Source: an uncultured Verrucomicrobiales bacterium (GTDB lineage: Bacteria > Verrucomicrobiota > Verrucomicrobiia > Verrucomicrobiales > DEV007). Taken from it: a DNA stretch of 41,991 bases. Position numbers and translations under genes: made by a program. The stretch spans positions 1 to 41,991 of the forward strand of contig CALLLI010000352.1 in assembly GCA_938082635.1 (NCBI GenBank). Reading direction: 5' to 3'. Shown here one piece after another: positions 1 through 41,991 of the stretch; the stretch's first letter is position 1; the number at the start of each line of letters is the position of its first letter. The notes beneath the pieces are model-generated. The model did not search any database, was not told the origin of the DNA, and was given only the letters and a program-made list of their open reading frames with translations.

Positions 1-123
1 TTGGGCTCCGAGAACGCTGAGTATAAGAAGTTCAAACAATTGACAGGCGAGTTGATAGATCTCAGCATCGAGCTGTCGAAAGGGAAGATGGCCCGACTAC
101 GAAATCAGTCTGCCGATTCATGA
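1..123 (+). CDS. C-terminal end of an unidentified protein (partial)
   Basis: The frame is open from the first base and ends at a TGA at 121-123, giving the last 40 residues of a protein that begins outside the window. The tail is charged and probably helical, with alternating Lys/Glu and Leu/Ile (LTGELIDLSIELSKGKMARL). I do not recognise a family. The next remnant downstream is a beta-rich PKD-type protein of quite different composition, so this is probably a separate gene. Confidence 0.45.
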   Translation: MGSENAEYKKFKQLTGELIDLSIELSKGKMARLRNQSADS

Positions 124-208
124 GAACTTCCCACTCACGAGGTAGAGAAGCTTCCACTGCCACTGCTTGGGTCATGATCCCAAATGAAGGTGGAGCCACC
201 GCCCCCCC

Positions 209-1961
209 GTGGAGGCAGAGGCCGGGGGAAATCGCCACTTCTCGTTCTTACAAAACATCACACTAGACAGTCAGGAATCCGCTGGACCCATCACCAGTTA
301 CCAATGGGAACTGGTGGCTGGGAGGTATTCGACGACGCTCACCAACGCTGACACAGCACAGCCTGAGATCTACCTACCTCAGGATGGCACGTATCCTTTC
401 AAGCTCACCGTAGCCGATGCCGATGGAAACACCGACATCGATTACGTGACCTTGGCACGAGAAGCCTTGCCGCTGCATCTTGATCGCGATCAATCGGGTT
501 ACATCAATGACACGTTTGCCCTGAGCCCAATCATCTCCCGATGACCCATCGCATCGGCGCAATGGACCTTGATTGGGGGACCAGACGCGGTGACCATTGT
601 TGATACAACGGTGATGTTAGGGGCTGCGGGCGTCTACCAATTCCAGCTGCAGCTCTCCGATAGCGAGGGACAGACCATCGCTGACACGATGACCATCTCA
701 GCTGGCCGTCCAGTGGTCAGTAGCGTGGAGAATGCCTTTGTCGAACGTGACGGGCAGGTAGCCTTCGAGGCAGAGGACTATGAAGCAATCTTGCCTGGGC
801 GAGAAGATTGGCTCAGTAGCAACTGGATTCAAGGCGTCGGAAGCGATGCCTGCGCGAATGTCTTCGTGCAGGGTGGGCCTGACAGTGGGCTTCGAGATCG
901 CGAAGCTGAAGACTCTCCAGCCTTGGAGTTCCCCATTCGCTTTCGACGAGGCGGGACCTTCAATGTCTGGGTACGAATGCGCGGCGAAGATAGTGGCTCC
1001 GATAGTCTGCACGTCGGCTCCGAACTTCCTGTGACCGGCCTCAACGGCATTCGCCAGAATGATAGTAGCGATTGGTTATGGATTGGTGAAGTGCCTGGTA
1101 GTGGACCAGCCCAGGTCGTTGCGCGTGGTGGAGAGACGAAGATCTTCAGGGTGTGGCCTCGCGAAGATGGCGTGGACATCGACCGCATCGTGTTAGCCTT
1201 GGAACCGAATACGAATCCTGACGATGTGGTCAGCATCAAGCGAGGAGCCACCCGCCCCGGCTCCTGGCGTAATATCACAGCCGGCGCAGGCCCCGATCAG
1301 GCCGTGCAAGTGGGAGAGCGATTCACATTGGATGAGCTTGGATCCACAGGGCCCATCACGCAGTATGAAGGGCTCATCTCAGCCGGTCCGAGTAACACCG
1401 CCCTAAACAACCGAGCAACATTGACTCGGACCTATGCCAATCCAGGCACCTACGAAATCGATCTACGCGTTAAGAATGCCGCCGGGGATTTCCACGTGGA
1501 TGTAACGACCATCACGGTCTTGCCAGAGCAAGCGACGGTGGCGTTTGCAACGCTGGATCGCCGATCTCCATCCTGGCCAAACGGATTCCGCCATCGGTGG
1601 TATGATGGCGGATCCTGATCAGGACGGCATTGATAACATCGTCACCTTAACTTTTCCCAATATTGGAGACGGGGTCAATCCTGGCTCACACACCTATGCC
1701 ATGGACGAAACGCATCTTACATTCATCTACGCCCGCAGTGACAGCGCATTGGCTCTCGACCCCAGATTCGAGATCAGCAAAGACCACGACCACTGGAATG
1801 AAGTCTATCATGCTCTCGAAGGCGCAACAATCACCGTAGACGATGATGGCTATGGCCAAGACGCCAATGGCATTGGCATCGACAAGGTCACCGTCCGCAT
1901 GCCCATGAACGATCGGGAACGCTTGTTTGCACGACTCACTGTGAACGTTCCTTCAATCTAG
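209..1961 (+). pseudogene. Broken surface-protein gene with PKD-like and carbohydrate-binding-like domains
   Basis: Three open segments read as one beta-rich exported protein. The first (209-544) and the start of the second carry PKD-like repeats (GPITSYQWELVAG; GVYQFQLQLSDSEGQTIADT). A domain starting FEAEDYEAI at about 765 resembles CBM6-type or GH115 C-terminal carbohydrate-binding modules, and another PKD-like repeat follows. The last segment has the Asp-rich linker typical of verrucomicrobial surface proteins (DPDQDGIDNI). Lesions: an in-frame TGA at 542-544 that splits one PKD unit, a frameshift near 1540-1560, and probably another at the C7 run at 202-208, since coding-like sequence continues upstream in another frame. 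It is either a pseudogene or an assembly with indel errors. Its likely role was binding of polysaccharide or other surface polymer. Confidence 0.7.
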
Positions 1962-1974
1962 ATCGATCAAGCTC

Positions 1975-2736
1975 CTAGAGCTGATCTGTCCGGGCATAAC
2001 CATGCTCCCTTCGGAGTGCCCCCGGATCACTAACAAAGACAATATAAACCTGACCTAGAGCGTTGTCGAGAGGGCGGTTCCATCCATAAACCAAATCGCA
2101 GGTCACGAAGCCCCGTGCTTTCATGTAGGCGATGACATCATCTAGCTGCGGGGCTCTCTTCATGAACTCGAACAAGGACACTTCGAGAACGATCACTTCC
2201 GTGTCGCCTAAAATCTCTGTGGCTCCATCTAGCGCATCCAACTCGGCCCCCTGGATATCTATCTTGATCAAGTAGGGCCCCGGACATCCGTGCTCTTTGA
2301 CGACGTCGTCGATACGGACTTGAGGCACAGTGACTTCTTCACCGTCGGCCACCGAACCCATGGTCTCTTTGTAAAGGGAGGAACCATCAAGCTGATGGGA
2401 GTGTACGTTAAAGGTGACCTCCCCGGCAGCCAGCCCAGCCGCCGCTAGCACATAGTTCCCTTGGTAGCGTTGCAGGATTCATTTCAAGTCGCCCTCGAAG
2501 GCCTTGAGAGCTTCGACGAGGAGGAAGTAAGCTTTCGGAAAGGCTTCGTAAAGTTCTGGTGTGCCCGTTGCCACGCCGACATCAACTAACGTTCCAGGCT
2601 TGAAGCCGCTCGCATTCAAATGTTCATAACACTCCCCCAACGTCTCACGAATTGACCCCGAACCGCTCGCAATTGGTCGCACGTCATACCCACATCGCCT
2701 AATTACTTGGCGTACAACATCTTTGATCCGAAGCAT
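1975..2736 (-). pseudogene. FkbM-family methyltransferase interrupted by in-frame TGA
   Basis: Two segments in the same frame (2736-2482 and 2478-1975) together give about 253 residues of a FkbM-type SAM-dependent methyltransferase, a family that usually O-methylates sugars or other small hydroxyl groups. The SAM-binding glycine-rich motif (LVDVGVATGTPELYEAFP) is in the N-terminal part. The later family signatures (LIKIDIQGAELDALDGA, then VIVLEVSLFEF) are in the C-terminal part. The TGA at 2481-2479 falls where a sense codon such as GAA is expected, and both flanks keep family-like sequence, so one base change could explain it. The enzyme would be non-functional unless the stop is a sequencing error. 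It lies beside another broken gene. Confidence 0.75.
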
Positions 2737-2901
2737 AAGTTTGGGTGAAGCCGAAGGTCCTCATTTTACCCCTCATTAAGTCCCGATCCTGAGTCAACAG
2801 TCAACCAATCCAAAAGACATCTCATTCTAAATCTAGTCCTTAGGCTTTCGTGACTATCACGCTGCCAGCGTTCAATAAAACTCACTGCTAACCCACAGCC
2901 T

Positions 2902-4332
2902 CTAGGCGTGGATGATGTCGTGGACAATGTGACCATGCACATCGGTGAGGCGCATGTCGCGGCCGTCGAATCGGTAGGTGAGACGTTTGTGGTCCATGCC
3001 TAACAGGTGCAGCATGGTGGCATGGAGGTCGTGGATTTCGACTCGGTTCTCGACCGTGCGATAGCCGTATTCGTCTGTGGCACCGTAAGCCATGCCGCCT
3101 TTGACACCGCCTCCAGCGAGCCAGACGGAGAAACCGAAGGGGTTGTGATCGCGACCGGTGCTGCCTTGGGCGAAGGGCGTGCGACCGAATTCACCAGCGA
3201 AAACAACGAGGGTTTCGTCTAACAACCCACGTGCTTTGAGATCAGTTAGGAGACCAGCAATCGGTTGATCAACGGCACGCGCGTTGTTGCCGTGGTTGTC
3301 TTTGATATTGTTATGGGCATCCCAGCGATCCGCTCCTTTGATGCGTGGACAGGTGAGTTCGACAAATCGGACACCTTTCTCAACCATGCGCCGAGCCATT
3401 AAACACTGCACGGCGTAGAGGCGTGTTTGTTCGTAATCGGCATCGCAGCCGTAAAGTTTCTTAGTGGCATCGGTCTCGCCTTTGAGGTCGACGAGTTCTG
3501 GCACTGCGGCCTGCATGCGGTAGGCCATTTCATAGTTGGCGATGGCCGACTCCAGCTGATCCACCTGCCCCATGCGCTCGAGCACGCCTTGGTCGAGCTT
3601 GCGAAGGAGCTGTAACTTCCGATTCTGAATCGCCGGCTCGGCTTCGAGAGGTTGGACATTAGCCAACGGTGTCTTCCCGGCGCGGAAGAGCGTGCCCTGA
3701 TAACTGGCAGGAAGGAAGCCGCTGCCAAAGTTATCGACACCGCCAGAGGGAATGAGCCCACCATTGAGCACGACGAAGCCCGGGAGATTGTTGCACTCGC
3801 TGCCGAGTCCGTAACCGACCCAAGCCCCCATGCTAGGGCGCCCTTGTTGACTGAAGCCGCTGTGGAGAAAGAAGTTGGCCTGATTGTGCTCAGAGAATCC
3901 AGCGGTCATCGACCGGATGACGCAGATATCGTCCATGCGTGTGGCGATGTGAGGAAACAGATCGCTGACGGGCAGGCCACTTTGCCCATACTGATTAAAG
4001 TCCCAGTGCGACTTGAAGACAGTTCCAATGTTATCAAACTGCGTCGCCTCCATCTTCGGGCGAAAGGGCTCGCCATGCTCTTTGGCTAGTCGGGGTTTCG
4101 GATCGAAGGAATCGACCTGGGAAACACCGCCATCCATGTAGAGGAAGATGACGTTCTTAGCGCGCCGCTTGGCATGCGTCTGCTGCGGAGCCATGGAGAG
4201 TCCTCGATTGAGAGCGCCATAGCCACGATCCTGCGAGAGCGCGCTGAGCGCTAAAGCGCCAAAGCCATTGGCACAGTTTCGCAGCATGCTGCGTCGGCTA
4301 ATGGGCGAGTTTTGGAATCTTCCGCAATGCAT
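2902..4332 (-). CDS. DUF1501 family Tat-exported protein
   Basis: This 476-residue protein belongs to the DUF1501 family, which has an alkaline-phosphatase/sulfatase-like fold and is much expanded in Planctomycetota and Verrucomicrobiota. The N-terminus has a twin-arginine signal (SRRSMLRNCANGFGALALSA), so it should be exported folded. Family landmarks are NVIFLYMDGGVSQVDSFDPK early, then GFSEHNQANFFLHSGF, VVFAGEFGRTPF and GRDHNPFGFSVWLAGGGVKG. It starts 9 bases after the stop of the PSCyt1/DUF1553 gene, so the two are almost certainly cotranscribed, as is usual for this pair. The biochemical role of the pair is not established. Roles in extracellular polymer or sulfated-polysaccharide degradation have been proposed from genomic context. 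Length and ends look intact. Confidence 0.93.
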   Translation of the reverse strand: MHCGRFQNSPISRRSMLRNCANGFGALALSALSQDRGYGALNRGLSMAPQQTHAKRRAKNVIFLYMDGGVSQVDSFDPKPRLAKEHGEPFRPKMEATQFDNIGTVFKSHWDFNQYGQSGLPVSDLFPHIATRMDDICVIRSMTAGFSEHNQANFFLHSGFSQQGRPSMGAWVGYGLGSECNNLPGFVVLNGGLIPSGGVDNFGSGFLPASYQGTLFRAGKTPLANVQPLEAEPAIQNRKLQLLRKLDQGVLERMGQVDQLESAIANYEMAYRMQAAVPELVDLKGETDATKKLYGCDADYEQTRLYAVQCLMARRMVEKGVRFVELTCPRIKGADRWDAHNNIKDNHGNNARAVDQPIAGLLTDLKARGLLDETLVVFAGEFGRTPFAQGSTGRDHNPFGFSVWLAGGGVKGGMAYGATDEYGYRTVENRVEIHDLHATMLHLLGMDHKRLTYRFDGRDMRLTDVHGHIVHDIIHA

Positions 4333-4341
4333 GAGATTTCG

Positions 4342-7300
4342 TTAGTTAATGAAGATGAATTCCTTCACGTTGACCAAAGTGTGGGCGAGATCTTTCCAGG
4401 CGGGCACCGCCTCGCCTTCGTACAGCGTTCGTTGCTTTGCCAGGAAAGCGGTGGCTGCTTCCGTCTCCCAAGATTCGGGGGCGCGACCGAAGGCCTGCCA
4501 GTATGCCTTCTCAATGCGCTGCCCATCGCTCAAGGAAGCGTCCTCCAGGAGTTGCTTGGCCCAGCGTTCAGCTTCCTGATGCACGAGTTCGTTGTTGAGC
4601 AGCATGAGTGGCTGCGCAGGCGAGCTGGAGACGTTGCGCTTGCCGATAGCCGTGAACGGCGTGGGCTTGTCGAAAGCGACCAGGAGAGGCTCCATGTGAT
4701 TGCGGCGCCCTTCGATATAGACACTGCGGCGCCCGTCTCCATCCAAAGGCCCAGTGCCCGCGGGGCTACGATTGCTTCTCATGAAATCAGAGATGTGCAC
4801 CATGACACTCTTGCCATAGAGCTTGCGATCAAGTCGCCCAGACACATGCAACAAGTGATCGCGGATGGCTTCGCCCGTGAGACGCCGGATGGGCATGCGA
4901 TGCACCAGGAGATTCGTAGGATCAATGGCCGCCTTGTCAGGGTAAGGCTGGCTACTCATCCGATAGGTCTGTGAGAGCACGAGTTCGCGGAGGAGTCGTT
5001 TCGTAGACCAGCCTTGCTCATGGACAAAGCGATACGCTAGGTGGTCTAACAACGCTGGATGCGACGGCTTGGTCCCGGCAGAGCCGAAATTATCCACGGT
5101 CTCAACGATGCCTCGTCCGAAGAGGTGGTGCCAAGCGCGGTTGACAAAGACACGCGCGGTGAGCGGGTTGTCTGCGGAGATGATCTGGTGAGCGAGCTGC
5201 AAACGTCCGCTGCCATTGGCCGGGAGCGTTTCGGCTCCGGTAGCAAGCGCATCGAGCAAATGCCCACGACGCACCGGCTCTGGACTGAGCGTGCGATAGT
5301 TGCCACGGAAATGGACGGGCTCGTCCTCCGCACTGCCATCCATGAGAGCAAGGGCTCGGATGGGCTTCGGAATCAGGCTCTCGGCTTCGGCACGGGCCTT
5401 GGCGAACCGTTCGCGCACTGCTTTCACACGCGGCGATGCGGAGACATCGATCAGTTGGGACCGAAACAGTAGCCAGTCCACGAGCACGAGTTGATCTTGA
5501 TCAGCACGCCCGCTTTGCCAGCCATCTACTGCTCTATCAAAGAGGCGATTGTAAGCAACGTTTACATTGCCAGGCTCTTTCAGCGCTGTCTTCAAATGAG
5601 GATTTGTTACAAAGGCAGTCTTCGGTTGGTCATGGCTAAACTGCACGCGACTGAGACTAAAGTTCGACTCGGGAGTGAACTCCACATGGACACGATGACC
5701 GATGTACTTGCTGACATCGTGAGAGACCCATTGATAGCCTGGCTCTTTCGACTCAAGATTCTTGCGCAGGCGAGCACTATGGAGCGGCCCCTGGCAGACC
5801 CGATGCGAGTCCACAGCCAGGAACAACTTTGCCTTGCCTCGATAACGGATCCACAAACGATCCCCAGTGACTTCGAACGTCTTCGTGCGGATCAGGCCGG
5901 TGAATTTCTCGCTCAGCAAATCACTGTGGGCTGCTGCCTCTATGGCGAGTCCGGAAGGAAGGACACTGCCAGTAGCCACCGGGCTCTTTCCAAAGCGGTG
6001 ACCACTGACATACCAACCAACATCCTCTTTAGAATAATCTGCGATGACGTCTTTCGTATCATCAAAGGGCCTTTCGATGGGAGTGAGATCGAGTTCTCCT
6101 TTACGCGTCGTTTCAATGACGATCTGCTTGGCCACTTCGGTTGCGCTGCGCTTCTCTTCATCTAACCAGCGCTCAAGCACCTTAGCGGTCTCTTTCTCTA
6201 TAACCGGGAAGAGTGGGTGGCGGGGATTCTTCGCGTCGTCCTTGGCAAGGGCCGCCCAATCGATCTCGCCATCTGCCCGCTTGAGGAAGTATTCGCGACT
6301 CATGGCTTGGCGCAGCGCCTTGTCCTCTTCCGAGCGGAGTTCCTCTAGAGTCTCGGCGGCCTGCGTTTGAGCCTCAGGGTCTGAAATATCGGCTAACTGA
6401 TAGTTCGAACTCTGCAGGTAACCGAAGAGCCGGTAGTAGTCCTTCGTGGTGATGGCTTCGAACTTGTGATCGTGACAGCGCGCACACGCCACGGTCTGCC
6501 CGAGGAAGGCTTTGGAGAAGACATCGATCTGATTCGACATGCGCACGCATTCGTCATCGCGAATGTCCACCGGCGAGTGCGTAGCTTCACCTAGATGCCA
6601 GAAACCGGTTCCTTGAATGGATTCATTCGTGCGGCTCTTAGCGTCAATGCGAGGTTTCTCCACGAGATCACCAGCGACGTGCTCGACGAGGAAGTCATCG
6701 TAAGGAACATCAGTATTTAAAGCCCGAATAACATAATCACGGTAGCGCCAGGCATGCGGGATGGCGAAGTCTTGCTCGTGGCCCCACGTTTCTGCGAAAC
6801 GAACGAGGTCCAACCAATGCTGGCCCCAGTGTTCGCCAAAGTGTTGGGATCTCAGGAGGTCATCGACCACCGCCTCATAGGCAGCCTCGGTGGGCTCGGC
6901 CAGAAAGGCTTGGACTTGCTCTGGAGTCGGCGGCAAGCCCGTGAGGTCAAAGAAGATGCGACGAATGAGGACCTGAGGAGAAGCGGGGGCACTCGGAGAG
7001 AGCTTGGCCTCTTCAAGTTTCGCAAGGACGAACGGGTCGACCGATTGTTGAGGCCAATCGGTCTGCTTCACCACGGGTGTCGCTGGCAGCGTCACTTTCT
7101 GCCAGGACCAGTGGGCCGCCTTGCGCGCGGCCACGTCGATACTATCGGCAGCCTTGGCCACAGCATCACTCCCGCCCTCGCGAGGATCGTAGGCGCCGTC
7201 GGCAACCCATTGTGTCAGGTCGGCGATCTGCGCGTCGGTAAGACGTTTCTTCGGCGGCATCTGAAGGTCCGTTTCCTCATAGCCAATGGCACGAATCATC

Positions 7301-7554
7301 AGACTCGCATCCGGATCACCCGGGATCAGTGCTGGACCCGAATCTCCACCAATCTGCCAGCCCGCCTTGGAGTCGAGCAGGAGCCCGGCTTTCTGCTTCG
7401 TGTCTGCCGCATGGCAATCGTAGCAAGCATCCGCCAGAAGAGGCCGGATCTTGGCCTCAAAGAAGGTGGCCCGAGGGTCTTCCGCCAGTGCCGGAAGGAT
7501 GGCCAGGGACGTCAGGAAGAGGCAAATCAATCGCATAGTCCAATCTAACCCCAT
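4342..7554 (-). CDS. PSCyt1-DUF1549-DUF1553 exported protein
   Basis: This 1070-residue protein has a signal peptide (hydrophobic [16 protein letters not shown]). A PSCyt1 cytochrome-like domain follows, with CYDCH at about 44-48 and the [10 protein letters not shown] motif. Next comes DUF1549 ([18 protein letters not shown] at about 205; [18 protein letters not shown]; a second Cxx[11 protein letters not shown], near 360), a central beta-rich stretch, and C-terminal DUF1553 ([39 protein letters not shown] motif; [11 protein letters not shown]). The start could be 7554 or the ATG at 7536; the latter gives a conventional signal peptide, and neither has a clear Shine-Dalgarno site. It is the first gene of a pair with the DUF1501 gene. 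Whether the CxxCH motifs bind haem in this family is not established. Confidence 0.93.
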
Positions 7555-7562
7555 AAAGCGCA

Positions 7563-7594
7563 GAACGCCGCTAGGAATGCTCCCAGCGGCGTTC
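7563..7594 (-). terminator. Terminator-like hairpin downstream of mscL
   Basis: A perfect 10 bp inverted repeat (GAACGCCGCT at 7563-7572 and its complement at 7585-7594) with a 12-base loop lies 27 bases after the mscL stop and just before the PSCyt1 gene. On the minus strand it is followed by a short T-containing stretch (TGCGCTTTA), so it is a weak-tailed intrinsic terminator candidate. Confidence 0.55.
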
Positions 7595-7620
7595 GCAAAT
7601 CTGTATTAGGAAAGGAGAGC

Positions 7621-8028
7621 TTAGCCCTTCTTCAGCGAATCGCGGATTTCGCGGAGGAGCTTGAGGTCCTCTGGATCCTCTTTGAACTCAGGCTCACCTT
7701 CGATGGCGACGCGGGCTTTATTCACCATCCTGATCATCATGAAGATACACACGGCGATGATGGTGAAATCGATGATGCTTTGAATAAAGGATCCATAGGC
7801 GAGGTTATTCGCTACCATCTCCCCGGCCTCGTTTGGAACTTCGCCAAGCTTGTAGACAAAGCTGGAGAAATTCGCTCCTCCGGAAAACTTGCCGACTATT
7901 GCCATGATCACATTCTCAACTAAGGAAGTCACGATCTTGCCAAAAGCTCCTCCGATGATCACGCCGACGGCCATGTCCATGACGTTGCCTTTCATGGCAA
8001 TACCCTTGAACTCAATCATAAATACCAT
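7621..8028 (-). CDS. mscL: Large-conductance mechanosensitive channel MscL
   Basis: This 135-residue protein is a standard-length MscL, the pentameric inner-membrane channel that opens at high membrane tension to release solutes during hypo-osmotic shock. The N-terminal amphipathic helix and TM1 carry the family signature (EFKGIAMKGNVMDMAVGVII). A periplasmic loop (about 45-75) precedes TM2 (FIQSIIDFTIIAVCIFMMIR), and the C-terminal bundle helix ends LLREIRDSLKKG. The ATG at 8028 is preferred over the internal ATG at 8019 because it aligns with the usual MscL N-terminus. It is transcribed divergently from ruvA. Confidence 0.97.
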   Translation of the reverse strand: MVFMIEFKGIAMKGNVMDMAVGVIIGGAFGKIVTSLVENVIMAIVGKFSGGANFSSFVYKLGEVPNEAGEMVANNLAYGSFIQSIIDFTIIAVCIFMMIRMVNKARVAIEGEPEFKEDPEDLKLLREIRDSLKKG

Positions 8029-8194
8029 ATTTGTAATATGTGTTAAGTTTGGAGTAGCGCAGCGTTAAAGCGTTTACCTTAAACGTCTTACCATTGGGTA
8101 GATTACGAAACTGATCCATCAAGTCACAACTAATTCGCGATTTCGTCATTATACCTATTCGTTTCTCTCCTTCTGCGCTTAATAACCGAAGTCT
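8029..8194. promoter_or_regulatory. Divergent mscL/ruvA intergenic region
   Basis: This 166-base AT-richer spacer separates two divergent start codons and must hold both promoters. A 15-base interrupted palindrome, CGTTTA-CCT-TAAACG, lies at 8071-8085 and could be an operator. I cannot place -10/-35 boxes with confidence and see no tRNA-like fold. Confidence 0.35.
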
Positions 8195-8803
8195 ATGATC
8201 ACGCACCTTAGCGGCGAACTTGTTGAAAGCCTTCCTAACCAAATCACCTTGGACGTGAACGGTGTGGGCTATCAGGTCCTCATTCCTCTCTCGACCTATG
8301 ACGTCATCGCTCACAAGAAGGGGCGCATCAAGATCCTCACACACCTTCAAGTACGTGAGGACGCCCACATTCTCTATGGATTTGCCACAGCAGCGGAGCG
8401 TAACCTCTTTCGTCTCCTCATCCAACGTGTGAGTGGCGTCGGGCCCAAGATCGCGCTGGCGGTGATCAGCGGCGTGTCCGTTGACGACTTTCAGGCGGCG
8501 GTGGTGCGAGGGGATGTGGAGTTCATTTCCCAGGTCAAAGGCCTCGGGAAGAAGACCACAGAGCGCATCGTGCTCGAGCTGAAGGACAAAGTGGGTGTCG
8601 TCGAGGCCTGGGGACAGTCTGCGGACGGCGAGGCGAGCCCTCAAGAGAGTGTGTTCAATGACGGTCTCCTCGCCCTTATTCATCTCGGTTACAAGCAGAC
8701 CGAGGCGAGCAAGGCCATCGCTCATCTACGTAAGAGCGGCGAGTACTCAGGGCAGTCCACGGTGGATGAAATCATTCGCGCTGGCTTGCGAATCCTGAAC
8801 TAG
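8195..8803 (+). CDS. ruvA: Holliday junction branch migration protein RuvA
   Basis: This 202-residue protein is full-length RuvA, which binds four-way DNA junctions as a tetramer and loads the RuvB motor for branch migration. The N-terminal OB-fold domain is at about 1-65 (MITHLSGELVE; VNGVGYQVLIPLSTYD). The central tandem helix-hairpin-helix region is at about 66-140 (FRLLIQRVSGVGPKIALAVI; QVKGLGKKTTERIVLELKDK). The C-terminal RuvB-binding domain follows a short linker (DGLLALIHLGYKQTEASKAI). The ATG at 8195 gives the canonical start. No ruvB or ruvC is adjacent. The next gene begins 21 bases downstream, so ruvA may head a short operon with the two cell-envelope-type genes. Confidence 0.97.
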   Translation: MITHLSGELVESLPNQITLDVNGVGYQVLIPLSTYDVIAHKKGRIKILTHLQVREDAHILYGFATAAERNLFRLLIQRVSGVGPKIALAVISGVSVDDFQAAVVRGDVEFISQVKGLGKKTTERIVLELKDKVGVVEAWGQSADGEASPQESVFNDGLLALIHLGYKQTEASKAIAHLRKSGEYSGQSTVDEIIRAGLRILN

Positions 8804-8824
8804 AGGCGAGACAAGGCAGGACGC

Positions 8825-10159
8825 ATGACCCACGACGAAGCCAAGGCTCGCATTGACGCCCTCCATCGCGCTTTCCCTAAAGAAGGTCTCTTTTCAGAGA
8901 AGACCTGGCGCTGGTCTCCGGAGCCCTTTCCGCTGCCCAAGTCCACAGTCAAACAACTCGAAAGGCTGGGTCCGTTGCTGCGCCGGTTTCAGGGCACCTG
9001 CAACACGTTCTATCACCGAAGCCTGAAGGGAACCTTGCCCAGCTGGATCGCGGAATATGCCGATGCGGGCAAGCCTGATTGGTTGCTGGAAATGTCCCGC
9101 GACAGCGCGATCAGGGACGAACTGCCCCAAGTCATCCGACCAGATCTCATCCTCACGGAAGATGGGCTCGCCATGGCAGAGATCGATAGCGTCCCGGGTG
9201 GTATCGGCGTGACCGCTTGGCTAAACGAAGTCTACAGCCAGTGGGACCCTACCAATCGCCTAATCGGCGGCAAAACGGGCATGCTCGCTGGCTTCCGCCG
9301 TGTCCTCATCAAAGGTGGCGATCTGCTCATCTCCGATGAGTCAGCCGACTACCGACCTGAAATGGCTTGGTTAGCGCGCCGACTCAATGAGGTCTTCTTT
9401 CACGAAGGCACCATCTGGCGAGCCCTCAAGGCCGATGACTTTCCCGCAGCGCACTACCGTGCCGTCTATCGCTTCTTCGAGCTCTTCGACCTCGATAACA
9501 TCGTCGGCGCGCGCCATCTCGGTCAACAAGTCAACGAAGGCATCGCCAAGGTCTCGCCTCCCTACAAGCCGTATCTCGAAGAGAAGCTTTGGCTATCCCT
9601 CTTTCACTCACACTTGCTTCGTCCGCACTGGATTCGCGAGCTTCGTGCCAGCAATGAGCAATTTCTCCGAACGATCATTCCAGAATCCTGGGTCGTCGAT
9701 CCCGCACCCCTCCCCCATCATGCGGTTCTGCCAGGACTGAACATCAACCACTGGGACGAACTCGCAAACTTCACTCAAAGCGAGCGCGAACTGGTGCTCA
9801 AGATCAGCGGCTTCTCAGAATTGGCCTGGGGCAGCCGCGGTGTGCATATCGGTCAAGACATGTCCCAACAAGAGTGGAAAGATACGCTCGACAACGCTCT
9901 CGCAAGCTTCGGCCATCACCCCTACATCATCCAACGCTTTCACAAAGGAAAGCGCGTCGTGCATCCTTACTGGGATCATGAGACCGGGAAGATCGAGCAG
10001 ATGGAAGGCCGCGTGCGCCTCTGCCCCTACTACCTGCCAGACGATGAAGGCAACGCAGCGCTCCACGGCGTGCTTGCCACGATCGTACCTGCAGAGAAGA
10101 AGCTCATTCACGGGATGAGCGAGGCCATTCTCGTGCCTTGCGTCATCGCGGACGAATAG
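8825..10159 (+). CDS. Uncharacterised protein, possibly ATP-grasp-like
   Basis: This 444-residue soluble protein has no signal peptide or membrane segment. Parts recall circularly permuted ATP-grasp enzymes: RPDLILTEDGLAMAEIDSVP at about 106-125 resembles the segment with the metal/nucleotide-binding acidic residue, followed by GGIGVTAWLNE, and PYIIQRFHKGKRVVHPYWD plus RVRLCPYYL near the C-terminus resemble the later half of that fold. If so, it would join a carboxylate to an amine or hydroxyl using ATP, but no substrate can be named. It sits between ruvA (21 bases upstream) and waaP (14 bases downstream), so cotranscription with waaP suggests an envelope-linked role. The family assignment is tentative; the gene itself is clear. 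Confidence 0.55.
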   Translation: MTHDEAKARIDALHRAFPKEGLFSEKTWRWSPEPFPLPKSTVKQLERLGPLLRRFQGTCNTFYHRSLKGTLPSWIAEYADAGKPDWLLEMSRDSAIRDELPQVIRPDLILTEDGLAMAEIDSVPGGIGVTAWLNEVYSQWDPTNRLIGGKTGMLAGFRRVLIKGGDLLISDESADYRPEMAWLARRLNEVFFHEGTIWRALKADDFPAAHYRAVYRFFELFDLDNIVGARHLGQQVNEGIAKVSPPYKPYLEEKLWLSLFHSHLLRPHWIRELRASNEQFLRTIIPESWVVDPAPLPHHAVLPGLNINHWDELANFTQSERELVLKISGFSELAWGSRGVHIGQDMSQQEWKDTLDNALASFGHHPYIIQRFHKGKRVVHPYWDHETGKIEQMEGRVRLCPYYLPDDEGNAALHGVLATIVPAEKKLIHGMSEAILVPCVIADE

Positions 10160-10173
10160 GTTTCCCTACCCTT

Positions 10174-11025
10174 ATGTTTCTCATCGAACTCAGCACCAAG
10201 CTGTGCGGCTTCTTTCGTGAAGATGCCCAGGGGTTCGACGAGCTCATGCATGTCGGAGGCGATGTTTATAGGGATGTGAAAGGACGCCGCACGGTAAAAT
10301 TCGAACGCGGCGGCACGCACTACTTCATCAAAGCACACCAAGGGGCCTCCATCTCAGAGTGGCTCAAGAGCTTGCTCTCACTCAAATGGCCCGTCCTCGG
10401 TGCCCAACCGGAATGGTTAGGCATCGGAGCCTTCAATCGAGTCGACGTCCCGACCATGACGATTGCAGGCAAAGGCATGCGCGGTTGGATTCCGGGAAGC
10501 AGTGGCTCGTTCATTATCACAGAGTCCTTTGAGGACTCCGTCAGTCTTGAAGAATTGCTACAACAGCAGGAAGACTTTGGCGAGCCCCAACGAGATCGAC
10601 TGAAGCGCCATCTCATCCCGAAACTAGGCGAACTTTCACGTCGTCTCCACGAGGGTGGCATCAATCATCGCGACTACTACATCTGTCACTTTCTCACCCA
10701 AGCTCGCGATTGGACACAATGGCAGGCTAATGACGAGATCGACCTCATGGTCATCGATCTCCACCGAGTCCAGATCCGTTCCGGCCCGGCCCCTGACCGA
10801 TGGCGGGTCAAAGATCTTGGCGCCCTTGTCTACTCGGCCTTCGGCGCGGAACTCACGGTGACAGATGCCGCTCGTTTTATCCGCGCCTACCACGGAGGCG
10901 GCGCGGATTGGAAAGATCACTACCGAGAACGCCGAGGCTTCTGGTTCAAGGTCATGGGACGAGCGCTAGGATTCCAACAAGAATGGGACCGCAAGCAGAT
11001 GAAGGAAGCATTGGCAGAGAGTTAG
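10174..11025 (+). CDS. waaP: Lipopolysaccharide core heptose kinase WaaP/RfaP
   Basis: This 283-residue protein matches WaaP (RfaP), the cytoplasmic protein-kinase-fold enzyme that phosphorylates heptose I of the LPS inner core. GGDVYRDVKGRRTVKFERGG and the ATP-binding lysine (YFIKAH, K53) mark the N-lobe. The catalytic loop is INHRDYYICHFL with the base Asp at about 167, and the metal-binding motif is MVIDLHRVQIR. The ATG at 10174 is chosen over an upstream in-frame non-ATG codon at 10138 because it matches the family start and avoids overlap with the preceding gene. It implies a heptose-containing LPS core. A second LPS-kinase-like gene and a WaaG-like gene lie about 26 kb away. Confidence 0.93.
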   Translation: MFLIELSTKLCGFFREDAQGFDELMHVGGDVYRDVKGRRTVKFERGGTHYFIKAHQGASISEWLKSLLSLKWPVLGAQPEWLGIGAFNRVDVPTMTIAGKGMRGWIPGSSGSFIITESFEDSVSLEELLQQQEDFGEPQRDRLKRHLIPKLGELSRRLHEGGINHRDYYICHFLTQARDWTQWQANDEIDLMVIDLHRVQIRSGPAPDRWRVKDLGALVYSAFGAELTVTDAARFIRAYHGGGADWKDHYRERRGFWFKVMGRALGFQQEWDRKQMKEALAES

Positions 11026-11045
11026 ACTATGATCGCGGCGCACTT

Positions 11046-11065
11046 TGGCGGCATAGATACCGCCA
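11046..11065. terminator. Short hairpin between convergent waaP and ketoacyl synthase genes
   Basis: A 6 bp stem, TGGCGG/CCGCCA (11046-11051 with 11060-11065), with an 8-base loop lies in the 60-base gap between two convergent genes. It has no clear T-tract, so it is a weak candidate for a bidirectional terminator. Confidence 0.3.
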
Positions 11066-11085
11066 CCACACCTTTCGTTCCTTGC

Positions 11086-12324
11086 TCAAGCACGCTCAAG
11101 TAGAATAGAGCATGCAGTGCCACCAAATCCCCATGAGTTTGCCAGGACGCTGTCGAATTTTGACGGAGTTGCTTTGCGAATACAATGAACTGGGCACTCT
11201 GGATCCAAACTTTCTAAATTTATCGTTGGGGGTATGATTTGATCATGGAGCGATAGAGCAGCGAAAGCGGCTTCGACGGCGCCACTGGCTCCAAGCAGGT
11301 GTCCCGTCACTGATTTCAGGGCTGAACATGGGATGTTATGGGGCTCTGTCAGAGAGCGAATCGCATTGGCTTCTGCGGAATCTCCTTGGCGAGTCGACGT
11401 TGCATGGGCCTTGATCCATCCCAATTGGTTCACCTGAATATTTGCGTCGTTGATCGCTTGTTTCATGACTGATCTCGCCAATTTCTCTGAGACTTGGGTT
11501 GGATGATCAGTGTAGTTGCCCTCGGCCATTCCCGAAACGTAGGCGTAGATGCGAGCACCACGCTTCACGGCATGGCGCTCGTTCTCAAGTAGTAGAAAGC
11601 CCGCCCCTTCAGCGGGCACGTACCCTGAGCGCTGCACATCGAATGGCCTAGAGGCCCTAGTTGGGCTCGCAAAGTGTGTAGACAACGCCTTGATTGCAGT
11701 GGCTCCCTTCAAGATACTCGGCAACAAAGAAGCCTCGGCACCGCCTGCCAAACACCACGGAAGGCGCCCTGTGGCAACAAGCCCCGCCGCTTGGGTGAGG
11801 GCGTAGGCTCCACTTGCACAGGTCGCGTCAATAGCAAACACAGGACCTCGTAGTGAGTAAAGGCGCGCTATATCTTGCAACGCTACCGCTGGACGGCGGC
11901 CAATATAATCTGAGACTCTCGCCTTTCGCCTAGAGCTGGTAGATAGGACCAACCGCTCAACCTCGTGAGAGCCGCCGTACATTGTGCCTAGGATACATCC
12001 GCCCGAACCACTATAGGTATTTGGGCGCAATCTTGCATCCTCCATGGCCTCCGTAGCAGCCGCGAGGACTAGTTTCCGGAATCGATGCTTATCGCGAACC
12101 CACAACGAAGCTGGGAATCGCTCAGCCGCGGTGTCGATGTCACCTTGATCCACCTCTGCCACAATGCAATTCTCAAGGCCAAACTCGGAGGGCTCAAACG
12201 ATGATACGAAGTTCGTTCGGGATCTCCCAGCCAATAGACTATCCCAGATCTGAGACCGATCGGCGCCCAGCGAGCATATCATTCCGATGCCGGTAATCGC
12301 AACTCTGCTAGATTCTATCTTCAC
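11086..12324 (-). CDS. Beta-ketoacyl-ACP synthase, FabF-like
   Basis: This 412-residue thiolase-fold enzyme of the KAS II/FabF type catalyses decarboxylative condensation of malonyl-ACP with an acyl chain. The catalytic triad is visible: Cys169 in AIDATCASGAYALTQA, His307 in KAHATSTRQGD, and His342 in KSVTGHLLGASGAVEAAF. The glycine-rich end (NSWGFGGTACSILLERA) is typical. It shares a 4-base ATGA overlap with the upstream acyltransferase gene (12321-12324), so the two are translationally coupled. There is no ACP, ketoreductase or fabF housekeeping context nearby, so this is more likely a dedicated synthase for a special lipid or acyl group than the main fatty-acid enzyme. The local sequence looks somewhat AT-richer than its neighbours. 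Confidence 0.88.
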   Translation of the reverse strand: MKIESSRVAITGIGMICSLGADRSQIWDSLLAGRSRTNFVSSFEPSEFGLENCIVAEVDQGDIDTAAERFPASLWVRDKHRFRKLVLAAATEAMEDARLRPNTYSGSGGCILGTMYGGSHEVERLVLSTSSRRKARVSDYIGRRPAVALQDIARLYSLRGPVFAIDATCASGAYALTQAAGLVATGRLPWCLAGGAEASLLPSILKGATAIKALSTHFASPTRASRPFDVQRSGYVPAEGAGFLLLENERHAVKRGARIYAYVSGMAEGNYTDHPTQVSEKLARSVMKQAINDANIQVNQLGWIKAHATSTRQGDSAEANAIRSLTEPHNIPCSALKSVTGHLLGASGAVEAAFAALSLHDQIIPPTINLESLDPECPVHCIRKATPSKFDSVLANSWGFGGTACSILLERA

Positions 12325-13250
12325 AGCCGATCTGCCTCCGGTTTATCATGTTGCTGACTTGCAAGGTTTCGAAGGAGCTCAGCAGACATCTGTTCAGGAT
12401 GATTTCGATAATGAGCTTCGAACCAGCGCGCTACTTGCATGGCAAAAGTTTCCTTAGCACATTCTACTACGTCGGGACTGGAGCTGTTCTTTCCCGGGGT
12501 GTTGATCTGAGTGAGTCGGGGTCCTAGCGAAACTGCAATTCGTCGTTCTTGAAGCCAATTCGTAGTGACAGGAATGATGGTGGCACCCGTTCTGAGCGCC
12601 GCCGCAAATGGCCCTCGCGCGAAGTCGAAGTCTCGCCTAAAGAATTTAACGCCAATAGAAGATTGTGAAAGATAGTCGATCGACCACATCACGATACCGC
12701 CACGGTTCAAATGCTTTAGCGACTGTTTATAAGCTCGTTGAGCCGAAACTTCTGCTGCCAAACGTGAGTGCTTTACGAGAATCAGCGACGTGTTTCCTTG
12801 ATGCCAGCAGTTGGCCGTGAACACAAGAGCGGGAATCTTTAAGTGGTGCAACGTGGATGAAATACCGACGTAAGGACCGCAGTGCATGTAAACGAGTATG
12901 GTTGGTTGACGCTCTTTGTTGATTTGTAAGAGTTGCTCGTCACAAAGTGAGATTACTCCTGACTGGAAATCATCATAGCCTCGAGCTTCGACGAATCGGT
13001 GAGTGAATCGATTCAACCAATGTCGATCGCTGATTGATCGCGCGATTGTTTTGGCCTGGCTAGCCGAAATCGATGGCAATACAGTCGAGACAATTCGCGA
13101 AGGTATCCTGTTAAGTCCGAGCCGCTCGGCCATTAGTCCAATGGCGGAACAATATCGAAATGCTAGCGCGACTCCCGCTTTCCTTCCGACCAGAATACTG
13201 ATTCTGTCGTGACCGTTGAGAAGTCGTCTTTGTCTGCTAGTGGTCTGCAT
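12321..13250 (-). CDS. LpxL/LPLAT-family acyltransferase
   Basis: This protein of about 309 residues resembles LpxL/HtrB-type lysophospholipid/lipid A acyltransferases. GGIVMWSIDYLSQSSIGVKF, then FARGPFAAALRTGATIIPV, match the conserved C-terminal half of the family. In LpxL enzymes the catalytic motif is HX4D/E (for example HFGNWE). Here the equivalent is HCGPYV, with His123 kept and the acidic residue replaced by Val, an unusual feature. The ATG at 13250 is chosen; an in-frame GTG at 13274 would add eight residues. It overlaps the ketoacyl synthase gene by 4 bases, suggesting that acyl chains made by that enzyme are transferred by this one. The acceptor is unknown. Confidence 0.75.
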   Translation of the reverse strand: MQTTSRQRRLLNGHDRISILVGRKAGVALAFRYCSAIGLMAERLGLNRIPSRIVSTVLPSISASQAKTIARSISDRHWLNRFTHRFVEARGYDDFQSGVISLCDEQLLQINKERQPTILVYMHCGPYVGISSTLHHLKIPALVFTANCWHQGNTSLILVKHSRLAAEVSAQRAYKQSLKHLNRGGIVMWSIDYLSQSSIGVKFFRRDFDFARGPFAAALRTGATIIPVTTNWLQERRIAVSLGPRLTQINTPGKNSSSPDVVECAKETFAMQVARWFEAHYRNHPEQMSAELLRNLASQQHDKPEADRL

Positions 13251-13457
13251 GAGGGTAATCCGTGCGTAGCGCACGCTAAAGGGCGAAATCTAGCTTTAAA
13301 GCCTCAAATATTGGAAAGCCCGTCTCAGCCCGTGAAATTCTCATTTCCTTCTCAATGACAGCCACACACAGTTTCATTTGTGGGGAACCATTGTTGCTGT
13401 TCCGAATTCGAAAAGATGGCAACCATGATGACACGTATCGGTTACAGCTTTCTGGGA

Positions 13458-13958
13458 CTAACGCGGGATCGCCTCGAGCATCGACGACGGAAACCACTGG
13501 TAAAGCATCAGGTAGACGATGACTCCCGTGATCGACACATAAAGCCAGACTGGCAACGCCCAACGGGCGATGCGTTTGTGTTTATCGAAGCGACGCCGGA
13601 TCGCGGGGATCACGGTGAGGATGATCATGGGCAAGTTCACTACTGCCAGGAACACGTGCGTGATGAGAATGGCGAAGTAAACTGGGCGGATGGCGCCTTC
13701 CTGAGTGAATCGGATCGAGGCGGTGCCCGCATGGCGCTGGAGCATGATGTGGTAGGTCAGGTAGCAGCTCAGAAAGGCGACCGAAACTAACAAGGCGGTT
13801 ATCATGCACCCTATGTGGGCCTTCTTGAGGCCACGTTTGATACAAATCCAGCCAGCAATGAGAAGGACGGTACAAATGGCGTTCAACGTCGCATTCGTTG
13901 AGGGGAGCTCAAAAACCCACAAGGGGACCTGGCTGAAATCAGTCTGGCTACCTATCAT
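13458..13958 (-). CDS. DUF420 membrane protein (CtaM-like)
   Basis: This 166-residue integral membrane protein has five predicted hydrophobic segments and matches the DUF420 family. Staphylococcal CtaM, a member, is needed for maturation of the aa3-type oxidase. Family features include FELPSTNATLNAICTVLL at the start, HIGCMITALLVSVAFLSCYL with its His, TYHIMLQRHAG, and YFAILITHVFLAVVNLPMI. Conserved histidines in these segments suggest haem or copper binding, but that is inference. It is the last gene of the respiratory cluster, 6 bases after the SCO-like gene, which fits an assembly role. About 180 bases of apparently non-coding sequence follow before the acyltransferase gene. Confidence 0.9.
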   Translation of the reverse strand: MIGSQTDFSQVPLWVFELPSTNATLNAICTVLLIAGWICIKRGLKKAHIGCMITALLVSVAFLSCYLTYHIMLQRHAGTASIRFTQEGAIRPVYFAILITHVFLAVVNLPMIILTVIPAIRRRFDKHKRIARWALPVWLYVSITGVIVYLMLYQWFPSSMLEAIPR

Positions 13959-13964
13959 GTTTAT

Positions 13965-14666
13965 TTATTGGGATTGTCTTCCAGGCCCACCAAAATTGTG
14001 GCCGTGTTTGAGCAGGTTCTTGATGTCTATTCGGAGTTGTTTCTCGTGCCCCTCGCCCACGCGAGCATCGAGCACCTCGTACTGAGCTCGAATCGCGCCC
14101 GCTTGATCTACAAGTGATAGACGATGATCCGTTTCCCAGGGGCCATACGTGGCAATCTCATGAGGGTCAGTGCGCGGGGTCACGTAGAGCTTGAAATACT
14201 TGCCCACGTAGGTACGGATTTTCTTAGGCACCCCAGTCATGAACCACCAATTGCCTTCTCCTAACCCTCGCGCCTTCCCCCATTGCAACATCCTTTCGGG
14301 AGTGTCTTTATCAGGGTCTTTTGAGAGAGCCACCAAATGGAAATTCTCTTCCCCCGCAAACTCATCTTGGAGGGCTTTCAAGCGCATAATGAGGGGCTCA
14401 CTTCCAGCCGGGCTAAAGGTATCCGCATAGGCGATCACCCATACCTTTCCCCGCAGGTCTTGGAAAGACACCTCTTCTCCTCTGTGATTGATGCCTTCCA
14501 AAGGCCTATCTAGCTGGGCCATGACAGGCAATCGATCCAGATTGTCCGCCTGCTCCCACAAGGTGTTCCGATAGTTCCAGAACACTACCATGCCCAACGC
14601 CATGAGAACACCACACAAGATAAGTGTGAACTTCATGCCCCCACCAGATTCGCGCTCGATCATCAT
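13965..14666 (-). CDS. SCO1/SenC-like protein lacking the copper-binding cysteines
   Basis: This 233-residue paralogue of the upstream SCO1 has an N-terminal membrane anchor (FTLILCGVLMALGMVVFW) and a thioredoxin-like SCO domain, with matching landmarks (PLEGINHRGEEVSFQDLRGK; GEGNWWFMTG; LVDQAGAIRAQYEVLD). The copper/redox motif is lost: where the neighbour has CPAGC, this protein has SPAGS (Ser85 and Ser89). The conserved downstream His is kept (His181). It cannot bind copper or shuttle disulfides in the usual SCO manner. It may act as a chaperone or partner of the canonical protein. Its start overlaps the SCO1 stop (ATGA at 14666-14663), so the pair is translationally coupled and arose by tandem duplication. 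Confidence 0.85.
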   Translation of the reverse strand: MMIERESGGGMKFTLILCGVLMALGMVVFWNYRNTLWEQADNLDRLPVMAQLDRPLEGINHRGEEVSFQDLRGKVWVIAYADTFSPAGSEPLIMRLKALQDEFAGEENFHLVALSKDPDKDTPERMLQWGKARGLGEGNWWFMTGVPKKIRTYVGKYFKLYVTPRTDPHEIATYGPWETDHRLSLVDQAGAIRAQYEVLDARVGEGHEKQLRIDIKNLLKHGHNFGGPGRQSQ

Positions 14667-15340
14667 TGCTTGAGGAGATATTGAATGTCTTCGCGGATTT
14701 TCACGGCGTGTGAGTCGCCCGTTGGACCGCCTAGCACATCGTAATAGTAACGAATCGCTCCCTTTTGATCGACCAGCACAAACTTGAACTCGTGTTCCAA
14801 TTCGCCAAAAGCGCTGATGTCGGCAGGGTCAGTCCGCTGGGTCACATTCATTCGGAAATGCTTGCTCATGTAATTGCGAATCTCCTTCGTATCCCCGGTC
14901 ACAAACCACCAGTTTCCGTCACCCATACCACGGTCTTGGTCCTTACCCCACTCCGCCATTTCTTCAGGCGAATCATTGGCAGGGTCCATGGAAAGGCCAA
15001 CAAACTGCAGATTATCCACCTCACTCGCGAACTCATCCTGAAGCTCTTTCATACGGCCCATGACGCCTTCACATCCAGCAGGGCACTTGGTGTAGAAATA
15101 CGCCAACACCCAAACTTTCCCTCTCAGATCAGCAAAGGAAATCTTCTCCCCACGATGATTGATACCTTCCAGCGGTTGGTCGAGCTGCGCGATCACTGGC
15201 AATTGTTGCCCAGCCGTTTCTTGCCCGCGTTTCATCTGGCGGACGTTCCAGAAGATCATCACAGCAAGAGCTATCACTATGCCGATAATCATCAAGACGA
15301 GCGATTTCCCATTGCCAGGAGCCTGGTCGTTAGTCGACAT
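14663..15340 (-). CDS. SCO1/SenC copper chaperone for cytochrome oxidase
   Basis: This 225-residue membrane-anchored protein (TM at about 13-31) has a periplasmic thioredoxin-like SCO domain that delivers copper to the CuA site of oxidase subunit II. The CxxxC motif is intact (YFYTKCPAGCEGVM, Cys86 and Cys90), and the third copper ligand His is at about 183 (LEHEFKFVLVDQKG). It lies in the oxidase operon directly after haem O synthase and is followed by the cysteine-less paralogue. Length and motifs are normal for the family. Confidence 0.95.
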   Translation of the reverse strand: MSTNDQAPGNGKSLVLMIIGIVIALAVMIFWNVRQMKRGQETAGQQLPVIAQLDQPLEGINHRGEKISFADLRGKVWVLAYFYTKCPAGCEGVMGRMKELQDEFASEVDNLQFVGLSMDPANDSPEEMAEWGKDQDRGMGDGNWWFVTGDTKEIRNYMSKHFRMNVTQRTDPADISAFGELEHEFKFVLVDQKGAIRYYYDVLGGPTGDSHAVKIREDIQYLLKQ

Positions 15341-15361
15341 TGGAATGTGGTGAGGTGAAGT

Positions 15362-16276
15362 TTAATGCCAGGCCAGCAGGACAACCGCGAGCATGACGGG
15401 TAGATAGAGTAAGGTGTAGAAGAAAAGCTGGCGCGCATGTCTACGCTCGCGAGACTTGTAGAAGCGCACCGACAGCGCCAGCAAGAAGCCAGTAAAGAGC
15501 GTCGTCCCTATCAAATAAACAACCGACGCGTGCCCGGTGAAGTAAGGAAACAGCATGAAGAGGAAGGTCACGATGCTGAATCCGACGGTGAGCCGTCCAG
15601 TCTTCACACCTGTCTCATCACCATTGCACCACATGACGAAACCGCCCTGCTCATACTGATCGCGATACATCCAGTTAATGGCGAGGAAATGCGGCAACTG
15701 CCAGAAGAAGAGGAGGCCAAAGAGGAAAAGCGCTTCAGCAGAATAGAGCGATTTCCCAGCGGCTGCCCAACCAATGAGAGGTGGTAGCGCACCGGACACG
15801 GCACCGACCAGGGTGTTCGTGGACGAGCGTGTTTTGAGTGGGGTGTAGACGAAGATATAAACGGCAATGGTCCCGGCAGCGAGACTGGCAGCCGCGAGGT
15901 TCACTTGCATTAGGAGGTGCAAGATACCCACGGCGGCGAGCAACCAGCCCAGACCAAAGGCGAGTTCGGGAGCCATGCGTCGGGAAGCCAAGGGCCGGTC
16001 TGCAGTGCGCTTCATCTTGGCATCCGCATCCATTTCCAAAATCTGATTGTAAACGGATGCCGCAAAGGCGCAGAGCGTGGTGCCGAAGAGCGTGTGCAGA
16101 AGAATCCAAAGATCGAAGGTGCCGCCACGACAACCGAGCAAGTAACCAAACATCGTCGTGACGACGACGAGAGCACTGAGACGTGCTTTCGTGAGCGTCA
16201 TGAAATCAGCCCGAGTAAGCGGTGCCGTTGCCGCTTTGGAGACTTCAGATTCGGTGGATTCAGCTATCATCGTCAC
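15362..16276 (-). CDS. ctaB: Protohaem IX farnesyltransferase (haem O synthase)
   Basis: This 304-residue UbiA-superfamily membrane enzyme transfers a farnesyl group to haem B to make haem O, the precursor of haem A for aa3 oxidases. The Asp-rich prenyl-diphosphate motif is clear (NQILEMDADAKMKRTADRPL), as are TKARLSALVV at the start and GAVSGALPPLIGWAA. Multiple transmembrane helices cover the whole length. No ctaA (haem A synthase) is seen in the window, so it must lie elsewhere or the oxidase may use haem O. The gene is separated from ctaC by about 80 bases, one of the larger gaps in the cluster, which contains a hairpin. Confidence 0.95.
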   Translation of the reverse strand: MTMIAESTESEVSKAATAPLTRADFMTLTKARLSALVVVTTMFGYLLGCRGGTFDLWILLHTLFGTTLCAFAASVYNQILEMDADAKMKRTADRPLASRRMAPELAFGLGWLLAAVGILHLLMQVNLAAASLAAGTIAVYIFVYTPLKTRSSTNTLVGAVSGALPPLIGWAAAGKSLYSAEALFLFGLLFFWQLPHFLAINWMYRDQYEQGGFVMWCNGDETGVKTGRLTVGFSIVTFLFMLFPYFTGHASVVYLIGTTLFTGFLLALSVRFYKSRERRHARQLFFYTLLYLPVMLAVVLLAWH

Positions 16277-16297
16277 TCAATCTACGTCCCGACAAAG

Positions 16298-16326
16298 AAG
16301 GCCGCGCTATTAAATGGCCCGGCCTT
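16298..16326 (-). terminator. Hairpin between ctaC and ctaB, possible attenuator
   Basis: A 7 bp inverted repeat (AAGGCCG/CGGCCTT) with a 15-base loop lies in the 81-base gap after ctaC. On the minus strand it is followed by CTTTGTC. It may reduce transcription into ctaB and the SCO genes so that structural subunits are made in excess of assembly factors. The tail is short, so this is tentative. Confidence 0.35.
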
Positions 16327-16357
16327 TTAAGTAAAGCAGTCATGTAAGGATCGTGAG

Positions 16358-17110
16358 TTAGCCTTCAGCCTTTGGCTTCGGCGCATTCTCGATCACCCAC
16401 TCATCAAATTCGTCGGCCTCGATCACTGTATAAAGCGCTCGCATCGATCCATGTCCTGCTCCGCAGAGCTGGCCACAAATGATGTCCCATTCACCAGTCG
16501 TGATCGGAGTGAACCACATCGGATACTCCGTGCCGGGGATGGCATCTTGGGAGACCCGTAAAGGCACCATAGAGAGGTTGTGGATCACGTCCTTCGAAGT
16601 GATATCAATCACGACAGGACGATCCTTGGGCATCGTCAGGCTACCTACTTGGACGATGTCATCAATCCCATTGGGATCTTCGCGATCCAAACCAGCCGGA
16701 GTCGTCACATAAAGGTCCTTATCGACACGACCAAACTTACCATCAGGTCCGGGATAGTGGAAAGCCCAACCAAACTGATAGGCCACCGCACGAATACGAA
16801 CGACATCAGGACCGACGGGGAAAGCTTCCACACGTTGAGCCCAGAAAGGTAGCGCAAAACCAATCAGCAAGATCGCCTCAATGATCACGACACCCACCTC
16901 GACGTGCGTGGAGGCGTGCCCGCGGACACCCACATAATCCGCCTTGGGATTCCGCTTGTGCCAGAAGCGCCAAATGCAAAAGAAGAAGAACAAGGTCCAC
17001 CCAATGAACAAAGCCGCCATGAAGAGGTGAACGAATTCATTCAGGGCATCCACCGTCACACCATGTGCGGAGGTGACTTCGGGGAGTTCCATCCAATCGA
17101 GGAGTCTCAT
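16358..17110 (-). CDS. ctaC: Cytochrome c oxidase subunit II
   Basis: This 250-residue subunit carries the CuA electron-entry site. Two N-terminal TM helices (about 26-48 and 70-90) are followed by a periplasmic cupredoxin domain. CuA ligands are visible: His177 (VIHNLSM), Cys212 and Cys216 (CGQLCG), His220 and Met223 (GAGHGSM). The electron-entry aromatic region AYQFGWAFHYPGPDG is present. No fused cytochrome c domain follows, so this is an aa3-type rather than caa3-type subunit, and electrons must come from a separate cytochrome. The start at 17110 is chosen because longer in-frame versions (from 17194) overlap the upstream gene. It is unusual that subunit II is far downstream of subunit I, after III and IV. 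Confidence 0.94.
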   Translation of the reverse strand: MRLLDWMELPEVTSAHGVTVDALNEFVHLFMAALFIGWTLFFFFCIWRFWHKRNPKADYVGVRGHASTHVEVGVVIIEAILLIGFALPFWAQRVEAFPVGPDVVRIRAVAYQFGWAFHYPGPDGKFGRVDKDLYVTTPAGLDREDPNGIDDIVQVGSLTMPKDRPVVIDITSKDVIHNLSMVPLRVSQDAIPGTEYPMWFTPITTGEWDIICGQLCGAGHGSMRALYTVIEADEFDEWVIENAPKPKAEG

Positions 17111-17147
17111 GATAAAGTAGGTGCTAGAAAGGGTAGAGAGAAAGAGT

Positions 17148-17348
17148 TTAAGCGAGCGCTTCTTCTTGTTCGGCAGCCGCGAATGCTTTGGCACGACGAT
17201 TGATATTCACGAAGAAAGCAACCACACCGCTAAGCACCACCAACATGATGATCAACAGAGCCATGATCGCATAACCAATGGCTTCGGTCGTCTTGTGACC
17301 AGGAGCCATACAAACAGCGCAAGCGAGTGTGAAGAAGGAAAACGTCAT
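17148..17348 (-). CDS. Small single-span membrane protein in the oxidase operon
   Basis: This 66-residue protein has one strong TM helix (AIMALLIIMLVVLSGVVAFF) and a C-terminal Ala/Glu-rich tail. The N-terminal segment FSFFTLACAVCMAP is also hydrophobic and could be a signal or second helix. It fits exactly between two oxidase genes, starting 3 bases after the previous stop, so it is probably expressed. No known family is recognised. Its position suggests an accessory subunit or assembly factor of the aa3 oxidase. Confidence 0.65.
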   Translation of the reverse strand: MTFSFFTLACAVCMAPGHKTTEAIGYAIMALLIIMLVVLSGVVAFFVNINRRAKAFAAAEQEEALA

Positions 17349-17351
17349 GGG

Positions 17352-17555
17352 CTAGATGATAATGTCGCGTGACTTGCGGATGAAATGAGCGCCATAGCCG
17401 ATGAGGCCGATACCGATGAGGCCGCTAATACTCCCCATGAAAGAGAGCGAAGCTTTCTGATCTTCACTCGTCCCAAACCATACCCATGCTGCAAAGCCTA
17501 GTGTAATGACGATAGACATGAAGATGAAGAAGATGTGAAAGGCTTTGAGAGACAT
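17352..17555 (-). CDS. Small two-span membrane protein in the oxidase operon
   Basis: This 67-residue protein has two hydrophobic segments (FHIFFIFMSIVITLGFAAWV and GSISGLIGIGLIGYGAHFI) separated by a short charged loop. The ATG at 17555 is chosen because an in-frame extension upstream would overlap the subunit IV gene. It lies 22 bases after subunit IV and 3 bases before the next small gene. It is probably an oxidase-associated subunit, but no family is recognised. Confidence 0.65.
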   Translation of the reverse strand: MSLKAFHIFFIFMSIVITLGFAAWVWFGTSEDQKASLSFMGSISGLIGIGLIGYGAHFIRKSRDIII

Positions 17556-17577
17556 GGCTGAGAGATCCTTCGTTAGA

Positions 17578-17889
17578 TCATCTAAATCGTGTAATTGGAT
17601 CGGACTGAGCGAGCATAAAAAGCAAGAACAGCCCAGCCACAAAGAAGAACGTGAATACGAGGATACGATAGATCATCGCCTTCTCATGATTGAGATGCAT
17701 GAAGATATAAGCCACAAGGCCCGCTTTGAAGGTCGCAATCAAGAGACCAACAGCCACGTTTACCGCAAACGAGCCAAAGTCGACAAACTTGGCCACGCCA
17801 ACGGTGATGAACGTGAACGCGATCAGCGTTAGCCCCACGATAGTGTAGGTCTTGACGTGCTTTTGAATTTCTTCTGGAGAATCTGCCAT
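17578..17889 (-). CDS. Cytochrome c oxidase subunit IV family protein
   Basis: This 103-residue protein with three TM segments matches the prokaryotic COX4 family: a polar N-terminus (EEIQKHVKTYTIVGLTLIAF) precedes TM1, then FAVNVAVGLLIATFKAGLVA and the signature YIFMHLNHEKAMIYRILVFT before the last TM. This small subunit stabilises the subunit I-III core. It lies directly downstream of subunit III in the usual I-III-IV order. Confidence 0.92.
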   Translation of the reverse strand: MADSPEEIQKHVKTYTIVGLTLIAFTFITVGVAKFVDFGSFAVNVAVGLLIATFKAGLVAYIFMHLNHEKAMIYRILVFTFFFVAGLFLLFMLAQSDPITRFR

Positions 17890-17914
17890 GGGATAAAGTG
17901 ATGAAACTGCCAGC

Positions 17915-19381
17915 CTACATCAGGTAGAAGATCGGGAAGAGGAAGATCCAGACTAGGTCCACAAAGTGCCAGAACAAGCCACCGACTTCTACTCGGTTAG
18001 CCATGTGCTCTGGGCACTGGAGAAAGAGCTTCCGGCCAAAGAAGAGGAAGTAACCGAGAACGAGCATCCCGCCCACCACGTGCAGACCATGCAGACCTGT
18101 CATGGTGAAGTAAATCGCGTAGAAAGGGTTCTTTCGCGGACCGAAGTTGGAGAAGAACTCCACGTCCTCAAAAGGAATGGTCACTTTCGGATGGCCACCA
18201 TGGCTATCGGCGGTCGCTCCAGCTGCCGCATGCACTTCTTCGTCGCCATGCTCGGTGTGGTCTTCTGCGTGGAGCTTGTCTAGAAAGACACGCTCGAAGT
18301 CCATGAAGGGCTCTTCTTCAAACTCTTTGTCAGGATGCTCTGCTTTCCACTCGGCCACGTCAGCTTCGTAAGCCTCCACTTTGGGTGTGTGGTACTTTGT
18401 GAAGTCAGCAAGAAGCTTCTTTCCCTCAGTAGCATCATTGAAGTGGGTAAAGAGAGTGGAATCAGCAACGACCTTCTCTCGTGGATCGTCACGACGGAGA
18501 TAGACACGCATGTCGAGTTCATCGATCTCCAACTTCAACGTCGCATCGACCAATTTGCCTTCAAGAGTCGTGGCGAGTCCTCGCGTGAACTCAAATTTAC
18601 CGGCCTCCCAAGAAAGCGCCTTGTTGCGAGGAATGACAAACTTGCCCGGCCTGGATAGCGTTAGTTTGAGCTGACCTGCATCATCGAACGACTCGAGAAT
18701 CTTGTAATCCTCCGAAACCTTCGCTGTTAAACTCTCAGAACCTTTGGTGTCGCCCTCAGCTGCGAGGCGATCCGCTTTAGCGCGAAGCTTGATACCCTTC
18801 TTGACCTTCTCGAACCACTTGCGAGACGGATTCACCTCGGTGCCGTCGTCCGTGACGAAGCGAATGTCGCTCTCGTTCTCAAGATACTTGAGGAAATAGT
18901 GGCTCCCAGAAGCACCATCAACAATGGCATGAGAGGCTTCGAACACGAGGCCTTTCGCTTCTCCCTTTGGAACGTCATGGTCAAGGTGACCAGAGATCAC
19001 CGTCCCGTCCATCAGAGTGGCGTGGTAGTGATTGAACTTCGCGGTGTATTCGAAACTCTTGACCACCAAGAAAGTGCCCGCACTCGCGACGACCAGAAAC
19101 ATCCAGAACTGGAACCTTCGCCAATTTCGCATCTTGAGAGCGACCCACGCATAGACAACGAACACACTCGACGCGATAAGGACCAAGGTATTTACGAAGC
19201 CGAGTCCCACTTTCATTTCGTCCATCGGCCATGGATAATCAGCTCCAAGACGCAGGAAGATGTAACTCGAGAAGAGACCACCGAAGAGCATGACCTCAGA
19301 GGCGAGGAAGAGCCAGATGCCCACCTTGGCATTCCAAAGCCCGGTGTCAGGTCGGGCGGTGACGGTGTATGGGATATCCAT
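17915..19381 (-). CDS. ctaE: Cytochrome c oxidase subunit III with a large soluble insertion
   Basis: This 488-residue protein has a normal five-helix subunit III frame at its two ends: TGLWNAKVGIWLFLASEVML (about 13-32), TLVLIASSVFVVYAWVALK, and FWMFLVVASAGTFLVVKSFEY at about 92-112, then FYAIYFTMTGLHGLHVVGGM at about 420-439 and FWHFVDLVWIFLFPIFYLM at the end. Between the third and fourth helices, where homologues have a short loop, about 300 residues (119-415) are inserted. The insert is hydrophilic, rich in Lys/Glu/Asp, and ends in a His-rich stretch (HAEDHTEHGDEEVHAAAG). By normal subunit III topology it should face the periplasm. The frame is continuous, so this is not two genes. Subunit III usually has about 190-290 residues. 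Confidence 0.92.
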   Translation of the reverse strand: MDIPYTVTARPDTGLWNAKVGIWLFLASEVMLFGGLFSSYIFLRLGADYPWPMDEMKVGLGFVNTLVLIASSVFVVYAWVALKMRNWRRFQFWMFLVVASAGTFLVVKSFEYTAKFNHYHATLMDGTVISGHLDHDVPKGEAKGLVFEASHAIVDGASGSHYFLKYLENESDIRFVTDDGTEVNPSRKWFEKVKKGIKLRAKADRLAAEGDTKGSESLTAKVSEDYKILESFDDAGQLKLTLSRPGKFVIPRNKALSWEAGKFEFTRGLATTLEGKLVDATLKLEIDELDMRVYLRRDDPREKVVADSTLFTHFNDATEGKKLLADFTKYHTPKVEAYEADVAEWKAEHPDKEFEEEPFMDFERVFLDKLHAEDHTEHGDEEVHAAAGATADSHGGHPKVTIPFEDVEFFSNFGPRKNPFYAIYFTMTGLHGLHVVGGMLVLGYFLFFGRKLFLQCPEHMANRVEVGGLFWHFVDLVWIFLFPIFYLM

Positions 19382-19414
19382 GTATACTTAAATGAATGCT
19401 AGAATGCGGAGCAA

Positions 19415-21319
19415 TTAAACTTTGGCAGGCTCTTTCGCCGGCTTACCTTCCTTGTCAGGCTCAATCCACTGCGGTGAGAAATCGCGTTCCTCACCTGGCA
19501 CGCTGTACTCGTAAGGGCCTTTGTCAGCGATAACCTCAAACGTGAAGTTTCCATGCGGAGGCGGAGTCGGCGTCGCCCACTCGAGTGTAGTTGCTCCCCA
19601 AGGGTTGTCGTTGGTGATCTTCTTACCGAAGATGAGCGATCCAAAGAAGTTGATGATGAACGGAATCTGCGCCACGGCCAACATCAACGCTCCATAGGTC
19701 ATAAGAACGTTGAGATCTCGGAGAGTGATCACGTCGCCCTTCGCAAAGAGGTTCGAGAAGAAACTTCCCGCCTCGAAGAGCGTCTTCTCGGTCGTGAGAG
19801 GGAATGATAAACCACCATCATACCAGCGGCGGTGGAAACCAGCGACACCCTGCACCATCATCGGCGCGAAGAGTACATTCATGGCGATCAGTGATGGCCA
19901 GAAGTGGAGATGGGCGAGGACTCCATTCATCATCCGACCCGTCCAGTTTGGGTACCAATGATAGATCCCTGCGAAGAGACCAAAGATGACGCCTGGCGCG
20001 ACCACATAGTGGAAGTGCCCAATCACGTAGTAGGTGTCGTGCAAGTGCAAGTCGACAAGGTTGAAGGCCAGAGGCAACCCAGTCAGACCACCAATACCAA
20101 ACATCGGTAAGAAGGCCGTGGCCCATAGCATAGGCGGGGTGAAGCGAATAGAACCGCCCCACAAAGAAATCAGCAAGCAGGTCAGGAGAATGACCGAGGG
20201 AATCGAAATGAGCACGGTCGTGGTTTGGAAAAACGCACTGACCCAAGCACCCATTCCCGTCATGTACATGTGGTGAGCCCAGACAATGAAGCTTAAGAAA
20301 CCTAGAACAAGCACCCCGTAGACCATGGACCGGTATCCCCAGAGTGGTTTGCGGGTATTGGCAGGAATGACCTCAGCCACAATCGCGATGGCAGGTAGAA
20401 GAAGGACGTAGACCTCAGGGTGACCGAGGAACCAGAAGAGATGCTGATAGAGGAGAGGACTTCCACCGCCAGAAACGTCGAAGCGGGCACCATTCACGAC
20501 AAGACCTTCAGGCACAAAGAAACTGGTGAAGGCCAATCGGTCCATCAACTGCATGATCGCAGCCACCTCGAGAGGGGGGAAAGCGAGGAGGAGGAGGAAA
20601 CCCGTCACCATCATTGCCCAGACAAAGAACGGCAGGCGCATCCAGGTAAGGCCCTTGGCTCGCAAGTTGATGATCGTTGCGACGAAGTTCACCGCACCGA
20701 GAAGAGAAGAGGTGATGATGAAGACCATGGCCGACAACCACATGGTCTGACCAGTCCAGAAAACGTTCGGATAATCTAGCTGAGCAATGGTCGCGAGAGG
20801 CGAATAATTTGTCCACCCAACCTGAGCGGCACCCGACGGCATGAAGAAACTGCCGAGCATCATGAGACCACCGATAAAGAAACACCAGAAACTGGCCATG
20901 TTCAGTCGAGGGAAGGCCATGTCAATCGCTCCAATCTGCAGCGGCGTGACATAATTACCAAAGGCGGCAAAGCCTAACGGAACGATCCCAAGGAAGACCA
21001 TGATCGTACCGTGCATGGCGCCAAACATGTTATACAACGACCCGTCCATCACCCCGTCGGACACGAAACGATCAACGAGGAACAAACGGAGGAACCAAGG
21101 CAATTGCTCACCTGGATAGGCGATGCTCCAACGCATGCAGAGCATCAGATAGAATCCAAACGCCAAGAAAAAGAGCGCCGTGAATCCATACTGAAGCCCG
21201 ATCATCTTGTGATCGGTGGAGAAGACATACTTCTTCCAAAACGGATCCTCGTGATGACCGTGATCATCATCATGAGCGTGATCAGCTAAGTGCGGATCTG
21301 CAGTAGTAGCGGTTGCCAT
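19415..21319 (-). CDS. ctaD: Cytochrome c oxidase subunit I (aa3-type)
   Basis: This 634-residue haem-copper oxidase core subunit holds the low-spin haem and the haem-CuB oxygen-reduction site. The low-spin haem His is in MFGAMHGTIMVF. The CuB and cross-linked Tyr region is FWFLGHPEVYVLLLPA, so the GHPEV glutamate of A1-type enzymes is present. The other two CuB His are in VWAHHMYMTGM. The helix X haem ligands are in YYVIGHFHYVVAPG. A His-rich N-terminus (DHAHDDDHGHHEDP) precedes the first helix, and a C-terminal tail ends Lys/Glu-rich. All ligands are intact, unlike the CcoN-like protein upstream, so this is the functional oxygen reductase of the cluster. Confidence 0.97.
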   Translation of the reverse strand: MATATTADPHLADHAHDDDHGHHEDPFWKKYVFSTDHKMIGLQYGFTALFFLAFGFYLMLCMRWSIAYPGEQLPWFLRLFLVDRFVSDGVMDGSLYNMFGAMHGTIMVFLGIVPLGFAAFGNYVTPLQIGAIDMAFPRLNMASFWCFFIGGLMMLGSFFMPSGAAQVGWTNYSPLATIAQLDYPNVFWTGQTMWLSAMVFIITSSLLGAVNFVATIINLRAKGLTWMRLPFFVWAMMVTGFLLLLAFPPLEVAAIMQLMDRLAFTSFFVPEGLVVNGARFDVSGGGSPLLYQHLFWFLGHPEVYVLLLPAIAIVAEVIPANTRKPLWGYRSMVYGVLVLGFLSFIVWAHHMYMTGMGAWVSAFFQTTTVLISIPSVILLTCLLISLWGGSIRFTPPMLWATAFLPMFGIGGLTGLPLAFNLVDLHLHDTYYVIGHFHYVVAPGVIFGLFAGIYHWYPNWTGRMMNGVLAHLHFWPSLIAMNVLFAPMMVQGVAGFHRRWYDGGLSFPLTTEKTLFEAGSFFSNLFAKGDVITLRDLNVLMTYGALMLAVAQIPFIINFFGSLIFGKKITNDNPWGATTLEWATPTPPPHGNFTFEVIADKGPYEYSVPGEERDFSPQWIEPDKEGKPAKEPAKV

Positions 21320-21360
21320 AGTCTTGTGCGTTAGCGTGGTTCTTAAAGCGGTCTTCCTGA

Positions 21361-22104
21361 CTACTCGGCAGCCATAGGCTCCATCGTCTCAGGATCAATC
21401 TTGGGTCCTTCGAGGTTCTTATTGAACCCTTCGAGGTCAGAAACTTTCAAGCCAGGGATGTCGTGAGTAGCACGGGCCTTCTTCACCATCTCTTCAGTCA
21501 CGATGCCATTGTCGCCTTCCTTGAGCAGTTTGTCGTTGCCCCAAGATGTGCGAATGTAAGTCATCAGCTGAGCCATTTTCTTGTCGCTGAGCGCGTCTTT
21601 CCAAGGAGTCATGACACTGTTGTAAGACTTGCCAGCTACCGTGATGGGACCTTGCATCCCGTTCAGGATAGTCATGGCAAGACGCTCGCTTCCTTCATAA
21701 ACATACTCAGAATTGGCAAGTGGCGGGTAGAGTCCCGCTTGGCCAATACCCGAGGTCTGGTGACACGCGGCACAGATGGCGCTGTAGTGGTTCTTGCCCT
21801 CTTTCACCCACTTAGCAAAGGGAGGCAGCACCTCTTTCGGGCCAGAGGATGGTGCTTCCTTCACTGTGTAATCCTCAACGAAAGTGAAACCGTCGTTGGA
21901 ATAACCACCGTTGGTCGCTCCAAGGTAGCCCGCGCCAACAAACACAGCAATACCTGCAACCAAGAATCCCCACAAAGACACAGGCTCATTGCCAACTTTA
22001 GGATCGGGCTTCTCGCGCGCAGCTGCTGCTGCATGCTCGCTGACGACGCTGACCTTCTCGTCGTAATCGCTGTGGGTAGAATCGTTAGGATCTGAGGCGC
22101 TCAT
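21361..22104 (-). CDS. Membrane-anchored monohaem cytochrome c (CcoP-like)
   Basis: This 247-residue protein has a cytoplasmic N-terminus, one TM helix (about 43-62, SLWGFLVAGIAVFVGAGYLG) and a periplasmic class I cytochrome c domain with CAACH at 111-115 and a likely axial Met165 (SVMTPW). The arrangement resembles CcoP/FixP but with one haem domain instead of two. Its start overlaps the stop of the CcoO-like gene by one base, so the two are tightly coupled. It lies just before subunit I and is the best candidate for the direct electron donor to CuA of the aa3 oxidase, since subunit II has no haem c. Confidence 0.85.
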   Translation of the reverse strand: MSASDPNDSTHSDYDEKVSVVSEHAAAAAREKPDPKVGNEPVSLWGFLVAGIAVFVGAGYLGATNGGYSNDGFTFVEDYTVKEAPSSGPKEVLPPFAKWVKEGKNHYSAICAACHQTSGIGQAGLYPPLANSEYVYEGSERLAMTILNGMQGPITVAGKSYNSVMTPWKDALSDKKMAQLMTYIRTSWGNDKLLKEGDNGIVTEEMVKKARATHDIPGLKVSDLEGFNKNLEGPKIDPETMEPMAAE

Positions 22105-22838
22105 TAGGACTGGGGAACGGCATCATCACCAGCTGCCGTAGCTGCCGTGCCTTTACCGCTCAGGCTTTTAGGAACTAGATGATCTTTTCTCAAAGACTTC
22201 AGGTAAGAAACCAAGGCGTCCGCACGTGGAGTCGGCACCACTTCGTAACCCTCTTTCGGAGCGAACTCGCCTTCCAATGGAAGGGCCTTTGAACCTGCGC
22301 CAGAACCTTTGCGCTGAACGCGGTAAAGGTTCTTGTAACCTGGCATATTGGAGCGGCCGTTCAAACTGCGAGGACTGTAAAGAGATTGATGAATCTGTGT
22401 CTCACTAAGGTTACGCCAGCCGAAGTTACTTAGGTCAGGTCCCGTGCGCTGAATTCCAAGATGAGCGACGGTTTCTTCGAGATAATCCTCAGGACGCAGG
22501 GTGCGGATCGGCGCGGGCTTTCCTTCGTCACCTTCCCAATCAAGACCGCGGCCATTCCACTCGTCGCGCCAGAGATCGGTGCCGAGTTGATCTGAAGGGC
22601 GGACCATCTGCGTGTGGCAATAGGCGCAACCTTCTGCCGTATAAATCGCATGCCCATTGGCAACGCGACCGGCACCACCGGGAGGATACGAACTGCCATC
22701 GGCAAGCTCGAGCTCGTCTTCGCTATAAGGAGTCGCCGCGAGATCCTTGAAGCTCATGTGAGGCATCAAGATCAACGCGAACCATGGCAACCCGAAGGTG
22801 ATGGCAAGTAGGATGATGAAAGAACGGATCTGAGTCAT
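22104..22838 (-). CDS. ccoO: CcoO-like cytochrome c (cbb3 subunit II family)
   Basis: This 244-residue protein has an N-terminal TM anchor (FIILLAITFGLPWFALILM) and a periplasmic monohaem cytochrome c domain of the CcoO/FixO family. GHAIYTAEGCAYCHTQMVRP carries the haem at 71-75. RTGPDLSNFGWRN and the axial-ligand region GRSNMPGYKNLY (Met165) align with canonical CcoO. The C-terminal tail is Ala/Gly-rich and lacks similarity. In true cbb3 oxidases CcoO passes electrons to CcoN, but the partner CcoN here lacks its catalytic site, so this subunit probably serves another electron route. Confidence 0.88.
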   Translation of the reverse strand: MTQIRSFIILLAITFGLPWFALILMPHMSFKDLAATPYSEDELELADGSSYPPGGAGRVANGHAIYTAEGCAYCHTQMVRPSDQLGTDLWRDEWNGRGLDWEGDEGKPAPIRTLRPEDYLEETVAHLGIQRTGPDLSNFGWRNLSETQIHQSLYSPRSLNGRSNMPGYKNLYRVQRKGSGAGSKALPLEGEFAPKEGYEVVPTPRADALVSYLKSLRKDHLVPKSLSGKGTAATAAGDDAVPQS

Positions 22839-22842
22839 GCTA

Positions 22843-24321
22843 CTAGGCTTGAGCTTGCGCAGGGTTCATCTCCTTGGCGGCTTTCTCTGGATGAATGTAA
22901 GTGGCTTGGCCACTCCGACGTCCGAGACGGCAGATCATCAAGAGGATGTGGAAGAAGAACATGAGGTTAGAAAGAATGATGAACACCCAGGCAATGGAAC
23001 GGCCGACGAGGAAACCCTGAGCGACTTCCCAGCTGAGAACGTGTTCGGCTTCATAAGCCATCGCTTGCTGCCCTTGAAAGAGACCACCCATGAGCAAGCA
23101 GAGCAGCATGGCCGATGTGCCATAGGCAGAGAACCAGAAGTGGAAACGAATCCATTTGCCAGAGCGCCACTCACAGCCCATCAAGCGCGGCATGATAAAA
23201 TAGATCGCACCGAACATGACCATGGTGAAGAAGCCATAGAGAGCGGTCATCTGAGCACCGAGTTCTCCATGAGAGAATTGGAAGATTTTCCCGAATCTAA
23301 AGAGAGAGAAAGCCGCGCCTAACAAGATGTAAACAGCGAAAGCAATCGCGCCAAAGAAGACGAAGCGGAGCGTGGGACTGTAGTTCACCAAATCGATACT
23401 GCCCTTCATCGTTCGGTAGTGATTGATCCCGATAAAGACCATGGGAACGATCATAAAGATCATCGCCGCACCACTCACGGCTGGCATCCACGCAGGAAGC
23501 GGACCGCCCATGTAGTGCTGCACGCCGACCCAACCGCCTAGAAGCGCGAGACTCCAGAAACTAGCAAGTGCCAACTGGTAGCTGTGAATCGGCCGGCCAA
23601 CGACCTTAGGGATGAGATAGTAAGTCACACCCAGGCCAATTGGAACGACCCAAAGCATGAGTAGTGTTCCACTATACCAGCTACCAATCGCCGCATTAAT
23701 AACCGCAGCGCTCGGGAAGTGATGAATGAGAAGATTCGATGTGAGATAGATCCAAGGGAACCAGAAGCAGGCGGCTAGGATATACCACTGAGAAATGAAC
23801 ACGTGGCCGTCGCGACGCGCTTTAAACATCATCACCAAATAGCCAGCGATGATGCAGTAGGCGACAAACATAAGAACCCAAACGCCTTTGGGGAAATCAA
23901 GGAACAGCATCGAGGTGCCGTGGCCGAGCAGAATACCCGTCACACCAACGGTGACGCCGACATTCCAAAGAATCCCGGCGACGATCAAGATCGCGATGCG
24001 CGGCAGGGAAATGCGGCAAAGTCGGCCCATGATCCAAAGAGCCGTGCCCAGTCCAACCTGAAAAACCCAGCCATACATGAATGCATTCAAGTGAGCTGGC
24101 TGCAGACGGCCATAGGTCATGAATGGCAAGGAAGCGAGAATGTCAGGGCTGTGGAGTTTGACCGAAGCGGCCAAACCAAGTGCCAGGGAAACGAAAAGCC
24201 ACGCCAAGCCGCTGATGAAGAAGAAGAGGACGGGAATCCGCAGCGAACGGTCAATCGCCACACGTTGTTGCGCGTCTTCCTCCGGCGTTGCCGTCGTCAC
24301 GATGTTAGATTGAGTCGCCAT
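22843..24321 (-). CDS. ccoN: CcoN-like membrane protein without CuB and haem b3 ligands
   Basis: This 492-residue, roughly 12-helix protein is clearly homologous to cbb3 oxidase subunit I: RLQPAHLNAFMYGW matches the helix II low-spin haem site (His77 kept), and YYLIPKVVGRP and FGAIYFIMPRLMG match conserved CcoN stretches. The catalytic residues are missing. In gapless motif comparison with canonical CcoN, the CuB His of WYGHN is Gly218 (WYSGT), the PHH pair is VQH (Gln268, His269), and the helix X GHVHSG is GAQMTA (Ala356, Met358). It should therefore not reduce oxygen. It may hold one haem or act as a membrane scaffold for the CcoO-like cytochrome. It starts 13 bases after the 135-residue membrane protein gene. 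Confidence 0.88.
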   Translation of the reverse strand: MATQSNIVTTATPEEDAQQRVAIDRSLRIPVLFFFISGLAWLFVSLALGLAASVKLHSPDILASLPFMTYGRLQPAHLNAFMYGWVFQVGLGTALWIMGRLCRISLPRIAILIVAGILWNVGVTVGVTGILLGHGTSMLFLDFPKGVWVLMFVAYCIIAGYLVMMFKARRDGHVFISQWYILAACFWFPWIYLTSNLLIHHFPSAAVINAAIGSWYSGTLLMLWVVPIGLGVTYYLIPKVVGRPIHSYQLALASFWSLALLGGWVGVQHYMGGPLPAWMPAVSGAAMIFMIVPMVFIGINHYRTMKGSIDLVNYSPTLRFVFFGAIAFAVYILLGAAFSLFRFGKIFQFSHGELGAQMTALYGFFTMVMFGAIYFIMPRLMGCEWRSGKWIRFHFWFSAYGTSAMLLCLLMGGLFQGQQAMAYEAEHVLSWEVAQGFLVGRSIAWVFIILSNLMFFFHILLMICRLGRRSGQATYIHPEKAAKEMNPAQAQA

Positions 24322-24334
24322 TGAAAGGGGTCCG

Positions 24335-24742
24335 TTACTTCTGAGCTGGGGCTGCGTCCGCTTCAGGTTTGGCCGTCTCGGCAGGAAACGCCATGGCTGC
24401 TGCTGCTGCTTCCGCTGCCTTCGTGCCAGGAACCGGCACGGCCGATTTCTGCGCTTTAGATAGTTTGTTCGTCATAGAAGAAAGGGCCACGGAGGCGGGC
24501 ACTTCGATCGTGCCGTCGTCGTTCTTCTTCCAAGTGTTTACCAATTCTGATTGAGCAGCCAAAGAGGCGGTGTCCAGCTCCGTCCGGCGAGCATCATCGA
24601 GATTCGGCTTGGCGTTCGACATCAACATGGCTTCAAAGGCCACGAATAACAGCACTAGAATGCCGAATAAAGCAAAAGTCAGGATAGCTCCCCAGAAACT
24701 GAAGAAGCGGTTGAGTGGTGTGTCACCAGAATGCGTTTCCAT
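24335..24742 (-). CDS. Small membrane protein between actF and the CcoN-like gene
   Basis: This 135-residue protein has one N-terminal TM helix (SFWGAILTFALFGILVLLFVAF is the core region, about 14-35), a charged middle and an Ala/Pro/Lys-rich C-terminus. The middle piece TWKKNDDGTIEVPASVAL recalls a short conserved motif of small respiratory-chain proteins in related bacteria, where a Trp, an acidic turn and a Val/Ile-Pro step are followed by Ala. That likeness is from memory and weak. It lies 14 bases from both neighbours, so it is part of the operon, probably as an accessory subunit of complex III or of the CcoNO-like module. Confidence 0.7.
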   Translation of the reverse strand: METHSGDTPLNRFFSFWGAILTFALFGILVLLFVAFEAMLMSNAKPNLDDARRTELDTASLAAQSELVNTWKKNDDGTIEVPASVALSSMTNKLSKAQKSAVPVPGTKAAEAAAAAMAFPAETAKPEADAAPAQK

Positions 24743-24756
24743 AGTCTCGATCCGGT

Positions 24757-26133
24757 TTAGTTAGCGAGGTTCACGGATTCATGCAGTCGAGGGTCGCGGC
24801 AAGGATAGAGGCGACGCTTCGAGAGCATGCCTAAGAAATACCAGACGACCAGGCCACCCACAGTCACGAAGGCAAGGATATCGAGGAGGAAGGCACCACT
24901 ATAAGATGGATTCGTCGCTGCCATCATTTCTTCATTCGATGCTAGAGAGATAAAGCGCTCCGGCATGATGATCAGGTAGTAGTCGAGGACGTGTGCGCAG
25001 AGATTCCAAACACACGCCATGGCGACATACTTGGTGCTCCTCTTCACCCATGCAGGGAGAAGGAAGAGGAACGGAATCACAAAGTGCACCCACATGAGAG
25101 CCGAGCTTCCGATGTGCCAGTTGCCCGTGTTTCTCGTGATAAAGAACTTCGTCTCTTCAGGAATATTGGCATACCAGATGAGGAAATACTGAGAGAACGT
25201 GACGTAGGCCCAGAAGATCACAAAGGCGAACATCAGTTTACCCATGACGTGCAAGTGCTCGTCATTGACCAACTTAAGATAACCCAAACGCTTGAGGAAG
25301 AGCACTAACAAGATAGACACTGCCATCGAGTTCAACGCGGAACCAGCGAAGACATACACGCCCCACATGGTGGAGAACCAGGCGAAATCGAGGCACTTCA
25401 GGTAATCAATCGCAGCAAACGAAGCCGCCACAGCGAACACAGGCAGGAAACCACAAGCAGCGCGTCGCATGCGATAGGTCCATTTGTGATTGCCATCTTC
25501 ATCCTGACGCGCAGACAAGGAACGCATCCACAGCGCAATCAAGCTCAGGGCGAGGAAGTATCCAAATGCCCGGAGGTAGAAGAAGGTTTTATTGAGATAA
25601 GGATATTTGTGATAGAGCAGGTAAAGATGCGGATCCTCTTGAGCCTTCACGTGAACCGCATGGCGGAGACTGTGATCCTCGGCCCCTTGATCCATCGTTG
25701 CACCCGCACCCGCAGCCGCTTCCACAGCGTTGTCGGCGTGCATCTCAAGCTCAATCTCAGTCAGATGCTTCGACCATTCGTAAAGATAGTCGCGAAGATT
25801 CGGAATGAGCAAGGGAATGGCTAACAAAGCCATGAACGGAATCACACAGGCGATATTCTCAAAGATCCGCCGAACCGCAATTCCCCAACCCGAGTTGGTT
25901 GCGTGATGCAGAAGCATCCAGAACATCCCGCCTAGAGCGAGACTGAAGAAGTAGTAGAAACCGAAGAGCCAGGAGTAGATGAACTTCTCGGCCAGTGGCG
26001 AGAAGAAGAGGATCCCGGAAGCAATCAGTCCGATGAAACCGATCGCAAAGGCCACTTTGCGGATGGGTGCAAGTTTACTGGCATCCAGGCGCTCGCCATC
26101 GGGTGGCAAGTCGATATGGGAATGGGCACTCAT
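24757..26133 (-). CDS. actF: Alternative complex III subunit ActF
   Basis: This 458-residue membrane protein with about ten TM helices matches ActF, one of the two quinol-side integral subunits (ActC and ActF) of alternative complex III. GFYYFFSLALGGMFWMLLHH, AIDYLKCLDFAWFSTMWGVY and FWAYVTFSQYFLIWYANIPE are typical family segments. A hydrophilic stretch with several His and acidic residues at about 125-175 separates the third and fourth helices. It is fifth downstream of actA, in the usual A-B-C-D-E-F order. Confidence 0.93.
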   Translation of the reverse strand: MSAHSHIDLPPDGERLDASKLAPIRKVAFAIGFIGLIASGILFFSPLAEKFIYSWLFGFYYFFSLALGGMFWMLLHHATNSGWGIAVRRIFENIACVIPFMALLAIPLLIPNLRDYLYEWSKHLTEIELEMHADNAVEAAAGAGATMDQGAEDHSLRHAVHVKAQEDPHLYLLYHKYPYLNKTFFYLRAFGYFLALSLIALWMRSLSARQDEDGNHKWTYRMRRAACGFLPVFAVAASFAAIDYLKCLDFAWFSTMWGVYVFAGSALNSMAVSILLVLFLKRLGYLKLVNDEHLHVMGKLMFAFVIFWAYVTFSQYFLIWYANIPEETKFFITRNTGNWHIGSSALMWVHFVIPFLFLLPAWVKRSTKYVAMACVWNLCAHVLDYYLIIMPERFISLASNEEMMAATNPSYSGAFLLDILAFVTVGGLVVWYFLGMLSKRRLYPCRDPRLHESVNLAN

Positions 26134-26163
26134 GTTAGATATATTTTGCAGGGCGTGGTGAAC

Positions 26164-26856
26164 TTACTCTGCCGCTGGCTTCGCCTCCCCCTGGGCTTCA
26201 TCAAACGCTCTCTGAACTTCAGCTGCAGGCATCGACTTGCGTTGCTGCAATGTGCGCACATAGGCCACGATCGACCAGCGATCTTTCAGAGTTAGATTGG
26301 CACCGTAGGCGCCCATGAGGCCTTTGCCGTTCACAACGACATCGTAGATGTTTCCGTCAGGACGTTGCGCGAGATCCGCCACAGGCGCGATAATAAGATT
26401 GGTAGGAAGAATACCGTATTTGCTGATGACCCCAGCGCCGTTGCCAGACTCACCATGGCAAATGGCGCAGTAGATTCCGAACTTCTCTTGGCCTTGCTCT
26501 AAAAAGCCGGCATCCACCGTGATCTCTTCCGGCATACCATGCCCGTAATATTCACCAATCTTACCCGTGTTCAGGTAGTCATTCGCGAAAGCATAACCAT
26601 CGAGGTTGGCCTTACCGCCAGCAGATGCAGCCACAGCCGGCACTTCCCATCCCATGGGGATCGTTCCAGCCACAGGCAGTTGAGCCGCTTGGCCGTTGCC
26701 GAAGAAGTCACTCGTGGACTGCGCATTCGACTTGCCCTGCATGTCCATGTCATTGAAGATCTGGATCGGCGACCGCGCTGTTTTAGAACCCCGAAAGCCA
26801 GCGACGCTGACGACGAGAGCAATGAGGAGAAGGTAGCCTAGAATGAAATATCTCAT
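26164..26856 (-). CDS. actE: Alternative complex III cytochrome subunit ActE
   Basis: This protein of 230 residues starts at the ATG at 26856 (MRYFILGYLLLIALVVSVAG). A longer in-frame version would overlap actD. One N-terminal hydrophobic segment is followed by PMGWEVPA-type linker sequence and a monohaem cytochrome c domain with GIYCAICHGESGNG and distal GLMGAYGANLTLKDRWSIVA, which supplies the likely axial Met. ActE accepts electrons from ActA/B and may pass them to the oxidase. The anchor lacks the lipobox Cys described for some ActE proteins, so attachment may be by an uncleaved helix. Confidence 0.9.
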   Translation of the reverse strand: MRYFILGYLLLIALVVSVAGFRGSKTARSPIQIFNDMDMQGKSNAQSTSDFFGNGQAAQLPVAGTIPMGWEVPAVAASAGGKANLDGYAFANDYLNTGKIGEYYGHGMPEEITVDAGFLEQGQEKFGIYCAICHGESGNGAGVISKYGILPTNLIIAPVADLAQRPDGNIYDVVVNGKGLMGAYGANLTLKDRWSIVAYVRTLQQRKSMPAAEVQRAFDEAQGEAKPAAE

Positions 26857-26863
26857 CGTGGGG

Positions 26864-27406
26864 TTAGGCAGGGCCTTGCTCTTCGACCAGTTCAATGTTA
26901 GTTGCGCCGAGCTCCTCGAGGAAGACACGTGTCTTCTCGCGGTCAAACTTCTCGTCTCGACGCTCTACCGTAAGGAAGAAACCGTCGTCTGAGAACTTCT
27001 TGAAGTTCCGCGAGGTGAAAAGTGGGTGATTCAAGCGAGGTAATCCCATCAGAGCAAGACAGCCGAAGAGCGTCGTGAACGCCGCGAACAGAATAGTCAG
27101 CTCGAAGATCACAGGGAAGAACGCCGGAATAGTGTAAATGTTTGTCGGCTTGGCTTGAACGATCGTCGGGTAAAGAGCGACCTGGGTGAAATACTGGAGA
27201 GTGAAGCCGGTCAAGGTACCAGTGGCACCACCAAAGAAGACGAACCAAGGCAGAATGGAGCGCTTCAAGCCCATCGCTTCATTCATCCCGTGGATCGGGA
27301 ATGGCGAATGCACATCCCACTTACGAAAGCCCGCATCACGAACTTTCTCTGCAGCCGAATAAAGGGCCGCTGTCGAGGGAAACTCACAAAGATAACCGTA
27401 TATCAT
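26864..27406 (-). CDS. actD: Alternative complex III subunit ActD (DUF3341)
   Basis: This 180-residue protein matches DUF3341/ActD, a small membrane subunit of alternative complex III. The N-terminal soluble part MIYGYLCEFPSTAALYSAAE and KWDVHSPFPIHGMNEAMGLK are family hallmarks. Two TM hairpin helices follow (WFVFFGGATGTLTGFTLQYF and PVIFELTILFAAFTTLFGCL), and the C-terminal part (GFFLTVERRDEKFD, FLEELGATNIELVEE) is ferredoxin-like in pattern. Gaps to actC and actE are 17 and 7 bases. Confidence 0.94.
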   Translation of the reverse strand: MIYGYLCEFPSTAALYSAAEKVRDAGFRKWDVHSPFPIHGMNEAMGLKRSILPWFVFFGGATGTLTGFTLQYFTQVALYPTIVQAKPTNIYTIPAFFPVIFELTILFAAFTTLFGCLALMGLPRLNHPLFTSRNFKKFSDDGFFLTVERRDEKFDREKTRVFLEELGATNIELVEEQGPA

Positions 27407-27423
27407 GGTCGCTTGGAAAGTGG

Positions 27424-28863
27424 TCAGGCTTTCGCTTCCTCCGGTTGAGATCCAGCCCCGTCAGGGTCGGGCTCATTATAGTGAGGATCTGACTGCGGCA
27501 GAATGCCCTTCACCTCCGACATGGCAATGACAGGAAAAAAACGAATGAAGAGTAAAAAGAGAGCGAGGAACATTCCGAACGTTCCCAAGAAGGTGATCTG
27601 TTCAACCCAAGTTGGGTGATACATGTCCCAAGCACCTGGCATCCAGTCTTGAGCAATGGAAGTGACAAAGATCACGAAGCGCTCGAACCACATGCCGATG
27701 TTCACAAACATGCAGACGACCATGACCACCACGATGTTGTATCGAGCCCGCTTGAACCAAAAGACCTGGGGAGCGATCACGTTACAGAACATCATCACCC
27801 AGTAGGCCCAGTAATAGTAGCCGCTGAACATCCGATTCTCGAAAGCAGCGATCTCATACTTATTCCCGCCATACCAGGCGATGAACAGCTCCATGAGGTA
27901 AGCATAACCAACGATCGTTCCGGTAAAGCAGATGATCTTCGCCATGTTATCAATGTGCTTCGGCGTGATCAGATCATACAAGTTGTAGATCCGGCGAGCC
28001 GGAATCATCAGGGTCAATACCATAGCGAATCCACCGAAGATCGCACCAGCCACAAAGTAAGGCGGGAAGATCGTGGTGTGCCAGCCAGGCACGGTCGATG
28101 TGGCGAAGTCAAAGGAGACGATCGAGTGCACAGAAAGCACGAGCGGCGTCGAAAGAGCAGCCAACAAAAGGTAGGCCATCTCGTAGTGATTCCAGTGACG
28201 GTTACTTCCGCGCCACCCAAGAGCAAAGATACCGTAGCAAAACTGCTTAATCTTGTTCGTCGCACGATCACGAAGAGTCGCGAGGTCAGGGACAAGACCG
28301 AGATACCAGAAGATCACAGACACCGTGAAGTAGGTGGAGACCGCAAAAACGTCCCACAACAACGCCGATTTAAAGTTCTGCCAAATGCCGTTCGCGTTTG
28401 GAACTGGCGCTAGGAACCACACCATCCAGATACGACCCACGTGCACCGCCGGAAAGATACCGGCGCACATCACCGCAAACAGGGTCATGGCCTCGGCCGC
28501 TCGGTTGATCGAGGTCCGCCATTTCTGTCTTGTGAGGAAGAGAATCGCAGAAATCAGGGTTCCCGCGTGTCCGATACCAATCCAAAAGACGAAATTCGTA
28601 ATGGCCCAACCCCAACCGACAGGGTGGTTGTTTCCCCACACACCCACACCGGTGGAAATGAGGATAATCAAACCAATAGGCACGAGCGTCGCAATAAGCG
28701 CCGCAGGAATAAACATGAGCCACCAAAGAAGCGGCTGAGGCTCTTCAACGACCCCACAGATCCGCTCAGTGATCCAGTTATAGGAGCGCTTGTTTAGCAC
28801 AAGCTTCTCACGCTCCATAGGAGCGGAGGCCGTACTCTCAGCGGTTGTTGTTCCGTTAGCCAT
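27424..28863 (-). CDS. actC: Alternative complex III subunit ActC (NrfD-like)
   Basis: This 479-residue membrane protein of the NrfD/PsrC family has about ten TM helices and forms the quinol-binding subunit of alternative complex III. Typical family segments include [55 protein letters not shown]-like [20 protein letters not shown], and [17 protein letters not shown]. The loop His and Asp residues near helix 2 and helix 6 are those usually linked to quinol oxidation. It lies between the iron-sulfur subunit gene actB and actD in canonical order. Confidence 0.95.
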
Positions 28864-28886
28864 ACTAGGTTCTCAGCGATCCAGGA

Positions 28887-31800
28887 TCAATGAATGTGCT
28901 TGGATGTCGTGCCGACTTCTACGCCGCCTGGCATCTTTAAATTCGGGTTCTTAATCCGCGCGAGATAAGACGTACGCGGCCGGGTGTTCACATACTTCAA
29001 AAGATCGTAGCTGCGAGGAGATTCCTTAAAGCGATTCACGGTGTCCTCATCGTTATTGAGATTGCCAAACTGAATGGCCTCGACCGGGCAAGCCTCCTGA
29101 CAAGCCGTCTTCACCGCATTCGCAGCTACTTTAATCTTATCAGAATCTCGAGCTTCCACCTTCTTGGCAATCTTGGCAGCCTGGAGGCGCTGCACACAGT
29201 AGGTGCACTTCTCCATCACTCCACGCATGCGAACAGTGACATTCGGATTCTTCTGCAAGTCGCCAATGCCCCCATCATGCGTCTCACCGAAGGGACCCGC
29301 ATAAAGGTTATTGAACTCCAAGCCAGGAACCTTCTTCGTGACGAGCGGGTTGCGCTTGTTGTAGTCAAAGAAATTGAAACGCCGCGCTTTGTAAGGGCAG
29401 TTGTTCGCGCAGTAACGGGTGCCGATACAACGATTGTAGGCCATCACGTTGAGACCATCATCGCTGTGGACCGTCGCATTGACCGGACAAACGGCCTCGC
29501 AAGGAGCAGCCTCACATTGCTGACAAGCAACTGGCTGCGGCAAGATCTCTAACGCATCCTCATTGAGAATCTCCACACCACGGCTCTCGGTATCAGAGTG
29601 TTGATGATTCGTCGGATCAGACTCCATCACGATAGTTGGATCGGTGAAGTAACGATCCATCCGGATCCAGGCCATTTCACGACCACGCAAGACCTGATCC
29701 TTACCCACAATCGGGATATTATTCTCGGCCTGACAAGCCACCTGACAGGACGTGCAGCCCAGGCAGGTATTGAGGTCGATCGTCATCGCCCACTGGTGAT
29801 TCGGATCGAGCTCGTTGAACGGCACTGAACCCGTGCTCGAGCGACCCTGAGGCTTATAGATGTGCTGATTTGGTGGGATGTGCGAATCCATCCCGATGGT
29901 CTGAGCAAACTCTGGCTCCTTGCGGTAGGCCTCAAGACCACCATCACGGACCAGTCCGCGACCTTCCATGCTGTTGTGCTCTTGCGTCAGAGCAAGCTCT
30001 GACCACTTCTCTATCACCACCTTGCCATCTTTGGGAGCATGATTAGCGAGCGGCAAGCCAGGCCTCACCTCTTCATCAGACGTCAGAATTTCCAACGTCG
30101 CCCCGCTTGCCACGTAGGGTGACACGGAAGTGCGCATGCGGAAGGCATCGAAACCCGTTCCGTAACCCACACGACCACACACTTGCTGACCGTAACCCAC
30201 TGACAAGGTGACACAATTATCGGCGTGACCAGGAGCTTGCAGCACCGGAAAGAAACCTTCACGGCCATTGAAAGCCAGCTTCACACGCTGGCCATCCTCT
30301 TTCAAACCCAGCTCATTGAACGTCTTCACGCTCATGAGTGCGGCATTATCCCAAGTCAGCTTTGTGATAGGATCAGGTGCTTCCTGCAGCCAGCCATTGT
30401 TGATGTAGCGGCCATCGTAAACTCGATTATCAGGCACGAAACGAACCTCAAGCGCGTCGATCCCAGAAGGACCGGCAACAACATCAGGGGAAGTCGCTTT
30501 GGCGCCACTGACGGTCACGGCCGGGTAGGCTGAGCTGGCCAAGAATCCATCGCGCAACGCGTGATTCCATGCAGTCTCTTTATCACCAGAAATAGTGAGC
30601 GTGTTCAGGAAGGTATCCCTGACCGCCTCGTAATCAGCGCCAGGAGTCACCTCCATTGCTCCCGCAATGACATCCTCAGAAACAGGAGCAGCCTCTTCTG
30701 TCAGGGGAGCCTCTTGGAGAAGCTTGAGAAACAAGTTCACCTCAGAAACACCACCAACCAACGGATTCACCATCGGCTGAATCACCGAGTAAGTTCCATC
30801 AGCCGCACGCGCATCACCCCACTCCTCAAGGAAATGTGTACCTGGCACATGCCAGTCCGCCAAAACTGCCGTATGATTGCGATTGAAACCTAACTGAATG
30901 TAAGTCGTCTTCTCGACGATCTTTTCCCAAGCATAGTCGTTAGGCGCATCGTAAACAGGATCGGCAGGCGTCGTGCTGATCACGGTCGTGACAGCACCAG
31001 ACTCCACTGCCTCACGCAAATCCGCCAGACCACCAAAGGTACGCTCGTTTGATTGCACCACCGAGATGGTTTTACCATACGCGCCGAGCTTCTCATTGAT
31101 CGCGGCAACCAAAGCATGAACTTCGGCAGGCTGTTGTGGGCCTGCTAGAACGATTGATTTGCCAGCCGCTGCCAACAAATCATCCACGGCAGGCTTGACC
31201 CAGGCAGCGATACGCTCATCGACCTCAGCAGTGACACCAGCGACACCAAGTTGCTGAGCAACAGCTGCAGCCACACGCACTACCTGACTCGCAGCCACAC
31301 GCAAACGGTGATCGGCCACGCTGCCCGTCACAGTAAAGGCTGGCTCCACCACATAAAGACGATTCATCTCGTCCGAGGTGCGCTGTTGCCACTCACCATT
31401 CGCCAAGCGATCCGCCCGGCGACTAGAAGAGAACCCAAGAGCAACATTACCAACTGAATCGAGCCCCAAGAAATTTGAATCCAAGGACAGCACCCGCGTC
31501 GCCTGCTCAAGGCGAGGCAATAAGGAAAGATCATCACGCCCAAAGGCCGCCCTCACCCCGGCGCGCACCTTGTCGTTATTGAAAGCCTCATAGCGGAACA
31601 ACTTCGCCTGAGGAAACTTCACTGAAATCTCGCTAAGCAAGCGATCACGCGTTGGCGAAACACCTTCACCCACCAACAGCGCTAAGCCCTTACCCTGAGC
31701 AGCCGCCAAATCTGTGCGCAGCGTTTCTAGACCAGCATGTAACGCCTCTTTTGTAGAAACTTGCCCCTTGGCAAGAACCTCTCGAGAACGATCCGGATCA

Positions 31801-32273
31801 TAGAGATTCAACACCGCAGCCGGAACGAAGTGATTCGCACCCGGGCTGCTCTTGGTTTCTCCATCCACCTCGATCTGATTGACCGGATGGAGCGCGTTTC
31901 CCTTCAGAGCAATCGGACGCCCCTCAAAAGATGTCGCCACAACAGGCGTGCACCCACCGAGATGAGGCATGGCCGTCGCGTAGAATAAATTCTTACCAGG
32001 AATCACCCACTCCACCGCCTTCGTGTAAGGCACCAAATACTTCTCAGGACGACGGCAGCCCGCCACCCCAAAGCCAGCAAGCGCCGTCGAGGCACCCATC
32101 AGCTTCATGAAATTTCTACGCGACGACTCCGTCTCTTCGACTTCCGAAGCTCCAGCAGGAAACTCACGACCGAGCCACTCGCGGAATTTCGGCGTGTCTT
32201 CCAACTCGCCTAGGCTACGCCAACGACGCTTCTCGCCTTTCGCGGGCTCTGGATGATGGATGATGCGTTTCAT
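28887..32273 (-). CDS. actB: Alternative complex III subunit ActB (molybdopterin-fold/Fe-S fusion)
   Basis: This 1128-residue periplasmic protein fuses a molybdopterin-oxidoreductase-like domain (which lacks cofactor in characterised ActB) to a four-cluster ferredoxin domain. A twin-arginine-like signal is present near residue 48 (SSRRNFMKLMGASTALAGFG), followed by CRRPEKYLVPYTKAVEWVIP. C-terminal cluster motifs are CLGCTSCQVACQAENNIPIV, CQQCEAAPCEAVCPVNAT, RYCANNCPYKARRFNFF, CTYCVQRLQAAKIAKK and CQEACPVEAIQFGN. It carries electrons from ActC-bound quinol toward the haem subunits. Length is normal for the fused form. Confidence 0.96.
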   Translation of the reverse strand: MKRIIHHPEPAKGEKRRWRSLGELEDTPKFREWLGREFPAGASEVEETESSRRNFMKLMGASTALAGFGVAGCRRPEKYLVPYTKAVEWVIPGKNLFYATAMPHLGGCTPVVATSFEGRPIALKGNALHPVNQIEVDGETKSSPGANHFVPAAVLNLYDPDRSREVLAKGQVSTKEALHAGLETLRTDLAAAQGKGLALLVGEGVSPTRDRLLSEISVKFPQAKLFRYEAFNNDKVRAGVRAAFGRDDLSLLPRLEQATRVLSLDSNFLGLDSVGNVALGFSSSRRADRLANGEWQQRTSDEMNRLYVVEPAFTVTGSVADHRLRVAASQVVRVAAAVAQQLGVAGVTAEVDERIAAWVKPAVDDLLAAAGKSIVLAGPQQPAEVHALVAAINEKLGAYGKTISVVQSNERTFGGLADLREAVESGAVTTVISTTPADPVYDAPNDYAWEKIVEKTTYIQLGFNRNHTAVLADWHVPGTHFLEEWGDARAADGTYSVIQPMVNPLVGGVSEVNLFLKLLQEAPLTEEAAPVSEDVIAGAMEVTPGADYEAVRDTFLNTLTISGDKETAWNHALRDGFLASSAYPAVTVSGAKATSPDVVAGPSGIDALEVRFVPDNRVYDGRYINNGWLQEAPDPITKLTWDNAALMSVKTFNELGLKEDGQRVKLAFNGREGFFPVLQAPGHADNCVTLSVGYGQQVCGRVGYGTGFDAFRMRTSVSPYVASGATLEILTSDEEVRPGLPLANHAPKDGKVVIEKWSELALTQEHNSMEGRGLVRDGGLEAYRKEPEFAQTIGMDSHIPPNQHIYKPQGRSSTGSVPFNELDPNHQWAMTIDLNTCLGCTSCQVACQAENNIPIVGKDQVLRGREMAWIRMDRYFTDPTIVMESDPTNHQHSDTESRGVEILNEDALEILPQPVACQQCEAAPCEAVCPVNATVHSDDGLNVMAYNRCIGTRYCANNCPYKARRFNFFDYNKRNPLVTKKVPGLEFNNLYAGPFGETHDGGIGDLQKNPNVTVRMRGVMEKCTYCVQRLQAAKIAKKVEARDSDKIKVAANAVKTACQEACPVEAIQFGNLNNDEDTVNRFKESPRSYDLLKYVNTRPRTSYLARIKNPNLKMPGGVEVGTTSKHIH

Positions 32274-32299
32274 TCGTGGATCAGATCAGCCTAAAAACG

Positions 32300-33121
32300 T
32301 TAGCGATGACAGGCTGAACAGCTCAGCGGTGGGTTTACATTCCAGGCCTCTTTCAGCTGCAGCCCAACCTCTTCTTGGGTCATTTCACCCTTGCCAAAGA
32401 CTTGTTCAGACAGGCGAACGAGATCCTCGGTGCCCAGCTCACCCCGATTCTCCATCGGGCGCAATTTTTGGTCCGACTCGATGACCGAAATCAGCTGGTC
32501 AACCGTCTTCCCATTCTTCTCCATGATCTCGCCGTAGAACTCTACGCGATTCTCATCAGAAGCTTTCCAATCGAAATTCAGCAGCTCATCCACAGGACGA
32601 AGATTCTTCTCAGGCGCCTTGTGGCAGTCGAGACACCAACTCATGCTCTGCGGCTGATCTTGGTAGACCACGTCCATCTGGTCCACACGGCCGTGACACT
32701 TCACACAGCTCACCCCGCGATTCACGTGCACGGAGTGGTTAAAATAAGCGTAATCAGGCACTTCGTGGACGTTCACCCACTCGATCGGCTCGCCTGCCTT
32801 CCAGCTCTCACGCACAGGAGCCAGTTTAGGGCTATCCTTCTTAATGTGACTGTGGCAGTTCATGCAGGTCGCCGTTGAAGGCAAATTCGAATGCCCTGAT
32901 TTCTCGACGAAACTATGGCAGTAGCGGCAATCCATCCCGTGCTGCTCCACGTGAATCTTGTGGCTGAAAGGAACGGGCTGAGCGGGCTGGTAACCGACAC
33001 GCGTATACTTCGGAGTGAAGTAATACCAAAGACCTGCCGTCACGGCAGACCCCATCATAATCAGCGCGATGCCGATCTGAATGGGCAACAAATTTGTCCA
33101 GCGCGGAAAGAAGTTGGGCAT
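32300..33121 (-). CDS. actA: Alternative complex III pentahaem cytochrome ActA
   Basis: This 273-residue protein has one N-terminal TM anchor (LLPIQIGIALIMMGSAVTAG) and five CxxCH haem-binding motifs: CRYCH, CMNCH, CVKCH, CLDCH and CSACH, the last three residues from the end. That number and spacing match ActA of alternative complex III. It likely passes electrons from the ActB iron-sulfur chain to ActE or to the downstream cytochromes. The ATG at 33121 is preferred over the TTG at 33127, because AGGAG lies 10 bases upstream of the ATG. It is the first gene of the respiratory cluster, with a palindrome just upstream. Confidence 0.95.
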   Translation of the reverse strand: MPNFFPRWTNLLPIQIGIALIMMGSAVTAGLWYYFTPKYTRVGYQPAQPVPFSHKIHVEQHGMDCRYCHSFVEKSGHSNLPSTATCMNCHSHIKKDSPKLAPVRESWKAGEPIEWVNVHEVPDYAYFNHSVHVNRGVSCVKCHGRVDQMDVVYQDQPQSMSWCLDCHKAPEKNLRPVDELLNFDWKASDENRVEFYGEIMEKNGKTVDQLISVIESDQKLRPMENRGELGTEDLVRLSEQVFGKGEMTQEEVGLQLKEAWNVNPPLSCSACHR

Positions 33122-33129
33122 GGTCAAAG

Positions 33130-33135
33130 GACTCC
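33130..33135 (-). promoter_or_regulatory. Ribosome binding site of actA
   Basis: On the minus strand, TAGGAGTCC lies upstream of the ATG at 33121, with AGGAG ending about 10 bases before the start. This decides for the ATG over the TTG two codons earlier. Most other genes in the window lack so clear a site. Confidence 0.55.
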
Positions 33136-33139
33136 TACG

Positions 33140-33163
33140 CGCTTGTGAAAAATTTCACAAGCG
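33140..33163. promoter_or_regulatory. Perfect inverted repeat upstream of the respiratory operon
   Basis: CGCTTGTGAAA, two A bases, then TTTCACAAGCG: an 11+2+11 bp perfect dyad lying 19-42 bases upstream of the actA start, between the ribosome binding site and the presumed promoter. Symmetry and position suggest an operator for a dimeric regulator. As RNA it would form an 11 bp hairpin in the 5' leader. Confidence 0.55.
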
Positions 33164-33350
33164 GAAAAGTAGTGCTTTCTGGGTGGAAGACGGACATTGC
33201 AGATGCTGTCAGGAATCCACGCTTTCCATGGCCGGAAAACGAGGGCGTTCAGCATAGAAACTCGATTCCACTTGGCAACAGAAAAGCCGAGCAAATCGGC
33301 GGCCCCACTATTCGCGCCACCTAAGGACTAGTCGGGGCTTCAGGAGACAA

Positions 33351-34151
33351 TTACTGATAGTCACGGCTCTCAAATTCAGCGCCAGGCTCTGATAGCTGCC
33401 AAAATAGACTAATATAAACATTACTATTGTCACTTGGAACATTGCGGTAGGACAAGACAGGATCTCCCGGATCCGTCGCATTGCGACCTGCATTGGAATA
33501 CTCCTTGCCACCGATGGTGGACCCCACATAAGACCCACCAAACAGCAACATTCAGCCCGTTGGGCGCCAAGGCAAAGACTCCAGAATTTGAAAGCCTCGT
33601 CCCTGCCGCTGGCGACGTGATCTGAGCCAACGCTTCCGTACCGTGGATGACACTGCTCTCAGTCCACCCTCCAGAGGCGGCCTCCCACCAGAGACGAATC
33701 GTCACATTGGACCCATCGAACGGAATGCCGCTAATGATTCCTGACCGAGTTCCCAATGTGAGTGAGCCACTATTATAGAAGCGCGTTTCTATAACTTCGG
33801 GTTCTGATTCACCGTACACCCACCACCTCACAGGCACCTCGCCGCCTAAGTCCCACGAGACCATTACATCTGTATCTCTCCGCCCATCAGGCTGAAGCGG
33901 CGCGGTTAGCGTGGTTCCAGGAGTAGGCAACTTGATCGAATTTGTAGGAATGATACTATCGCCCGTCACCACACGGAAGAAGCGCCTATCAACATCCGCA
34001 CCAAACGACACTGCAGCACTTTGCGCCGATTGCTCCAATCGGTTTCCCTAGTCCATCCACCGGTCAATGAGCCACTGGATTGCACAGCCCTCCCTCGAAC
34101 GCCGCTTATCGCCAGGCCATACTGGCCTGATTCGAAGCTCTCCACTCCCAT
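33351..34151 (-). pseudogene. Broken gene for a protein with repeated beta domains
   Basis: The sequence encodes at least two copies of a domain often seen in bacterial exported proteins, with the pattern I-x-P/S-x-x-G-T-x-L, then a G/Y-rich strand and a dsGs-V-x-I-R-L-W-W ending: IKLPTPGTTL to GSNVTIRLWWEAASGGW, and ITSPAAGTRLSN to NVYISLFWQLSEPGAEF. The upstream part reads QSSGSLTGGWT and DVDRRFFRVV, typical of a verrucomicrobial C-terminal beta domain. The frame changes near 34055 and again near 33553, and a TAG at 34050-34048 blocks one frame, so at least two indels are needed to restore it. It is a remnant with no recognisable start of its own. Confidence 0.65.
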
Positions 34152-34446
34152 CGCGCACCGCCTCTAGGGTTGTCGCCTCCAAGCGCTCTGGTGTCAGCGC
34201 TCGAATCGTCCCAGTGATCTGCACCTGCGGAAGATTTCTACCGTGAAATTTGCCTCCCTCGACCGCATCTGATTCTTGCATCACCTCAATCCATCCATTC
34301 ACAGACTCCACTCGCAGCCCCTGATTTGGAAGGTGACTAACAACAAGGTTAACCGTCTTCTCATGCAGCGGCCTGGAAAGAAAGCAGCTAGAAAGAACCA
34401 ATAGCGAGAACGTCGCGACAACAGGAAATCGAAGATTCCTTGGTAT
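34048..34446 (-). pseudogene. Truncated lipoprotein gene, DUF4097-like
   Basis: The frame begins with a textbook lipoprotein signal peptide (PRNLRFPVVATFSLLVLSSC, cysteine at about residue 21), but the expected start codon position (34446-34444) reads ATA, with only a CTG before it and then a stop. The mature part (RVESVNGWIEV, then LEATTLEAVRDGSGELRIRP and WPGDKRRSREGCAIQ) resembles DUF4097 putative adhesin proteins. The frame ends at TAG 34050-34048 just after it merges with sequence belonging to a different beta-domain gene in other frames. This looks like the 5' end of one gene joined to the 3' end of another, perhaps by deletion. Confidence 0.55.
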
Positions 34447-34505
34447 CAGCTACACGCCCACACCTCTCGCCGCGATTCTAAATCGCCCATCCCATTGTAA
34501 CGCGC

Positions 34506-34904
34506 CTAACCACCAGTCATCTCCCACAACACGCCACGTGTTTGCGACTGCTCAATAAAAGCGGCACGCCCACCGTTAGGCGCGGGATGAGGTTCATTGA
34601 GGCGAGGCACAAGATCGTGATCCGCTAGTCCAGTCATGGCGTCATCGATATCGTCCACTTTCCAACACACATGATGAAAACCCTCACCATGCTCCTCAAG
34701 ATGTTTTGAAAGCGGGTGCTCGGTCGATAGCGGCTCCACTAACTGCAGACTAACATTCCCCATATCGAGGTGCGTCAAACGCACCACCGGCCCATCGAGC
34801 ACCTCACTGTAGAGCAGCGGCAACTTCATCTGATCGCAATAAAATGTCAGAGCAGTTTCTGTATCCCTTACGACAATGGCAATGTGATCAACTTCTTTGA
34901 ACAT
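34506..34904 (-). CDS. VOC-family protein, probable methylmalonyl-CoA epimerase
   Basis: This 132-residue single-domain protein has two beta-alpha-beta-beta-beta halves of the vicinal-oxygen-chelate fold. MFKEVDHIAIVVRDTETALT at the start has the first metal His. LLYSEVLDGPVVRLTHLDMG and VSLQLVEPLSTEHPLSKHLE follow, then the second His motif GEGFHHVCWKVDDIDDAM and a C-terminal Glu in GVLWEMTGG. The pattern matches methylmalonyl-CoA epimerase, which interconverts R and S forms in propionyl-CoA metabolism, more than other glyoxalases. The ATG at 34904 matches the family start, though the frame stays open about 66 codons upstream. Confidence 0.8.
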   Translation of the reverse strand: MFKEVDHIAIVVRDTETALTFYCDQMKLPLLYSEVLDGPVVRLTHLDMGNVSLQLVEPLSTEHPLSKHLEEHGEGFHHVCWKVDDIDDAMTGLADHDLVPRLNEPHPAPNGGRAAFIEQSQTRGVLWEMTGG

Positions 34905-35161
34905 ATCCCACGCAAGCCGTCTTCGTGGCCACTTACAAAGATCATCGGGAACAAATCCGAGCCCCAGACGCCCCCTCTTTGAACCACACCCCATTCTCTC
35001 TCCCGAACTGCTGGTCGTGGCCGCCCCCATCGGCTGCGGCCAGCGCCTTGGCTCGGGCACGCCTATTGCCATCAACGCCCGCTTAGGAATAACACATCTC
35101 ACTCCAAAACCCTCACAAAGAGGTCGACACTCCTAGTAGCTCTGGGTAGGCTTGGCCCGCA
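34905..35161. other. Region without a convincing gene
   Basis: Open frames exist on both strands (one on the minus strand continues into the epimerase gene, one on the plus strand spans 34897-35136), but neither shows family-like sequence. It may hold the epimerase promoter or decayed coding sequence. Confidence 0.3.
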
Positions 35162-35320
35162 ATGAGCGACAGCGACACGCCACCACCGATTCCCCAAGGG
35201 CTCAGCCAAGGCACGGCTTGGGTCGCTGCATCTTTGGAATGATCGCCGGAGCCATCGGCACCGTCGTCCTGCTAGTCTTACTGTTCTTCATGTGGAAATC
35301 GAGCACCCTGGCTGCCTAAG
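35162..35320 (+). pseudogene. Frameshifted small single-span membrane protein
   Basis: The ATG at 35162 opens MSDSDTPPPIPQGLSQGTAW, a Pro-rich cytoplasmic-like N-terminus. In the next frame, a TM segment follows at once (GRCIFGMIAGAIGTVVLLVL, then LFFMWKSSTLAA and a TAA at 35318-35320). One extra G in the GGG run near 35219-35222 would join both into a protein of about 52 residues. Either a recent frameshift or a homopolymer sequencing error is likely. The 3' end overlaps the end of the convergent hydrolase gene by a few bases. Confidence 0.4.
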
Positions 35321-35975
35321 ACTTCCCAAGAAGAATCTTCGGTAGCTGGCCCGTATCGCGGAGATGCTTGACCAGTTTGTGCCCCCCTTCGGGGTGTTCA
35401 TGAAGCGTGATGTGATCTCGATTAGCGAGGTTTTGCCCATGAATGCGATCAAGCACATGCGTGGACGCATAGTGGACATCCGCACGCCAATGGCCATTCT
35501 CGGGTAGCGCCGCAAGGTCGAAGTGGCGTTCTGAGAAAAGCGTTCGCATGTAGGTGCGATAGATCAGGCCCTTCCATCGCCGGTCGCGGTGTTTCCAGCG
35601 AAGCCGAGGACCAATGAACGTTTGGGGCGCAAAGGCGACAGCACGCGAATCGCCAATCAACGAAGCAAAGAGGATCGCTGCGAAGCCTCCCATGGAATTG
35701 CCCACCATGACCGTTTCGTCCGGCGCATAGCGCTCGATAATCTCCGTGAGACATCGACGGGTTCCCTCAAGATCTTTAGAAATACCGGGAAGACCGGCAT
35801 GGTACCAAGATTGTTTAAAATCCCTAACAAAGATCCGATTATGATCGAGAATCTTCGAAGATTGATAGAATTCGAAAGGAGGCATGACGATCCCCGAGGC
35901 AATGCCGCCGAAGATAATAAACAACTTCTGAGACCCTTCGACAGGTTCTTCTAGGATGGGATCTTGATCGCCCAT
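35316..35975 (-). CDS. Alpha/beta hydrolase-fold protein
   Basis: This 219-residue cytoplasmic protein has the nucleophile elbow GNSMGGFAA (Ser94) after the strand TVMVGN, and a C-terminal HEHPEGGHKLVKHL with the likely catalytic His199. An early strand KLFIIFGGIASGIVMPPFEF and the segment IFVRDFKQSWYHAGLPGIS are consistent with the fold. The size and motifs recall small esterase-like proteins found beside glycan or capsule genes, but no substrate is apparent. It starts 3 bases after the sulfotransferase stop, so both are probably one operon. Confidence 0.75.
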   Translation of the reverse strand: MGDQDPILEEPVEGSQKLFIIFGGIASGIVMPPFEFYQSSKILDHNRIFVRDFKQSWYHAGLPGISKDLEGTRRCLTEIIERYAPDETVMVGNSMGGFAAILFASLIGDSRAVAFAPQTFIGPRLRWKHRDRRWKGLIYRTYMRTLFSERHFDLAALPENGHWRADVHYASTHVLDRIHGQNLANRDHITLHEHPEGGHKLVKHLRDTGQLPKILLGKS

Positions 35976-35978
35976 CAG

Positions 35979-36854
35979 CTAGCCTCGAACACGCCCAAGG
36001 TAAGCCCGCATTTGGAAATGCTTGCGAATCTTGGTCTCAAATTTCTTGAAGGAGAAGCCACCTCCAGCGGAGCGACAGGGAAACTCTTTACTCTCGATAC
36101 CTTCTAGCACTTTCCTCCAGCCATCATCTTTCTCGTAGCCCCAAGCGATGATATCCCGAGCGAACTCCGGGTATTTCTCAATCTCGGCCTTCACACGCGG
36201 CAGATGTTCACGCCAGCCTTGCTGCCGTTTCGTATCGATGGGCCGCACGCCACCGAGGGCATTCTTAGATTTCTCTGAGGGATTGGCGATCTTCTCATAC
36301 CCAGTAAAGTCATGCTTCTTCTCCAGCATCGGGAAACGCTGAACGATCCGCGCTTGGACCTCATCTGGCGCGGCAGTGAGGTCCTCGTAGGAGACGAGAA
36401 GGAAGCGATCGTGATCTTGGAGAGCTTCAGCAGCGACCTGGCAACTCTTCCATTCCAAGTAGTTGCAGAAGTACATGCCTTGCTTGGATTTATGAATGCT
36501 AGACACAACCGCCCTAGGATCACGGTAAAGACACATAACAATCAAGTTAGGATCTCCCAGAAGGAGCTTCATGATATAACGGATATCCGTCGGCTTCTTG
36601 CTGAAGTAAGACTGAGCGTCCGACGGAGCCGGCGTGAAGATGCTCATCTCGTGTTCACAGAAGCCATCATTCTGAAAACACACCGCCATGAGCTCAGCCA
36701 GGAGAGTCGTTCCGCTACGCGGGCAACCCACGATGTGAAGTCGTTGTTGGGGCGACGAGTTGATTTCAGGGTCGGTCTCCATGGCGGGGCGCGTCCCGAG
36801 CAAAGCGCCCCAGCGAGATGGAATCAAGTATTGAAGTGACCTGCCAGTTGACAT
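35979..36854 (-). CDS. Sulfotransferase family protein
   Basis: This protein of 291 residues from the ATG at 36854 (an ATG at 36782 is a possible alternative) is a PAPS-dependent sulfotransferase. The 5'-phosphosulfate-binding loop LHIVGCPRSGTTLLAELM is close to the N-terminus, and the 3'-phosphate-binding motif is MCLYRDPRAVVSSIHKSK. RFLLVSYEDLTAAPDEVQAR is the usual following strand. It would transfer sulfate from PAPS to a hydroxyl of a glycan or lipid. It is divergent from the LPS-kinase-like gene, with a 27-base gap, and upstream of the hydrolase, suggesting sulfated cell-surface sugars. Confidence 0.88.
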   Translation of the reverse strand: MSTGRSLQYLIPSRWGALLGTRPAMETDPEINSSPQQRLHIVGCPRSGTTLLAELMAVCFQNDGFCEHEMSIFTPAPSDAQSYFSKKPTDIRYIMKLLLGDPNLIVMCLYRDPRAVVSSIHKSKQGMYFCNYLEWKSCQVAAEALQDHDRFLLVSYEDLTAAPDEVQARIVQRFPMLEKKHDFTGYEKIANPSEKSKNALGGVRPIDTKRQQGWREHLPRVKAEIEKYPEFARDIIAWGYEKDDGWRKVLEGIESKEFPCRSAGGGFSFKKFETKIRKHFQMRAYLGRVRG

Positions 36855-36881
36855 CTTTGAGCAAATCCTCAGGCTGGGCGG

Positions 36882-38294
36882 GTGGCACGTTCTGAACCTA
36901 ACGGATCGACAGCGGCAGTGAACACGAATCACCAAGACTCTACGTGGGTGGTGGAAGAGGCTGCGGCCAACGAGTTCGAGCCGGGAAGCACCGTCACGTT
37001 GTCATTAGTGGACCGTTTGCGATTCCTGCCAGGGAAACGGGCCGTTTGGAAAGCTCAAGAGGCAAACGGGGCCGTTCTATTCAAGGCCTACGACGTGCAT
37101 CCGAAACAAACCCGCGATGCCGAGCGAGAATGGAGCATGGCAAAAAAGCTGGCCAATGCACGCCTGAAGGTAGCGAAGCCTCTGTTCAAGGCTCGCCATG
37201 CAGATGGCCGTGTGGGGGTGGCGTTCGCATTCCTTCTCGATGGAGAAACTCTCCACACGCGCGTCGAGGCCGATACCTTACGCGAGCTCTTTCGACTCGT
37301 AGCGGCACAGCACGACGCAGGCTTCTATCAAACAGACAACCATCTAGGCAACTACCTAGTGACCAAAGATGGCGTCACGATGTTAGATCCAGGAACATTC
37401 CAATCCTCCAACAGCTCACTAAGCGAGAATGAGCGCCTACGGAATCTTGCCATCTTGTGCGCGACCATTCCGTTGCAGAATCGCAGCCTGATGGGCCAGG
37501 CATTATCGAGCTATTTCGAAGCTAGTTCAGCCATCGACGACAGCCCATCGATCAGAAATTCATTAGCAAAGGCGACCAGAAAAGCAGCGAACACGCGCTT
37601 ACGCCGATACATAAAAAAGACCTACCGCACCTGCACCGAGTTTATCTATGAGCACAACAAAGGACACAGCTGGTTAGCATGCCGCGATCTCTCGCCCACT
37701 CTAGCAAAAAAGCTTCGCGAGCGACCCAACTCCTTCTTTGACGGCCAGCCACTTCTGAAAGATGGGAACACCTGCACCGTCGTTAGATTAATCCATGAGG
37801 GAGCCCCATTCGTTTTGAAACGCTACAATCCCAAGGGACTTGGCTACCGATTGAGGCATGCTTGCTCAATGCCACGTGCCCTGCGGAGTTGGAGCCATGG
37901 TCATGCGCTACGATCGTTTGGCGTGTCTACGCCACGCCCGCTGGCTTGCTACAGCATCTATGATGGCAATTTCCTGAGAGAGGCCTATTTGCTCATGGAA
38001 GAAGTGGACGGGATTTCTCTTCATGAGAGCCCAAATCCGGAGAGCATGGCCCATGCGTATGCCTCTCTTAGAGAAGAGCTCCAACTCTTGCAGGCAACCC
38101 ACGGCGACATGAAAGCGAGCAACTTCATCGTGGCAATGGACGATACACTGACATTGATCGACTTAGATAGCTTCTGCTTTCATCGAACAAGCTGGAGCTA
38201 CCAACGTCACGCAGCTAGGGATCGTAAGCGCTTCCTGAAAAACTGGCGAGACACCCCAGAGGCACTCTCCGCCTTCCGTTACGCACAGGCATGA
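36882..38294 (+). CDS. Tandem-domain LPS kinase-like protein (PA5006 type)
   Basis: This 470-residue protein contains two kinase-fold domains of the WaaP/InaA-like LPS-kinase group. Domain 1 (about 30-215) has K68 in VLFKAYDVHP, a catalytic-loop-like AAQHDAGFYQTDNHLGNYLV (about 141-160) and VTMLDPGTF (Asp169). Domain 2 (about 285-440) has K313 in PFVLKRYNPKG, LLMEEVDGISL, the catalytic loop ATHGDMKASNFIV (Asp409) and the metal motif TLIDLDSF. Both appear complete. Pseudomonas proteins of similar size and architecture lie in LPS-core loci. The start is GTG at 36882. It overlaps the glycosyltransferase gene by 4 bases (ATGA). Confidence 0.8.
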   Translation: MARSEPNGSTAAVNTNHQDSTWVVEEAAANEFEPGSTVTLSLVDRLRFLPGKRAVWKAQEANGAVLFKAYDVHPKQTRDAEREWSMAKKLANARLKVAKPLFKARHADGRVGVAFAFLLDGETLHTRVEADTLRELFRLVAAQHDAGFYQTDNHLGNYLVTKDGVTMLDPGTFQSSNSSLSENERLRNLAILCATIPLQNRSLMGQALSSYFEASSAIDDSPSIRNSLAKATRKAANTRLRRYIKKTYRTCTEFIYEHNKGHSWLACRDLSPTLAKKLRERPNSFFDGQPLLKDGNTCTVVRLIHEGAPFVLKRYNPKGLGYRLRHACSMPRALRSWSHGHALRSFGVSTPRPLACYSIYDGNFLREAYLLMEEVDGISLHESPNPESMAHAYASLREELQLLQATHGDMKASNFIVAMDDTLTLIDLDSFCFHRTSWSYQRHAARDRKRFLKNWRDTPEALSAFRYAQA

Positions 38295-39391
38295 AATTCG
38301 CCATCTTCCTTCAGCACTACTTTCCATTCGGTGGTCTCCAGCGAGACGCCCTGCGTCTTGCCGAGACAGCGCAAGCGGCAGGCTACTCCCCCACGCTGAT
38401 GGTCTCGACCTGGGACGGCGCGAAGCCAGCCACCATTCCTGTGATCGAACTCCAGACCGGAGGCCTAACAAACCACGGAAAGGCACAACGCTTTACACAA
38501 GCTTGTCAGAAACAACTCGCCGATTTCGACACGAGTATCGGCTTTCACCGGGTGCCCGGAGCGCCCTTTCATTTCTGTGGTGACGCTTGCCTTGCCGAAC
38601 GATTCATCAGAAGCGGCAAGTCCCCGTTGGCCAAATTTCTCCCGCGCTACCGATCCCAGCTTCACAACGAGCGCGCCGTCTTCGGCACTGACGCACACAC
38701 GCACATCCTCTTTCTCGCCAAGAAGGAGATTGAAGACTATCAGCATCACTACCAACTCAACGGAACCCGTTTCACGTTGCTACCTCCTTGGCTCCGCAAA
38801 CCCGACACTTTCGCGGAGACACGCGATGCCGTTCGTACTCGCCTCCTGCAAGAGATCGGAGTTAGAGACACGGACAAGGTCCTGCTGTTCGTCGGTTCAA
38901 ATTATCGTCTCAAGCGGCTCGATCGAATTATCGACGCACTATCATTAATCGACGAATCAATTCATCTTGCTGTGTGCGGCACAGACGCCTTTGCCCCGAT
39001 ACAACGACAAGCTGAAGCACTAAACGTCTCTGCCCGAGTCCACGCGCTCGGCGCTCGCACTGACTTGCCAGCCTGGATGCTGGCAGCAGACCTACTGGTG
39101 CATCCGTCAAAGCGCGAAACTGCCGGCATGGTGCTGACAGAGGCGCTTAGCTACGGTCTTCCCGTCACCTGCACGACATGCTGCGGATACGCGCCTCATG
39201 TGGCCGAGGCAGGCGGAACACTCCTAAGCGAAGCCTGTCCGCCAGAGGAACTGGCAGAGACCATGCACCAGATGTTAAGCAATTTGACACACCTTCGGGC
39301 GCAAGCGCTCCAATGGTCCGCAAACCCCGAACTCTATCGGACTGCTGATATTATTCTGGCTAAGATGCGGCAGGATGCCGACAGACCTTAA
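38291..39391 (+). CDS. Glycosyltransferase family 4, WaaG-like
   Basis: This 366-residue GT-B fold enzyme resembles WaaG, which adds the first glucose to the LPS heptose core. The N-terminal part has FLQHYFPFGGLQRDALRLAE and TSIGFHRVPG, where WaaG proteins have similar motifs. The nucleotide-sugar-binding half contains KVLLFVGSNYRLKRLDRIID and the signature LLVHPSKRETAGMVLTEALS followed by YGLPV. It is translationally coupled to the upstream tandem kinase gene (ATGA), supporting a role in LPS core assembly. The donor sugar cannot be read from the sequence. Confidence 0.88.
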   Translation: MKFAIFLQHYFPFGGLQRDALRLAETAQAAGYSPTLMVSTWDGAKPATIPVIELQTGGLTNHGKAQRFTQACQKQLADFDTSIGFHRVPGAPFHFCGDACLAERFIRSGKSPLAKFLPRYRSQLHNERAVFGTDAHTHILFLAKKEIEDYQHHYQLNGTRFTLLPPWLRKPDTFAETRDAVRTRLLQEIGVRDTDKVLLFVGSNYRLKRLDRIIDALSLIDESIHLAVCGTDAFAPIQRQAEALNVSARVHALGARTDLPAWMLAADLLVHPSKRETAGMVLTEALSYGLPVTCTTCCGYAPHVAEAGGTLLSEACPPEELAETMHQMLSNLTHLRAQALQWSANPELYRTADIILAKMRQDADRP

Positions 39392-39393
39392 GA

Positions 39394-39720
39394 CTAAACG
39401 AGGGCCTTCAGCTTGGAAGCCATCCCTTCCTGATTGAGCCCGCCAGTGACGCGCTCCTTCTCTTCTCCACCACTGAAGAAGATCAGCGTAGGCATCGCGC
39501 GAACGGAGAGTTTCACCGCGAGATCACGGTTATCATCGACGTTCACTTTGCAAATCTTAGCCGTGTCACCGAGCTCCGCCGCAAGGGCTTCAACCACTGG
39601 GTTGAGCTGTTGGCAAGGACCACACCAGGGAGCCCAGAAGTCCAAGAGGACAGGCACGGAAGACTGGGTGACCTCCGCATCAAAATTATCTCCGGTGATG
39701 GTTACAATAGAATCAGCCAT
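39394..39720 (-). CDS. trxA: Thioredoxin
   Basis: This 108-residue protein is a cytoplasmic thioredoxin with the active site FWAPWCGPCQQLNPVVEALA (WCGPC), the cis-Pro loop VRAMPTLIFFSGGEE, and the buried Asp in VPVLLDFWA. It reduces protein disulfides. Its end lies two bases from the end of the convergent glycosyltransferase gene, with no clear terminator between them. Confidence 0.96.
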   Translation of the reverse strand: MADSIVTITGDNFDAEVTQSSVPVLLDFWAPWCGPCQQLNPVVEALAAELGDTAKICKVNVDDNRDLAVKLSVRAMPTLIFFSGGEEKERVTGGLNQEGMASKLKALV

Positions 39721-39791
39721 GCCTACCTAATGGCGGGCATGGCTGACGATGCAAATCGAAATGTAGGCTAGGCGGAGTTCGCCAGTCCGGA

Positions 39792-39869
39792 CTAAATCAC
39801 GCCTTTCGACATCAACTCGAGAACGAGAACGACGACGGCGAGAGCAAATACGAGTAGTGCTTGGAGCAT
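39792..39869 (-). CDS. Possible 25-residue membrane peptide
   Basis: An ATG at 39869 opens a 25-codon frame ending at TAG (39794-39792), giving MLQALLVFALAVVVLVLELM followed by SKGVI. It is a single hydrophobic helix. The sequence is strikingly like the C-terminal TM tail of the adjacent protein (ILAFIVCLVLLAIELMTFLQ), including the shared ELM, and it follows that gene by 25 bases. No good ribosome binding site is seen. It may be a real microprotein or a duplicated tail. Confidence 0.4.
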   Translation of the reverse strand: MLQALLVFALAVVVLVLELMSKGVI

Positions 39870-39894
39870 AGTCTTTTGAAAGTTGGGTGGTTTT

Positions 39895-40452
39895 CTAGGC
39901 TTGGAGGAAGGTCATCAACTCGATGGCGAGTAGCACGAGGCAGACAATGAACGCCAAGATAGCGATTGGCGTGATGAGACCACCATCATCGTCATCATCA
40001 ATGACGGAACTGGCAGTCACCCCGCTAAGCGTGGGGGCCTTAGGAAGAGAAGGTGCTGCTTGAAGCTTAACCGTGGCCTTGGGCAGAGGTGCCGTCTTGC
40101 CAGGGGCCACTTTCTTCGCTGGACCTTTGGCCACAGGTGCCGCCTTCTTCGCGGATGGAGCACCAGGAGCTTTGATGGATGGAGCACCAGGAGCTTTTGG
40201 AACGCCGGGAGCTTTTGGAACGCCGGGAGCTTTGACGGCTGGCGCCTTCGGAGCTGACGGTGGCTTCGGCGCAGATGCTGTCGGCGGCTTTGGCGCTGCA
40301 GGCGGCTTGGCTCCACCAGGCGCTGGTGGCGCGCCATCAGGCTTGGCTTTGAGCGTGATCCTCACCGTCTCCTTCTTCAGAGGGACCGTGGTGGTCTTAT
40401 CTGTGCTGGGAGGTGTTGGTGGCTTCGGCGGCTTTGGTGTGTCGTCACTCAT
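39895..40452 (-). CDS. Pro/Ala/Lys-rich protein with C-terminal membrane anchor
   Basis: This 185-residue protein is mostly low complexity: an acidic start, a short ordered-looking motif (PLKKETVRITLKAKPDG at about 24-40), a long Pro/Ala/Lys region with KAPG and PKAP repeats (about 40-150), an Asp stretch (VIDDDDDGG), and one C-terminal TM helix (ILAFIVCLVLLAIELMTFLQ). It would be tail-anchored, with the basic flexible arm in the cytoplasm unless exported. Similar proteins with the KKETVR motif occur in related bacteria, but no function is known to me. The frame is intact despite DNA repeats within it. Confidence 0.75.
   Translation of the reverse strand: MSDDTPKPPKPPTPPSTDKTTTVPLKKETVRITLKAKPDGAPPAPGGAKPPAAPKPPTASAPKPPSAPKAPAVKAPGVPKAPGVPKAPGAPSIKAPGAPSAKKAAPVAKGPAKKVAPGKTAPLPKATVKLQAAPSLPKAPTLSGVTASSVIDDDDDGGLITPIAILAFIVCLVLLAIELMTFLQA
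40153..40234. repeat. Short tandem repeats within the Pro/Ala/Lys-rich gene
   Basis: Two near-identical 24-base units (GGATGGAGCACCAGGAGCTT plus TGAT) are followed directly by two 18-base units (GGAACGCCGGGAGCTTTT). Unit lengths are multiples of three, so gain or loss keeps the reading frame and varies the number of Lys-Ala-Pro-Gly motifs. Confidence 0.75.
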
Positions 40453-40588
40453 TCCTAAAAATTTGGTTGGGTCTTTGATTGGGGCTGGAAAGCCCGCTGA
40501 TGTAGCGTTCCGCCGACTTCGTTGTCAACGGTTTCTTTTTATACTAGTCCTAAGTTGCCAGAGGCGGCTTCTCGCGGACGCTGTCTTC

Positions 40589-41716
40589 ATGGCTAAACCG
40601 AACTCGGTCGTCGAGCTGCTCCAGGCGCTGGTGAGAATCCCAAGCGTTAATCCTTTCGCGCTCGATTCAGCTTCGCAAGCTTACCTAAGGGAGGGCAAAT
40701 GTGCCAACTTTCTTGCCGAATTTCTCCAAGATTTGAGAGCAGAGGTCATTCTCGAAGAAATCGAGCCGGATCGACCCAACGTGATCGCCCATTTCCCTGT
40801 AGATAACCCGGGCAAACCCAAGGTGTTACTCGGACCACACATCGACACCGTCTCTATCCAGGGAATGACGATCGATCCCTTCGCTGCGGAGATCCGCGAC
40901 GGAAAACTCTACGGACGCGGCGCTGCCGACACCAAGGGCACCATGGCCGCCATGCTGTGGGCTCTGAAGGAACTTGGTCCCGAGGGCATCGCGAAACTTC
41001 CCGTGGAAGTCACCTTCGTCGGGTTCATGGGAGAGGAGAATAGCCAGCCCGGCTCGCGACACTTTGCCGAACACCACCCCGATTACGACTTCGCGGTCAT
41101 CGGCGAGCCGACCGAGATGGACGTCGTCTACACACACAAAGGCACCACCTGGGCCCAACTCATCGCGACGGGAAAGTCCGCGCACGGTTCGCGGCCGGAG
41201 CTTGGGGACAATGCTATTTTAAAACTCGCGCGCGTCTTGGATCATTTGGACCGAACATTCCAACCCATCTTAGACACCTTCACTCATGATGTGCTCGGTC
41301 GCTCGACCATGAACATCGGTCAGATAAGCGGAGGCATTCAGCCTAACATCGTCCCTGATCACGCCACGGCCAATTTAGACTTCCGCCTCACACCTGAACT
41401 CACCGAAAGAGGTCTGTTAGGCTTGCTCCGCGACCACGTGCCCGATGACATCGAGATCAAGGTCAGTCTCGAATGCCTGCCATTGAACACCGACCCCGAC
41501 CATCCCATGGTCAATGCGCTCGCCGCCGCAGGAAGTGGCAAGAAAGTAGGCGCTCCGTGGTTCTGTGATGCGGCACACTTGGCAGCCGTCGGGATTCCTG
41601 CGGTCGCAGCGGGCCCGGGCTCGATCGATCAAGCCCATACCGAAGACGAATGGATCAGCATCGAATCACTCGAAGAAGGCGTGAATTTCTATCGCGGTTT
41701 TCTCGAAACGTGCTAG
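40589..41716 (+). CDS. M20-family metallopeptidase/deacylase
   Basis: This 375-residue enzyme of the M20 family (ArgE/DapE/CPG2 group) hydrolyses amide bonds with a two-zinc centre. Metal ligands are in LLGPHIDTV (His), GRGAADTKGTMAAML (bridging Asp), GFMGEENSQPGS (catalytic Glu and ligand Glu), VIGEPTEMD (ligand Asp/Glu) and the final His in SIDQAHTEDEWISI. A dimerisation domain inserts near THKGTTWAQLIATGKSAHGS. ArgE-like acetylornithine or DapE-like succinyl-diaminopimelate activity is possible, and the substrate cannot be decided. The ATG at 40589 follows a 136-base gap from the divergent Pro-rich gene. The gene lies 9 bases before proS. Confidence 0.88.
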   Translation: MAKPNSVVELLQALVRIPSVNPFALDSASQAYLREGKCANFLAEFLQDLRAEVILEEIEPDRPNVIAHFPVDNPGKPKVLLGPHIDTVSIQGMTIDPFAAEIRDGKLYGRGAADTKGTMAAMLWALKELGPEGIAKLPVEVTFVGFMGEENSQPGSRHFAEHHPDYDFAVIGEPTEMDVVYTHKGTTWAQLIATGKSAHGSRPELGDNAILKLARVLDHLDRTFQPILDTFTHDVLGRSTMNIGQISGGIQPNIVPDHATANLDFRLTPELTERGLLGLLRDHVPDDIEIKVSLECLPLNTDPDHPMVNALAAAGSGKKVGAPWFCDAAHLAAVGIPAVAAGPGSIDQAHTEDEWISIESLEEGVNFYRGFLETC

Positions 41717-41725
41717 CCAGCTAGC

Positions 41726-41991
41726 ATGGCCAAGCAGAACAAGACCGCGATCAGTCCCACCCGCGAAGAGGACTTTCCTCAATGGTATCAACAAGTCGTC
41801 CGCGCTGCGGATCTCGCCGAGAATTCAGAAGTCCGCGGGTGCATGGTCATCAAACCTTGGGGCTACGGCATGTGGGAACGTATCCAGCAGCAAATGGACC
41901 GGATGTTTAAAGACACCGGCCATGAAAACGCCTACTTTCCCCTGCTCATTCCGCTAAGCTACTTGGAGAAAGAAGCGGAACACGCCGAAGG
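41726..41991 (+). CDS. proS: Prolyl-tRNA synthetase, N-terminal part
   Basis: The first 88 residues of a class II prolyl-tRNA synthetase run to the window edge. The start [20 protein letters not shown], then [19 protein letters not shown] and [19 protein letters not shown], match the archaeal/eukaryotic-type (ProS type 3) enzyme, which occurs in some bacteria, rather than the long bacterial type with an editing insertion. It charges tRNA-Pro. It follows the M20 gene by 9 bases. Confidence 0.93.

Follow-up and report, generated by a model that had tools for sequence, protein, structure and literature searches.

A cbb3-derived module with a dead oxidase core beside ACIII in Verrucomicrobiia, a probable cytochrome c relay

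A four-gene module between ACIII and an aa3 oxidase

The window, a stretch of 41,991 nucleotides from an uncultured Verrucomicrobiales bacterium (GCA_938082635.1, contig CALLLI010000352.1), carries a complete set of genes for alternative complex III (ACIII), namely ActA (five haems c), ActB, ActC, ActD, ActE and ActF. Downstream of it, four open, consecutive and co-oriented genes occupy 21361-24742 on the minus strand, between ActF and CtaD of an aa3 oxidase. Reading frames and profile matches bear out the earlier note, which had placed a small membrane protein, CcoN-like and CcoO-like proteins and a single-haem CcoP-like protein here. The features of the locus are as follows.

26864..33127, minus strand: ActD, ActC, ActB and ActA of ACIII; ActA with five CxxCH motifs and no sixth haem
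26164..26946, minus strand: ActE, mono-haem cytochrome of ACIII; start codon uncertain, overlaps ActD
24757..26133, minus strand: ActF of ACIII, directly upstream of the module; assigned by length, position and conserved Act order
24335..24742, minus strand: small protein of 135 aa between ActF and NcoN; one transmembrane helix, tail probably periplasmic
22843..24321, minus strand: NcoN, CcoN homologue of 492 aa (Pfam COX1, solved CcoN chains, AlphaFold, Foldseek)
22104..22838, minus strand: NcoO, CcoO homologue of 244 aa (FixO/CcoO match); one transmembrane helix, one c-type haem motif
21361..22104, minus strand: NcoP, membrane-anchored mono-haem cytochrome c of 247 aa, in the CcoP position
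19415..21319, minus strand: CtaD, catalytic subunit I of aa3 (Pfam COX1, 2.4e-125; TIGR02891, 2.6e-161, below the curated cut-off)
17578..19381, minus strand: CtaE (488 aa, long charged insertion) and CtaF of aa3 (reading frames and profile matches)
16358..17194, minus strand: CtaC, CuA subunit II without a haem c domain (Pfam COX2, TIGR02866)

NcoN matched Pfam COX1 (COX1/CcoN) at 2e-39 and solved CcoN chains at 1e-28. Its AlphaFold model (pLDDT 90.9, pTM 0.92) found cbb3 CcoN chains as best Foldseek matches, with TM-scores of 0.84-0.89, and NcoN is predicted to retain the fold of cbb3 CcoN, a C-family member of the haem-copper oxidase superfamily. The haem c motif of NcoO is CAYCH (71-75), with Met 165 lying within NMPGY, while NcoP has a single cytochrome c domain with CAACH (111-115) and a likely Met 165. 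Among solved structures, NcoP comes closest to mono-haem cytochromes and to the cytochrome domain of copper nitrite reductase, and CcoP matches more weakly. No CcoQ was found. The small one-helix protein gave no family match in the profile search, and no Pfam or NCBIfam family matched ActF.

Loss of the oxidase site and retention of the cytochromes

Residue by residue, the ligand positions of the window NcoN confirm the non-catalytic core that had been claimed for it. The CuB positions read G218, Q268 and H269, so that one of three histidines is kept; G262 stands at the position of the active-site Tyr, and A356 where the proximal His of haem b3 is expected. Of the haem b positions, H77 is kept and the second is M358 instead of His. 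Ligation of haem b by this His/Met pair was considered and rejected, since neither position is conserved in the window's order: many relatives have Phe in place of H77, the TM2 His, and position 358 is highly variable among them. Among relatives, no other set of metal ligands has been conserved instead, and the haem b3, CuB and Tyr residues are replaced differently in other lineages than in the window.

Across the class Verrucomicrobiia, we found 11 ACIII-linked loci with the full ligand set HHYHHHH and about 118 loci without an active site; both forms occur in Opitutales-like genomes. Because intact ACIII-linked relatives exist, the module derives from a cbb3 oxidase, as the earlier note had supposed. 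A single ancient loss of the active site was rejected (AU test, p-AU 0.0003), and the trees place the number of losses of the dioxygen site at three at least. The note was also right that the CcoP equivalent has one CxxCH; this is no sign of decay, however, because the NcoP-type single haem is common to intact ACIII-linked oxidases too. The cytochrome motifs have persisted in the dead loci. CxxCH is retained in NcoO in 101/101 cases and in NcoP in 94 of 97, and the three exceptions probably go back to one frameshifted contig, which was seen twice, and to a truncated ORF. Dead NcoN itself has a dN/dS of 0.03-0.15 and is under purifying selection.

The distribution of CcoS, on which haem b, b3 and CuB of CcoN reportedly depend (PMC8267372), follows that of the active site. 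Its gene lies just upstream of NcoN in 12/12 intact modules (the 11 ACIII-linked ones and the unlinked L030), and no full-length CcoS was present in the roughly 118 dead loci. FixS was found neither upstream of the window NcoN, where the local test is clear, nor in the window genome (assembly 88.65% complete), where the test is weak, as FixS was also missed in some genomes with canonical CcoN-CcoO fusions. Together, the loci form a graded series from a working oxidase, through a form in which, for the most part, just the haem b ligands survive, in places with ccoS fossils, to a fully dead scaffold, and this series makes the handover of electrons from ACIII to an oxidase testable in cultured Verrucomicrobia.

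These data bear on two readings in which NcoN would still be an enzyme. An ordinary working cbb3 oxidase is what the literature names beside ACIII in verrucomicrobial methanotrophs (PMC8498564, PMC6688271, PMC11102522), and cbb3 CcoN does give the best sequence and fold matches to NcoN. Yet all haem b3, CuB and Tyr site residues of the window protein except one CuB His are replaced and an intact CcoS is missing, which refutes this reading at the sequence level and leaves it next to no credence. It is also very improbable, if less so, that NcoN carries out chemistry of its own with electrons from NcoO/NcoP, either binding a cofactor otherwise, such as one haem b, or transferring protons. Such a function would suit a Chthoniobacterales-like clade in which most proteins keep both haem b His although all dioxygen-site residues are gone, and in which four loci hold a ccoS remnant without a transmembrane helix; in the window, H77 is present and M358 would be a possible second ligand. 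Against it stand the variability of both positions within the order, the lack of conserved replacement ligands and the absence of intact CcoS.

ACIII as constant partner and the haems of the cluster

The order ActF-NcoN-NcoO-NcoP recurs in almost all related genomes examined across the class, so that within Verrucomicrobiia the neighbourhood check proposed in the earlier note comes out in favour; the arrangement is not due to chance. By our count, NcoN is present in about 69 of the 71 class genomes that encode ActC, and in one contig scan the best 80 matches listed were all Verrucomicrobiota by title. The small one-helix protein occupies the same position whether the module is intact or dead. 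In six loci (L019, L022, L038, L046, L052, L077) an azurin/plastocyanin-type cupredoxin is joined to its C-terminus, and in three (L029, L120, L137) a mono-haem cytochrome c; in L201, ActF and NcoN are separated by a NosZ gene.

As the earlier note had said, the module lies between ACIII and aa3 in the window, but its constant partner is ACIII rather than the oxidase. Opitutales-like genomes carry a dead module by ACIII with no aa3 nearby, and several of them encode a caa3 elsewhere in the genome. Since this unlinked caa3 carries a haem c of its own, delivery to CuA is no general rule. Akkermansia-like genomes encode NcoN-NcoO-NcoP as one polypeptide after ActF and have no haem-copper oxidase at all. 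Gene order and this fusion suggest that NcoNOP may be bound subunits of ACIII.

For the linked aa3, the accounting of haems is simple. The window CtaC contains no CxxCH and is therefore not classed as caa3, in agreement with the earlier note, and haem c was found in 0/62 of the CtaC proteins that are linked to ACIII-NcoN and have a CuA motif. In the 45 dead loci with complete data, ActA carries five haems; it reads four in two further loci, both from one poor contig. In known systems the extra haem sits on ActA (Flavobacterium) or on CtaC (Rhodothermus) (PMC8552683), and outside the class 5/5 ACIII-linked clusters without the module have haem c on CtaC. With CtaC free of haem c and ActA limited to five haems, a cluster with linked aa3 encodes no bridging haems other than those of NcoO and NcoP. 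The earlier note's argument that some cytochrome must bridge ActE to CuA is not absolute, however: in the methanotroph genome G063, ACIII and CtaE-CtaF-CtaC are present, the module is gone from the cluster and CtaC has no haem c, so the relay is not universally needed.

Proposed role and relation to known systems

We consider it probable that the module is a former cbb3-type oxidase of ACIII, catalytically dead, that has been kept as a membrane anchor for a cytochrome c relay. NcoN, its metal centres lost, would remain as a membrane scaffold that keeps the small one-helix protein and both cytochromes, NcoO and NcoP, in place at ActF. Electrons in the window would run from menaquinol via ActB/ActA (and ActE) to haems presumably attached to NcoP and NcoO, and from there to CuA in the neighbouring aa3; relatives would use this platform to supply other acceptors. 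The electron relay raised in the earlier note fits the decay of the oxidase site with retention of the c-haem motifs, the haem-c-less CtaC and the missing sixth ActA haem; the role itself we infer. In a cbb3 oxidase, haem b of CcoN receives its electrons from the CcoO haem. An NcoN without haem b would close this route, and an exit from NcoO to CuA is putative. Transfer may instead proceed directly from ActA or ActE, or through a soluble cytochrome.

Two further readings grant the module a role in assembly or in other pathways. That NcoNOP mainly joins ACIII and aa3 as an assembly or stability platform, its haems not obligatory in electron flow, would agree with an NcoN devoid of any complete cofactor site and with the position between both complexes in the operon. 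We regard this as unlikely, because both cytochromes keep their CxxCH in nearly all dead loci while the NcoN ligands decayed repeatedly, electron carriers have been fused onto the small subunit, and Akkermansia-like genomes retain the module although they have no haem-copper oxidase for it to assemble. The latter genomes, the NosZ gene of L201 and the unlinked caa3 of Opitutales-like genomes would suit a module that feeds other acceptors, either soluble or in the membrane (periplasmic cytochromes, N2O reductase, peroxidases), with the linked aa3 reduced directly by ActA/ActE. We consider this very improbable, as in Verrucomicrobiales aa3 comes directly next in the operon, CtaC lacks haem c, ActA has five haems and no other bridge is encoded in the cluster.

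An enzyme that resembles an oxidase, and has been annotated as one, thus most likely acts as a wire and docking platform for the quinol-oxidising complex next to it. More tentatively, and at somewhat under even chances, subunit I, largely or wholly stripped of its metals at least three times, would now be a permanent structural subunit of ACIII in Verrucomicrobiia; with its two cytochromes, it would form an electron distribution hub serving aa3, N2O reductase or other acceptors by lineage, working even in Akkermansia-like bacteria without a haem-copper oxidase.

Annotation of haem-copper oxidases rests on homology to subunit I, and given so widespread a dead branch, predictions of oxygen affinity made in this way will therefore go wrong. 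The high O2 affinity of verrucomicrobial methanotrophs, for instance, has been connected with a cbb3 oxidase next to ACIII (PMC6688271); the 'cbb3 oxidase' reported at this place in these bacteria appears to be the dead NcoN protein. The open-access literature searched, to which Refojo et al. 2010 did not belong, yielded no described inactive CcoN or haem-copper pseudo-enzyme beside ACIII.

Compared with the cbb3 (C-family) oxidase CcoNOQP, the module shares fold and gene order (CcoN, CcoO, then a CcoP-like cytochrome), and its mono-haem NcoO has the haem c motif GCxxCHTQMVRP and the NMPxY of CcoO. It differs in that the window has neither a dioxygen site nor a complete haem b site nor an intact CcoS, in its single-haem rather than di-haem P subunit and in its constant ACIII neighbourhood. 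For verrucomicrobial methanotrophs and Opitutaceae, a C-type oxidase beside ACIII in the same gene neighbourhood has been described as a working cbb3 (Refojo et al. 2010, cited in PMC8498564); in the methanotroph genomes that we examined, by contrast, the CcoN homologue next to ACIII is dead and its dioxygen site gone. In Rhodobacter bc1-cbb3 supercomplexes, a tethered cytochrome (membrane-anchored cytochrome cy/CcoP) likewise bridges complexes III and IV (PMC7876108), but there cbb3 itself is the terminal oxidase, whereas the window combines an inactive core with a separate aa3. The supercomplexes of ACIII (ActABCDEF) with aa3 in Flavobacterium johnsoniae or caa3 in Rhodothermus marinus resemble the window in having ACIII genes followed by an A-family oxidase and in passing menaquinol electrons to it. 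Their link is a sixth ActA haem or a haem c on subunit II (PMC8552683); the window has neither, and a cbb3-derived two-cytochrome module lies between the complexes, which, if the relay is true, would be a third solution beside these two.

The NcoN core and its gene cluster

The module of the window consists of NcoN and NcoO, the homologues of CcoN and CcoO, and NcoP, a mono-haem cytochrome in the CcoP position. It is embedded in a cluster with alternative complex III (ACIII, ActA-F) in the following gene order:

Window, minus strand: ActA-ActB-ActC-ActD-ActE-ActF, a 135-aa one-helix protein (the small protein), NcoN, NcoO, NcoP, CtaD-CtaE-CtaF onward
Window, minus strand, after CtaF: 96-aa ORF, CtaC, CtaB, two Sco-like proteins, DUF420-like protein

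Pfam, NCBIfam and PDB searches each matched NcoN of the window to CcoN, and its AlphaFold model (pLDDT 90.9, pTM 0.92) retrieved cbb3 CcoN chains as top Foldseek matches (TM-score 0.84-0.89, ~20% identity). The earlier note had regarded this core as non-catalytic, and the ligand columns bear this out. The haem b histidine columns of cbb3 are occupied by H77 and M358, the CuB histidine columns by G218, Q268 and H269, the active-site tyrosine column by G262 and the haem b3 histidine column by A356; only H77 and H269 match cbb3. Judged by these residues, NcoN is a CcoN of the cbb3 type that has no functional centre. The window's own genome (6.3 Mb, 88.65% complete) encodes two COX1-family proteins only, CtaD and NcoN.

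At 488 aa, CtaE of the window (17915-19381) exceeds its methanotroph orthologues (~263 aa), and a long charged stretch is inserted between its matched COX3 parts. The first Sco-like protein (14663-15340) contains the copper-binding CPAGC; copper binding has probably been lost in the second (13965-14666), because Ser-Pro-Ala-Gly-Ser replaces this motif. Immediately beyond the respiratory cluster, downstream on the same strand (11086-13274), lie one protein judged by eye to be ketoacyl-synthase-like and one acyltransferase-like.

Distribution and repeated loss of the active site

The placement of the module between ACIII and the oxidase, first noticed in the window, is conserved among relatives. 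ActF was found upstream of NcoN in 19/20 fully read loci and CtaD downstream in 18/20; one of the two loci without CtaD ends at a contig edge, and the other, L030, has no ACIII link. Wherever the contig extends, the order was also kept in the best 80 further loci (80 database records), except for some soil and Chthoniobacterales-like loci without CtaD nearby (order labels of relatives, namely Opitutales, Chthoniobacterales and Methylacidiphilales, derive from neighbours, pmoA or sequence placement). The constant neighbour of the module is ACIII. NcoN was matched in 51 of 57 related genomes, the six without a match all belonging to genus group g19, and, by our own count within a sample of 387 genomes of the phylum, in about 69 of the 71 ActC-matching genomes of the class when the window's order is left out.

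We refer to NcoN as intact when all seven ligand residues are present (HHYHHHH; haem b, CuB, Tyr, CuB, CuB, haem b3, haem b), as dead when the dioxygen site is lost and as half-dead when mostly haem b ligands alone remain. The full set occurs in 11 ACIII-linked loci (L072, L122, L123, L128, L129, L140, L142, L143, L146, L147 and L155) and in the unlinked L030. The intact NcoN of genome G057 (99% complete) is a real oxidase, since no second COX1-family protein is encoded there. Locus L072, with intact NcoN and CtaD-CtaE-CtaF-CtaC downstream, would represent the intermediate expected before loss of function.

A tree of 80 NcoN proteins, built after the ligand columns had been taken out, requires three or more switches between intact and non-intact states, as does a careful tree of 48 proteins. 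Dead L124 is the sister of intact L123 (support 100/92), and the dead Opitutales-like group stands apart from the large group containing the window. Most Chthoniobacterales-like NcoN proteins have lost the dioxygen site and kept both haem b histidines (HNAQRYH and similar). A single clade of all non-intact NcoN was rejected by the AU test on the 48-protein tree (p 0.0003).

A FixS/CcoS search gave matches immediately before intact NcoN genes. With a profile of five such matches, CcoS was detected upstream of NcoN in 12/12 intact modules, and only four weak matches appeared in ~118 dead or half-dead loci. These four are short upstream ORFs (L101, L107, L065, L106) that keep the tail IFDxxEPIGxxTD without the TM helix, and they belong to a Chthoniobacterales-like clade in which NcoN mostly retains haem b ligands alone. 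CcoS is necessary for haem b, b3 and CuB of CcoN according to a 2000 study, as cited in a passage of PMC8267372; because full-length CcoS is missing from dead loci, the ligands are lost hand in hand with the site-filling factor. We relied on local co-occurrence only, because some genomes that encode a canonical CcoN-CcoO fusion likewise gave no FixS match.

Retained haem motifs and the proposed relay

Dead modules keep their cytochromes: CxxCH was present in NcoO of 101/101 and in NcoP of 94/97 dead loci, counts that are not independent because some loci represent one genome fetched twice. The three NcoP proteins without the motif look like assembly errors or truncation. Pairwise dN/dS of dead NcoN was 0.03-0.15, similar to neighbouring genes, with dS >1 in some pairs; between the window and a congener dN was 0.036 with dS saturated. 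Exclusively in dead modules, the small protein carries a fused plastocyanin/azurin-type cupredoxin (L019, L022, L038, L046, L052, L077) or mono-haem cytochrome c (L029, L120, L137). NcoO of L074, L104 and other Chthoniobacterales-like loci has a long Pro/Ala-rich insertion within the cytochrome domain.

Five haems on ActA and none on CtaC is the pattern of the 45 dead loci for which data are complete, and likewise of the window; ActA reads four in two further loci, both on a single contig rich in frame breaks. Because of this, NcoO and NcoP carry the only encoded cluster haems beyond ActA/ActE, an accounting that, short of proof, favours a relay. We infer that NcoN most likely anchors NcoO and NcoP on ACIII in a complex, and that in the window their haems would most likely pass electrons from ActA/ActE to CuA of aa3. 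Outside the class, ACIII clusters without NcoN carry a haem c motif on CtaC in 5/5 cases with a readable CtaC.

The earlier note proposed that the module may relay electrons from ActE to CuA, and CtaC of the window is indeed without haem c. However, in G063, a genome of the methanotroph family (L180, L192), the small protein and then CtaE-CtaF-CtaC come after ACIII, again with haem-c-less CtaC, and its ACIII cluster contains no NcoNOP module, CtaD lying alone on a separate contig. G063 is a counter-example to the relay mechanism.

Other acceptors and known systems

Outside the window's lineage, the NcoO/NcoP haems would most likely deliver electrons to other acceptors. Several Opitutales-like genomes have a dead module beside ACIII and a caa3, itself bearing haem c, at another place. 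A search of three g19 (Akkermansia-like) genomes for COX1-family proteins found none. In g19, ActB is at a separate locus from ActC-D-E-F, which is followed by a single polypeptide with two CxxCH that joins NcoO and NcoP to a degraded NcoN (hhalign probability 96-98%):

L188:9629-11944: fused NcoN-NcoO-NcoP polypeptide
L194:1348-3786: fused NcoN-NcoO-NcoP polypeptide
L195:11496-13829: fused NcoN-NcoO-NcoP polypeptide

Verrucomicrobial methanotrophs are stated to have a cbb3 oxidase beside ACIII (PMC8498564, PMC6688271, PMC11102522), and a cbb3-type oxidase is also listed for them in PMC10205796. In five pmoA-positive genomes the NcoN ligands read SESSHFV or ADAAHQT, one CuB histidine being the sole active-site residue in place. 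By its ligands, the gene reported as a cbb3 oxidase beside ACIII appears to be a dead NcoN in the methanotroph genomes examined. Besides NcoN, the COX1 proteins of methanotroph genome G092 comprise two aa3, two ~565-aa proteins resembling ba3 and one NorB-like protein; full reading covered the NorB-like protein and one of the ba3-like pair. In pmoA-positive genome G121 (locus L201), a nitrous oxide reductase cluster is inserted between ActF and NcoN:

L201:8554-10533: NosZ, clade II, Sec type (TIGR04246, 3e-288), with accessory-like genes alongside

This insertion resembles the nos cluster of Methylacidiphilum caldifontis IT6, which is reported to lie within the ACIII genes next to those for aa3 and cbb3 (PMC11102522). 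In known ACIII-oxidase pairs, the extra haem is carried either by ActA as its sixth (F. johnsoniae) or by subunit II as a haem c (R. marinus; PMC8552683), whereas the window combines a five-haem ActA with a CtaC without haem c.

Follow-up and report, generated by a model that had tools for sequence, protein, structure and literature searches.

Why does an operon for alternative complex III (ACIII) and an aa3-type oxidase also carry a homolog of CcoN, the catalytic subunit of cbb3 oxidases, in which the oxygen-reducing site has been lost? The question is raised by a contig of 41,991 nucleotides from an uncultured Verrucomicrobiales bacterium (CALLLI010000352.1), here called the window. The original prediction placed such a protein at positions 22843 to 24321 with an intact frame of 492 residues, and both the loss and the frame were confirmed: the open reading frame runs from ATG to stop, on the minus strand, a detail that we add. 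The protein matches Pfam COX1 (2e-39) and the TIGR00780 ccoN model (2.5e-31, well under the equivalog cut-off). Every match found in the PDB by phmmer is a cbb3 subunit I, the best being CcoN of Pseudomonas stutzeri (3mk7, 2.6e-28), and identity to cbb3 CcoN is 21 to 22%. An AlphaFold2 model built from 26 sequences (the window and retrieved loci) has a pLDDT of 88.6 and a pTM of 0.91. Foldseek searches with this model return CcoN chains at the top (TM 0.84 to 0.90; 0.89 for 3mk7) and also match NorB, ba3, and aa3 structures. Together with the COX1 match, this places the protein in the haem-copper oxidase superfamily by descent and by its 12-helix fold.

The alignment with 3mk7 is gap-free over approximately residues 205 to 383, which span the CuB1, CuB2/3, and helix X sites, so that these columns could be shifted only via paired compensating gaps. 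The gap-free alignment originally claimed is thus accurate for the C-terminal half and not for the remainder. The six ligand residues named in the prediction all stand in the expected columns (window/CcoN: H77/H60, G218/H207, Q268/H257, H269/H258, A356/H345, and M358/H347). A seventh loss had gone unnoticed, that of the active-site Tyr on helix VII, where Y251 of CcoN is replaced by G262. The low-spin haem b site, a bis-His pair in CcoN, has H77 and M358; the proximal His of high-spin haem b3 is A356; and one of the three CuB His remains (G218, Q268, and H269). The columns of R57, W203, T215, S240, and H337 (CcoN numbering), which are invariant in intact relatives, some of them with another invariant residue, are likewise replaced in the window protein. 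The catalytic site has been lost and the predicted CcoN fold retained, as had been proposed.

It is next to inconceivable that this pattern reflects intact ligands that were misaligned, or an assembly error. Neither the alignment of the ligand region nor the CcoN-like predicted fold leaves room for ligands at shifted positions, the outcome that the original prediction had named as counting against it. The same state recurs in many independent genomes of the family, including single-contig genomes, which rules out sequencing or assembly error and local decay. Since a relative with 76% identity (G053) and others share it, it is no error of this assembly.

The CcoN homolog belongs to a cluster, all on the minus strand, that holds both the ActA to ActF genes and the oxidase genes. 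Its upstream part encodes an ActA-like multihaem cytochrome c (32300 to 33127, several CxxCH motifs), ActB, a molybdopterin-type and iron-sulphur protein (28887 to 32273), the NrfD-like ActC (27424 to 28863), an ActD-like subunit (26864 to 27406), and an ActE-like mono-haem cytochrome c (26164 to 26946, CxxCH), all recognized by conserved order and, apart from ActC, by sequence. The ActF-like subunit (24757 to 26133) has no match in Pfam or NCBIfam and is named by operon position and conservation. Between it and the CcoN homolog lies a gene for a 135-residue protein with a membrane helix (24335 to 24742), also without a family match in Pfam or NCBIfam; this protein is found again in some relatives. 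Downstream, as in cbb3-type oxidases, the adjoining gene encodes a CcoO-like mono-haem cytochrome c with an N-terminal membrane helix (22104 to 22838; FixO 3.6e-12, ccoO-type models, CxxCH present). It is followed at the CcoP position by a second mono-haem cytochrome c (21361 to 22104; Cytochrom_C 5.3e-12, weak ccoP match).

The aa3 oxidase comes next. CoxA, its subunit I (19415 to 21319; CtaD_CoxA 2.6e-161), has all six His and the Tyr in the ligand columns, and its O2-reducing site is predicted to be a working one. The remaining genes encode CoxC, subunit III (17915 to 19381, NCBIfam match), CoxD, subunit IV (17578 to 17889; COX4_pro 6.2e-11), CoxB, subunit II (16358 to 17194; CoxB 1.3e-33), with a CuA motif and no haem c, a CtaB-like haem O synthase (15362 to 16276), assigned by position and sequence character, two tandem Sco-like proteins (13965 to 15340), assigned by sequence and conserved order, and a DUF420 protein (13458 to 13958; 5.5e-41). 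In CoxC (488 residues), a long internal insert of about 200 residues or more interrupts the family match, and many relatives look similar in context. In most relatives, a single Sco-like protein was seen. Ketosynthase-like and acyltransferase-like proteins are encoded downstream of the oxidase operon on the same strand (11086 to 13274). In the genome from which the window comes (88.65% complete), the aa3 enzyme is the sole other COX1 protein, and no cytochrome bd was found.

The search for homologs beside ActF and CcoO-like genes that had been suggested found the same ligand-less state in the operons of many relatives. A match to the CcoN homolog is present in 64 of 75 genomes of the window's family (41 of the 42 good ones), although a few genomes have nothing but a weaker match, to a longer COX1 protein, and in 122 of 388 genomes across the phylum. 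We retrieved 80 named loci, including that of the isolate Verrucomicrobium sp. BvORR034. Most of the complete loci encode ActA-B-C-D-E-F, the CcoN homolog, the CcoO-like protein, and the cytochrome c in this order, often followed by CoxA, CoxC, CoxD, CoxB, CtaB, Sco, and DUF420; the order from ActA to the cytochrome c hardly varies across the class. In one family (L119 to L121, L124 to L127, L131, L132, L134, and L136), an extra cytochrome c gene stands between ActF and the ligand-less CcoN. Five records titled Akkermansia muciniphila (L037, L039, L050, L069, and L081) also carry the operon; these titles look mislabelled, and their isolate names suggest environmental metagenome-assembled genomes.

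After de-duplication, ligands are missing from 142 Verrucomicrobiota relatives, whereas all six are present in more than 30 others, so that the second condition set against the prediction, homologs that all keep the six ligands, describes one part of the family and not the other. Within the closest group, 31 proteins are intact, and related lineages have ACIII operons with a fully intact CcoN at this position. The active-site Tyr is present in 100% of intact and 1% of ligand-less proteins. Twelve columns (CcoN R57, E122, W203, H207, T215, S240, Y251, H257, H258, H337, H345, and H347) are each occupied by a single residue among intact proteins, whereas the ligand-less proteins mostly carry other residues there. 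A further 24 positions reach identities of 95% or more in the intact and the ligand-less group alike. Fully replaced ligand sets such as AAVNQQ and FSQKFL occur beside intermediate ones; Prosthecobacter-type loci, for instance, have HHQHFI and HHQKFM. The set HNQRYH of one family (L129, L135, and L170) keeps both low-spin His and has lost the CuB and b3 ligands, which makes a single-haem state, a one-haem intermediate, plausible. Intact, half-emptied, and empty CcoN states thus coexist today. We found no earlier report of ligand loss in CcoN in the open-access papers searched.

The intact state is ancestral, because all seven residues are present in outgroup CcoN and in five relatives on proteobacterial plasmids, four of which (from Paraburkholderia, Azoarcus, Cupriavidus, and Paracoccus) fall on the same branch. 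A tree of ActC, built without the CcoN homolog itself, shows seven changes of state, at least five of them forced, and a single origin of ligand loss appears in none of its bootstrap trees. A single origin also fails the AU test, whether the long Methylacidiphilaceae-like branch is included (P = 5e-6) or removed (P = 2.6e-4). A tree of CcoN without the ligand columns gives four changes, all forced, even though its long branches would draw emptied proteins together. One ancient loss is therefore ruled out on both trees, and the ligands were lost separately at least four to five times. Transfer of single genes between operons may bear on this history of separate losses.

The frame has been maintained after the loss. 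Pairs of ligand-less proteins with dS below 1 have dN/dS values of 0.05 to 0.29 (Nei-Gojobori), intact pairs (two computable, one at dS 1.04) have values of 0.05 to 0.08, and ActC of the same pairs has values about equal or lower. Between the window and its nearest relatives dS is saturated, with pN at 0.04 to 0.15. The ligand-less CcoN is under purifying selection, as the original prediction of selection and not decay had it.

The partner proteins have kept their redox motifs. All 141 CcoO-like neighbors of ligand-less CcoN contain CxxCH, as do 135 of the 136 next cytochromes c. Every readable ligand and Tyr residue is intact in the 81 CoxA proteins of the retrieved loci, where one row has unread X residues and one column a gap. 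All 70 CoxB proteins lack a haem c of their own, so a separate electron donor is needed. Counts of de-duplicated ACIII loci that extend 5 kb or more downstream, which are not independent by descent, give 60 ligand-less and 0 intact loci in which coxA follows, and 32 ligand-less and 23 intact ones from which it is absent. A strict rule that ligands are lost only with coxA adjoining was not supported; the 32 ligand-less loci without coxA in the available DNA indicate that adjacency of aa3 is not required. Outside these counts, one locus (L171 in G332) has an intact CcoN with coxB-coxA adjoining, the arrangement expected before ligand loss. Of 71 genomes of the class, four lack an A-type oxidase, and all four have an intact CcoN, which is the sole COX1 protein in G075 and G220.

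We consider it likely that the ligand-less protein is a pseudoenzyme: once the catalytic subunit of a cbb3 oxidase linked to ACIII, it has been emptied of its active site and now serves as a scaffold for cytochromes c. O2 chemistry would have shifted from cbb3 to aa3, and the CcoN fold would have been retained in the membrane, with little or no haem inside, as a platform on which the CcoO-like protein and the mono-haem cytochrome c are anchored between ACIII and aa3. Electrons would then pass from quinol through ACIII and the haems of the CcoO-like protein and cytochrome c to CuA of CoxB and on to aa3. The ligand loss, the predicted fold, the selection, and the motifs of the partners are observed; from them we infer the scaffolding, the physical association, the electron path, and the absence of haem.

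The alternative closest to the original prediction is that one low-spin haem b was kept, ligated by His77/Met358 here and by His/His in another family, and that the protein is an electron wire and not an empty scaffold. H77 and M358 of the window do sit in the low-spin ligand columns, and both low-spin His persist in the HNQRYH proteins. As a role for the whole family, however, a His77/Met358 cytochrome b is ruled out by the variation in these columns. Residue 77 is Phe in 34 of 174 relatives and Ala, Ser, or Gln in others, residue 358 is mostly Ile, Thr, Leu, or Met, and the two occur together in only a handful of proteins, the window's among them. R57 and H337, on the propionate side, are replaced as well; together with T215 and S240 they belong to what we take to be the haem-propionate or proton-channel regions of the cbb3 structure. 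A retained haem b is thus an unlikely general explanation, although the window protein itself may bind a single haem b through H77 and M358.

A functionless relic on its way to being lost would account for the longer branches of the ligand-less proteins and for the pairs whose dN/dS (0.16 to 0.29) exceeds that of ActC. This seems quite improbable given a frame that is intact in nearly all relatives across the whole class, dN/dS values far below 1, a gene that holds its place in the operon, and long retention after the loss in several independent lineages. Less probable still is that the former pocket has gained another activity, for example as a path for ions or quinones. Charged or polar residues do recur at the old ligand sites in a clade-specific manner (most Verrucomicrobiales have Arg or Lys in the CuB3 column, and the set QQRHQQ occurs elsewhere), but the polar T215 and S240 have been lost, and no residue that sets the ligand-less proteins apart from the intact ones is conserved in 90% or more of them, which argues against a shared new site.

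The haem-free scaffold reading bears on published accounts of verrucomicrobial methanotrophs. The Methylacidiphilaceae-like group, METHYLACIDIPHILACEAE, comprises four genomes of one family (2.2 to 2.5 Mb), all four with AMO/pMMO genes, and we take them for verrucomicrobial methanotrophs from pMMO and class, among other features. In each, the genes for ACIII, the CcoN homolog, the CcoO-like protein, the cytochrome c, CoxA, CoxC, and CoxB form a single run, and the ligand set is SESHFV or ADAHQT. Their remaining COX1 proteins are two of A type, one or two of about 560 residues, and one of about 470 residues that looks like NorB; the NorB and B-type readings follow sequence character, NCBIfam giving no confident name. 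No second CcoN-type protein was seen among the COX1 proteins of these genomes. A cbb3-type oxidase has been placed beside ACIII in verrucomicrobial methanotrophs (PMC6688271, PMC8498564, PMC10205796, and PMC11102522), and one of these papers ties it to high O2 affinity. The published Methylacidiphilum enzyme resembles the window protein in adjoining ACIII and aa3 genes and is most likely the same ligand-less protein. It differs in having been described as a working, high-affinity oxidase, whereas its ligand columns here read as above. Because the emptied protein is the only CcoN-type protein in the four genomes, the published cbb3 is probably not an oxidase.

In fold, COX1 family, and a CcoO-like gene directly downstream, the window protein is like P. 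stutzeri CcoN; unlike it, it has lost the ligands and Tyr and adjoins ACIII and aa3 genes. Intact ACIII-linked verrucomicrobial CcoN and proteobacterial CcoN-CcoO-cytochrome c operons share its branch (32 to 43% identity) and its gene layout, but keep the six His and the Tyr. No ACIII genes were found beside the examined proteobacterial operons where these were annotated. In Flavobacterium johnsoniae, ACIII supplies electrons to aa3 (PMC8552683), with contact via oxidase subunit III (PMC8361435). The window groups ACIII and aa3 genes as in that supercomplex. To our knowledge, no CcoN-like or CcoO-like subunit has been described in the F. johnsoniae assembly. On balance, we somewhat favor a broader proposal, that the haem-copper superfamily has a haem-free branch in which a subunit emptied several times independently acts as a structural adaptor that links ACIII, by way of its old cytochrome partners, to aa3 in an ACIII-(ghost cbb3)-aa3 supercomplex, Methylacidiphilum cbb3 included. 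A respiratory chain could then swap its oxidase yet retain the wiring of the old one.

The presence of ccoN is often taken as a mark of microaerobic respiration, and family searches name these proteins cbb3 oxidases. In Verrucomicrobiota, the ligand columns should be checked before ccoN is read in this way. Another intact and emptied pair possibly exists at locus L279 (G149, contig C34), where a weak, unrelated-looking COX1 protein of 477 residues (positions 3946 to 5376), with some ligand His absent by eye, adjoins an apparently intact COX1 protein of 567 residues.
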